A stretch of DNA of 43,996 nt from an uncultured Candidatus Marinamargulisbacteria bacterium (GTDB lineage Bacteria > Margulisbacteria > Riflemargulisbacteria > GWF2-35-9): NCBI GenBank assembly GCA_903910705.1, contig CAIWAN010000061.1, positions 1 through 43,996 of the forward strand. Reading direction: 5' to 3'. Of this stretch, positions 1 to 43,996 are shown one piece after another (position 1 is the stretch's first letter; every line of letters starts with the position of its first letter). Both the position numbers and the translations under genes were made by a program. The notes below the pieces were generated by a model, which saw only the letters and a list, made by a program, of their open reading frames with translations, was not told the origin of the DNA and did no database searches.

Positions 1-46
1 CAGTGTCTATTGTTTTTATTGCTTCATCGTTCATGATTATGTTCAT
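1..46 (-). CDS. Possible 5' end of a divergent gene (partial)
   Basis: On the minus strand an ATG at 46, with a second in-frame ATG at 34, opens a frame that stays open to the window edge. It reads MNIIMNDEAIKTIDT. Only 15 codons are visible, so this is weak support. A GTAGG lies directly before the first ATG, and a GGGGAG lies about 20 nt further upstream. If real, the gene would be transcribed away from the flagellar operon and share its upstream region. Confidence 0.22.
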   Translation of the reverse strand, partial: MNIIMNDEAIKTIDT

Positions 47-77
47 CCTACGATTATGTCATCTCATTCTCCCCTTG

Positions 78-132
78 GGCTCATTTCACATTGGAAATCG
101 AACCCCGTTTCAGGCTCATTCTGCATTGGAAA
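78..132 (+). repeat. 20-nt direct repeat, candidate activator binding sites
   Basis: GGCTCATT-TCA-CATTGGAAA at 78-97 recurs as GGCTCATT-CTG-CATTGGAAA at 113-132, with 17 of 20 identical. The start-to-start distance is 35 bp. The pair lies about 60-110 bp upstream of the sigma-54-type box. Bacterial enhancer-binding proteins typically bind tandem sites upstream of such promoters, so I infer upstream activator sequences. The first copy also contains the inverted repeat ATTTC-N6-GAAAT. Confidence 0.5.
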
Positions 133-142
133 AGACTTGCCC

Positions 143-170
143 TTGACATCCTTGTTTTTACCAGTATAAC
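143..170 (+). promoter_or_regulatory. Sigma-70-like promoter
   Basis: A consensus -35 TTGACA (143-148) is followed after 16 nt by TATAAC (165-170), which matches the -10 consensus at five of six positions. It points toward the flg operon and lies just upstream of the sigma-54-type box, so the operon may have tandem promoters. Confidence 0.45.
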
Positions 171-189
171 TAATATAGAGCGTATGGGG

Positions 190-219
190 TGGGGAGAATA
201 TTGCAGGACCGCTTGTCGG
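190..219 (+). promoter_or_regulatory. Sigma-54-type promoter of the flg operon
   Basis: TGGGGAG-AATA-TTGCA (190-205) keeps the invariant GG (191-192) and GC (203-204) exactly 10 nt apart, and it matches TGG...G-N4-TTGCA. Five bases after the GC comes CCGCTTGTCGG (209-219), which spans the expected start site. The same 11-mer occurs at identical spacing in front of flagellin 1. Sigma-54 control of rod, hook and ring genes is well known in several flagellated bacteria. Confidence 0.6.
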
Positions 220-286
220 AAGCAAAATGAATCAGCAATCGCTGGTTCTTCCCCAAAAGAAAAATATAGATACTCATAACGAATAG

Positions 287-316
287 CTTTTCGGTGCTGT
301 GTTGCACAACCGAAAG
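287..316 (+). other. Leader hairpin before flgF
   Basis: CTTTTCGGT (287-295) pairs with ACCGAAAG (309-316) with one bulged T. A short TGC/GCA pairing lies inside the loop. It is in the predicted 5' untranslated region, 28 nt before the flgF start. No U-run follows, so it is not a typical terminator. Its function is unknown. Confidence 0.35.
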
Positions 317-343
317 TCCGTTCGTAGGGTATAGAAAGAGGCA

Positions 344-1078
344 ATGATGCGACAATCCCTGGTGATTGCAGCGAAAGCAATGGATTCTGCGCAGCAGCGC
401 ATGAACTATGTCGCCAATAATTTAGCCAATATCAGCACGCCGGGTTATAAAAAAGACGCCGCCTATAGCAGCTCGTTTAAAGATGCGGTTTCCCGCACAA
501 TTAACAACCTCCAATCCCCTGATGTGCCTCGTGATGTGGTTCAAGTGACCGACTACAGTGCGGGTAACTTTAAGTTTTCGGGCGACAAAATGAATGTCGC
601 GATCGAAGGGGATGGCTTTATAAAAGTGGCGACCCCTACCGGTGAAACAGCATATACCCGCAAAGGTCTATTGAGTCTAAACGCGAATAAACAACTCGTC
701 ATTGGCGATAATCTCGTCATGGGTGAGTCGGGGCCTATTGTGTTGAAAACGACCGATATTTCGATCGATACAAAAGGGACAATTTATGATGTTAGCGGTG
801 ACGTGCAGGGGAAACTTGCTTTAGCGACCTTTAATCAACCCTATCTTTTGGATAAAACCGGTTCGACCTTGTTTTTAGCCAAAGAGGGCGCCGTAGAGAT
901 CCCCTCAAAAGCAACGGTTCATCAACAGTATTTAGAAGAATCGAACGTGAGTTCGTTGGGCTCGATGATCGAGATGTTGTCGATGATGGAGATCATGCGT
1001 TCGTATGAGAGTCAGCAGAAAATTATTCAGTATCAAGATGAGTCGACGGCGAAAATGATCTCGCAAATCGCGTCGTAA
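344..1078 (+). CDS. flgF: Flagellar basal-body rod protein FlgF/FlgG family (proximal)
   Basis: This 244-residue protein belongs to the axial rod/hook family of the flagellum, exported through the flagellar type III apparatus. The N-terminus carries the family signature MNYVANNLANISTPGYKK (about residues 20-37). An internal MNVAIEGDGFIKV segment is the typical FlgE/F/G core motif. The C-terminus has the conserved amphipathic helix with SNVSS and MRSYESQQK. It precedes a longer FlgG-like paralogue by 16 nt, the usual flgF-flgG order, so I call it FlgF. Two adjacent ATG codons occur at 344 and 347, and an AGAGG lies just upstream. A second FlgG-type rod protein is the alternative. Confidence 0.88.
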   Translation: MMRQSLVIAAKAMDSAQQRMNYVANNLANISTPGYKKDAAYSSSFKDAVSRTINNLQSPDVPRDVVQVTDYSAGNFKFSGDKMNVAIEGDGFIKVATPTGETAYTRKGLLSLNANKQLVIGDNLVMGESGPIVLKTTDISIDTKGTIYDVSGDVQGKLALATFNQPYLLDKTGSTLFLAKEGAVEIPSKATVHQQYLEESNVSSLGSMIEMLSMMEIMRSYESQQKIIQYQDESTAKMISQIAS

Positions 1079-1094
1079 TAAGGGGGGAGAAACC

Positions 1095-1883
1095 ATGTCT
1101 CGTTCAATGTGGATCGCTGCATCGGGTATGATGGCCCAACAGCTCAATATCGATGTTATCTCCAATAATCTGGCAAACGTTAATACCGTCGGCTACAAGA
1201 AAAGCCGTGCCGATTTCGAAGACTTGATGTATCAAAAAGTCACCTCGCCGAGTGTAGGCTTTGACGGCAAAGTTGATGCCTCCACAGGGGTTCAAGTCGG
1301 TCTGGGTGTGCGAAGTGTTGGGGTTCCCAAAATTTACACCGAAGGGAACATCAATCAAACCAATAATGATCTGGATATGGCGATCGAAGGGGATGGATTC
1401 TTTCAGGTCCAAATGCCTGGGGGCGATATCGGATATACCCGCGCCGGAAACTTTAAGAAGAATTCGGATGGCTATTTAACGACCTCGGATGGGTATCTCT
1501 TGATCCCCTCAGTTCAGGCACCGGCTGATACGAAAGCGTTGTTCGTCAGTGCAGATGGCAAAGTTACCGTTAGTCGTCCCGGACAAACCACAACCCAAGA
1601 GATCGGTCAGCTTCAGATCGCGATGTTCGCCAACCCGTCAGGGCTTGAGAATGTGGGCCGAAACATGGTCCTACAAAGTGCGGCATCGGGCGACCCCATT
1701 CTAGAGACACCGGGATCCAATGGGGCGGGAACCTTGTCGCAGGGGTATCTAGAAGCATCGAACGTCGATATTGCCGAAGAAATGATCAAGATGATCATGG
1801 CCCAACGTGCCTATGAAATCAATTCAAAAGCGATCCAAAGTTCAGATGAATTAATGTCGATGACGAATAACTTGAGGAGATAA
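1095..1883 (+). CDS. flgG: Flagellar distal rod protein FlgG
   Basis: This 262-residue distal rod subunit has the usual FlgG length. The N-terminal signature is IDVISNNLANVNTVGYKK, followed by a DLMYQK segment. The core motif is LDMAIEGDGFFQVQ. The C-terminus ends in the typical YLEASNVDIAEEMIKMI ... QRAYEINSKAIQ helix. The start ATG at 1095 is preceded by GGGGGGAG, a good ribosome site. It follows flgF and is separated from flgA by only 2 nt, so it is co-transcribed. The protein forms the part of the rod that crosses the P and L rings. Confidence 0.95.
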   Translation: MSRSMWIAASGMMAQQLNIDVISNNLANVNTVGYKKSRADFEDLMYQKVTSPSVGFDGKVDASTGVQVGLGVRSVGVPKIYTEGNINQTNNDLDMAIEGDGFFQVQMPGGDIGYTRAGNFKKNSDGYLTTSDGYLLIPSVQAPADTKALFVSADGKVTVSRPGQTTTQEIGQLQIAMFANPSGLENVGRNMVLQSAASGDPILETPGSNGAGTLSQGYLEASNVDIAEEMIKMIMAQRAYEINSKAIQSSDELMSMTNNLRR

Positions 1884-1885
1884 AC

Positions 1886-2578
1886 ATGTTCGTACGGGTG
1901 GGGGTATTGTTGTTGAGCTTGATTAGCCTCTTGTGGGCTGAACCGCTTAGCGTTGAGGCGTTAAAGGGGCAGGTGCAAGGGGCTATTCAGGCGACGATCG
2001 GGCGCGGGGTTGATCGCATAGAGATGACCTTTCGTCCTTTGCCGAGTTCGGCTCATTGGCCCGATGGCGCAACATCCCTTCATATTTTGGTTCCTGAAAA
2101 GCCGTTCGGTTTGATCGTGGTTCCCGTGGAATGGACCGAGAAGGGTCGATCATTCCAGTTGCCTGTTCAAGTCGTGGTTAACGGGTTTGATAAGGTGTTG
2201 GTGAGTGGCCGCTCAATCGATCGATTATCAACCGTCGCCGATATTGAGGTGGTACAAGCAGAACGAGAGGTGACCTCAACACTGGCTGTAGGTAAAACGC
2301 CGCTTCATCAGAAAAGTGAATTGCTGGGTAAACGAACCAAAAACTATATCAAAAAGGGCGACATCCTTTCGCAAGATCAATTCGAACCGATCCCAGACAT
2401 TGTAAAAGGTCAAACGGTGACGTTAGTGGTAACCAAAGGCACGATCGAAGTCAGCTTACCCGTCACGGCGCTACAAGATGGCAAAGTCGGCGACACCATT
2501 ACCGTTAAGGGCAATAAAACGGACATGAAAGCCATTGTCGAGAACGCCACCACGGTTCGGGCGGAAAGGGCTTTATGA
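1886..2578 (+). CDS. flgA: Flagella basal-body P-ring formation protein FlgA
   Basis: FlgA is the periplasmic chaperone for P-ring (FlgI) assembly. The 230-residue protein starts with a signal peptide (MFVRVGVLLLSLISLLWA, cleavage likely near residue 18). It has a SAF-like C-terminal half. The segments LGKRTKNYIKKGDILSQDQ and VKGQTVTLVVTKGTIEVS (about residues 145-195) are characteristic, as is the closing VGDTITVKG pattern. It is about the family's usual length. Its stop overlaps the start of flgH by 4 nt (ATGA), and its target FlgI is the gene after that. Confidence 0.9.
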   Translation: MFVRVGVLLLSLISLLWAEPLSVEALKGQVQGAIQATIGRGVDRIEMTFRPLPSSAHWPDGATSLHILVPEKPFGLIVVPVEWTEKGRSFQLPVQVVVNGFDKVLVSGRSIDRLSTVADIEVVQAEREVTSTLAVGKTPLHQKSELLGKRTKNYIKKGDILSQDQFEPIPDIVKGQTVTLVVTKGTIEVSLPVTALQDGKVGDTITVKGNKTDMKAIVENATTVRAERAL

Positions 2579-3135
2579 AAAACATCATCATCGCGATCTG
2601 CCTTCTTTCTTCGGTCTTTGCCGAATCGCTATGGCAAGGTGAACGATATGGTTTGTTCGACGACCATCGCGCCAAACAGGTGGGGGATAGTTTGACGGTC
2701 TTAGTGATTGAAACCATTTCATCTAAGCAAAGTAATGGGAACACAATGGACAATGCCAATCACATCGGGTTTGGTCCAGGGACAGGCTTTGCGAACTTTT
2801 TGAATACAGAGACCTCCTTCGGGAATTCAAGCACGTACAAAGCGACGGGCGAGCAGACCTCTGCCGGTGAGTTGAAGGCCGAGGTGACCGTGAAAGTTCG
2901 TTCGATCGCCGAGAATGGCGAGCTGGTGGTCTACGGCGACAAAATAACCAATATCAATGGGGACAAAAAGACCATCGAGATTAGTGGGGTGGTTCGTCCA
3001 GAGAGCATTATGCCCGGCAACACCGTCTACTCGTCGGCCTTAGCCGATGCACGCATCAACTTTAGCCAAGACGGCGAACTTCGCAATAATGATGAGCCCA
3101 GTTTTATCAATAAAATATTTAACATGATCTTTTGA
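2575..3135 (+). CDS. flgH: Flagellar L-ring protein FlgH
   Basis: FlgH forms the outer-membrane L-ring. This 186-residue protein has a signal peptide followed by the family start SLWQGERYGLFDDHRAKQVGD, with VLVIETISSKQ after it. The C-terminal part has VRSIAENGELVVYG, IEISGVVRPE and ARINFSQDGEL, all typical of FlgH. Unlike classical FlgH, no lipobox cysteine follows the signal peptide. The single Cys (residue 9, in AICLL) lies inside the hydrophobic core with Ile at -1. This suggests a non-lipidated L-ring subunit. Coupled to flgA by a 4-nt overlap and followed by flgI after 7 nt. Confidence 0.93.
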   Translation: MKNIIIAICLLSSVFAESLWQGERYGLFDDHRAKQVGDSLTVLVIETISSKQSNGNTMDNANHIGFGPGTGFANFLNTETSFGNSSTYKATGEQTSAGELKAEVTVKVRSIAENGELVVYGDKITNINGDKKTIEISGVVRPESIMPGNTVYSSALADARINFSQDGELRNNDEPSFINKIFNMIF

Positions 3136-3142
3136 GGCCAAT

Positions 3143-4243
3143 ATGAAAAAATCCATTCTTTTATTGATGATCTTGTCGATGTCCATGGCCGTGATGACCA
3201 CGCGCATTAAGGATATCAGTCGCCTCGAAACCGTTCGAGACAATCAATTGATCGGCTATGGCCTTGTTGTCGGGTTGGCGGGGACAGGCGATGGGACGAG
3301 CAACAAAGCGACCCTTCAGGGGATCTCAAATATGCTCGCCAATTTTGGTGTTCAGATCGACCCTCAAAGTTTAAATGCGAACAATGTCGCCGCGGTGATG
3401 GTGACGGCCAAGATCGGTCCCTTTAATGTAACCGGCGACCCCCTCGATGTCGACGTCAGTTCGATCGCGAAAGCCAAGAGTCTGAGGGGTGGTGTTCTGT
3501 TGATGACGCCGCTTAAAGGGGCCAACGGCAAGGTCTATGGCGTCGCGCAAGGCGCTGTTTCGCTCGGCGGTTTTTCGGTCGATAGCAAAGGCAGTCAGCA
3601 ATCCAAGAATCATGCAACATCTGGGCGTATCCCTAATGGGGCGTCGGTTGAACGATCGATCCAAACCGAGCTAGACCAGTCGGGTGTGTTGACATGGGTC
3701 TTAGACCAAGACGATTTTGGTACGATCGATAACATTCATCGCGCTATTGTAAAAAAGATGAAGGATGTCTCGGTCAAGGTGGTGAATGGTTCGCGATTCC
3801 AAGTGACCGTGCCGGAGAATTATAAGTCGGATGTGGTCGCCTTTATCGCTCAGATCGAAGGCCTTAACGTCGAAACGAATGAGATCGCCAAGATCGTTCT
3901 TAATGAGAAAACGGGCTCGATCGTGATGGGCGGGCCGATTCGCATCGCACCGGTCGTGGTGGCGTATGAAGGGCTTAACGTCTCGATCAAGAATGCCAAT
4001 GAGGTCTCACAACCCACGCCGTTTAGCCAGGGTCAGACCTCGCTTGTTCAAGGTTCTGTGATCAATGTCGACAATCAAGCGTCTGGCCGTCAAAACGACT
4101 TTAAAACGGTTGCCGCTGAAACCACGATCCAAGACCTCGTCAAAGTGTTGAATGGCCTTAATGTGGGGCCACAAAACACGATCATGATCCTTCAATTGAT
4201 GAAAGAAGCCGGCGCGATCAAAGCAAAAATGGAGATCATCTGA
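3143..4243 (+). CDS. flgI: Flagellar P-ring protein FlgI
   Basis: FlgI forms the periplasmic P-ring around the rod. The 366-residue length matches the family. After a signal peptide (to about residue 20) comes RIKDISRLETVRDNQLIGYG, then LVVGLAGTGDG, the strong FlgI signature. Further hallmarks are NVAAVMVTAKIGPF, the GGVLLMTPLKG segment and the C-terminal LVKVLNGLNVGPQNTIMIL motif. The stop overlaps the flgJ start by one base (TGATG), so translation is probably coupled. Confidence 0.97.
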   Translation: MKKSILLLMILSMSMAVMTTRIKDISRLETVRDNQLIGYGLVVGLAGTGDGTSNKATLQGISNMLANFGVQIDPQSLNANNVAAVMVTAKIGPFNVTGDPLDVDVSSIAKAKSLRGGVLLMTPLKGANGKVYGVAQGAVSLGGFSVDSKGSQQSKNHATSGRIPNGASVERSIQTELDQSGVLTWVLDQDDFGTIDNIHRAIVKKMKDVSVKVVNGSRFQVTVPENYKSDVVAFIAQIEGLNVETNEIAKIVLNEKTGSIVMGGPIRIAPVVVAYEGLNVSIKNANEVSQPTPFSQGQTSLVQGSVINVDNQASGRQNDFKTVAAETTIQDLVKVLNGLNVGPQNTIMILQLMKEAGAIKAKMEII

Positions 4244-4590
4244 TGCCTGTCGTTCAAAATATTTCAACAACAACCGACAAAGCCGCACTCCTTGAGGTAC
4301 AGAAGCGTAAAAAAGCGGCGGATGAGTTAGAAGGATATTTTGTGCATCAAATGATCCGTGAGATGCGCAAGACCATTCCCAAGGATGAGCTGCTCGGGGG
4401 GAATAAATTTGCGTCCGATATTTACTACGATATGCTCGATGAGCAAATGGCTCAACAGATTGTTCAATCCGGTGGGTTTGGCTATTCCAAACAGATTGTG
4501 AAAGCCATGGAAAAGAATGGTTCGGCATCGGTCAATAAAGCGTTGCTCAATCAGCAATATAAAGGAGGGATGGAGCTGAACTGGAATTAA
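4243..4590 (+). CDS. flgJ: FlgJ-like rod-binding protein (no muramidase domain)
   Basis: This 115-residue protein corresponds to the N-terminal rod-binding (rod-capping) half of FlgJ. The family pattern is visible: ELEGYFVHQMIREMRKTIPK, a SDIYYDMLDEQMAQQI stretch and SGGFGYSKQIVKAM. The C-terminal glucosaminidase domain of proteobacterial FlgJ is absent, so a separate enzyme must open the peptidoglycan for the rod. Single-domain FlgJ is common outside Gammaproteobacteria. The stop codon forms the first bases of the sigma-28 promoter of flgM. Confidence 0.88.
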   Translation: MPVVQNISTTTDKAALLEVQKRKKAADELEGYFVHQMIREMRKTIPKDELLGGNKFASDIYYDMLDEQMAQQIVQSGGFGYSKQIVKAMEKNGSASVNKALLNQQYKGGMELNWN

Positions 4591-4614
4591 AGTTTTTCAA
4601 TTTTGAACCGATAA
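4588..4614 (+). promoter_or_regulatory. Sigma-28 (FliA) promoter of flgM
   Basis: TAAAGTTT (4588-4595), an 11-nt spacer, then ACCGATAA (4607-4614). This differs from the enterobacterial consensus TAAAGTTT-N11-GCCGATAA by one base. The -35 element begins with the TAA stop codon of flgJ. It would drive flgM, flgN, flgK, flgL, fliW and csrA as a late class. Confidence 0.85.
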
Positions 4615-4658
4615 TGCATAATAGGTAAGTGCATAACCGATTCAGAAGGAGAACTTAA

Positions 4659-4955
4659 ATGATGCGTATAGATCCAGCGGGTTACGAAGAGATCCGCAAA
4701 GTCCAGCGAAGCAGCCAAAAACGCGAAGAACGAAATGTTAGCGAAAGGAGTGGGGATGAGAAATCAGTCATCCAAGAGAACACTCGGGCACTCAGTTTAG
4801 CCCTCAGCGACAAGACGTTTGAAGCCAATGTGGAAAAAGTAAAACGGTTGAAGCGAGAGATCGAGTCAGGGCATTATACCCCTGACCCCAAAATAATAGC
4901 GAATAGGTTGGTGCAAAGTGAAGCAAGAGGGGATACTAACATGGGACTTACTTAA
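4659..4955 (+). CDS. flgM: Anti-sigma-28 factor FlgM
   Basis: FlgM binds and holds FliA (sigma-28) until the hook is complete, then is exported. The 98-residue product is highly charged and low-complexity in its first half. The C-terminal half has the FlgM-like DKTFEANVEKVKRLKREIES followed by GHYTPDPKIIANRLV, where the last segment is the family hallmark. An AAGGAG (4646-4651) lies 7 nt before the ATG. Position directly after a sigma-28 promoter and before flgN-flgK is the classic arrangement and gives autoregulation. Confidence 0.88.
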   Translation: MMRIDPAGYEEIRKVQRSSQKREERNVSERSGDEKSVIQENTRALSLALSDKTFEANVEKVKRLKREIESGHYTPDPKIIANRLVQSEARGDTNMGLT

Positions 4956-5427
4956 AGGTAATCTCCTTCGCCAAGTCGATGCGTATCAACGCCTCGATGG
5001 TCTTCTTGCATCCGAAAATCAAATCCTCATCTATCACAAAGTCGAAAAACTCATCGAAATTACCGCTCGAAAAGAGCAGATCAATCAAGAACTTCACCAA
5101 TTACGAGATGACTATTTTCATCTACTCAAGCAGATCGTTCTGGGGGAACGCCCTGATCAGATAACGGTGAATGAACTCATTGCGTGGGCGCCCATTTCAT
5201 TCCGAGATCCCTTAACGCTTGCTCAACAACAACTCGAAACCTTAGCGAAAAATATCCAAAAGAAAAACATCATTAATCAGGGGTTGCTCGACCAATCGAT
5301 GCGCTATGTCTCGTATATGGTGAAGAAAATGATCGAATTAACTAGTGCCCCTCAACAAACATATTGCCAACGAGGATACAGCCAGGTTCTGGGGGAACAT
5401 CAAACCCTCATGAGCGTCGTGGCATAA
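4918..5427 (+). CDS. flgN: FlgN-family flagellar export chaperone
   Basis: FlgN chaperones the hook-filament junction proteins FlgK and FlgL, whose genes follow directly. The product is about 169 residues and almost wholly alpha-helical: LLRQVDAYQRLDGLLASEN, a KVEKLIEITARKEQINQEL segment and LAKNIQKKNIINQGLL, matching the FlgN_FliT pattern. The GTG start at 4918 lies within flgM and overlaps it by 38 nt. No ATG exists further down in a suitable place, so the exact start is uncertain. The call rests on helical pattern plus position. Confidence 0.78.
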   Translation: MKQEGILTWDLLKGNLLRQVDAYQRLDGLLASENQILIYHKVEKLIEITARKEQINQELHQLRDDYFHLLKQIVLGERPDQITVNELIAWAPISFRDPLTLAQQQLETLAKNIQKKNIINQGLLDQSMRYVSYMVKKMIELTSAPQQTYCQRGYSQVLGEHQTLMSVVA

Positions 5428-5439
5428 GGAGAGAATGAC

Positions 5440-6834
5440 GTGATATCAAATGGTCTAGAGATCGGGACGCGCGCATTGATCGCTCATAAGTATGCGATGG
5501 ATGTGATCGGTAACAATATCGCCAACGTCAATACGGCGGGTTATAGCCGTGAGCGAGTGGTTCTGCAAACCACCGACCCGACGACGATCCAAGTTCTTAG
5601 CCGAAACAAGCCCATGGCCTCCTTGGGGTCTGGGGTGAAGGTCTCTCAGATCGAGCGGATCCGTGATGAGTTTCTGGATACAGAGAAGCGAGACTTAGCC
5701 CGAACAGCGGGTGAATGGAGTCAATCCTCGCAGAGCTTAGGCATTATGGGGAGTACGTTTAATGAACCCTCTGATACCGGCATCGCCGCGGGCCTGAATA
5801 GCTATTGGAATGCGTGGCAGTCGGTCGCGTCACCCGATCCCAGTAGCTCAGGGGCACGGTCGACGCTGATCTCTCAGGGACAATTGCTCGCCAATCAATT
5901 AAGCACCACTCGACAGGGGCTAACCGATCTTCAAGCCAACAATGATAAGGATATCGTCGCCAAGGTTCAGACCATCAACGATCTCGCCGACCAGATCGCA
6001 ACCTTGAACGGCCAAATTGTTAAGTCACAAGCCTCGGGTGATGCCAATGATCTCTTGGATAAACGCAATCAGTTAGTGGGGCAGCTCGCGGGGCTTGTTA
6101 ATATCGAATATTATCAGGACCCCACCGGCTCGACGACGATCGCCATTGGCGGGGGGTTCCTCGTTTCACATATTGATACCGCTCATTTGGAAGCCAAAAC
6201 AGATCCCACTAACCATAGTTTCAATAAAGTGGTGTGGTCCGAAAGTGGAAAGTCCGTTGCTGTAACGGGTGGCGAATTGTTCGGTTTGATACAAAGTCGA
6301 GATGTGAAAGTTCAAGGGTATATCGATGGATTGGATTCGCTCGCAACAAGCTTAATGAGTCAAGTCAATGCCGTGCATCGAGCGGGTTTTGGGCTTCAGG
6401 GAGAAACGGGTTTTAATTTCTTTGTGGGAACCAATGCGTCGGACATGTCCGTGAATGCTGAGCTGGTCTACGACCCCTCTAAGATCGCTGCCTCAAGTAA
6501 AAATGTCGATATGTCAGGCAACGGAGAGACAGCGTCTGCGATCGCCAATATCCGTACACAAGGCTCGCTCAACTCCGGTTCAACGTCGGTCGATGATTTC
6601 TATCAGAATCTGATCATTAACTTAGGGACGGCAACAGCGGAAGCCAATACCAAAGTGGACACGAACAAGGCCATGGTGGCTCAAGTTGATAAACAGATCG
6701 CCTCGGTTTCGGGGGTTTCGATCGATGAAGAGATGTCGGACATGATCAAGTTCGAGCATGCTTATGGGGCGGCCGCTAAATATATTACGACGGTCCAACG
6801 AACATTAGATGATCTGATGGCGATCCTTAGGTAA
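5440..6834 (+). CDS. flgK: Flagellar hook-associated protein 1 (FlgK)
   Basis: FlgK joins hook to filament. The 464-residue protein has the N-terminal signature MDVIGNNIANVNTAGYSRER and LGSGVKVSQIERIRDEFLD, both typical of FlgK. The C-terminus ends in SGVSIDEEMSDMIKFEHAYGAAAKYITTVQ, the conserved FlgK/FlgE helix. The start is GTG at 5440: the ATG six bases earlier is in another frame and meets TGA after two codons. An AAGGAG lies upstream. It follows its likely chaperone flgN by 12 nt and precedes flgL by 13 nt. Confidence 0.95.
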   Translation: MISNGLEIGTRALIAHKYAMDVIGNNIANVNTAGYSRERVVLQTTDPTTIQVLSRNKPMASLGSGVKVSQIERIRDEFLDTEKRDLARTAGEWSQSSQSLGIMGSTFNEPSDTGIAAGLNSYWNAWQSVASPDPSSSGARSTLISQGQLLANQLSTTRQGLTDLQANNDKDIVAKVQTINDLADQIATLNGQIVKSQASGDANDLLDKRNQLVGQLAGLVNIEYYQDPTGSTTIAIGGGFLVSHIDTAHLEAKTDPTNHSFNKVVWSESGKSVAVTGGELFGLIQSRDVKVQGYIDGLDSLATSLMSQVNAVHRAGFGLQGETGFNFFVGTNASDMSVNAELVYDPSKIAASSKNVDMSGNGETASAIANIRTQGSLNSGSTSVDDFYQNLIINLGTATAEANTKVDTNKAMVAQVDKQIASVSGVSIDEEMSDMIKFEHAYGAAAKYITTVQRTLDDLMAILR

Positions 6835-6847
6835 AGGAGGGTAAACG

Positions 6848-8077
6848 ATGCGAATAACGAATAATGTTGTGGCGGATCAAGTGCTTGCAGGGATGCAAGG
6901 GAATTTGGCTCAGGTTTCGGATCTTCAACTTCAATTGAGTTCGGGGAAGAAGTTCCAAAAAGCATCAGACAACCCGGCCGATATGGGCCGAGTATTTCGG
7001 CTTCAAGAACAGATGAATAAGGATACGCAGTATGCCGCTAATTTAGACAATTTAACGCCCTGCTTGAATATGGCCGATTCGACCCTTTCTGAGCTGGTCA
7101 CTCGGATGCAAAGTGTTCAGCAGCTGACTAAACAGTATCAAAACTCTGCCGTTCAGTCGATCAATAATGACTTAATGTCGACCAACATGGACACCTTGCT
7201 TGGGAATGTTATCGATCTAGCAAATCAAAGCTATAACGGCCGATATATCTTTGGCGGCTATAATACGGCGACCAAACCCTTCGAGCTATTGGCCGATGGG
7301 CGGATCAAATATTCGGGCACCGACGATACCTTAAAGGCACAGGTAACCGACACCGAAACCATTGATCTGAGTGTGAGTGGCAACGATCTCTTTTCGACCC
7401 ATTCCGTGTTAGGCAATCAAGGAATGGGCTCAACAACGGCTAAGATCGCCGGCCTGACCTCCAATGCTTTTTCTATTAAAGTCGGAACCGACACGGTATT
7501 TAATATTACCGTAGGAACGGGAACCGGTGATGTGACGTTGCAGGGGGTTGCGGATGCGATCAATCATTCAGGCGTAGAAGCCCGTGCCTATATCAAAGAT
7601 ACGCCTCAAGGTGCTCGACTCAAGATCGTATCAAATTATGTGGGCAAAGATGGACAGATGGTGCTGTCAGACGGGGCCGCTGGGGGCGTATTAGAGCATT
7701 TGGGTTTGATCGATAATACCGGAACCATTGTGGGGCCTCAGACGGACACCAGCGCGGGGTTAATGGATACGATGGTCACGCTGAGCAAAAAAATGAAGGT
7801 GGGTGGGGACATAACCTCGGAGGCCGTAGACATTAATACGGCGTATCAAAATGTACTGAAATATCAAGGACGAGTGGCCATTCTCACTCAAAATGCGGAT
7901 AACCGAAAAAGCATGATGACGGACATGTCGATCAAGCGAGAAGAGTTGATGGCGTCGATATGGGATGTGGATCTGGTTAAGGTAACCTCGGATTTAAGCC
8001 GCGAAACGGCTGCGTATCAAGCGTGCATTCAGGCAGGAGCGAAAATCATCATGCCGACATTGCTAGATTATTTATAA
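6848..8077 (+). CDS. flgL: Flagellar hook-associated protein 3 (FlgL)
   Basis: This is the second hook-filament junction protein, 409 residues. The N-terminus MRITNNVVADQVLAGMQGNL with LQLQLSSGKKFQKASDNPAD is the FlgL/flagellin D0-D1 signature. NQSYNGRYIFGGYNT (about residues 125-139) is a FlgL hallmark. A middle insertion, around residues 195-290, resembles a Flagellin-IN module (GVADAINHSGVEARAYI). The C-terminal helix is flagellin-like. GGAGGG just upstream is a strong ribosome site. It lies downstream of the sigma-28 promoter at 4588. Confidence 0.93.
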   Translation: MRITNNVVADQVLAGMQGNLAQVSDLQLQLSSGKKFQKASDNPADMGRVFRLQEQMNKDTQYAANLDNLTPCLNMADSTLSELVTRMQSVQQLTKQYQNSAVQSINNDLMSTNMDTLLGNVIDLANQSYNGRYIFGGYNTATKPFELLADGRIKYSGTDDTLKAQVTDTETIDLSVSGNDLFSTHSVLGNQGMGSTTAKIAGLTSNAFSIKVGTDTVFNITVGTGTGDVTLQGVADAINHSGVEARAYIKDTPQGARLKIVSNYVGKDGQMVLSDGAAGGVLEHLGLIDNTGTIVGPQTDTSAGLMDTMVTLSKKMKVGGDITSEAVDINTAYQNVLKYQGRVAILTQNADNRKSMMTDMSIKREELMASIWDVDLVKVTSDLSRETAAYQACIQAGAKIIMPTLLDYL

Positions 8078-8094
8078 GAAGGGAGTGAAGAAAA

Positions 8095-8550
8095 GTGAAG
8101 ATACAATCAGTGAGATTTGGAGAATTAGACGTTGATGAGGCGAAAACGATAACGTTCGCACAGGGGCCGCTCGGGTTTGAGGCCATGACGAGGTGGGTGA
8201 TCATTGAGAACGGGTTGTTGGGGTGGTTGCAATCGGTCGACGATTCAGAGCTAGCCTTTGTCGTGACCAATCCATTTGATTTCTATGGGGATTATCAGTT
8301 CGAGATCAATGACAGTGAATTGAAGGCGCTTCAAGCCGAGACGTCGAGTGATCTGACCGTCTTGTCGATCGTGGCGGTGCCTTCGCAGGTAGAGAACATG
8401 ACCATTAATCTTTTAGCTCCGATCGTCATTAACCATAAGACCAACGCGGCGAAACAAGTGATCCTTAATAATAATCGTTATTCGGTCAGGCATTACTTGT
8501 ATTCTGATTTGTTAAAGTGCACAAAAGCTCGTGAAGAGCAAATCGCTTGA
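8095..8550 (+). CDS. fliW: Flagellar assembly factor FliW
   Basis: FliW is a flagellin-binding protein that antagonises CsrA. When free flagellin falls, FliW binds CsrA and relieves repression of flagellin translation. The 151-residue sequence has the family pattern: an N-terminal [21 protein letters not shown], then [20 protein letters not shown], and [20 protein letters not shown]. The start is GTG at 8095 with AAGGGAG upstream. It is immediately followed by csrA, the gene of its partner, with one base between stop and start. Confidence 0.95.
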
Positions 8551-8551
8551 T

Positions 8552-8776
8552 ATGCTAGTTTTAACACGAAAACTGAATCAGACGATCGTTATTCAGGATA
8601 ATATTTTTGTAAAGATCGTTGAAATTGCGGATGGTTCCGTCAAGATTGGTATTGACGCGCCTAAAGAAATTCTTATCTATCGCGAAGAAGTGTTTGATGA
8701 AATTCAAAAAGAGAATAAACGCGCGGCAGAATTGCCTCAGAATCTTAATCTGAGCGATCTGGTGAAAGGGGTATAG
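8552..8776 (+). CDS. csrA: Translational regulator CsrA
   Basis: CsrA is an RNA-binding dimer that blocks translation at GGA motifs. The 74-residue product begins [14 protein letters not shown] and contains [18 protein letters not shown], which are invariant family segments. The ATG at 8552 gives the canonical start. An upstream in-frame GTG at 8531 would add seven unnatural residues and lies inside fliW. No good Shine-Dalgarno is close, so translation is probably coupled to fliW. The likely targets are the two flagellin leaders in this window. Confidence 0.97.
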
Positions 8777-8779
8777 GCC

Positions 8780-9568
8780 GTGGTTTCGAGCATCAATTTG
8801 TCGACAATGACGCTAGCGACATTTAACCAAAAATTTCGTTTTGCGTATACAAATAACAGCCTTGATGCACCGATCGAGACCTCTGTTTATCAGCCAACGA
8901 CACAGGATGCATCCCGATATCATACCTTAACGCTCGATCAGTTTAATAACGATCTTCTTGATCTCGAAGCTCAAACCAATAAATCGTCTGTGGTCCTTTC
9001 GATCAAAGACCAACCTAAGGAGATCACCGAACTATTGGCCAAGGTCGCCGGAGGCAAGTATGGCCATTTTGTTCAAAAGAATCTCGACAGCGTCGTCCTT
9101 GGGCGAAATTTTCAAAAACTCGATTCGACTGGCAATTTTACAGAGGATCTGGGGGCAACAGCCAATCAAGATATTAGCCAAGCGATCCTAGCGGGTTCTT
9201 CCGATAAGCTAGGCTTTATTGATACCTATAATTCGGCCTTTAACTCGGTATCTACTAAAACAGCCGGCGATAAAGTGTTTACTCGCTTTTCTCAAGTTGT
9301 TTCAGTTTTTATGAATGAAATAAAAGAGTCCTATTATCAGTCAAAAGGACAAATGAAAGAGGACGCGGGGGCTTATACGTTTATCAAAGATGCCCTTTCT
9401 GCGACCAAAGACTTTCTGGATAAAGGCGGGACGCTGAGCTTTGTTAAAGCATCCGAGAAAACGATCTTTTCTTCGGCGCTTCAACTCATGAGCGACAACG
9501 TCAATACCTACCTAAAGACCCTTGGAGCAACGGGGCATCAATCGATCACATTTTCGGGTATAGCATGA
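8780..9568 (+). CDS. Unrecognised protein between csrA and flagellin
   Basis: I do not recognise this 262-residue product. It has no signal peptide, no membrane segment and no cysteine, and is rich in Ser, Thr, Asn, Lys and Ala. Predicted helices occur in the C-terminal half (FTRFSQVVSVFMNEIKESYYQ, then AGAYTFIKDALSATKDFLD). The start could be GTG at 8780, 3 nt after csrA, or ATG at 8807. The composition resembles flagellar export substrates, and it ends the sigma-28-driven operon. A lineage-specific flagellar or FliW/CsrA-associated role is possible but unproven. Confidence 0.7.
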   Translation: MVSSINLSTMTLATFNQKFRFAYTNNSLDAPIETSVYQPTTQDASRYHTLTLDQFNNDLLDLEAQTNKSSVVLSIKDQPKEITELLAKVAGGKYGHFVQKNLDSVVLGRNFQKLDSTGNFTEDLGATANQDISQAILAGSSDKLGFIDTYNSAFNSVSTKTAGDKVFTRFSQVVSVFMNEIKESYYQSKGQMKEDAGAYTFIKDALSATKDFLDKGGTLSFVKASEKTIFSSALQLMSDNVNTYLKTLGATGHQSITFSGIA

Positions 9569-9593
9569 AAGGGGGAGGATAGAAGGGGGTATG

Positions 9594-9623
9594 GGGGTAA
9601 GGATTTGCCGGTCCGCTTGTCGG
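9594..9623 (+). promoter_or_regulatory. Sigma-54-type promoter of flagellin 1
   Basis: A GG (9595-9596) and a GC (9607-9608) are 10 nt apart within GGGGTAAGGATTTGCC. The match is weaker than at 190, but the downstream CCGCTTGTCGG (9613-9623) is identical to that at 209-219 and sits at the same distance from the GC. The shared block supports both as real promoters. The predicted leader to the flagellin ATG is about 125 nt. Confidence 0.5.
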
Positions 9624-9701
9624 GTGGTATTTCCACATAAAATCGTTTTTCCATGAAGAGGGGGTGATGTCCACAGCAAGTGGCCATTATTAGGTCAAAT
9701 G

Positions 9702-9737
9702 GGTATTCACTGGAGGGATACCGTCAAATGAAAGGAG
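9702..9737 (+). promoter_or_regulatory. Candidate CsrA sites in the flagellin 1 leader
   Basis: GGTATT (9702-9707) pairs with GATACC (9717-9722), with one G-U pair at the loop end. The loop CACTGGAGG exposes a GGA. A second GGA lies in the ribosome site AAAGGAG (9731-9737), 7 nt before the ATG. One GGA in a hairpin loop plus one in the Shine-Dalgarno is the known layout of CsrA-repressed flagellin mRNA, as in the Bacillus hag leader. Binding here is inferred. Confidence 0.5.
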
Positions 9738-9744
9738 TGTAATT

Positions 9745-11175
9745 ATGCAAATTAATCATAATGTCGCAGCGTTAAATGCATGGCGCAATTTAGGGGTTTC
9801 AAGTAGTAAGCTGGGTCAGTCATTGGAGAAATTGTCGTCGGGCTATCGAATCAATCGAGGGGCGGATGATCCAGCCGGTTTATTAATTAGCGAACAGCTT
9901 CGTGCTCAGATCGGTGGGCTCGATCAAGCCACCCGAAATGCAAGCGATGCGGTTTCGATGGTGCAAACGGCAGAGGGTGCGTTGACCGAAATGAATACAA
10001 CGCTTAACAGTATTCGTTCCTTAGCGGTTCATGCGGCTAATACGGGTGCAAACGATAGTAATTCGGTTATGGCCGACCAAACCGCCGTCGATAAAGCCAT
10101 CGAATCGATGCAACGGATCGCGGTGACCACCAAGTTCGCCGGCAAATATTTGCTCGATGGGTCGTCAGGGGTTGTTCTTGGAGAAAGCACAACGACAGCG
10201 CTTACTTCCGCTACAGCGGGTAATGTTGCCGCCGCATCAGGTACGGTGTCAGCTGTCATTACGACCGCCGCAGCCGCGGGAAGTGCAGTTCTAACGGTCA
10301 GTAACTTTGCCGGTGGTGCAACCACCGCATCGGGTAATATTTCGATGTGGCTGAGTACGGGTGGCACAGCCGGAACGGTGATCAATGTTAATTATGCGTC
10401 GGCTCTCGCATCGACTGCGTTTGTCTCAAACATTAACACCGCTTTAGCGGGGGCAGGTTTCTATGCCAGCTCGAATGCATCGACAACCTTGACCTTGTAT
10501 TCCAGTAGCGTCGGGACAGCCGTTGTGGTTCAAGCCTCGAACGCAACCGTCAGTGGAACGGCGAACGTTACCGGCTCGGGTGGGGTCGATATTGCGGGAA
10601 CATTTGGTGGCACAGCCCTAACAGGAAGCGGATTAGCCCTTTATGGTTCCAGCAGTAGTGCTTGGGCCGGAACATCCTTAGTCTTCAAATCGGCAAACAA
10701 TGTTGTGGGTTCTGCGGCTACCTTGTCGGTTGTTTCGGGGATCAAGTTCTCTTTGACGGATAATGCAACAACAACGGATATCATTAGTTATGCGATAGAC
10801 AATATGCAAACGTCAAAGATCGGCATCCTGACCACCTTGGCAGGCAGTACGTTGAATGCGATCAAGAGCGGTGCAACGTATCAGCTTTCAGCCAATGCCT
10901 CAGCAGCCGTGTCGATCATTGATAAAGCGATTGCCGATGTCTCGATGGAGCGAGCCAAACTCGGTTCATTCCAAAAGTATACGTTGGAGTCGACTTTGAA
11001 TAATCTGGGGGTTACCCGAGAGAATCTGTCAGCGTCCGAATCACGTATTCGAGACGTGGATATGGCTCAAGAGATGATGGACTTTACGAAGAACCAGATC
11101 TTGGTTCAAGCCGGTACGGCGATGTTGGCTCAGGCCAATCAATTGCCTCAAACGGTTTTGAAGCTATTGCAATAG
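9745..11175 (+). CDS. fliC: Flagellin 1
   Basis: This is a filament subunit of 476 residues. The D0/D1 N-terminus (MQINHNVAALNAWRNLGVSS, LEKLSSGYRINRGADDPAGL) and C-terminus (ESRIRDVDMAQEMMDFTKNQ, AGTAMLAQANQLPQ) are canonical. The middle (about residues 155-335) is an Ala/Ser/Thr/Gly-rich variable domain. It offers many serine and threonine sites for the O-glycosylation expected from the downstream maf and nonulosonate genes. It is collinear, without gaps, with flagellin 2. Middle-domain DNA is nearly identical between the two genes. Single-gene transcription is likely: sigma-54-type promoter upstream, terminator downstream. Confidence 0.97.
   Translation: MQINHNVAALNAWRNLGVSSSKLGQSLEKLSSGYRINRGADDPAGLLISEQLRAQIGGLDQATRNASDAVSMVQTAEGALTEMNTTLNSIRSLAVHAANTGANDSNSVMADQTAVDKAIESMQRIAVTTKFAGKYLLDGSSGVVLGESTTTALTSATAGNVAAASGTVSAVITTAAAAGSAVLTVSNFAGGATTASGNISMWLSTGGTAGTVINVNYASALASTAFVSNINTALAGAGFYASSNASTTLTLYSSSVGTAVVVQASNATVSGTANVTGSGGVDIAGTFGGTALTGSGLALYGSSSSAWAGTSLVFKSANNVVGSAATLSVVSGIKFSLTDNATTTDIISYAIDNMQTSKIGILTTLAGSTLNAIKSGATYQLSANASAAVSIIDKAIADVSMERAKLGSFQKYTLESTLNNLGVTRENLSASESRIRDVDMAQEMMDFTKNQILVQAGTAMLAQANQLPQTVLKLLQ
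10261..10685 (+). repeat. Flagellin middle-domain tract shared with flagellin 2
   Basis: Three exact DNA matches to flagellin 2 lie here: 10261-10307 (47 nt), 10414-10478 (65 nt) and 10588-10685 (98 nt). All are offset by exactly 9335 bp from their partners at 19596-20020. The flanking D0/D1-coding DNA differs at many synonymous sites. This pattern suggests gene conversion between the paralogues. Confidence 0.85.
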
Positions 11176-11182
11176 GTTAAGC

Positions 11183-11222
11183 GAAAACGCGGGCGATGTG
11201 ATGTCATGTCGCCTGCGTTTTC
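11183..11222 (+). terminator. Rho-independent terminator after flagellin 1
   Basis: GAAAACGCGGGCGA (11183-11196) pairs with TCGCCTGCGTTTTC (11209-11222) over 14 bp with a single G-U pair, around a 12-nt loop. The A-tract on the left and T-tract on the right give it the form of a classical, possibly bidirectional, terminator. It begins 8 nt after the flagellin stop. Confidence 0.85.
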
Positions 11223-11248
11223 ATCTACGCAATTCAAGCAACTTGATG

Positions 11249-11254
11249 TATAAT
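11249..11254 (+). promoter_or_regulatory. Promoter -10 element of accB-recJ-addBA
   Basis: A perfect TATAAT lies 32 nt before the chosen accB start and just after the flagellin 1 terminator, so a new transcription unit begins here. I see no convincing -35 element at 16-18 nt. The predicted leader is about 25 nt. Confidence 0.5.
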
Positions 11255-11285
11255 CGAGGCAACAAATATGCATCAGGAGCTGATG

Positions 11286-11750
11286 ATGAACCTCAAAGAC
11301 CTTGAAAAAATAATAAAGTTAGTTGAAGGTGCAAATATCAACCAATTAAAGTTGGAAGAAGATGGCACCACCATAGAAATTATCAAAGCCGAGCGATCTG
11401 TTTTGGCTCCCGTTCAACATCAAGTTGTTTTGCCGAGTGCCCCCGTTGCTGCTGCGCCGGTCATGCCGGTTCCGATCAAAGTCAATGCGAGCGATGTTTC
11501 TGACAATGAAGTGGCTCTCCTGTCACCCATGGTCGGTGCGTTTTACGCGGCATCTAGTCCTGACTCACCCGACTTCGTCAAAGTAGGCGATCATATTCGA
11601 AAGGGCGATACCATTTGTATTATCGAAGCGATGAAGTTATTCAATGAAATTGAATCTGAATATGATGGCACCGTGGTTCGCATCCTCGCTAAGAACGAAG
11701 AGGCCGTCGAATTTGGACAGTCATTGATGATTCTAAAAAAGGATGCTTAA
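11286..11750 (+). CDS. accB: Biotin carboxyl carrier protein of acetyl-CoA carboxylase
   Basis: AccB carries the biotin that shuttles CO2 between biotin carboxylase and carboxyltransferase in fatty-acid synthesis. The N-terminal MNLKDLEKIIKLVEGANINQL with KLEEDGTTIEI is typical. A Pro/Ala/Val linker follows, then the biotinyl domain VALLSPMVGAFYAASSPDS. The biotinylated lysine is in the hallmark EAMKLFNEIE (about residue 115). I chose the ATG at 11286 because AGGAG (11275-11279) lies 6 nt before it; the frame extends to an ATG at 11268. The product is 154 residues. accC is not adjacent. The stop overlaps the recJ start. Confidence 0.93.
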   Translation: MNLKDLEKIIKLVEGANINQLKLEEDGTTIEIIKAERSVLAPVQHQVVLPSAPVAAAPVMPVPIKVNASDVSDNEVALLSPMVGAFYAASSPDSPDFVKVGDHIRKGDTICIIEAMKLFNEIESEYDGTVVRILAKNEEAVEFGQSLMILKKDA

Positions 11751-13464
11751 TCCCCATCGGTCCATTTGGCGACTTGCCGAACATAACCCTCTTTTAGTCG
11801 AACAATTAGCAGCGTCCCTGCAGATGGATCCTATCCTTGTCCGCATCATGCTTGGGCGTGGACTGTCGACCGAACAGGACATGAAGCTATTCCTGCATTC
11901 CTCATTAAAAGAGATCATCGCGTCGTTTTGTCCCAAAAATATCGATCGTGCGGTCGCCCGTGTTATCAAGGCTCTTAAGGGTAAAGAAAAGGTCGTCGTT
12001 TTTGGTGATTATGATGCCGATGGGGTAACCGGAACGGTGCTTGTTTACGATGCGCTTCGACAGTTAGGCGCCGATGTCACGTATTATGTTCCCCTTCGTT
12101 ATACGGAGGGCTATGGCCTTAACAAACAAGCGGTTGAAAAATTTATTGCGGACAAGGTCAATCTCCTCATTACGGTAGACTGTGGCATCAGTAATGTCGA
12201 TGAGATCGCTCAAGCCAGCGAAGCCGGCATTGAGGTTATCATTACCGACCATCACACCCCGCCCATTCAACTGCCTGCTGCCATTGCCATAATTAACCCC
12301 AAATGTGAGCATACCGATGGATCTCAATTTTTAGCCGGCGTGGGGGTCGCTTATAAATTTATTGCCTACCTCTATAAGACCTATAAAGACTACGACCTTT
12401 TTCATAGCAAACGATACCTAGACCTTGTCGCTATTGGGACGATCACGGATGTCGTGCCGTTGCTTGGCGACAATCGGATCTTTGTTAAGAAAGGGATCGA
12501 GAAATTAAACAAAGAAGCCTCTCTGGGCTTATTTTATTTGCTCGAACAAGTCCGAAATGGGGGCCCGATCAACACGACGACCATTGGGTTTGGGATCGGT
12601 CCTCGCATCAATGCGGCAGGGCGTTTAGACAGTGCCGATCTGGGTATTGATTTGCTGATGACCCGTGATCGAGAGAAGGCAAAGCGTTTATCAGGGCAAC
12701 TGAATGATCTCAATGAGCGACGCAAGCGCGAGGGTGAAAAGATCTTTCAAGAAGCCTCTCGAATTGTTGAACAAAATCTGGACATGCTTGATAAGCAAGT
12801 CTTGGTTCTGTCCTCGCAAGATTGGGAACCAGGGGTGATCGGGATCGTGACGTCTCAACTTGCCAAACGCTATGACCGCCCCGTTGTCCTTATTACAACC
12901 AAGGGTAACATTTCGCGTGGGTCGATTCGGAGTTTTGCCGGAACGGACATCTTTAGTGCTTTAGAGAAATGTCAAAAAATACTGCTTAGCTATGGTGGAC
13001 ATAAAGAAGCCGCTGGGTTTGAGATTGATGCGAGCCGTATCGATGAGTTCCGCGATCAATATATCCATCTGCTTCATGAAGAGCTTCAAGGCGAACCCTT
13101 GCACTCGATCATTCGAATTGACGATGAACTTGTTTTTCCTCAGTTAACGCTAGGTTTACTGAATGACTTAAAGAAACTCGAACCGTTTGGTGAAGGTAAT
13201 CGCGAGCCGGTTTTCCTCATCCGACGACTCAATGCGATGCACTTTTATTTGGTGGGGAAAGACAAAAGTCACCTCAAAGTTGATTTTATCCAAGGCTCGG
13301 AACAGATCGAGGCCATCGGCTATAAAATGGCGCATTTCTGGGATCTCTTGGATAAATATACCACGTTTGATGTCGCGTTCAATTTGGCGGACAATGACTA
13401 TGGGGGCAAAAAACGCTTGGTTCTCCGCATGGTCGATCTTAAGCCAAGCCCCACCGAGCCCTAA
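11743..13464 (+). CDS. recJ: Single-stranded-DNA-specific exonuclease RecJ
   Basis: RecJ degrades single-stranded DNA 5' to 3' in recombination and repair. The 573-residue protein has the DHH phosphoesterase motifs: VVFGDYDADGVTGT (about residues 86-99) and VIITDHHTPP (about 166-175). NAAGRLDSADLG and the DHHA1 signature SYGGHKEAAGFEI follow. The C-terminal OB-like region (KKLEPFGEGNREPVFL) is also present. The length is usual for the family. Its ATG overlaps accB by 8 nt. It heads a recombination module with the AddB/AddA-like genes that follow. Confidence 0.95.
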   Translation: MLNPHRSIWRLAEHNPLLVEQLAASLQMDPILVRIMLGRGLSTEQDMKLFLHSSLKEIIASFCPKNIDRAVARVIKALKGKEKVVVFGDYDADGVTGTVLVYDALRQLGADVTYYVPLRYTEGYGLNKQAVEKFIADKVNLLITVDCGISNVDEIAQASEAGIEVIITDHHTPPIQLPAAIAIINPKCEHTDGSQFLAGVGVAYKFIAYLYKTYKDYDLFHSKRYLDLVAIGTITDVVPLLGDNRIFVKKGIEKLNKEASLGLFYLLEQVRNGGPINTTTIGFGIGPRINAAGRLDSADLGIDLLMTRDREKAKRLSGQLNDLNERRKREGEKIFQEASRIVEQNLDMLDKQVLVLSSQDWEPGVIGIVTSQLAKRYDRPVVLITTKGNISRGSIRSFAGTDIFSALEKCQKILLSYGGHKEAAGFEIDASRIDEFRDQYIHLLHEELQGEPLHSIIRIDDELVFPQLTLGLLNDLKKLEPFGEGNREPVFLIRRLNAMHFYLVGKDKSHLKVDFIQGSEQIEAIGYKMAHFWDLLDKYTTFDVAFNLADNDYGGKKRLVLRMVDLKPSPTEP

Positions 13465-13474
13465 GCCGATCGTC

Positions 13475-15874
13475 GTGAGACACGTCTTTGTCCCCTTTTC
13501 TGAGGACTTGCATCAACACATTTGGCGATCCTTAACCACACCGACGACGATATTGTTCGCTCACGAAGGGCAAAAGAAATCCTTTGTTTCGTCTTATCAG
13601 AACGAGAGTACCCTGAATCAGCATACAGGGTTGACTCTTGAAAGTTTTGTCCAAGAGCATTTACAGGTCGAGTCTCCCATTATTTCGCCCGATCAACGTT
13701 GGCTTTTGATAGCCAAGTCCCTAACGTCCTCTCATCGCGACGCGCTCTCCCTTTCATCTCATCGAGCCTGCGTATCATTTGCTCGTCGATTGTATGGTCT
13801 TTGGACGGTGGCGTGGGAGTCGGGCCAGTCATTTAATGAAGCGGATTCGACGTGGGATGATTGGCAGCGTCCGTGGATAAAGATCTGCCGAGAGGTGTTA
13901 GCCGCTTATCAAAAGAACCTTGGTTTGATGGGTTATACCGACCCAATTTTCTTATCCTTTCGACAGCCGAAAGTCCAGCCCATCGTTCTGGCTAATATTG
14001 TAGCGATGCCTCTCTCGGCAAGGCGACTCCTTGAGCAATCGGATGTGTTGGCCTTTCACCAAGGGCCTTCGCATTGGTTTGATGCGAACAGTGGCGCGTT
14101 GTTATCGATGTCGGAGTGGACAAACGATAAGGGCCCGATAAAGACCCGATCGGTGAAGGAGATAACGGTTGCTCATGAGAGCCAAGAGCGGCAAGAACTG
14201 AGTGCGCTAACCCCCGTGAATGTTACCGACCCCCGACAACGGCCCCTTTGGCTCACCCCCCCCTCCATTTCGATGACACGAACGATGCTCTTTCAATTCT
14301 GGAACACATGGTTGTTGATCTCCAAGAAAAGATCGGGTTCTCGGTTCCCGATCGATCTGGTCAAAAAGATCCTCTTTAATCAGGCCTTCTCAACGCTATA
14401 TCAATGGCCGGATGAGGTTATTATACGGTTTTGGCGTTCGCTTAAAGACGGCGTGCGATGGTGGGATCGACAGGACTTTATGCCCGAATCCATGATAGCT
14501 GACGAACGGCTGCTTTTCCCGTTGGATGTAAACTCGCTCGATAAATGGATCAAGCGTTTACCCGATACGATATGGACAGAGCGCGGACTTGATGAGATCC
14601 GGTATCAGTTCGGTTCAGTCTGGGAATCCTTTAAGGTGAGCTTTAAGGAAGGGCTTATTCCGCCAGGATCAGCCTTAGACTATCTGGTCGATCGCCTATC
14701 CACTCGATCGGTCAAACAAGTGGACATCAACCCGATGTTCTCCCGTCAGCCCAAGGATTGCCTCAATGTTGCGCTGCCAGAGCGCTTCTTCACGGGCGTA
14801 ATGGAAGGGGCGATTCCTGCCTCGGTGGAACCACCGTGGCTATTGATGCCAAAGCAGTTGTCGGCATGGGGGTTATTAACGCCGTTGATGCATCAGAGTG
14901 TGGATGCTTATGCATGGACACAGGCGGTCTTGACCAGTGAGAAGGCCACCCTTATCCTTTACCATAATGGCCACGATCTTCGTCCCCCGTCACTGTGGAC
15001 ATGGCTTCGAGACGGCTTGCCCCTTGAGGTAAATACAATTGTTTCGCCCCAGCGAGAATCTTCCGTTGGTCAAGCAAGCATAGAAAAACGAGCAGACTCG
15101 CTATCATCAGGGCTTCCGGTCAAATTGAGTACATTCCCGCCCCGCCCCTTGAGCTATTCGGCTTATGATACGTGGCGAAACTGCCCCTATCAGTACGCGC
15201 TTTCAAAAGGCTATCGCCTCACTATCGCGGACACGGATGCGCTCAATCGGGTCGATCCGGCTTTTATGGGTCGCTTGGCGCATGATTGGCTAGAGGTCGT
15301 TATGTCCGACAGTATTCGATTGAAAACGGCCGACTTAACCCTGTTGGCTAAGCAAGTCTGGGCACGGAACACGCATCGTTGGCCGCTTGATCTAGTGGGG
15401 GTCTTGGTGGACAAGATCCTGATCCCCGATCTGGTGGATATGGCCAAGGGTCTTTTGAAAGCGATCGACCAGCAGATTGGGTTTGATCATATCGCGGCCC
15501 TTTTCCACGAAGACGCTGCGGATATAGTCTTGCCTCGAACGGACGACGTGATCTTGTCTGGACGGGCGGATCTTCGGATCGAGACAAAAAATAACGACTA
15601 TTGGATCATTGATTACAAATCAGGTAGTCAGGCGAATGACCTTCAGCTCAATTGGTATGCGCTGCTCTATTATGGCCATATTCATCCAAGCCAGATCAAG
15701 CTCGCCTTCTTCGATATCCCGAGTCGACGATTTAAGCTGGTTAAGACCCAGCTCGATAAATTGAATGCGGTGGACACCGATTGGCAAAAAGCCCTTGCTG
15801 CGTCCACACAACCTCGAACTGACAAGCGCAGTCATTGCCAATACTGTGGCTTTGGAGAGCTATGTCGAAAATAA
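13475..15874 (+). CDS. addB: AddB-like / RecB-family nuclease subunit (PD-(D/E)XK)
   Basis: This is the probable partner subunit of the helicase-nuclease encoded next, which processes double-strand breaks. The chosen start is GTG at 13475, giving 799 residues; the open frame extends further upstream but there overlaps recJ in another frame. No Walker A is visible, and the helicase part looks inactivated. FFTGVMEGAIPA recalls the AddB pattern GLNEGVFP. The C-terminal nuclease has YSAYDTWRNCPYQYAL, then GRADLR and WIIDYKSG (about 690-715). Four cysteines (about 570, 788, 791, 797; the last three in CQYCGFGELC) fit the AddB iron-sulfur staple. It is shorter than Bacillus AddB. Confidence 0.78.
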   Translation: MRHVFVPFSEDLHQHIWRSLTTPTTILFAHEGQKKSFVSSYQNESTLNQHTGLTLESFVQEHLQVESPIISPDQRWLLIAKSLTSSHRDALSLSSHRACVSFARRLYGLWTVAWESGQSFNEADSTWDDWQRPWIKICREVLAAYQKNLGLMGYTDPIFLSFRQPKVQPIVLANIVAMPLSARRLLEQSDVLAFHQGPSHWFDANSGALLSMSEWTNDKGPIKTRSVKEITVAHESQERQELSALTPVNVTDPRQRPLWLTPPSISMTRTMLFQFWNTWLLISKKRSGSRFPIDLVKKILFNQAFSTLYQWPDEVIIRFWRSLKDGVRWWDRQDFMPESMIADERLLFPLDVNSLDKWIKRLPDTIWTERGLDEIRYQFGSVWESFKVSFKEGLIPPGSALDYLVDRLSTRSVKQVDINPMFSRQPKDCLNVALPERFFTGVMEGAIPASVEPPWLLMPKQLSAWGLLTPLMHQSVDAYAWTQAVLTSEKATLILYHNGHDLRPPSLWTWLRDGLPLEVNTIVSPQRESSVGQASIEKRADSLSSGLPVKLSTFPPRPLSYSAYDTWRNCPYQYALSKGYRLTIADTDALNRVDPAFMGRLAHDWLEVVMSDSIRLKTADLTLLAKQVWARNTHRWPLDLVGVLVDKILIPDLVDMAKGLLKAIDQQIGFDHIAALFHEDAADIVLPRTDDVILSGRADLRIETKNNDYWIIDYKSGSQANDLQLNWYALLYYGHIHPSQIKLAFFDIPSRRFKLVKTQLDKLNAVDTDWQKALAASTQPRTDKRSHCQYCGFGELCRK

Positions 15875-18800
15875 TCTTAGCCAGTGCGGGAACAGGAAAA
15901 ACCTATCGCTTAGCCCTCGAATTTCTTTCGTTGCTCCTAGACGGTATCCCTGCGTCCGAGATCTTGGTGATCACGTTTACCCGAAAGGCGACCCAAGAGA
16001 TCCGCGAACGGATTCTGGTGTTTTTGGACGTGCTCATCAAAGGGGACGCCTTATCCCCAGACCGAAAGGCGCTTATCGAGAACCTATCCACCTTACGAGC
16101 GGACACGGTTTGGTCATCCGAGCGATTGGAGTGGATCGCCCTTCAACGGGGGTTACTCCAAATATTTACGATCGATGCCTTTACCCAAACCCTTTTTCGT
16201 CAGATCGCGATGCCCGTGATGGGTTTGTCGCACTTTACGTTGGTCGATGATTCGCTTCAAGAACAAGCGCTTTCGACATGGCTGCCCACGCTGATCCAAG
16301 ACCCTGATATTTGGCCCAAGGTCCACGTTTTATTCGTCGAGAAAAATCACCCCGTCAAAGACCTCAATCAACTCCTTAAGAAGATCCAGTATTTACTGAA
16401 GAATCGGTGGCTATTGTCACAGCCGGTGACGTCGTATGTGTCCCTCGAAACCGAGGATCACCTTCATCCGCGTTGGTTGGCTTTGGCGGCGGGGCTTCGC
16501 GGCACGGGGGTTGCTTTAGAAAGGTTGATCAAAAAAGACCATCGAGATTTGATCCCCTTTATGGTTGACCCGCATCATCCCGATTGGGAGGCCTATTGGC
16601 CTGCCCACTTAGATGACTTGATCGCCGATGATGTCTATTGGAGTAAGGTAGCGTTTAAGGACAAAGAAGGACAGCTTGAGCCCCTCTTTCGAGATTGGCA
16701 AGAGAGCGTGTCCGCGGCCTTTTGGCATCGGGTCATCGCCCCGTATCAACGATCCGTGAGAGATTTGGCCGAGATCGTCTTTGAACGATATGATCACTGG
16801 GTGCGCCAGACACATAATCTGACCTACGCGGACGTGGCCTATTATGTCTATCGAACCTTGTACGATCCTGAACAGGGCCTTGTTGATCTTGAGCATGGCG
16901 AAGTGTTGTCGCCTTTCTATGAACGATTAGCCGCTCATTATCGGTATGTACTGATCGACGAATTCCAAGACACCAGTGTCGATCAGTGGGCGGTTCTGTC
17001 GCCGTTGATCAGCGAGGTCATCAGTGACGAAACGCAGCACGGTGGCTTTGTTGCTGTGGGCGATCCCAAGCAAGCCATATACAGTTGGCGGGGAGGGGAA
17101 TCGGGGCTGCTCGAACAATTATCAAACTGGTTCCCTTTAGCAACCCGTGATTCGCTGGATATGACCTATCGAACCGCCGGCAATATCCAGCAAACGCTCA
17201 ACGACTATTTTATGCGCTGTTCAAAAAGCAGACCCGATTGGCATTACACACCGGTTCAGTGTTTGCCGGCCAAAGAAGCCGAAGGTCGCTTCGAATGCTT
17301 CCCTTTGTCGGGGGGTCGAGATGCGGCGGTCAATCAATGGGTCGATGTGCTGGTCAATCGGATCCACGCCGGCGACATTAACTCCGCCGCCACCGCTATT
17401 TTAGTTCGGACAAATGATGATCTGGACCTCCTCGCCACCCTTTTAGAGTCAAAGGGGATCGCGGTTGCTCAAGAAAGTGCATCCTCCATTCTCGACGTGG
17501 CGATCATCCAACCCTTTGTCTTGCTTTGGCGGTATCTTGTTTTTGGACGCGATACGGACGCGCTTGCTTTTCTCCGTTCTGACTGGGGAGGGCTTGATGA
17601 GGCAGCGTTCAAGGCTATGCTTGATGACCCTGAATTCGATTCGCTTTTGCGATGGAAAGAGCAATGGCTTAAAACGAGGGGGCTCTGGGGCGATCGTGTC
17701 CGCCAATTGTTTCGGGACTGGCATGTCCATGAACGAACATTGAGCCCGTATCAACGAAGACAGATCGACCACCTCTTAACGCTTTTTGATGATATGGATG
17801 GGCAGAGTTCTGTTCCTGCGGATGTAGCCGAAGTATTTGACATCCTTCAAACCTATCGAAGATCCGAGCGATTTCGGCAAGGGGTTTTGGACGGACAGGA
17901 CCAACTAACCCTTTTGACCGTGCACAAGTCTAAAGGCCTCGAGTTTGAGCATGTCATTTATTTTTGGGATATCACGGTCGGCGCCCCTCCCGAACAAGGT
18001 TTGATGATCAGGACAACGTATAATCAGCGATATAGCAGCCCCGAGCACGTCTTGTTGTATCCAAAAACAAAAGAAAAAGCCCTCAAAAATATCAGTATAG
18101 CGAATCAACTCCTGCAAGCAACACAGCACAAACAAACCCTCGAACGGATCAATCTCCATTACGTGGCTCTGACACGAGCCAAGCGTCATCTTTGGATTTG
18201 GCCGTATCTGGGAGAAAAAGACGATAAAACGTTTGATGACGCAGACTGGGGCGCTACCCCTGCCAAGGATAACGAAAAACTATATCAACTTTTACTGCCC
18301 TATATCACCCAAATGCTCGAAGTCCCCTTGGTGATGCGCAGCGCCCCCCCTCCATTGAGGGATGTCGGTCAACGGGCAGACGACTTATTTGTCCCGCATC
18401 AAGCCATTATTAGCGATACCGTAAGTCAACTTGAGACGCGCATTCGCTATGCGGGATTTTCCTTTATCAAAGATCAAGAGTGGGGAAATGTCGTCCACGA
18501 GTATCTCTCGCATGTCCACCACGATGAACCGGCTCATCATGAGAAGGCTCTACGCCAGTGTCGCATCAAATATGGGGAGTGGCTTAGAGATCCCAACGTC
18601 AAGCTAGCCCTCGAATCATTGAAGGGGTGGATCGCCGACAACCCTCAATGGTTCGATAGACGTTGGACGGTTTACACCGAACAGCTCATTTATCATCAGG
18701 GTAAAGAATACCGCATGGATCGACTCATGGTCGATCATCAGAGCCGAGAGATCCTGATCATCGACTACAAGACAGGCACCCTCAAAGACACCAGCCAACT

Positions 18801-18900
18801 CGAGGACTATGAGTCAGCCCTGCTCGCATTAGACTGGGTGAAAGCGGGCGGGTACACCGTCAGCAGCCAATTCGCCGAAGTCAACGTCTCGCGACCATAA
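15862..18900 (+). CDS. addA: AddA-like UvrD/RecB helicase-nuclease
   Basis: This is a 1012-residue superfamily 1 helicase with a C-terminal nuclease. Walker A is ILASAGTGKTYRLALEF near the N-terminus, and ILVITFTRKATQEIRER is motif Ia. Walker B is VLIDEFQDTSVDQW (about 361-374). GDPKQAIYSWRGGE is motif III. LLTVHKSKGLEFEHV and HYVALTRAKRHLWI are motifs V and VI. The C-terminal PD-(D/E)XK motif is YRMDRLMVD ... ILIIDYKTG (about 950-970). The ATG at 15862 overlaps addB by 13 nt and starts right before Walker A, as in the family. It acts with the preceding subunit. Confidence 0.88.
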   Translation: MSKIILASAGTGKTYRLALEFLSLLLDGIPASEILVITFTRKATQEIRERILVFLDVLIKGDALSPDRKALIENLSTLRADTVWSSERLEWIALQRGLLQIFTIDAFTQTLFRQIAMPVMGLSHFTLVDDSLQEQALSTWLPTLIQDPDIWPKVHVLFVEKNHPVKDLNQLLKKIQYLLKNRWLLSQPVTSYVSLETEDHLHPRWLALAAGLRGTGVALERLIKKDHRDLIPFMVDPHHPDWEAYWPAHLDDLIADDVYWSKVAFKDKEGQLEPLFRDWQESVSAAFWHRVIAPYQRSVRDLAEIVFERYDHWVRQTHNLTYADVAYYVYRTLYDPEQGLVDLEHGEVLSPFYERLAAHYRYVLIDEFQDTSVDQWAVLSPLISEVISDETQHGGFVAVGDPKQAIYSWRGGESGLLEQLSNWFPLATRDSLDMTYRTAGNIQQTLNDYFMRCSKSRPDWHYTPVQCLPAKEAEGRFECFPLSGGRDAAVNQWVDVLVNRIHAGDINSAATAILVRTNDDLDLLATLLESKGIAVAQESASSILDVAIIQPFVLLWRYLVFGRDTDALAFLRSDWGGLDEAAFKAMLDDPEFDSLLRWKEQWLKTRGLWGDRVRQLFRDWHVHERTLSPYQRRQIDHLLTLFDDMDGQSSVPADVAEVFDILQTYRRSERFRQGVLDGQDQLTLLTVHKSKGLEFEHVIYFWDITVGAPPEQGLMIRTTYNQRYSSPEHVLLYPKTKEKALKNISIANQLLQATQHKQTLERINLHYVALTRAKRHLWIWPYLGEKDDKTFDDADWGATPAKDNEKLYQLLLPYITQMLEVPLVMRSAPPPLRDVGQRADDLFVPHQAIISDTVSQLETRIRYAGFSFIKDQEWGNVVHEYLSHVHHDEPAHHEKALRQCRIKYGEWLRDPNVKLALESLKGWIADNPQWFDRRWTVYTEQLIYHQGKEYRMDRLMVDHQSREILIIDYKTGTLKDTSQLEDYESALLALDWVKAGGYTVSSQFAEVNVSRP

Positions 18901-18939
18901 CAATCCCCATCCAATCATAAAATTCGATACAATTTCCGT

Positions 18940-18966
18940 TAAAGATAAAACACCTTTTACCGATAA
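18940..18966 (+). promoter_or_regulatory. Sigma-28 promoter of flagellin 2
   Basis: TAAAGATA (18940-18947), an 11-nt spacer, then ACCGATAA (18959-18966). It shares the -10 element and spacing of the flgM promoter at 4588. The predicted leader to the flagellin ATG is a little over 100 nt. So the two flagellins use different sigma factors. Confidence 0.82.
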
Positions 18967-19033
18967 TCGAACCACAGGACTCTGATTTAATGAAAGAGGG
19001 GGGTGGGATCATCGGCATATTGTGAGGGGGGAA

Positions 19034-19075
19034 TTTGTTTCACGGATGAAACAAAGGGAAATAAACAAGGAGGAT
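19034..19075 (+). promoter_or_regulatory. CsrA-type GGA hairpin and ribosome site of flagellin 2
   Basis: TTTGTTTC (19034-19041) pairs perfectly with GAAACAAA (19048-19055). The hexaloop is ACGGAT, an exact match to the preferred CsrA loop pattern A-N-GGA-N. A second site is the ribosome-binding sequence ACAAGGAGGAT (19065-19075), close to the CsrA consensus ACARGGAUG and ending 4 nt before the ATG. One hairpin site plus one Shine-Dalgarno site is the known layout for CsrA repression of flagellin. Confidence 0.7.
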
Positions 19076-19079
19076 AGAA

Positions 19080-20510
19080 ATGCAAATAAATAATAATGTA
19101 GCCGCTTTGAACGCATGGAGAAATTTAGGGGTTTCCAGTAACGCATTGGGGAAGAGTCTTGAAAAACTATCATCAGGATATCGAATCAATCGAGGCGCGG
19201 ATGATCCAGCTGGTCTTTTAATTAGCGAAACGCTTCGTGCCCAAATTGGTGGCCTTGATCAAGCATCTCGTAACGCAAGCGACGCCGTTTCGATGGTTCA
19301 AACCGCCGAAGGGGCCTTAACCGAAATGAATACCATGTTAAATAATATCCGTTCATTAGCTGTTCACTCGTCTAATGTGGGAGCGAATGACGCTAATGCT
19401 ATTGCAGCCGATCAAACCGCCGTTGATAAGGCGATCGAATCGATGCAGCGTATTGCAACAACCACCAAATATGCGGGTAAGAATCTATTAGATGGTTCCG
19501 CCGGTGTTGTCATCGGGGAAACAACGACGGCCGCCCTTGCTTCGGTCTCGGCAGGATCTGTCGCCGCTGCATCGGGTACGGTGTCAGCTGTGATCACGAC
19601 CGCCGCAGCCGCGGGAAGTGCAGTTCTAACGGTCAGTAACTTCGTCGGCCAATCAACCATCGCATCAGGTAATATTTCGATGTGGCTAAGCACCGGAGGC
19701 ACAGCCGGAACGGTTATCAACGTAAATTACGCGTCAGGACTTAGTTCAACTGCGTTTGTCTCAAACATTAACACCGCTTTAGCGGGGGCAGGTTTCTATG
19801 CCAGCTCGAATGCGTCAACAACCTTGACCTTGTATGCCAGTAGCGTCGGGACAGCCGTTGTTGTTCAAGCGTCGAATGCAACCGTCAGTGGAACCGCGAA
19901 TGTAACGGGTTCTGGAGGGATTGATATTGCGGGAACATTTGGTGGCACAGCCCTAACAGGAAGCGGATTAGCCCTTTATGGTTCCAGCAGTAGTGCTTGG
20001 GCCGGAACATCCTTAGTCTTTAAAGCGGCAAATAATGTTGTGGGGTCAGCCGCAACGGTGTCGGTTGTATCAGGCATTAAGTTTGCTCTGACGCAAGATG
20101 CCTCTACTGCGACTCAAATTACCTATGCGATCAGTAATATGCAAACATCTAAGATTGGTGTGGCGAGTACCTTAGCCGGTAGTACGCTTGATGCGATCAA
20201 GAGTGGCGCGACGTATCAACTTTCAGCGAACGCCTCAGGAGCGGTAACCATCATTGACCAAGCCATCTATGATGTTTCGAATGCTCGAGCCAAACTGGGT
20301 TCATTCCAGAAGTTTACACTGGAAACAACGATTAACAGCTTAAGTGTGTCTCGTGAGAATTTGGCCGCTTCCGAATCGCGTATTCGCGATGTGGATATGG
20401 CGCAAGAAATGATGAATTTCACCAAGAATCAGATATTGGTACAAGCCGGTACGGCAATGTTAGCTCAGGCAAATCAGTTGCCCCAATCGGTGCTTCAACT
20501 ATTGAAGTAG
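19080..20510 (+). CDS. Flagellin 2
   Basis: This second filament subunit is 476 residues, the same length as flagellin 1 and without gaps against it. The terminal domains carry the same signatures (LEKLSSGYRINRGADDPAGL; SRIRDVDMAQEMMNFTKNQ). The middle Ala/Ser/Thr/Gly-rich domain is nearly the same at both protein and DNA level. Differences cluster at the D1/variable boundary (about residues 155-165) and in the segment before the C-terminal helices. It is preceded by its own sigma-28 promoter and CsrA hairpin, and followed by flaG, fliD and fliS, so it is probably a co-regulated or alternate filament protein. Confidence 0.97.
   Translation: MQINNNVAALNAWRNLGVSSNALGKSLEKLSSGYRINRGADDPAGLLISETLRAQIGGLDQASRNASDAVSMVQTAEGALTEMNTMLNNIRSLAVHSSNVGANDANAIAADQTAVDKAIESMQRIATTTKYAGKNLLDGSAGVVIGETTTAALASVSAGSVAAASGTVSAVITTAAAAGSAVLTVSNFVGQSTIASGNISMWLSTGGTAGTVINVNYASGLSSTAFVSNINTALAGAGFYASSNASTTLTLYASSVGTAVVVQASNATVSGTANVTGSGGIDIAGTFGGTALTGSGLALYGSSSSAWAGTSLVFKAANNVVGSAATVSVVSGIKFALTQDASTATQITYAISNMQTSKIGVASTLAGSTLDAIKSGATYQLSANASGAVTIIDQAIYDVSNARAKLGSFQKFTLETTINSLSVSRENLAASESRIRDVDMAQEMMNFTKNQILVQAGTAMLAQANQLPQSVLQLLK
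19596..20020 (+). repeat. Flagellin middle-domain tract shared with flagellin 1
   Basis: Exact matches are 19596-19642 (47 nt), 19749-19813 (65 nt) and 19923-20020 (98 nt), the partners of the tracts at 10261-10685. As direct repeats about 9.3 kb apart they could support recombination across the accB-recJ-addBA block. Confidence 0.85.
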
Positions 20511-20534
20511 TTACAGGGACGTTTTGATCGAAAC

Positions 20535-20559
20535 GGGGGTGCGCTAATGGCGCACCCCC
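20535..20559 (+). other. Perfect hairpin between flagellin 2 and flaG
   Basis: GGGGGTGCGC (20535-20544) pairs perfectly with GCGCACCCCC (20550-20559) around the 5-nt loop TAATG. No T-run follows. It is therefore more likely an mRNA-stabilising or partial attenuating structure than a full terminator. Either would raise flagellin output over flaG-fliD-fliS. Confidence 0.7.
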
Positions 20560-20583
20560 AACCAAATCAAAGGAGGTGAGGTT

Positions 20584-20919
20584 ATGAGTAGTATTATTGA
20601 GGGCACTGCTCCATCACCCGCACCTGTAGCAAAAGTAAAACGACCAGATATCCCGATCCCCTCTTCGTCACCAACGGAAGCGAAGCAAAAAGTGGATGAG
20701 GGGATAAAACAGATCATTGCCAAACAAGCCAATATTCAGGACATACAAAGTCTTGATCTATCTTTTGGTATCGATAAAGCTACAGAACGGGTTTTTGTAG
20801 AAGTCAAAGACAAAGCAACAGGCGAAGTCATCAAACAGATCCCTTCGAGGGACTATTTAGAGATGATGGCTCGTATTCAGGGGGCTGTGAATGGGTTATT
20901 TGTTGATGCAAAGGGGTAA
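20584..20919 (+). CDS. flaG: FlaG-family protein
   Basis: FlaG influences filament length in several bacteria; its mechanism is not settled. The 111-residue product has a Pro/Ser-rich N-terminal half, then the family core: LDLSFGIDKATERVFVEVKDK followed by GEVIKQIPSRDYLEMMARI. The ribosome site AAAGGAGGTGA is very strong. Its position between flagellin and fliD is the common one for this family. Confidence 0.88.
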   Translation: MSSIIEGTAPSPAPVAKVKRPDIPIPSSSPTEAKQKVDEGIKQIIAKQANIQDIQSLDLSFGIDKATERVFVEVKDKATGEVIKQIPSRDYLEMMARIQGAVNGLFVDAKG

Positions 20920-20935
20920 TTTTACTTAGGAAACA

Positions 20936-20963
20936 TTGACTGCGCCCATTTTAGCAGTAGTAT
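20936..20963 (+). promoter_or_regulatory. Possible sigma-70-like promoter of fliD
   Basis: TTGACT (20936-20941) is followed by TAGTAT (20958-20963) at 16 nt. TATATT at 20961 is an alternative -10 with a long 19-nt spacer. It lies between flaG and fliD, 32 nt before the fliD start. No sigma-28 element is visible here. Confidence 0.35.
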
Positions 20964-20994
20964 ATTTATACAGGCAGAGTAATCAGGGGGCAGT

Positions 20995-23900
20995 ATGTCT
21001 ACAGTAAGTAGTAGTGTTAGCGGACTTGCTTCGGGTCTCGACACGGAAAGTATTATCACCGGCTTAATGTCGATCAAGCGTCAAGCTGTCGATAAGCTCA
21101 CCGCAAAAAGTGAGACTGAAACGGCTAAGCAAAGCACGTGGTCATCGATCATGTCGAGTGTGCTCGGGCTACAACTTTCAGCTTACAACCTTTCAAAAAC
21201 ATCCACCTTTGATGCAAGAAAGCTGACCATTAGTAACGAATCTGTCCTTTCCGCAACGGTTTCTGGCTCTGCGGCACAGGGATCCTATCAATTCATGGTC
21301 GATCGTTTGTCCACCTCACATCAATTTAACTCGGTTGGATACCATGATTACGATACAACACCCGTTGGCGCGGGCACGATGACGTTCGAAATGGGGAATG
21401 GCGATGTTAAAAAGCAGACCAATCTGAATGAATTAAACGGGGGATCGGGTGTTACTCGGGGGATGATCAAGATCACGGATCGGGAGGGGCAAAGCGCCAA
21501 TGTCGATCTAACCCATGTGATGACGATCGACGATGTATTGCAGGCGATCAATACCGCCAATATCAATGTGTCGGCCAAAATCAATAGTGCCGGAACGGGT
21601 CTCGATATCTCCGCAACGGGGTCTGGGCTTGGAACCTTGAAAGTAGAAGATACCAGTCAAGGTACGACGGCTCTGGATCTTGGGATCAGGGGAAGTATGG
21701 CTGGGGGCACGTTGAGTGGAACGACAGTCTCTTATTTAAGTAGCGCCTCAAGTTTAGCCGCGCTTAATGATGGGTTGGGCGTCAGCCAAAAGGGGTTCAC
21801 GATCAATGGAACCAGCATTGCTCTTTCATCAGCGAATACCTTGGGTGATGTGGTCACCGCTATCAATAATCAATCGGGGACGACCAGTGTCACGGCAGCG
21901 CTCCGTGCTGATGGACAAGGGATCCAATTAACAGGGGTGGGCTTTGTGGTCACAGAAACGGGTGGAACGTCCGCCAAGGACCTCGGGATCATTCATTTAA
22001 CAAGTTCCGGCAATGGCGACAACTTGTTAGCGGGGATGGATTCGGTTTTGCTGAAAAATTTAAAGGGAGCCAGTGGCGTTTCGGGGACCGACTTCACCAT
22101 TCAAGGGTTGGTGAGCAAAGATATCAATATCGCAGGAATGACCTCGCTAAGCCAGATCATGGATGCCATCAATGCGCAAAACACAAACACGCAGGTCGCG
22201 GCTCGGTATAATCAAGCCAATAATGGACTCGAGCTTTATCGTTCAGACGGCTCCGCATTTACGGTTGCAGAAAAATCAGGGACAACGGCCGCCTCTTTAG
22301 GCATTCTCGGGACATCTTCGGGGGGTGTTTTGAGCGGCTCTGATCTTGAGGTCGCCTACTTAAGCAAAGCGACCGTGCTTTCAACGATGAATCAGGGCGA
22401 TGGGGTTCGAAAAGGCTCTATTGCCATTACAAACAAATCGGGTAATGCCTTTACCGTTAACCTATCATCGTCGTCCATCAAAACACTGGGTGACGTGATC
22501 GATAGCATTAATACGGCGGGTTCTGCCTACCATATCACGGCAGCGCTCAATGCCACAGGGGACGGGCTTCTCCTTGCTGATGGATCGGGCGGGACGGGGA
22601 ATCTGTCGATTGCCGAATCGAGTAACGGCCATATGGCGGCTGATCTGGGTTTACTTGGCAGCTCAACAGGGCTGACGTTTGATGGGAGTTTTGAAAAATC
22701 CATTACCATTTCCAGTACAAACACCCTGCAAGATGTGCGAGACGCGATCAACGCTTTGGGGATAAATCTCAAAGCAACGATCATTAACGATGGCAGCAAC
22801 AGTCCGTATCGATTATCCATTGCAAGTACAAAGTCTGGGGTTGTTGGACGTATGGTGGTGGGGAGTACGGTGGACAGTCTTAACCTGAATGAATCGGTCG
22901 CCGCTCAGAACGCGACCTTGATCATGGGCGACCCAACGGCAGAGAATGCGTTATTTGTAGCGAGTTCAACCAATACCGTTTTGAGCTTTATTCCGGGCGT
23001 GACCTTGTCATTAAAGACAGCCAGCTCGACCCCTGTCACCTTGGCCATCACAACGGATCCCGCTGCGGTCACGACGGGCATCAAAGATTTTGTGGATAAA
23101 TACAATAAAGCCATTACTGCCGTCAATGACCAGCTCACGTATGATTCGGCCAATAAGTCCAGTGGTCCTCTTTTTGGCGATTCAACGGTGATGCTCCTGC
23201 AACAGCAGATATATAATACGATCAATCGTTCTGTCTCAGGGGTTTCTGGAAACATCAAGTCGGCCGGCCAAGTGGGGCTTAATTTAGGACTCGATGGAAT
23301 GCTAAGCCTCGACGAGACAACCCTGACGTCGGTGTTAGATTCTGACCTCAGCGGGGTTGTTGATTTCTTTACGTTTCAGAACAACAATGCCCTGGCGGCG
23401 ACTGCAACGGCAAGTGCAACGGATAGCCCTTGGACGATCGCGGGGGCTCATGATGGGAATACCAAGATCTCCGATTTTGCATCAGGAACGACGGGGTGGC
23501 AGGCTGATAATGGAGCGTCCTACCAACTTGATTTTGGTTCAAGAAAAGAATTGACCAGTGTCCGAATTTTGGGTGTTGATACCCTTACAACGGATATCCT
23601 GAAGAGTTTTGATGTCCAGTATTGGAATGCCGGTACGTCTGCCTGGACAACGTATCGAAGTGTGACCAGTAATGCCTCAAAGGATATTTCTATTTTCTTT
23701 CCAACCGGTATCGTTACCGATAAGATCCGCCTAAATAATATGCAGGGAACCGGCTCAAAGGCAAAATTGCTCGATCTTCAAGCCATGGAGTCAACAGGGT
23801 TTGCCTCAACCTATGATCTAACCTTGTCAAAGATCACTGACTCGGGCACAGGGATGATCGCTTCCGCCATGGATGGTTCGGTCGAGGCACAATCAACCTT

Positions 23901-24075
23901 AGCCGATTCGATCACCAGTATGAACGAACGACTGACTATCGAAGAGACCCGCCTTCGAGCCCAGTACACCAAACTAGAGACTCTGATCAATGACTTAAAA
24001 AATCAATCAAGTTCCTTTACGAGTCAACTCACTGGGATCAATAATGCATGGAATTACAAAAGTTCATCGGGATAA
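20995..24075 (+). CDS. fliD: Flagellar cap protein FliD with inserted discoidin-like domain
   Basis: FliD caps the filament tip and folds incoming flagellin. The N-terminus (SSSVSGLASGLDTESIITGL) and the C-terminal coiled coil (MNERLTIEETRLRAQYTKLE) are canonical. At 1026 residues it is about twice the common length. The middle has about five Flagellin-IN-like modules, each with a pattern such as TLGDVVTAINN followed by GxGLxL (about residues 155-640). An extra domain at about 797-933 is unlike FliD: it contains AHDGNTK, GWQADNGASYQLDFGSRKEL, a VRILGVD strand and KIRLNN. That is the layout of F5/8 type C (discoidin/CBM32-like) carbohydrate-binding domains. I infer a cap with adhesin function. 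Confidence 0.92.
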   Translation: MSTVSSSVSGLASGLDTESIITGLMSIKRQAVDKLTAKSETETAKQSTWSSIMSSVLGLQLSAYNLSKTSTFDARKLTISNESVLSATVSGSAAQGSYQFMVDRLSTSHQFNSVGYHDYDTTPVGAGTMTFEMGNGDVKKQTNLNELNGGSGVTRGMIKITDREGQSANVDLTHVMTIDDVLQAINTANINVSAKINSAGTGLDISATGSGLGTLKVEDTSQGTTALDLGIRGSMAGGTLSGTTVSYLSSASSLAALNDGLGVSQKGFTINGTSIALSSANTLGDVVTAINNQSGTTSVTAALRADGQGIQLTGVGFVVTETGGTSAKDLGIIHLTSSGNGDNLLAGMDSVLLKNLKGASGVSGTDFTIQGLVSKDINIAGMTSLSQIMDAINAQNTNTQVAARYNQANNGLELYRSDGSAFTVAEKSGTTAASLGILGTSSGGVLSGSDLEVAYLSKATVLSTMNQGDGVRKGSIAITNKSGNAFTVNLSSSSIKTLGDVIDSINTAGSAYHITAALNATGDGLLLADGSGGTGNLSIAESSNGHMAADLGLLGSSTGLTFDGSFEKSITISSTNTLQDVRDAINALGINLKATIINDGSNSPYRLSIASTKSGVVGRMVVGSTVDSLNLNESVAAQNATLIMGDPTAENALFVASSTNTVLSFIPGVTLSLKTASSTPVTLAITTDPAAVTTGIKDFVDKYNKAITAVNDQLTYDSANKSSGPLFGDSTVMLLQQQIYNTINRSVSGVSGNIKSAGQVGLNLGLDGMLSLDETTLTSVLDSDLSGVVDFFTFQNNNALAATATASATDSPWTIAGAHDGNTKISDFASGTTGWQADNGASYQLDFGSRKELTSVRILGVDTLTTDILKSFDVQYWNAGTSAWTTYRSVTSNASKDISIFFPTGIVTDKIRLNNMQGTGSKAKLLDLQAMESTGFASTYDLTLSKITDSGTGMIASAMDGSVEAQSTLADSITSMNERLTIEETRLRAQYTKLETLINDLKNQSSSFTSQLTGINNAWNYKSSSG

Positions 24076-24094
24076 AGGATAGAGGAGGTCAGCT

Positions 24095-24517
24095 ATGAGT
24101 ATCAGTAATTATCTTGAAAACGAAGTGATGTCCGCCTCTCCTTCAAAACTGGTGATCATGATGTATGATGGAGCGATAAATTTCTTACTCAATCTTGAAA
24201 AACTCGACTGGCAAAAAGATTGCGAAAAGAAAGGTCAACTTATCAATAAAGCGTTGGCTATTATTTCCGAACTACAAGTGACGTTAAAAATGGATGTAAA
24301 AGATGTCTCTGAGCCGCTATTTGCGCTGTACTCCTATATGCAGCAACGACTGATCGAGGCTCATGTGAATAATGATCCGATCCTCGTGACCGAAGTGATC
24401 GAAATGCTTCGAGGATTACGTCATTCATTCGCAACGGTATCCATGCCTGCGCCCGTTCCTTCTGAAGAACCCCAGACCGACGAATATGCGCGAGAAGGTT
24501 TTATGATGGCATGCTAG
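24095..24517 (+). CDS. fliS: Flagellar export chaperone FliS
   Basis: FliS binds the flagellin C-terminus and keeps it monomeric before export. The 140-residue protein shows the FliS pattern: YLENEVMSASPSKLVIMMYDG at the N-terminus, then KGQLINKALAIISELQVTL and a LYSYMQQRLIEAHVNNDP helix. The C-terminal tail after about residue 115 is Pro/Glu-rich. GGAGG precedes the ATG. Gene order fliD-fliS is standard. The stop overlaps the next gene (ATGCTAG). Confidence 0.93.
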   Translation: MSISNYLENEVMSASPSKLVIMMYDGAINFLLNLEKLDWQKDCEKKGQLINKALAIISELQVTLKMDVKDVSEPLFALYSYMQQRLIEAHVNNDPILVTEVIEMLRGLRHSFATVSMPAPVPSEEPQTDEYAREGFMMAC

Positions 24518-24783
24518 TTATTTCGAGTTTTTTGCAGTCCGATATTAAACCGCTCGTGGCCAGATTGATCTACGATCCCAACGAAACGAACACCATCCAT
24601 TTGATCGTCGATCGACTCACCACTCTTGGCGAGCAGATTCAGACGCGGATCGTCGAGGGAACCTTTAAAGTAGACGATTTTCAACGGTATAATGCATGGC
24701 TGAGCACCTTTCTGGCGCGACTAAAAACGAGCGATTACGTTAGGATATTGCAAGGGCTGCATAACAAGGACCTTCCAAAATGA
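24511..24783 (+). CDS. Small helical protein in the fliT position
   Basis: I do not recognise this 90-residue protein. It overlaps fliS by 7 nt and the maf gene by 4 nt (ATGA), so it is translationally coupled on both sides. It appears mainly helical (VDRLTTLGEQIQTRIVEGTF, YNAWLSTFLARL) with no signal peptide. In many operons the gene after fliS is fliT, a small helical FliD chaperone. Position and size fit, but I see no firm FliT motif. Confidence 0.65.
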   Translation: MLVISSFLQSDIKPLVARLIYDPNETNTIHLIVDRLTTLGEQIQTRIVEGTFKVDDFQRYNAWLSTFLARLKTSDYVRILQGLHNKDLPK

Positions 24784-26663
24784 ACGCTATCTATAAAAAG
24801 AACATAGCCTGTGCCCAACAATACAAGCCGCAAATCGTCGATTTAATGAAGAACGCATCGCTTATCACGACGTTTGAGTTTGATCTGGCCATCATGCCCA
24901 CCAAGCAGCCGGTTGAACAAGCGAATTATATCCTTGAGCAGGAGTACCTTCAAAAAAAAGAAAGCATCGATCGACATATTTTCGGGCTTGTTTTCTGTCT
25001 CGATTACTTCCTGCTACAAGGTCTTTTTCGCCGATATACTTGGTATACGAGGCTTTTTGTTATTTTCCCAAGCGCGGATTTTTTCTTTACACTCCTTCAT
25101 CGACATGATTTTACTGTGCTGATCAAAGACCCCAAATTTATGCCCTTAGCGTTTAATGATCTATCCCTGATCGAGGCGAGCCTTAAACATAACTTGAACC
25201 AATTCGACTTTTATACGACAGGCCTTCAATTCTTTGAATATCAGCCGTTTCGAGCCCTATTTCCCGAGACGGTGGAGGTTGTGAGTAAATATGCCAAAGA
25301 TGTCACGTTATTGAGTGCGGCCAATGTTAACACGCTCCTCATCTATGGATATGGCATCATGGTCAATAATGTTCGGAACTTGAATCATTTTCTGCGATAT
25401 CCTGATGTGAGCGTGCTCGATAATGTGTGGGAAGGAAAGCCGATCGTTTGTGTGTCTGCAGGCCCATCGCTGAGCAAGAACATCGCCTTTCTGAAAAAAA
25501 TTCAAAACGACGTTTATATTATCGCCATGACCGCGGTGCTTCGACCGTTACTCGCCGCGGGGATCAAACCTGACATGATCACCATGGTGGACATGAGTGA
25601 ACAGGTCATGCGCTACCTTGAGGGGATCGATACCTCGGATATGTACTCGGTCATTGAACTCGGTTGCTTTCACGAGATCGTAGATAAATATCCCGCGAAG
25701 TACATTTTCTCGATGTCTGCGATACGAACCAGTCAGTTCATGAACGATCTGGTCGGCAAGTTAAATATGAATATTAATGAAAAGTTTATTCTACCGGGAT
25801 CATTAACGGTCGCGACCCTTTCAATTCTCCTTGCGAAGGTGATGGGGGCGAGCAAGATCATCTTGTTGGGGCATGACCTCGCCTATTCAGATAAAACACA
25901 TGTGAAAGGCAGCCGATTCTCCCATCCGACCAAAATTATTGAGGTCAATGGGCGAAGAACGTTTGAAAACAAACTTTATGATGGAGAGGTGTTGGAGTAT
26001 TCAGAACTGGTTCCCGTCAAAGGGTTCTGGGGGGATCAAGTGGATTCAACGTATTCGTTTATTACCTTTCGAGAGTATATCGAAAAGGTGATCAAAACCT
26101 TCGGAATGGACGTCGTCAACGCGACCGAGGGGGGTAGCTATATCGAGGGTACGGAACATATCACCCTTAAAGAGGCCTATCAACGCTATATCAAGCCCCA
26201 TATTGCAACAACAAAAGCGTTACAGATCCCCTCTCTCCGACAAGATTACAACTATCACGAATTGCCGGATGTCATCACCCATGTCGAAGACATGATTGCC
26301 CTTTACGAATCCATGAATGCTCAAGCCGTTGACATGATGGCTTTAGTCGAGCAGAACCAAAACGAAACAACGACCCCCGAGCAAGCCAAAGCGTACGACC
26401 AGCTCATCACAGAATTTGTTTCAAAATATGAAGAGGATATGAATAAGATCGGTCAGATCGGTCATCCAGGTCAATTTCTTTTTCGTCATATCATCAATTC
26501 CAACACATCAAAGCATTCGGATGTGGACACGTATGCTGATGCAAGGAATAAGCTGGTGTTAATGTCGAGTACCGTGCTTGAATGTACGGGCGTTTTTACG
26601 GACGAACTGAAAGGCTTAGTGACAAAACTTAAGGATCTATATGATGAGCTTGGCCAGAACTAA
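24780..26663 (+). CDS. maf: Motility accessory factor (Maf), DUF115 glycosyltransferase
   Basis: Maf proteins transfer nonulosonic acids (pseudaminic or legionaminic) from CMP-sugars onto serine and threonine of flagellin in the cytoplasm. The 627-residue product has the DUF115 (MptE-like) core: GKPIVCVSAGPSLSKNIAFL (about 219-238), then IIAMTAVLRPLLAAGIKPD and MITMVDMSEQ. LLGHDLAYSDKTHVKG (about 360-375) follows. The family's usual length is 600-700. It sits directly after the filament genes and just before the nonulosonate pathway, which names both acceptor and donor. It overlaps legB by 23 nt. Confidence 0.9.
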   Translation: MNAIYKKNIACAQQYKPQIVDLMKNASLITTFEFDLAIMPTKQPVEQANYILEQEYLQKKESIDRHIFGLVFCLDYFLLQGLFRRYTWYTRLFVIFPSADFFFTLLHRHDFTVLIKDPKFMPLAFNDLSLIEASLKHNLNQFDFYTTGLQFFEYQPFRALFPETVEVVSKYAKDVTLLSAANVNTLLIYGYGIMVNNVRNLNHFLRYPDVSVLDNVWEGKPIVCVSAGPSLSKNIAFLKKIQNDVYIIAMTAVLRPLLAAGIKPDMITMVDMSEQVMRYLEGIDTSDMYSVIELGCFHEIVDKYPAKYIFSMSAIRTSQFMNDLVGKLNMNINEKFILPGSLTVATLSILLAKVMGASKIILLGHDLAYSDKTHVKGSRFSHPTKIIEVNGRRTFENKLYDGEVLEYSELVPVKGFWGDQVDSTYSFITFREYIEKVIKTFGMDVVNATEGGSYIEGTEHITLKEAYQRYIKPHIATTKALQIPSLRQDYNYHELPDVITHVEDMIALYESMNAQAVDMMALVEQNQNETTTPEQAKAYDQLITEFVSKYEEDMNKIGQIGHPGQFLFRHIINSNTSKHSDVDTYADARNKLVLMSSTVLECTGVFTDELKGLVTKLKDLYDELGQN

Positions 26664-27642
26664 GGTCTGTGTTACCGGTGCCTGTGGCTTTATTGGAAGC
26701 CATTTGGTCGAGCGTTTGGTTGCCGAAGGGGCGCAGGTTCGAGCGTTTGTGTATTACAATTCCTTTAATCGATGGGGTTGGCTTGATCGACTGCCCTCCG
26801 AGGTGCTTTCAAAGATCGAGGTAATGACCGGAGATATCCGTGACCCCCACGGTGTGCGCGAAGCCCTAAAGGGCGTCGATATCGTTTTTCATCTGGCGGC
26901 GTTGATCGCTATTCCGTTCAGTTATCATTCTCCCGATAGTTATGTCGATACCAATGTCAAAGGAACCCTCAATGTTTTACAAGCCGCTCGAGATCTAGGG
27001 ACAAAACGAGTCCTTGTGACCTCGACGTCAGAGGTTTATGGTACGGCGCAATTCGTTCCCATTGACGAGACACATCCCCGCCAAGGCCAATCTCCCTATT
27101 CAGCGACCAAGATCGGTGCGGATGCGATGGCCGACGCGTTCTATCGGAGTTTTGGGTTGCCGATAACCATCGTTCGTCCCTTTAATACCTATGGCCCCCG
27201 TCAGTCGGCAAGGGCCATCATCCCGACGATTATCACCCAACTCCTAGAGGGCAGGACCGAGATCAAATTGGGGGCGCTTCATCCCACACGCGACCTCGTT
27301 TATGTTAGCGATACCGTGAGTGGATTTATCGATATGGCCACGTCCGAAAAGACGATCGGCACCGACATCAATATTGCAACACAAAGTGAGATCTCGATGG
27401 GTGATCTGGCTCAAAAGCTGATCGATAAGATCAATCCCAACGCGACGATCCTGTCGGATGATATCCGTTTGCGCCCCAAAAAGAGCGAGGTGGAGCGTTT
27501 GTTCGGCAGCCATACAAAACTTAAAGCCTTAACCGCATGGGAACAACACGTTGATCTCGACAAAGGGCTAGATTTAACCATTGATTGGTTTCGGGATAAA
27601 GACAATTTAGCCCAGTATAAAACGCATATTTACAATGTATAA
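26641..27642 (+). CDS. legB: NAD-dependent sugar 4,6-dehydratase, LegB-type
   Basis: This SDR-family nucleotide-sugar dehydratase is the predicted first step toward the 2,4-diacetamido-trideoxyhexose precursor. The 333-residue protein has the Rossmann motif VTGACGFIGSHL near the N-terminus. The catalytic STSEVYG and YSATK (Y-x3-K, about residues 151-155) and RPFNTYGPRQS are typical of extended SDRs. Context argues for LegB (retaining, legionaminic route) over PseB: the hydrolysing epimerase-type gene downstream belongs to the Leg/Neu route. In Campylobacter, LegB uses a GDP-sugar, consistent with the PtmE-like gene in this operon. Substrate is inferred. Confidence 0.8.
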   Translation: MMSLARTKVCVTGACGFIGSHLVERLVAEGAQVRAFVYYNSFNRWGWLDRLPSEVLSKIEVMTGDIRDPHGVREALKGVDIVFHLAALIAIPFSYHSPDSYVDTNVKGTLNVLQAARDLGTKRVLVTSTSEVYGTAQFVPIDETHPRQGQSPYSATKIGADAMADAFYRSFGLPITIVRPFNTYGPRQSARAIIPTIITQLLEGRTEIKLGALHPTRDLVYVSDTVSGFIDMATSEKTIGTDINIATQSEISMGDLAQKLIDKINPNATILSDDIRLRPKKSEVERLFGSHTKLKALTAWEQHVDLDKGLDLTIDWFRDKDNLAQYKTHIYNV

Positions 27643-28777
27643 GACCATTACGGACTTTATAAAGCACACCTACAACACCCCGCCGCCGATCAACCTCCAT
27701 GAGCCTCGTTTTATCGGAAACGAGAAGAAATATCTCGCTGAATGTATTGATTCCACCTTTGTTTCCTATGTCGGGGCTTTTGTAACCTCCTTTGAGGATA
27801 GCGTTAAGGCCTTTACCGGTTCAAAATATGCCGTGGCCATGACCAATGGCACACTTGCTTTGCATCTGGCGTTAAGGGTGTGTGGCGTTTTGCCCGAGGA
27901 TGAAGTGATCACCCAAGCCCTGACATTTGTCGCTACGGCGAATGCGATATCGTATATCGGGGCTCACCCGATCTTTTTGGATAGCGATCTCGACACATTG
28001 GGACTGTCCCCCGAGAAATTGCTCACCTTTTTAAAGAACGAGACCCAAAAAAAAGAAGATGGCAATACGTATAACAAAAAAACAGGGCGACGGATCTCGG
28101 CGTGTGTTCCCGTTCATGTTTTCGGACATCCCGCACGCATAGCCGATATCGTTAGGATCTGTGCTGATTACAACCTCGTCGTTGTCGAGGATGCGGCCGA
28201 GTCACTGGGCAGTTTTTACCAATCTCAGCACACCGGTACGTTCGGGTTAGCGAGCGTGCTGAGCTTTAATGGCAATAAAACCATCACAACGGGGGGCGGG
28301 GGGATGTTGCTGACAAATGATGAAATGATCGCCACGTCCGCCAAGCATTTATCGACAACGGCGAAGATCCCTCATCCGTGGGCCTTTGAACATGATGAGA
28401 TCGGTTATAATTATCGAATGCCCAATCTAAATGCCGCCGTGGGATGCGCTCAAATGGAGACGCTTGATCTGTTCCTATCCAAGAAACGCGAACAGGCCGA
28501 ACGCTACGCGACGTTCTTTGCCCAGATCGGGGTCGATTTTATTGTCGAACCGAAGGATAGCCGCTCGAATTACTGGCTAAACACCATCATGCTTAACGAT
28601 CGGACCGAGCGAGATGCCTTTCTAGCGTACAGCCATAGTCAGGGCGTGATGACACGTCCCGTATGGCGGCTTATGTCGCAACTCCCGATGTACAAAGACG
28701 CCCTCTGTGGCGATCTAGAGCAAGCCGAACATCTCGAAGCGAGACTGGTCAATCTTCCGAGCAGTGTAAGGGTATAG
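27635..28777 (+). CDS. legC: PLP-dependent sugar aminotransferase, LegC-type
   Basis: This is a DegT/DnrJ/EryC1-family aminotransferase of 380 residues, predicted to aminate C4 of the 4-keto sugar made by LegB. Family marks are SKYAVAMTNGTLALHLALR and EVITQALTFVATANAI. VEDAAESLGSFY holds the PLP-contacting Asp. SFNGNKTITTGGGGML holds the Schiff-base lysine at about residue 214. EIGYNYRMPNLNAAVGCAQ is the usual active-site region. The ATG overlaps legB by 8 nt. The LegC subfamily is assigned from context. Confidence 0.82.
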   Translation: MYKTITDFIKHTYNTPPPINLHEPRFIGNEKKYLAECIDSTFVSYVGAFVTSFEDSVKAFTGSKYAVAMTNGTLALHLALRVCGVLPEDEVITQALTFVATANAISYIGAHPIFLDSDLDTLGLSPEKLLTFLKNETQKKEDGNTYNKKTGRRISACVPVHVFGHPARIADIVRICADYNLVVVEDAAESLGSFYQSQHTGTFGLASVLSFNGNKTITTGGGGMLLTNDEMIATSAKHLSTTAKIPHPWAFEHDEIGYNYRMPNLNAAVGCAQMETLDLFLSKKREQAERYATFFAQIGVDFIVEPKDSRSNYWLNTIMLNDRTERDAFLAYSHSQGVMTRPVWRLMSQLPMYKDALCGDLEQAEHLEARLVNLPSSVRV

Positions 28778-28778
28778 G

Positions 28779-29369
28779 ATGAGAACAAATCTATTATTGA
28801 TCGGAGCAGGGGGGCATTGCCGTTCGGTCATTGATGTTATCGAGAGTTCCCAGCAATACCACATCGTGGGGATACTCGATGTTCCAGAAAAGGTCGGGCA
28901 GGTCGTCTTGGGCTATGATGTGATCGGAACCAATCAAGACATGCCAACGCTGATCAAACAAACCCCTAACGTGGTGATCACGGTGGGACAAATTCACTCT
29001 CCCGCGGTTCGGATCAAACTCTACGATTTAGCAAAAGAGTGCGGCGCGGCATTCCCTGTCATCCTTTCACCTCACGCGTATGTTTCCCGTCACGCGTCGA
29101 TCGACGAAGGCACGGTTGTGATGCATCATGCGATGGTTAATGCGGGCGCGGTCGTGGGTAAAAATTGTATTCTCAATACACGAGCGTGCCTTGAACATGA
29201 TTCGGTCATCGGGGATCATTGCCATCTCTCTACCGGCGTGATCGTTAACGGCGGGGTCACGGTCGGAGCGAGGACCTTTATCGGCAGTGGCAGTGTGACA
29301 AAAGAAGGGATCACCCTTCCATCAGATTCGTTTATCAAGGCGCAAAGCCTCGTTCGAGGCCCAATATGA
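28779..29369 (+). CDS. legH: Sugar O/N-acetyltransferase, NeuD/PglD/LegH-type
   Basis: This 196-residue acetyltransferase is predicted to acetylate the C4 amino group made by LegC. The N-terminal part is a Rossmann-like PglD_N domain (LLIGAGGHCRSVIDVIE). The C-terminal part is a left-handed beta-helix of hexapeptide repeats (ASIDEGTVVMHHAMVNAGAV, then CLEHDSVIGDHCHLSTGV). The His in LEHDSVIGDH fits the catalytic base. It is 1 nt after legC and overlaps the next gene by 4 nt. NeuD proteins of sialic-acid clusters look alike. Confidence 0.8.
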   Translation: MRTNLLLIGAGGHCRSVIDVIESSQQYHIVGILDVPEKVGQVVLGYDVIGTNQDMPTLIKQTPNVVITVGQIHSPAVRIKLYDLAKECGAAFPVILSPHAYVSRHASIDEGTVVMHHAMVNAGAVVGKNCILNTRACLEHDSVIGDHCHLSTGVIVNGGVTVGARTFIGSGSVTKEGITLPSDSFIKAQSLVRGPI

Positions 29370-30376
29370 CGCCCGTTCCATCGGTCTTCATTATTGCCGA
29401 GGCAGGGGTGAACCATAACGGGGATCTGGTGCTCGCAAAACGGTTGGTGGAGGCTGCTAAGCGTGCAGGGGCCGATGCGGTCAAGTTCCAAACCTTTCAA
29501 GCCGATCAATTGGTGACCCCCAAAGCAAGTAAAGCCAACTATCAGATCGAAAATACGTCACAGGGTTCTCAATACGAGATGCTAAAAAAACTAGAACTGG
29601 ATGGTGTCGCGCATCAGGCCTTGATAGAGCATTGCCGTCTTTTGGACATTCAATTCTTGTCTGCGCCGTTTGATATTCCGTCCATTGCCTTGTTGGATCG
29701 ATTGAAGGTGTCGATGTATAAAATCCCCTCAGGTGAGATCACGGATCTGCCCTATTTAAGGGCCATGGCGAGCTACCAAAAAAATATCATCCTATCCACG
29801 GGCATGTCCACGCTCTTCGAGGTCAAAAGCGCGCTTGAGGCATTAATAAAAGCGGGACAACCCGAAGAAAAAATATCGTTACTGCATTGTACGACCGAGT
29901 ACCCCGCCCCGTTTGAAGAGGTGAATCTACGCGCGATGCTCACCCTCAAGCAGGCGTTCGGCTTGCCCGTAGGCTACTCGGATCATACACGGGGGGTAGC
30001 CATATCGATCGCGGCCGTTGCGCTCGGGGCGTCCATTATCGAAAAACATTTAACACTGGATAAAACCATGGAAGGCCCCGATCACAAAGCATCCCTTGAT
30101 CCTCAAGAATTTGCCGAGATGGTTCAGGCCATTCGCCATGTCGAGCAGTCATTGGGTGATGGGCAAAAAGTTCCCTCGGCCTCTGAAATGAAGAACCTCC
30201 TGATCGCTAGAAAAAGTCTGGTCGCGTCTCGACCCATTGAAGTGGGTGAGGTCTTTTCCGAAGACAATATCACAGCAAAGCGCTCAGGGGCCGGACTAAG
30301 CCCGATGAGGTGGGATGACCTTATGGGGTCTCGGTCAACGCGCACGTATCGTATCGATGAGGCTATCATTCTATGA
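29366..30376 (+). CDS. legI: N-acetylneuraminate/legionaminate synthase
   Basis: This enzyme condenses phosphoenolpyruvate with a 6-deoxy-diacetamido hexose or N-acetylmannosamine to form a nonulosonic acid. The 336-residue NeuB-family protein has the TIM-barrel start IIAEAGVNHNGDLVLAKRLV and ADAVKFQTFQADQLVTP. MYKIPSGEITDLPYL, the LLHCTTEYPAP motif and GYSDHTRGV follow. A C-terminal SAF (antifreeze-like) domain starts near residue 275 (LLIARKSLVASRPIEVGEVF). Family membership is certain. Legionaminic rather than sialic product is inferred from legB and legC. Confidence 0.88.
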   Translation: MTPVPSVFIIAEAGVNHNGDLVLAKRLVEAAKRAGADAVKFQTFQADQLVTPKASKANYQIENTSQGSQYEMLKKLELDGVAHQALIEHCRLLDIQFLSAPFDIPSIALLDRLKVSMYKIPSGEITDLPYLRAMASYQKNIILSTGMSTLFEVKSALEALIKAGQPEEKISLLHCTTEYPAPFEEVNLRAMLTLKQAFGLPVGYSDHTRGVAISIAAVALGASIIEKHLTLDKTMEGPDHKASLDPQEFAEMVQAIRHVEQSLGDGQKVPSASEMKNLLIARKSLVASRPIEVGEVFSEDNITAKRSGAGLSPMRWDDLMGSRSTRTYRIDEAIIL

Positions 30377-31521
30377 AGATCTGCGTATTCACTGGGACAC
30401 GGGCTGAATATGGTTTGCTGATGCACCTGATGAAAGAGATCCAGTCCGACCCATCCTTGACCCTTCAACTTTTAGTCAGTGGAACTCATTTATCCGCTGA
30501 GTTTGGTTCAACCTACCAAGAGATCGAAAAAGAGGGCTTTACCCTTGATAAAAAAGTAGAGATCCCCCTACAGGACGATTCGCCACAAGGCGTGATAAAC
30601 GCCATGGGGAGTGGGTTGATCGGGTATGGTGACGCGCTGTCACAATTGAGTCCCGATATCGTTGTTGTTTTAGGCGATCGATATGAGGCGTTTGCCTTTG
30701 CGGTGGCGGCGATGGTTCTTTGCATCCCGATCGCGCACTTGCATGGGGGCGAGGCCACCTATGGCGCTATGGATGAGGCGATGCGGCATTCGATCACCAA
30801 AATGAGCCATCTGCATTTTACGGCGACCGAGTCTTATCGTCAGCGCGTCATTCAATTAGGCGAAGATCCAACGCGCGTGTTTAATGTGGGGGCGATCGGC
30901 TTAGATAATATCAACAATATGGCCTTACTATCACGCGAACAGCTTGAGCAAGACCTTAACCTCAAATGGGCTACACGTAATCTCTTGGTGACGTTCCATC
31001 CGGTAACACTTGAACGCGATCATTCTGTCGAACCCTTTAATAACCTCTTGTCCGTGCTGAACGATCTAGAAAACACGCAGATCATCTTTACAAAAGCGAA
31101 TGCCGATGCAGAGGGTCGACGTATTAATATGATGATTGACGACTATGTGGCCAAGAACCCTCAAAAGGCTCTTGCTTTTACCTCGTTGGGGTCATTACGA
31201 TATTTATCCCTGATGCAATATGTTGATGCTGTGGTGGGTAATTCGTCGAGTGGGCTTATCGAGACCCCCTCGTTCAAACGGGGTACGATCAATATTGGCG
31301 ATCGACAAGCGGGTCGGATCAAAGCCGCCAGTGTGATCGATTGTGAGCCAACAGTGGCGAGTATCAAACAGGCGTTTGATCAATTGTTTTCGGCGGACTT
31401 CCAAGCCTCCCTGACGGGTGTCGAGAATCCTTATGGCAACGGGGGGACCGCACCAAAGATAAAACACATCCTCAAAACCTATCCGTTGGTTAATATCCTG
31501 AAAAAGAGATTTTATGTTTAA
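30373..31521 (+). CDS. legG: Nucleotide-sugar 2-epimerase (hydrolysing), NeuC/LegG-type
   Basis: This enzyme removes the nucleotide and inverts C2, giving the free manno-configured sugar used by the synthase. The 382-residue protein starts with VFTGTRAEYGLLMHLMKEI, the NeuC hallmark. VVLGDRYEAFAFAVAAM, HLHGGEATYGAMDEAMRHSI and VGNSSSGLIETPSFKRGTIN with IGDRQAGR follow. Such an epimerase belongs to the legionaminic and sialic routes. The pseudaminic route would instead need a PseG-type hydrolase, which is absent here. It overlaps the neighbours on both sides. Confidence 0.87.
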   Translation: MKICVFTGTRAEYGLLMHLMKEIQSDPSLTLQLLVSGTHLSAEFGSTYQEIEKEGFTLDKKVEIPLQDDSPQGVINAMGSGLIGYGDALSQLSPDIVVVLGDRYEAFAFAVAAMVLCIPIAHLHGGEATYGAMDEAMRHSITKMSHLHFTATESYRQRVIQLGEDPTRVFNVGAIGLDNINNMALLSREQLEQDLNLKWATRNLLVTFHPVTLERDHSVEPFNNLLSVLNDLENTQIIFTKANADAEGRRINMMIDDYVAKNPQKALAFTSLGSLRYLSLMQYVDAVVGNSSSGLIETPSFKRGTINIGDRQAGRIKAASVIDCEPTVASIKQAFDQLFSADFQASLTGVENPYGNGGTAPKIKHILKTYPLVNILKKRFYV

Positions 31522-32365
31522 GCGTATTATTCCTCGACTCGATATTAAGGGGCCAAACCTCGTCAAAGGGATTCATCTTGAAGGGCTGAGGGTGTTGGGT
31601 AAACCCGAGCAGTTCGCAAAATATTATTATGAGCAGGGTGCGGATGAACTCATGTTCATCGACTGTGTCGCCAGCCTCTATGAGCGCAATAGCCTAATGG
31701 ATATTATCCGTAAAACCGCCAAAGAGATCTTTATCCCTTTAACCGTAGGGGGTGGGATCAGAACGCTAGAGGATATAAAAAATATTTTACGAGCGGGAGC
31801 CGACAAGGTCTCCCTCAATACGGCGGCGATACGCAATCCCGAACTGATCCGAGAGGCATCGAATCGATTCGGTTCCTCGACGGTTGTTGTGACGATCGAG
31901 GCCATACAACACGCCGATGGGTTGTATTATGCCTATATTGATAATGGCCGAGAGGAAACCGGCAAAGAGGTTGTTGCGTGGGCGAAAGAATGTGAACAAT
32001 TGGGTGCGGGCGAGTTGCTGATTACTTCCGTAGACAAAGAAGGAACCGGCTCTGGGGCGAATATCGATCTGATCAACAAACTGACCGCTGGACTCACGAT
32101 CCCTGTGATCGCTCATGGCGGTATCGGCAACAAAGAACACGTCGCCGAGGTGTTTTCGACGACATCGGTGAGTGCCGTCGCGTTGGCTTCGATCTTGCAC
32201 TATGACGCGGTCGCGAACATCCATTATGAGAAAGCGGATTATTCCCTCGAAGGGAATACCAGTTTCTTAAAACAAGGCGCGAGTTCGGGTCGGTTTAGTC
32301 CTTTTCGTATCAGTGATATCAAGGCTCATTTGGTGCAGCAGCATATCGATTGTAGGGTTGATTGA
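31514..32365 (+). CDS. HisF-like cyclase subunit of a sugar amidination system
   Basis: This is a 283-residue HisF-family TIM barrel. It keeps the Asp11 equivalent (IIPRLDIKGPNLVKG) and the LLITSVDKEGTGSG loop. In place of the canonical VVAIDAK around Asp130 it has VVVTIEAI, so this catalytic Asp is Glu and the following Lys is Ile. The Cys of IIACLD is Arg. With the HisH-like gene and N-acetyl-sugar amidotransferase next to it, it matches the hisF2-hisH2-wbpG set of surface-sugar loci. There HisH/HisF supply ammonia. A role in histidine synthesis is unlikely. Confidence 0.82.
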   Translation: MFKRIIPRLDIKGPNLVKGIHLEGLRVLGKPEQFAKYYYEQGADELMFIDCVASLYERNSLMDIIRKTAKEIFIPLTVGGGIRTLEDIKNILRAGADKVSLNTAAIRNPELIREASNRFGSSTVVVTIEAIQHADGLYYAYIDNGREETGKEVVAWAKECEQLGAGELLITSVDKEGTGSGANIDLINKLTAGLTIPVIAHGGIGNKEHVAEVFSTTSVSAVALASILHYDAVANIHYEKADYSLEGNTSFLKQGASSGRFSPFRISDIKAHLVQQHIDCRVD

Positions 32366-32366
32366 T

Positions 32367-33002
32367 ATGGGGACAAAGAAGATCGTTATCGTTGATTATG
32401 AAATGGGCAATCTCCACAGCGTGGATAATGCCTGCAAATTGCTTGGCTATGAAACAACGATCTCGTCTGATCGGGACACCATCCGCTCCGCTTCAGCATT
32501 GATCTTGCCGGGAGTGGGTGCGTTCGGTCATGCGATGGCCAATCTAGACGCCTTAGGGCTGATCGATCCGATCAAGGACCATATCCAACGGGGCAACCCT
32601 TTTCTAGGGGTTTGCTTAGGGTTTCAGTTGTTGTTCGAAGAAAGTTCAGAATTTGGTGTCCACAAGGGGCTGGCTATTCTTAAAGGAACCGTCGATCGTT
32701 TCCCCGCGTCGAGTCAGGGGCAACCATTAAAGGTTCCCCACATGGGGTGGAATCGACTCCAAATCGTGCAGGATAATCGATTCAGCCAAGGACTCAACCC
32801 GAACGAGTTTATGTACTTTGTTCATTCGTATTACACAAACCCCACCAATCCAAGTATAATATTTTCAAAAACAACCTATGAGGGGTTTGAGTACTGTTCG
32901 TCGGTTTCGCAGGAAAATATATTAGCGGTTCAATTCCATCCCGAGAAGAGTTCAATAAAAGGGCTGAAATTATTAAACAATTGGTTAACATCTATCGAGT
33001 AA
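32367..33002 (+). CDS. HisH-like glutamine amidotransferase
   Basis: This class I glutamine amidotransferase of 211 residues releases ammonia from glutamine. The triad is visible: Cys in FLGVCLGFQLLFEESSE (about residue 82) and His-Glu in AVQFHPEKSS (about 190-192). The start VIVDYEMGNLHSVDNACKLL is a HisH hallmark. I chose ATG at 32367, two bases after the hisF-like stop; the open frame runs back to 32313 but those 18 residues are not family-like. It should pair with the HisF-like barrel and feed the next enzyme. Confidence 0.86.
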   Translation: MGTKKIVIVDYEMGNLHSVDNACKLLGYETTISSDRDTIRSASALILPGVGAFGHAMANLDALGLIDPIKDHIQRGNPFLGVCLGFQLLFEESSEFGVHKGLAILKGTVDRFPASSQGQPLKVPHMGWNRLQIVQDNRFSQGLNPNEFMYFVHSYYTNPTNPSIIFSKTTYEGFEYCSSVSQENILAVQFHPEKSSIKGLKLLNNWLTSIE

Positions 33003-33012
33003 AGGAGTGGTT

Positions 33013-34221
33013 ATGAGTAACGAATTAGAGGCCTATTTTGGATTGCCCCAAGACGTTAAGTTTTGCAAGAAATGTGTCATGTCGAATCAACGCCCCATGT
33101 CCGAAGTCGAGTTCAAACACTCCATAACCACCAAAAAACGAACTCTGAATTTTGATGAGAACGGTGTGTGTGACGCGTGTAATACCGCCGAGGTCAAAGA
33201 AAACATCGATTGGGATCAACGAGAAAAGGAATTGATCGCCCTCCTTGATAAATATCGAAGAACAGACGGTGCTTACGATTGTTTGGTGCCGGGGAGTGGA
33301 GGCAAGGACAGTGCGTTCCAGTCCCATATCTTGAAGGCCAAATACGGAATGCATCCCTTGACGCTGACATGGCCGCCTATTTTGTATACCGATTATGGTT
33401 ACAAGAACTTTAAGAATTGGTTGAATGTCGGGGGATTCGATAACATCAGTTATAACCAAAACGGGAAAGTTATGAGAGAGTTGACCCGTCTTTCGATAGA
33501 AAACATTTTCCATCCGTTCCAGACCTTTATCTTTGGGCAAAAGAATGTTGCACCCAAGTTCGCAGCAAAATTTGATATTCCGTTGGTGTTTTATGGCGAG
33601 AACGAGGCCGAATATGGCAACCCCATCGCCGACAACCAAACCTCCCTGCGAGATAAGTCCTACTATTCTTTTAATAATTTAGATGAGCTATTTTTAGGGG
33701 GTGTGTCGGTCAAAGCGTTGATCGATCAATATGGGTTCAATTTAGCCGACCTCCGTTCATTTCTACCTGCGACCGAAGACGAATTGAAGGGCAAAGATAT
33801 CCAAGTCCATTATTTGGGCTACTATTTAAAGTGGGTGCCTCAAGAGGCGTACTATTACGCGGTCGAGCATACCGGCTTCCAAGCCAGACCGTTCAGAACC
33901 CAAGGAACGTACAGCAAATACAACAGTATTGATGACAAGATCGATGACCTCCATTACTACACCACCTTCATTAAGTTCGGGATCGGACGCGCGACGTATG
34001 ATGCGTCGCAAGAGATCCGTAACAAACATTTGCTCCGAGAAGAGGGCGTTGCCTTGGTTCAAAAGTTCGATGGAGAATTCCCTGATCGTTATTTTAACGA
34101 GGTGATGGATGCGATTGGCATGACCCCAGCACGTTTCTTCGAATTGGCTGATAAATTTAGATCCCCCCATTTATGGAAAAAAGAAAATGGAGAATGGAAA
34201 TTAAGACACAAGGTGTCCTAG
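33013..34221 (+). CDS. N-acetyl sugar amidotransferase (WbpG/PseA-like)
   Basis: This PP-loop ATP pyrophosphatase converts an acetamido group of a sugar to acetamidino, using ammonia from the HisH/HisF pair. The ATP motif is VPGSGGKDSAFQSH (about residues 91-104). Zinc-type cysteines are in FCKKCVMSNQRP and NGVCDAC. The start is ATG at 33013 with AAAGGAG (33001-33007) 5 nt upstream. The length (402 residues) fits the family. In Campylobacter a PseA enzyme makes the acetamidino form of pseudaminic acid. Here I infer an acetamidino-legionaminic product. Confidence 0.85.
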   Translation: MSNELEAYFGLPQDVKFCKKCVMSNQRPMSEVEFKHSITTKKRTLNFDENGVCDACNTAEVKENIDWDQREKELIALLDKYRRTDGAYDCLVPGSGGKDSAFQSHILKAKYGMHPLTLTWPPILYTDYGYKNFKNWLNVGGFDNISYNQNGKVMRELTRLSIENIFHPFQTFIFGQKNVAPKFAAKFDIPLVFYGENEAEYGNPIADNQTSLRDKSYYSFNNLDELFLGGVSVKALIDQYGFNLADLRSFLPATEDELKGKDIQVHYLGYYLKWVPQEAYYYAVEHTGFQARPFRTQGTYSKYNSIDDKIDDLHYYTTFIKFGIGRATYDASQEIRNKHLLREEGVALVQKFDGEFPDRYFNEVMDAIGMTPARFFELADKFRSPHLWKKENGEWKLRHKVS

Positions 34222-34234
34222 AAGGAGATCAGCT

Positions 34235-35623
34235 ATGCGCGTTTTATTAGTGGTATATGATAATGGCTCCTACATTAGTTGGTTTCCTCAGGGGATGGCC
34301 TATATTGCGGCTACCCTTCGTGCGAATGGCCATGAAACCGAGATATACAGCCAAGATGTTTATCATTATCCCGATGCGCACTTAACCGAATATTTAGATA
34401 AGAATAAATTCGATGTCATTGGGGTGAGCGTCATCGCGGGTTACTATCAGTACAAAAAACTGCTAGCCATCTCCGACGCGATCAATCAGTCCAAGAACAG
34501 ACCCGTCTATATCATCGGGGGGCATGGTCCCTCGCCCGAAGCCGAGTATTTCCTAAAGAAAACAAAGGCTGATATCGCGGTCATTGGAGAGGGCGAACTC
34601 ACGATCCTCGAGGTGATGGCGGCGATTGAGCATCGTCGTTCCTTTGAGCCGATTCTCGGGATCGCCTATCGAGTCGACGAAAAGGTCTTTATCAACGACA
34701 GACGGCCCCTTATCAAAGACATCGATTCGATCCCTTTTCCTGCGTACGATCTTTTCCCCATGGAGTCTTATCGGCTCTTAAGGATGCCCCATTGTTCCAA
34801 TAGCGATTTTGTGATGCCGCTGTTATCCGGTAGAGGATGTACGTTTACCTGCAATTTCTGCTATCGGCTCGACGAGGGATTCCGGCCTCGCAGTAATGAG
34901 AATATTATTGAAGAAATTCGCTTTCTACAAAAGAATTATGGCATTACCTATATCGCCTTTTCGGATGAGCTCCTGATGTCGTCGGTTGAACGAACCGTCA
35001 GTCTTTGTGAGGCCTTCCTTGCGGCAGGGCTCAATATTAAATGGGACTGTAATGGGCGACTTAATTATGCCAAGCCCGCCGTCCTAAAGCTCATGAGAGA
35101 AGCCGGCTGTGTCTTTATCAACTATGGCATCGAAGCCTTTGATGACCAAATCTTAAAGAACATGAACAAAGCCCTGACCACGAAAATGATTGTTTCAGGG
35201 ATCGAGGCCACCTTAGAGGCTGGGATCAGCCCAGGCTATAATATCATTTTCGGTAATATCGGAGAAAATAAACGCACCTTGCAACAAGGGGTCGATTTTC
35301 TTCTTAAATATGACGATGGGTCGCAGATGAGGACCATTCGGCCGGTTACGCCTTACCCGGGCTCGCCGTTATATTATTATGCCATTGAAAAGGGGCTCAT
35401 GAAGGATTGTGAAGATTTTTATGAAAACAAGCACACCAATTCAGACCTATTAGCTGTCAATTTTACCGATATGAGTGATCGCGAGTTCCATGAAGCCTTA
35501 TTCGACGCCAATAAGCAGCTCCTGAAGAATTATTTTAGGAATAAAGAGAAAAGCACCATCGAACAAGCTCGAAAACTGTACATGGAACAAGATGCCAGCT
35601 TTAGAGGGTTTAGACAGTCATGA
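34235..35623 (+). CDS. B12-binding-domain radical SAM enzyme
   Basis: This 462-residue protein has an N-terminal cobalamin-binding-like Rossmann domain (LPQGMAY-type start, then DVIGVSVIAGYYQYKKLL, YIIGGHGPSPEAE and AVIGEGE). A radical SAM barrel follows with the cluster motif CTFTCNFC (Cys about 202, 206, 209). I see no DxHxxG cobalamin ligand motif, so any B12 would bind base-off/His-off or not at all. Members with this layout include methyltransferases and other modifiers. It is spaced 13 nt from the amidotransferase and 10 nt from the ptmE-like gene, so it is in the sugar operon. The target is unknown. Confidence 0.85.
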   Translation: MRVLLVVYDNGSYISWFPQGMAYIAATLRANGHETEIYSQDVYHYPDAHLTEYLDKNKFDVIGVSVIAGYYQYKKLLAISDAINQSKNRPVYIIGGHGPSPEAEYFLKKTKADIAVIGEGELTILEVMAAIEHRRSFEPILGIAYRVDEKVFINDRRPLIKDIDSIPFPAYDLFPMESYRLLRMPHCSNSDFVMPLLSGRGCTFTCNFCYRLDEGFRPRSNENIIEEIRFLQKNYGITYIAFSDELLMSSVERTVSLCEAFLAAGLNIKWDCNGRLNYAKPAVLKLMREAGCVFINYGIEAFDDQILKNMNKALTTKMIVSGIEATLEAGISPGYNIIFGNIGENKRTLQQGVDFLLKYDDGSQMRTIRPVTPYPGSPLYYYAIEKGLMKDCEDFYENKHTNSDLLAVNFTDMSDREFHEALFDANKQLLKNYFRNKEKSTIEQARKLYMEQDASFRGFRQS

Positions 35624-35633
35624 TGGGGATGAA

Positions 35634-36710
35634 ATGAAGGATCTTTTTCCTTATTTGATCCAAGAATACGCGACGATCAAGGACGCCATGAAAAAGCTTG
35701 ATCTGGGTATTACCAAAGTCTTGCTGGTGTTGGACGAGAAAGACTATTTCAAGGGAACGCTGACCGATGGGGATGTGCGGCGTTACTTGTTAAAGGGGTT
35801 CTCGATCGAGAACAACATCTTTGACGTCTTTAATCGATCCCCCATTACCCTAAAAGCCAAGCATTTTACAATGGATATCGCACGGATACTGACGATCGAG
35901 AACAAGATCGACCTGCTCCCTGTTCTTGATGAAGACAATAAGGTTATCGATATATTGGGTCGTGCGGATCTGTTCAACGAATCCAATATGATCAAACAAC
36001 AAGAGGGCAAGATCAATGTGCCGGTTGTGATCATGGCGGGGGGTAAAGGCACTCGCATGGAGCCCTTTACCAAGATCCTGCCCAAGCCGCTTATTCCGAT
36101 TGGGGACACGCCCATCGTCGAGGTGATCCTTGATGCCTTTGCCGCTCAAGGGTCTACCGAACATTTCCTAACGATCAACTTCCGTGGAGAAATGATCGAG
36201 GCCTACTTCAATCATACCCCGAAGGATTACCATATCGAGTACATTCGGGAGAAAGATTATTTAGGAACGGCGGGCTGTTTGACGCTGCTTAAAGATCGCA
36301 TCCAAGATACGTTCATTGTCTCCAACTGTGATGTCATTGTTAAAGCCAATTACCATGATGTGATCAATCATCATCGCGAACAAAACGCTATATTGACGGT
36401 ATTATCCTCCATTCAGCATTACAAGATCCCCTATGGGATTGTGCATTTCAAAGAGGGCGGGATTGTGACGGATATTCAAGAAAAACCCGAATATTCGTTT
36501 ACCATCAACACCGGTATTTATGTATTGGAACGCGAAGCCTTAGACTGGATTCCCGAAGGAGAGGTTTTTCATATGACCGACTTAATGGATCGTCTGATCA
36601 AAGAGGGAAAGACCGTCGTGACCTACCCCGTCAATGAAAACGAATACATCGATATTGGTCAATGGGAAGAGTATAAAAAGGCGATGGATAAACTCCAGAT
36701 GCTGCGCTAA
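35634..36710 (+). CDS. ptmE: CBS-domain sugar-phosphate nucleotidyltransferase, PtmE-like
   Basis: This 358-residue protein has two N-terminal CBS motifs (KVLLVLDEKDYFKGTLTDGD and DLLPVLDEDNKVIDILGRAD, residues about 10-120). The C-terminal domain is a nucleotidyltransferase with MAGGKGTRMEPFTKILPKPL (about 132-151). That fusion is characteristic of PtmE, which makes GDP-glucosamine for legionaminic acid in Campylobacter. I chose ATG at 35634, because the frame upstream of it overlaps the radical SAM gene and is not family-like. The nucleotide (GDP) is inferred from the homologue. Confidence 0.8.
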   Translation: MKDLFPYLIQEYATIKDAMKKLDLGITKVLLVLDEKDYFKGTLTDGDVRRYLLKGFSIENNIFDVFNRSPITLKAKHFTMDIARILTIENKIDLLPVLDEDNKVIDILGRADLFNESNMIKQQEGKINVPVVIMAGGKGTRMEPFTKILPKPLIPIGDTPIVEVILDAFAAQGSTEHFLTINFRGEMIEAYFNHTPKDYHIEYIREKDYLGTAGCLTLLKDRIQDTFIVSNCDVIVKANYHDVINHHREQNAILTVLSSIQHYKIPYGIVHFKEGGIVTDIQEKPEYSFTINTGIYVLEREALDWIPEGEVFHMTDLMDRLIKEGKTVVTYPVNENEYIDIGQWEEYKKAMDKLQMLR

Positions 36711-37421
36711 ATGTTCCAAGGCAAACGCGTCATAGCCCTTATTCCCGCTCGGGGTGGAAGCAAAGGCCTTCCTCGAAAGAACCTTCTTCCTTTAGGCGGC
36801 AAACCGCTCATCGCGTGGAGCATCGAAACAGCAAAGAAAACCCCTGGAATTGATCGTGTTCTCGTTTCTACCGATTCGGACGAGATTGCTGCCGTAGCCC
36901 GAGAATGGGGAGCGGAGGTGCCGTTTCTTCGCCCAGCCGAGCTAGCAACAGACACGGCGACCGGAACGGATGTGGTGCTTCATGCATTAAATTGGCTCGA
37001 AGCGCAGGGTGAGCCCATCGACTACCTTATTCTGCTTCAACCCACGTCGCCCCTTCGGACGAAGGATGATATCCAAAAGGGCTTTGAGGTGTTTAAGCAA
37101 GGCAATTTTGTCCAAGCGGTCGTCAGTGTCACAACGCCGGCTCATCATCCGTTATGGTCAAACACCTTGCCCGATAATGGGTGGATGGGGGAGTTCATTC
37201 GACCGGATGTTTTTGATAAGAATCGCCAAGAACTGCCGCCGTATTTTGAGTTAAATGGCGCGATCTATATTACCACCCCCACCTATTTTCGACAAAAGCG
37301 ATCCTTTATCGGGGATGCAACGTATGCACTCGTCATGGATCGGCAGCATTCGGTCGATATCGACTCGAAGATGGATTTTATGCTCGCGGAGCAGCTAATG
37401 TGTTCTGACTCTGATTCATGA
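36711..37421 (+). CDS. legF: CMP-nonulosonate cytidylyltransferase (NeuA/LegF-type)
   Basis: This enzyme activates the nonulosonic acid with CTP, giving the donor for Maf. The 236-residue protein starts with ALIPARGGSKGLPRKNLLPL, the NeuA signature. RVLVSTDSDEIAAVAREWGA, the LLQPTSPLRTKDDI motif and ELNGAIYIT follow. It starts on the base after the ptmE-like stop and completes the pathway. It ends inside the convergent gene (44-nt overlap), so no terminator lies between them. Confidence 0.88.
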   Translation: MFQGKRVIALIPARGGSKGLPRKNLLPLGGKPLIAWSIETAKKTPGIDRVLVSTDSDEIAAVAREWGAEVPFLRPAELATDTATGTDVVLHALNWLEAQGEPIDYLILLQPTSPLRTKDDIQKGFEVFKQGNFVQAVVSVTTPAHHPLWSNTLPDNGWMGEFIRPDVFDKNRQELPPYFELNGAIYITTPTYFRQKRSFIGDATYALVMDRQHSVDIDSKMDFMLAEQLMCSDSDS

Positions 37422-38085
37422 GGTCTTCATAAGCCGTATTTAGAAGTCGGTCAAGTCGTTCCCGAGAGGTTAATTCTTGGATCGCAGGGCTTTTAGCGGA
37501 GGACACCAAAAAGGATGGGGCATTCAACGTAAATGACACGGTCGCGGGTTGAGCGTGACGAACCGTGACGGGTTCTTTGGGCGATGGCGGGGATTCGAGT
37601 TCGACCTGCCAAGCATGGATCTTTGCTGCGACTTTTTGGGCGTTGGCTTTAATCCCATTTCCGATGTGGATCATCGCCGCTTCGGTTCGTCTGGCCGCGT
37701 AACGGATCATGATGCCCAAGGATGTGATGATGGGGGTTAATTTCTGCTGGATCGAAGCGATACTGGGCGAATGGCCATCATCATAGCTCTCAAAGAATGA
37801 CCGTAGCGCAGTCAAAAAGCGATAGGTGAGATAGCTAACGACTTGTTGCACTTGAAGCCATCTTTTCTGGATACGGGGCTGGGCTTCTTTCTTTATCAAA
37901 GACCACAGCGAGTCCCCCGTGATCGACGGATGGCTGATCGGGATCCCGTCCCTCAGCGCTTCCCGTTCGAGAACAAGGGTATGAATATCGGCCTTGATCT
38001 TTTTCTTGAGGCTAGCCAAACGCAAGACGTCAGCACGCAAGGCTTCGGCGGCTTCTGGGCTTAATTTTTCGATCTTTTTCCCCAT
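37378..38085 (-). CDS. Unrecognised helical protein
   Basis: I do not recognise this 235-residue product. The first third is Lys/Glu/Leu-rich and probably coiled coil (RADVLRLASLKKKIKADIHT, LVLEREALRD). The middle has an amphipathic segment (YLTYRFLTALRSFFE) and a hydrophobic one (IITSLGIMIRYAARR). A Pro-rich linker and a helical C-terminus follow. There is no cysteine. I chose ATG at 38085, because GAGGGA lies just upstream and a TATAAT lies at the right distance; a TTG at 38100 would add five residues. Its 3' end overlaps legF by 44 nt, tail to tail. Confidence 0.65.
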   Translation of the reverse strand: MGKKIEKLSPEAAEALRADVLRLASLKKKIKADIHTLVLEREALRDGIPISHPSITGDSLWSLIKKEAQPRIQKRWLQVQQVVSYLTYRFLTALRSFFESYDDGHSPSIASIQQKLTPIITSLGIMIRYAARRTEAAMIHIGNGIKANAQKVAAKIHAWQVELESPPSPKEPVTVRHAQPATVSFTLNAPSFLVSSAKSPAIQELTSRERLDRLLNTAYEDLMNQSQNTLAAPRA

Positions 38086-38105
38086 TATTTCTTCCCTCAA
38101 AATAA

Positions 38106-38111
38106 ATTATA
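38106..38111 (-). promoter_or_regulatory. -10 element of the minus-strand gene
   Basis: On the minus strand a perfect TATAAT lies 20 nt before the chosen ATG at 38085. No clear -35 element is visible. A divergent promoter for the 38163 gene lies beside it. Confidence 0.4.
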
Positions 38112-38121
38112 TGTGAATAGG

Positions 38122-38151
38122 TTGGACTTTGTACCGTTTTTTCAATAAAAT
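38122..38151 (+). promoter_or_regulatory. Sigma-70-like promoter with near-leaderless start
   Basis: TTGGAC (38122-38127), an 18-nt spacer and TAAAAT (38146-38151). The expected start site is about 38158, only about 5 nt before the ATG at 38163. No Shine-Dalgarno sequence is present in that space. Confidence 0.45.
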
Positions 38152-38162
38152 GATGATTAACC

Positions 38163-38873
38163 ATGATAAGAAATTTTCTTGTTTTTCTTTTTTTTATGGC
38201 ATTAACCCTAACCGTAGCTGAGACGTGGCCTGTTACGGTCAATCTGAGTGCGGGTAAAACGGCTCTACTTAATGCTGATTTTTCGTGGTCTTACTATATT
38301 GCGCCCACGCCTCGGATCAAACTTTCTTTCCATGACGCCTATTTTGGTATGTCAAAAGCGCAGTTTCTAAAAATTTATGACTCAAAAAAAGCAAAGATGA
38401 AAGAGTCGCCTGCCGAAGGGGTAACCTATTTCGACGATATCTATGGTGGATATCCCGCCACGCTGTTTTTCTATTTTAAGAAAGAGGTCCTCGTTCATGG
38501 TGAGGCTGTTTTTAAACTCGACAAACCCAAAGATGATGATTTTACTCAAGCATTTGCACACTTTGATGCAATTTATCAGAAACGATATGGCAAGCCGTCA
38601 AACGATACGCGATTCTTTAAAGAATGGCTTGTCGATGGCTATACGGTTCGCCTTGTTTTGACCTCTCAAAACAACCGACTGTTCCTCGCGACCATCCTCG
38701 AGGATCAACAACTGTCGGGGAAGGCAGTGGCCGTTACTCCAACGCCATCCGTTGCGCCACCGGTACAGCCTATCGTCAAAACAGACCCTGTAAAACTCGA
38801 CGAACCCACCAAGCAGCGATCAGCCAAAGCTGTTGATCTCGACCAGCTAAAAGAACTCATCGACGCGCTTTAA
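38163..38873 (+). CDS. Unrecognised secreted protein
   Basis: This 236-residue protein has a clear signal peptide (MIRNFLVFLFFMALTLTVAE, cleavage near residue 19) and no lipobox. The central domain (about residues 50-185) starts with ISFHDAYFGMSKAQFLKIYD-like sequence and includes FDDIYGGYPATLFFYFKKE and IYQKRYGKPS. This resembles small periplasmic domains with a YGxP-type turn, but I cannot name a family. A Pro/Val/Thr linker (VTPTPSVAPPVQP) and a charged C-terminal helix follow. It is probably periplasmic. Its end overlaps the DUF559 gene by 4 nt, tail to tail. Confidence 0.75.
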   Translation: MIRNFLVFLFFMALTLTVAETWPVTVNLSAGKTALLNADFSWSYYIAPTPRIKLSFHDAYFGMSKAQFLKIYDSKKAKMKESPAEGVTYFDDIYGGYPATLFFYFKKEVLVHGEAVFKLDKPKDDDFTQAFAHFDAIYQKRYGKPSNDTRFFKEWLVDGYTVRLVLTSQNNRLFLATILEDQQLSGKAVAVTPTPSVAPPVQPIVKTDPVKLDEPTKQRSAKAVDLDQLKELIDAL

Positions 38874-39295
38874 GCCTTAAAATACTGCCTCTCTCCGGCC
38901 TGCACTTCGACAGGCTCAGTGACCACGGCCACCTCTCTCCGCTCGCGGAGAAAGGACGTAAGTGAACGAGCGACTAGCTCAACATCATCGAAAATCTCAT
39001 CATTGGTAAATCGAATCACGGAATAGTGCATAGCCGATAACAACTCGGTTCTAATCTGATCATATTCCACTTGCTCTTGGTGAATAAGACCATCAACTTC
39101 AATAATGACTCGAACCTCTTTGCAGTAAAAATCAGCAATAAAGGCTCGATCTTGGCCGAAATATTTGAACAATATCGGCTTTTGTCTAACAATTCTGAAT
39201 CCCAGTTTTGAGCCTCGAAGGTGCTCCCAAAGAATGGCTTCTGGCGTTGTTTGGTTCTGTCTAAGTTTCCTTGCTCGTTGAGTGATTTCTTTCAT
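38870..39295 (-). CDS. DUF559-family endonuclease-like protein
   Basis: DUF559 proteins are small Vsr-like PD-(D/E)XK nuclease-fold proteins of unclear role. The visible pattern is RARKLRQNQTTPEAILWEHL, then FRIVRQKPI, FIADFYCKEVRVIIEVDG (the Asp and Glu of the nuclease core) and VIRFTNDEIFDDVE. I chose ATG at 39295, giving 141 residues. The frame upstream reads through a palindromic repeat and gives an unnatural Pro/Ser/Arg string. The last residues (VVTEPVEVQAGERQYFKA) are also encoded by repeat sequence, so the C-terminus may have been extended by a repeat insertion. Confidence 0.85.
   Translation of the reverse strand: MKEITQRARKLRQNQTTPEAILWEHLRGSKLGFRIVRQKPILFKYFGQDRAFIADFYCKEVRVIIEVDGLIHQEQVEYDQIRTELLSAMHYSVIRFTNDEIFDDVELVARSLTSFLRERREVAVVTEPVEVQAGERQYFKA
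38905..38951 (+). repeat. Palindromic repeat inside the DUF559 3' end
   Basis: CTTCGACAGGCTCAGTGACC (38905-38924) resembles a repeat I recall from many unrelated bacterial genomes. It is followed by a hairpin, TCTCCGC-TC-GCGGAGA (38936-38951). The hairpin shares CTCTCCGC with the copy at 39318. The repeat encodes the EPVEV-like tail of the DUF559 protein. Confidence 0.55.
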
Positions 39296-39317
39296 CCATC
39301 TTATTTTATTGATTATC

Positions 39318-39344
39318 CCCCCTCTCCGCAAGCGTGAGAGGGGG
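39318..39344 (+). repeat. Palindromic repeat upstream of DUF559 gene
   Basis: CCCCCTCTC-CGC (39318-39329) pairs with GCG-T-GAGAGGGGG (39332-39344) with one bulged T and a 2-nt loop. CTAGGGGGTGAGG follows. From memory, this type of repeat flanks DUF559 genes in many genomes. Confidence 0.6.
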
Positions 39345-39402
39345 CTAGGGGGTGAGGCAGAATTCATCCGAGTTAAATGAACTCGCCCTGTCGAACAATG
39401 CC

Positions 39403-39431
39403 TTGTCCAACGGGCAGGCTTGGCCTATAAT
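39403..39431 (+). promoter_or_regulatory. Strong sigma-70-like promoter, near-leaderless
   Basis: TTGTCC (39403-39408), a 17-nt spacer and a perfect TATAAT (39426-39431). Transcription should begin near 39438, about 3 nt before the methyltransferase ATG at 39441, which leaves no room for a ribosome site. Confidence 0.65.
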
Positions 39432-39440
39432 ACAGTCTCG

Positions 39441-40214
39441 ATGACTCCGCTCCTCGAAACCAATAAACCCACCGTCAAAATTACGGACTACCAAGATGCC
39501 GATTATGAGAAAGGCTTTTGGGGTGAGCGTCAATACGAAGATCTGATCGAACAATCCATACTCCGTCGCTTGATCAAAGGCCCGTTTTCTAAGCTGATCG
39601 ATGTGGGTGGCGGCTTTGGTCGTCTTATCCCTAGCTATATCTCCGCAGTGAAAGAACGATCCGTCCTGTTCGATTACTCACAAAAACTCCTCGATAGTGC
39701 CAACGTCCGGTATCGTAACGAGCCCCGCTTCGAATCGATCCAAGGGAGCTTCTATGAGATGCCCCTCGACAAACACACTTTTGACGCGGCTATATCCGTG
39801 CGCGTGATCCATCATGTCGAGGATGTCGCCACCTATCTCAAAGAGATCAACCGTGTCCTCAAGCCCCATGCGACGTTTATTTTGGAATATGCCAATAAAC
39901 GCAATTGGCTAGAGATCATCCGTCGTTTGATGGGGCGAAGTAAGTTGCATCCCTTTTCATTGACCCCAGAGAATCGTAGCATATCTGGGCTGACGATTAA
40001 CTTTCACCCCCGATATTTAAAGCGGATGTTGAAAGCGAGCGGGTTTAAAATCGAGAAGCAAGTCGCCTCTTCGTTACTGCGATCCCCCATTCTAAAAAAA
40101 TTCGTCGGGCAACGCATGATGGCCAAGATGGAGAACAGTATCCCGCTTTGGGTTCGTCCATTTGCGATCACCCCCAGTGTTTTCTTAGTGCTTCGAAAGG
40201 TCAAGGATGCCTAA
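39441..40214 (+). CDS. Class I SAM-dependent methyltransferase
   Basis: This 257-residue methyltransferase has motif [17 protein letters not shown] (about residues 54-69), an acidic residue after SVLFDYSQ for the SAM ribose, and [20 protein letters not shown] with [11 protein letters not shown], all in the Methyltransf_11/UbiE style. The substrate is unknown. The ATG at 39441 follows a strong promoter almost directly, and the frame upstream of it covers the promoter itself. It overlaps carB by 8 nt and is presumably co-transcribed with it. No functional link to pyrimidine synthesis is evident. Confidence 0.85.
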
Positions 40215-43200
40215 GCGTACGGATATCAAACGGATTCTCATTATTGGTTCAGGCCCCATTATTATTGGCCAAGCGTGTGAGTTCGATTACTCGGGGACGC
40301 AGGCGGTAAAAGCCTTAAAAGAAGAGGGCTACGAGGTTATCCTTATCAACTCCAATCCTGCGTCGATCATGACCGACCCCGAGCTGGCCGATCGAACCTA
40401 TATCGAACCGATAACCCCTGATGTCGTCGCCGATATCATCGCCAAAGAGCGACCTGATGCGATGCTGCCGACGATGGGAGGCCAAACCGCGCTCAATATC
40501 GCGATTGCCCTTTCCGAGAACGGCACGCTCGAAAAATATAACGTAGAGCTCATTGGTGCCAAATTCGACGCCATCAAAAAAGCTGAAGATCGAAAATTAT
40601 TTAAAGACGCCATGACCAAAATTGGGGTCAGTACCCCCGATTCCGACTTAGCCTATACCGTCGAGGATGCCCTTCGCATTGCCGACACGATCGGCTATCC
40701 GTTGATCATTCGCCCCGCTTATACCTTGGGTGGAACGGGCGGCGGTATCGCCTATAACCGTGAAGAACTCATCGCGGTGGTCGAGAACGGTCTCAAGGAA
40801 AGCCCGATCACACAAGTCTTGGTTGAGCAATCGGTCTTGGGTTGGAAAGAATACGAGCTTGAGGTCATGAAAGACAAAAACGACAATGTCACCATTATTT
40901 GTTCTATCGAAAATTTTGACCCGATGGGCGTGCATACGGGTGACAGTATTACCATCGCACCGGCTCAAACCTTGACCGACAAAGAGTTTCAGCGTTTACG
41001 TGATTATTCCATCGCGATCATGCGCGAAATTGGCGTGGATACCGGTGGTAGTAACATTCAGTTTGCGATCAACCCCGATAACGGCGATGTCATTGTTATC
41101 GAAATGAACCCGCGAGTCTCTCGCAGCTCCGCGCTCGCCTCCAAGGCAACAGGGTTCCCGATCGCCAAGATCGCGGCCAAACTAGCCGTTGGCTACACCC
41201 TCGATGAGATTCCCAACGATATTACTCGTTATACACCGGCTGCTTTTGAGCCCACGCTTGATTATGTGGTGGTCAAGATCCCTCGCTTCGCTTTCGAAAA
41301 ATTCCCTAACGCCAATCCTATTCTTGGAACGACGATGAAATCGGTGGGTGAGGGCATGGCCATTGGTCGCACCTTCAAAGAAGCCATGAATAAAGCCTTG
41401 CGATCGATGGAGATCGGCCACTATGGGTTTGATGAAGCCAAAAATGTGGATTCCAAAGTGTTACGGGACAAATTGATCTATCCCAATGCGTCACGGATTT
41501 TTTATATCAAAGGCGCGTTTGCAGCAGGGATGAGTAATCAAGCCATTTTTGATCTAACCAAGATCGACCCTTGGTTTTTAGACCAGCTCCGTGAGCTTTA
41601 TGATTTTGAACTGACGATTACCGCCCCCATTTCCGAAGATAAATTATTGCAGGCCAAACGGTTGGGGTTTTCAGACCGCTTCTTGGCTCAACTGTTGCAG
41701 TGTAAAGAACTCGATATCGTGGCGTTGCGCAAACAATGGCAGATCCGGCCTGTCTTTAAAATGGTGGATACCTGTGCGGGCGAGTTTAAAGCCGTCACTC
41801 CCTATTATTATTCGTCCTATGATGAACAAGACGATATCGAACCCTCCGATCGAGATAAGATCATGGTTCTGGGCGGAGGCCCTAACCGTATTGGTCAGGG
41901 GATCGAGTTCGACTATTGCTGCGTGCACGCCTCCTTAGCGATCCGCGAATCAGGACTTGAGTCGATCATGGTCAACTCCAACCCCGAAACCGTTAGTACC
42001 GATTATGATATTTCTGATCGACTCTTTTTCGAGCCGCTCACGTTTGAGGATGTCATGAGTATTATCGATAGCGAAAAACCCAAAGGCGTGATTGTTCAGT
42101 TTGGTGGGCAGACCCCGCTTAAGTTAGCCAATCAACTCCTTGCGGCGGGTGCGCCCATTATTGGGACATCTCCCCATTCGATCGATCTTGCCGAGGATCG
42201 AGAACTCTTCGGGAACCTTGTCAACGAGCTGGGTTTGTTGCAACCCCAAAATGGGATCGCTCGAAACCTCGACGAAGCGTTTGGGGTCGTGGATAAGATC
42301 GGTTTTCCGGTTGTCGTTCGGCCTTCTTTTGTTCTGGGTGGACGGGGTATGGAGATCGTTTATGAGCGAGCCGACCTAGAGCGGTACATGAAGGAAGCCG
42401 TCATGGTTTCAGAGGATCGACCTATTTTGATCGATCGATTCCTCGAAGAAGCGATCGAGGTTGACGTGGATGCCTTGGCGGATGGACAGGCTTGTGTCAT
42501 CGCGGGGATCATGGAGCATATCGAAGAAGCAGGCATTCATTCGGGCGATAGCGCGTGTATGTTGCCAACGCAAAATTTAAGCAAAGCCGTTCTGGATGAA
42601 GTGGCGCGCGTCACCAAGTTGCTTGCGAAGGCACTCAACGTGATCGGGTTGATGAATATTCAATTCGCCATCAAAGACGGTCTCGTTTATATCCTCGAGG
42701 TCAATCCTCGTGCGTCGCGAACCGTGCCCTTTGTGTCAAAGGCGACGGGTATCGCATGGGCGAAAATGGCGACCAAGGTGATGCTGGGGCAAAAGATCTC
42801 CGAGCTTGGCGTGAGGGAGATCATTCCCAAATATGTGTCGGTCAAAGAAGCCGTTCTTCCGTTCAATAAATTTACGGGTCAAGATACTATTCTGGGGCCT
42901 GAGATGAAGTCAACCGGCGAGGTCATGGGTATAGCCGCTTCATTTGGTGAAGCGTTTGCGAAGTCTCAGATCGCGGCGGGCGAGAAATTCCCTCTGAGCG
43001 GGAATGTGTTTATTTCCGTAAACGATCAAGACAAGAAAAAGATCCTCCCCATCGCCAAGAAATTACAAGACCAAGGGTTTAATATCCTTGCCACACGCGG
43101 CACAGCCACGGTTTTAAAAGATTTTGGCTTGACGGTTAAAGAGGTGCTAAAGGTCAACCAAGGGCGACCCAATATTGCCGATATCATTCGCAGTAAAGAC

Positions 43201-43398
43201 GTTCAACTGATTATCAATACGCCGGTGGGCAAATTAGCGCACATCGACGATAAGATCATTCGTCAATCAGCGTTGCTTTATAAAGTGTTCACCATTACCA
43301 CGATCTCCGCCGCAACGGCGATGGTGGTCGCTGTAGAAAAAGTCCAACATCAAAAGCTAACCGTAAAATCCATTCAGGAATATTACCTCGAAGCCTGA
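40207..43398 (+). CDS. carB: Carbamoyl-phosphate synthase large subunit
   Basis: CarB makes carbamoyl phosphate for pyrimidines and arginine from bicarbonate, ATP and ammonia supplied by CarA. At 1063 residues it is full length. The N-terminal half begins [20 protein letters not shown], with ATP-grasp motifs [13 protein letters not shown] and [19 protein letters not shown]. The second half repeats this: [19 protein letters not shown], then [16 protein letters not shown] and [19 protein letters not shown]. An MGS-like regulatory domain closes the protein ([15 protein letters not shown]). carA is not in the window. Confidence 0.97.
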
Positions 43399-43417
43399 GT
43401 CAATAAGGACGAACGCC

Positions 43418-43705
43418 ATGAAAGACTATCTGTTAAAAAAAGATATGAATACGATTTGTGAATCGGCTCAACGTTATCGGGTAAAAAAGTTGATGCTTTT
43501 TGGTAGTATGTTGAGTCGACAATCAGCGAATGATATCGATTTAGCTGTTTCTGGGCTTTCTGGCCGTTCATTTTTTCAGTTTCATGCTGATTTAGATGGA
43601 ACCCTTAGCCTTCCTGTTGATATGATCGATCTGGATGTTAAAAGCCCCTTCGTGGATTTAGTTGAGATTACAGGGAAGGTGATCTATGACGTTGATAAAA
43701 GATAA
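43418..43705 (+). CDS. MNT-type minimal nucleotidyltransferase (antitoxin-like)
   Basis: This is a 95-residue minimal nucleotidyltransferase. The catalytic pattern is LMLFGSMLSRQSANDIDLAVSG, that is GS-x8-DxD, followed by a third acidic region (DMIDLDV). AAGGA lies upstream of the ATG. Such genes often pair with a HEPN protein as an antitoxin-toxin module, where the MNT enzyme AMPylates the HEPN toxin. The gene after it, overlapping by 20 nt, has HEPN-like features, supporting that reading. Confidence 0.78.
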   Translation: MKDYLLKKDMNTICESAQRYRVKKLMLFGSMLSRQSANDIDLAVSGLSGRSFFQFHADLDGTLSLPVDMIDLDVKSPFVDLVEITGKVIYDVDKR

Positions 43706-43901
43706 GGTTGATGCTGAGTGCTATTTTATTGAAAAGCAGTTGGCGCTGTTGCCTCCTTCTGACAAACTCCCGTTTGCAGATCAAGTTTATGTCGCAGGTA
43801 TTGGCGCTCTTTTAAACTCAATTTGTAATGGACTTGAGAATGTATTGAAACAAATTCGATACTGTAACATTCTTTCTGTAAAATTCAAAAAACGCCCATA
43901 G
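43686..43901 (+). pseudogene. HEPN-like (HepT-type) protein, probably truncated
   Basis: The 71-residue frame looks like the N-terminal half of a HepT/HEPN protein: an initial helix KVDAECYFIEKQLALL, then a LLNSICNGLENVLKQI helix resembling the family's YNGIENxxKRI pattern. After that the sequence turns into a basic tail (LSVKFKKRP) and stops. The usual R-x4-H catalytic motif and second half, expected for a protein near 110-150 residues, are missing. A frameshift or deletion near 43860 is likely. A genuine short protein remains possible. Confidence 0.6.
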
Positions 43902-43905
43902 TCGC

Positions 43906-43955
43906 ACTTGGGTACATGTGTGCAACTCAAAGAGTTGTGCATCATGTGCACAAGT
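43906..43955 (+). repeat. Long imperfect inverted repeat at the window end
   Basis: Nested pairs can be read: ACTTG (43906-43910) with CAAGT (43951-43955), ACATG (43914-43918) with CATGT (43943-43947), and CAACTC (43923-43928) with GAGTTG (43932-43937) around AAA. It directly follows the truncated HEPN frame and lacks a T-run. It could be a small palindromic element or the structure left by the event that cut the gene. The sequence from 43956 to the end holds nothing I recognise. Confidence 0.5.
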
Positions 43956-43996
43956 TGACGAAGTGGGTCAAAAGGTTTTCCATAGTGTTTGAGAAA

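What the first reader, a model, noticed from the sequence alone, without database searches (positions are those of the whole stretch)
20995..24075. FliD cap protein with an inserted discoidin-like domain and five IN-type modules
FliD is usually 450-700 residues. This one is 1026. Seen: repeated modules ending in DVxxAIN-type helices, and at about residues 797-933 a segment with AHDGN, YQLDFGSRKE, VRILGVD and KIRLNN, which is the order of strands in F5/8 type C domains. Inference: the filament tip may bind host or particle glycans, turning the flagellar cap into a lectin-like adhesin.
Basis: partly seen in the sequence, partly recalled or inferred. Interest (0 to 1): 0.75.

Follow-up and report, generated by a model that had tools for sequence, protein, structure and literature searches.

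The report
Flagellar cap protein with discoidin insert
The protein that caps this bacterium's flagellum carries an extra sugar-binding-type (discoidin, F5/8 type C) domain plugged into its stalk, a fixed trait of its whole class that also turns up in scattered Firmicutes, so the flagellum tip may double as a sticky probe, although its ligand is unknown.

Summary
Observation confirmed. The ORF at 20995-24075 is a 1026-aa FliD, between flagellin/flaG and fliS. Residues ~796-934 are a true F5/8 type C domain: Pfam PF00754 E=3e-11 in the whole protein and 2e-12 alone; its profile matches the galactose-binding CBM32 of NanJ (2v72, E=2e-6), and so does the predicted fold (Foldseek rank 1, E=6e-7). 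There are five IN modules. The genome belongs to Candidatus Marinamargulisbacteria. All 8 FliD-bearing genomes of its phylum (74 searched) have the domain at the same site. That site is the helix 4-5 loop of FliD leg domain D1, not the D2/D3 head. C. jejuni FliD carries an unrelated-looking ~140-residue "D4" insert in the same interval, outside the cap cavity and proposed to bind heparin. New here: five Bacillota FliDs also carry an F5/8 domain at this site, but their backbones do not form one clade with each other or with the window family (AU p<=0.0007), so the slot was filled or emptied repeatedly. The adhesin reading is plausible but unproven: four of the five canonical CBM32 galactose-contact residues are replaced. 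Verdict: a real new variant of a known kind (FliD with a plug-in domain); ligand unknown.

The parts
20995..24075 (+). fliD, flagellar filament cap protein, 1026 aa
   Evidence: ORF; FliD_N + FliD_C; full-length model matches Salmonella, E. coli and Campylobacter FliD
21031..21321 (+). FliD_N: D0-N helix and start of D1 (residues 13-109)
   Evidence: PF02465 E=6.9e-21; helix 17-67 predicted
21457..22914 (+). head region with five Flagellin_IN-type modules (motifs at residues 180, 285, 387, 500, 580)
   Evidence: PF07196 five stretches; motif scan and alignment
22951..23373 (+). D1 part of FliD_C up to helix alpha4 (residues 653-793)
   Evidence: PF07195; PDB FliD alignments; helices 689-714, 730-744, 774-793
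23380..23802 (+). inserted F5/8 type C (discoidin/CBM32-like) domain, residues 796-936; Pfam core 804-919
   Evidence: PF00754; PDB profile match 2v72; AlphaFold2 pLDDT 73.6, pTM 0.72; Foldseek top hit 2v72 E=6e-7
23803..24072 (+). D1 helix alpha5 and C-terminal D0 coil (residues 937-1026)
   Evidence: FliD_C second stretch 23785-24000; helix 954-1021 predicted
19080..20510 (+). flagellin, upstream neighbour
   Evidence: PF00669 and PF00700
20584..20919 (+). flaG, immediately upstream
   Evidence: PF03646 E=9.7e-17
24095..24517 (+). fliS, immediately downstream
   Evidence: PF02561 E=9.4e-32

Best explanation
It is a bona fide FliD filament cap whose leg domain D1 carries an accessory F5/8 type C (CBM32-like) beta-sandwich in the loop between helices alpha4 and alpha5. 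The flanking helices are intact, so the protein should still pentamerise and chaperone flagellin (inferred). By analogy with the C. jejuni D4 insert in the same interval, the module should sit on the outside of the cap, away from the cavity, so that five copies are displayed at the filament tip (inferred). The likely job is binding a ligand outside the cell, a glycan or polyanion on a particle or host surface, so that the tip can attach or probe (inferred, not shown). The loop behaves as a plug-in slot that different lineages fill with different domains.
For: Domain. Clean insertion: ordinary FliDs align on either side (A3 positions up to ~154 and from ~290), with directly adjacent bases in several genomes. 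Fixed in 8 of 8 FliD-bearing genomes of the phylum, all of one class. In the four nearest relatives the insert is about as conserved as, or better conserved than, the flanking regions (78, 68, 62, 56% against 80, 54, 51, 48% for D0-C); dN/dS about 0.13 against the 80%-identical relative, with dS near saturation. It is the only F5/8 domain in the window's genome. Also present in five Bacillota FliDs at the same slot. Precedent for outward D1 inserts: PMC7316729, PMC12221982. In P. aeruginosa D2 and D3 are dispensable for filament formation and FliD binds mucin (PMC8533109 and its references).
Against: No ligand is known. Four of five canonical galactose contacts are replaced. The domain's place in the assembled cap is by analogy; the full-length model has low confidence in the insert (pLDDT about 28-80 over 796-936), so orientation could not be measured. 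Some CBM32 modules bind no sugar (PMC3313936).
Confidence: 0.5

Rival explanations
1. The module works at home: it contacts the outer, probably glycosylated domains of the cell's own flagellin or FlgL, steadying or spacing the cap on a legionaminic-acid-decorated filament rather than binding foreign surfaces.
For: A legionaminic-type sugar cluster (LegB, LegC, NeuD, NeuB, NeuC, amidotransferase WbuX/WbuZ, cytidylyltransferase) and a PseD-like glycosylation protein follow fliD-fliS directly. C. jejuni D4 of one subunit lies between D3 of its neighbour and FlgL (PMC12221982).
Against: The domain is absent from most sampled FliDs. Glycosylation of the window's flagellin is only inferred from the gene cluster. 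The Bacillota carriers were not checked for such clusters.
Confidence: 0.25
2. The module is a bulky, antigenically variable or structural spacer without a specific ligand, kept because the D1 loop tolerates inserts.
For: The same loop holds other domains elsewhere: in three Pseudomonadota FliDs of 699-907 aa an IN-like beta module with no F5/8 match, in C. jejuni D4. Canonical sugar contacts are lost.
Against: Retained in all 8 genomes of the class; in the window's family it is about as conserved as or better conserved than the flanks and under purifying selection. The domain type recurs on unrelated FliD backbones.
Confidence: 0.2
3. It coordinates a membrane sheath at the tip, like Vibrio FliD D4.
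For: Vibrio FliD D4 deletion leaves empty sheath extensions (PMC13106801). The window has P-ring genes, so this is an outer-membrane flagellum (flgI, flgA).
Against: Vibrio D4 is helical and modelled on top of the cap, next to D3; the window's insert is a beta-sandwich in D1. No evidence of a sheath.
Confidence: 0.05

Closest known systems
FliD (HAP2) filament cap protein, e.g. Salmonella 9GNZ, E. coli 5H5V
   Same: FliD_N, FliD_C, D0-D1 helices, IN-type head, genomic place between flaG and fliS
   Different: 1026 aa; extra IN modules in the head and an F5/8 domain in the D1 alpha4-alpha5 loop
Campylobacter jejuni FliD with D4 (6SIH, 9GSX)
   Same: About 140 extra residues in the same interval of FliD_C (one profile alignment of 373 chain residues against 232 in Salmonella); the insert lies in the D1 bundle (PMC7316729)
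   Different: D4 is not found by the window's F5/8 profile even at E<=10; its fold was not compared here
CBM32 / F5/8 type C domains, nearest C. perfringens NanJ CBM32 (2V72)
   Same: Fold and strand order; Asp-Gly-Asn motif; conserved Trp; whole-length profile match E=2.4e-6
   Different: H, R, N and F of the canonical galactose site replaced by T832, V861, T866, K922; carried by a flagellar protein instead of an enzyme
F5/8-bearing FliDs of Bacillota (L073, L074, L075, L076, L084)
   Same: Same domain type in the same D1 loop
   Different: 608-649 aa, fewer IN modules; backbones lie among plain Bacillota FliDs; not found described in the literature searched
Vibrio/Helicobacter FliD with D4 or D4-D5
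   Same: Accessory FliD domains
   Different: Vibrio D4 is helical, on top of the cap and linked to the sheath (PMC13106801)

Membership tests
FliD filament cap | FliD_N and FliD_C domains over their cut-offs | tested here: met
   75.1 and 127.8 bits against 24.8 and 25.4
FliD filament cap | D0-D1 helices at both termini, head in between, fold like solved caps | tested here: met
   Helices 17-67 and 954-1021; Foldseek to 9gnz, 6sih, 5h5v at E<1e-12
FliD filament cap | Pentamer at the filament tip that promotes flagellin folding | not testable with these tools
   Needs microscopy or genetics
F5/8 type C domain | Match to PF00754 over the gathering score | tested here: met
   43.8 bits against 28.2
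F5/8 type C domain | Jelly-roll beta-sandwich | tested here: met
   Model m1eb7e2c49861, pTM 0.72, ten strands; top PDB hit 2v72, TM 0.66/0.70
Galactose-binding CBM32 | Canonical contacts H, aromatic, R, N, F (PMC3313936) | tested here: not met
   Aligned residues T832, W835, V861, T866, K922; one of five kept
CBM32 (any specificity) | Demonstrated carbohydrate binding | not testable with these tools
   Needs glycan array or calorimetry
C. [quoted passage not shown]
   Insert between alpha4 (ends ~793) and the C-terminal helix (starts ~954)
C. jejuni-type D4 FliD | D4 domain itself homologous | tested here: inconclusive
   6sih and 9gsx not found by the domain profile at E<=10; no fold comparison of D4 alone

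The most novel reading that the evidence does not exclude
The alpha4-alpha5 loop of FliD D1 is a general plug-in slot at the flagellar tip, into which lineages have repeatedly swapped ligand-binding modules. In Marinamargulisbacteria and several Bacillota the module is an F5/8 lectin-type domain that makes the cap a five-headed adhesin or surface probe.
Probability: 0.4. Interest if true: 0.72.

Novelty: new variant of a known kind. Interest (0 to 1): 0.55.

Why it matters
Flagellar tips are known to stick to mucin and heparin in a few pathogens, but the part responsible is mostly unknown and the C. jejuni D4 insert has no assigned function. A recognisable binding fold in the same D1 interval, fixed across a class of uncultured aquatic bacteria and recurring on unrelated FliD backbones in Bacillota, makes the idea of a modular adhesive cap directly testable. 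It also gives a handle on how Marinamargulisbacteria, known mainly from sequences and including an animal symbiont (PMC6784892), may find surfaces or hosts.

Tried and rejected
Chance or mis-call: rejected. Ordinary IN or Ig-like module in 797-933: rejected, no Flagellin_IN match there and a CBM32-like fold. Insert in the D2/D3 head: rejected, it is in D1. Single origin of all F5/8-FliD backbones: rejected, AU p=0.00015; Bacillota five as one clade: rejected, p=0.0007 (quick tree; the groups were named after the tree was seen). Single origin of the F5/8 domains themselves: not rejected, p=0.19, but not shown (long branches). Viral or phage relatives of the domain: none found in viral contigs or phages. 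Plasmid relatives: none for the window domain; three for the Bacillota type, none checked to be FliD. Wider screens at strict thresholds found no spanning match in 399 Pseudomonadota, 58 Bdellovibrionota (48 with FliD-like matches), 347 Actinomycetota (44 with matches) and 97 other genomes in the class of G667; divergent F5/8 inserts could be missed. Literature: no paper held with FliD plus discoidin or FliD plus galactose-binding domain; the papers with FliD plus carbohydrate-binding module were seen as titles and abstracts only.

Full report
What is there. The ORF 20995-24075 encodes a 1026-residue FliD. It sits in a flagellar region: flgF, flgG, flgA, flgI, flgK and flgL at 344-8077, two flagellins, flaG just upstream, fliS just downstream. 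Pfam finds FliD_N, two stretches of FliD_C, five Flagellin_IN stretches and an F5/8 type C domain at 804-919. The nearest named record, 80% identical, is an uncultured Candidatus Marinamargulisbacteria MAG.

The domain is real. Alone it scores 1.7e-12 to PF00754; all eight homologous domains hit the NedA-like F5/8 model and seven hit PF00754. A profile of the eight finds the C. perfringens NanJ CBM32 (2v72) over its whole length at 2.4e-6. AlphaFold2 with only two aligned rows gives a beta-sandwich (pLDDT 73.6, pTM 0.72), and Foldseek puts the same 2v72 first among solved structures (E=6e-7, TM 0.66/0.70), followed by neuropilin, CASPR2 and other CBM32 domains.

Where it is. The full-length model and profile matches show an ordinary FliD leg on both sides. 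A model of the C-terminal half built from the class matches FliDs without the insert in two pieces, up to position ~154 and from ~290, which lie next to each other in those genomes. With the helix naming of PMC8533109 the insert lies between D1 helices alpha4 and alpha5. I infer that this loop is at the head-proximal end of the leg. C. jejuni FliD has an extra D4 in the D1 bundle (PMC7316729); by profile alignment it has about 141 more residues than Salmonella in this same interval. Its D4 lies away from the cap cavity (PMC12221982) and was postulated to account for heparin binding (PMC7316729). The window's domain profile does not find C. jejuni FliD at E<=10, so homology of the two inserts is not claimed.

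How widespread. Of 74 genomes of the phylum, 8 have FliD, all of one class, and all 8 have the insert at the same place. In the window's family the insert is about as conserved as or better conserved than the flanks, and dN/dS is about 0.13 (dS near saturation). In Bacillota, four of 300 sampled genomes and one further relative have an F5/8 domain in the same loop. Most close relatives of one of them (L073) have plain FliDs of about 450-510 residues. On a FliD backbone tree without the insert columns, the class forms one clade while the Bacillota five are scattered among plain FliDs; joining all carriers is rejected (p=0.00015), as is joining the Bacillota five (p=0.0007). The F5/8 domains themselves could be one clade (p=0.19) but this is not shown. 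So the slot has been filled, emptied or swapped more than once. Three Pseudomonadota FliDs have a different, IN-like beta module in the same place.

What it does. The intact flanking helices imply normal capping (inference). Against a simple galactose lectin, the canonical contacts H, R, N and F are T832, V861, T866 and K922 here; only the aromatic (W835) is kept (PMC3313936). CBM32 specificities vary and some members bind no sugar, so the ligand is open. A legionaminic-type nonulosonic acid cluster with an acetamidino-type amidotransferase lies directly downstream, which keeps binding to the organism's own glycosylated filament as a serious rival.

Verdict. Observation confirmed, interpretation partly supported. 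It is a new variant of a known kind: a FliD with an accessory domain in D1, the domain type and its recurrence across two phyla being the new part as far as the literature held here shows.

Noticed in passing
24780-37421: Legionaminic-type nonulosonic acid and flagellar glycosylation island directly after fliD-fliS: PseD/Maf-like, LegB, LegC, NeuD, NeuB, NeuC, WbuZ/HisF-like, glutamine amidotransferase, WbuX, B12-radical SAM, CBS plus nucleotidyltransferase, cytidylyltransferase.
   Followed up: partly
9745-11175 and 19080-20510: Two flagellins of identical length (476 aa) separated by recJ and helicase/nuclease genes (AddA/RecB-like).
   Followed up: no
L008:274-3816: The FliD of a more distant genome of the same class is 1180 aa, about 150 residues longer than the window's, mostly extra sequence in the head.
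   Followed up: no
L070, L071, L072: Pseudomonadota FliDs of 774, 907 and 699 aa carry a different beta module, IN-like in sequence, in the same D1 loop.
   Followed up: partly
The genome search: Many FliDs in the phylum of G076 (Actinomycetota) are 600-1070 aa, suggesting further uncharacterised inserts.
   Followed up: no
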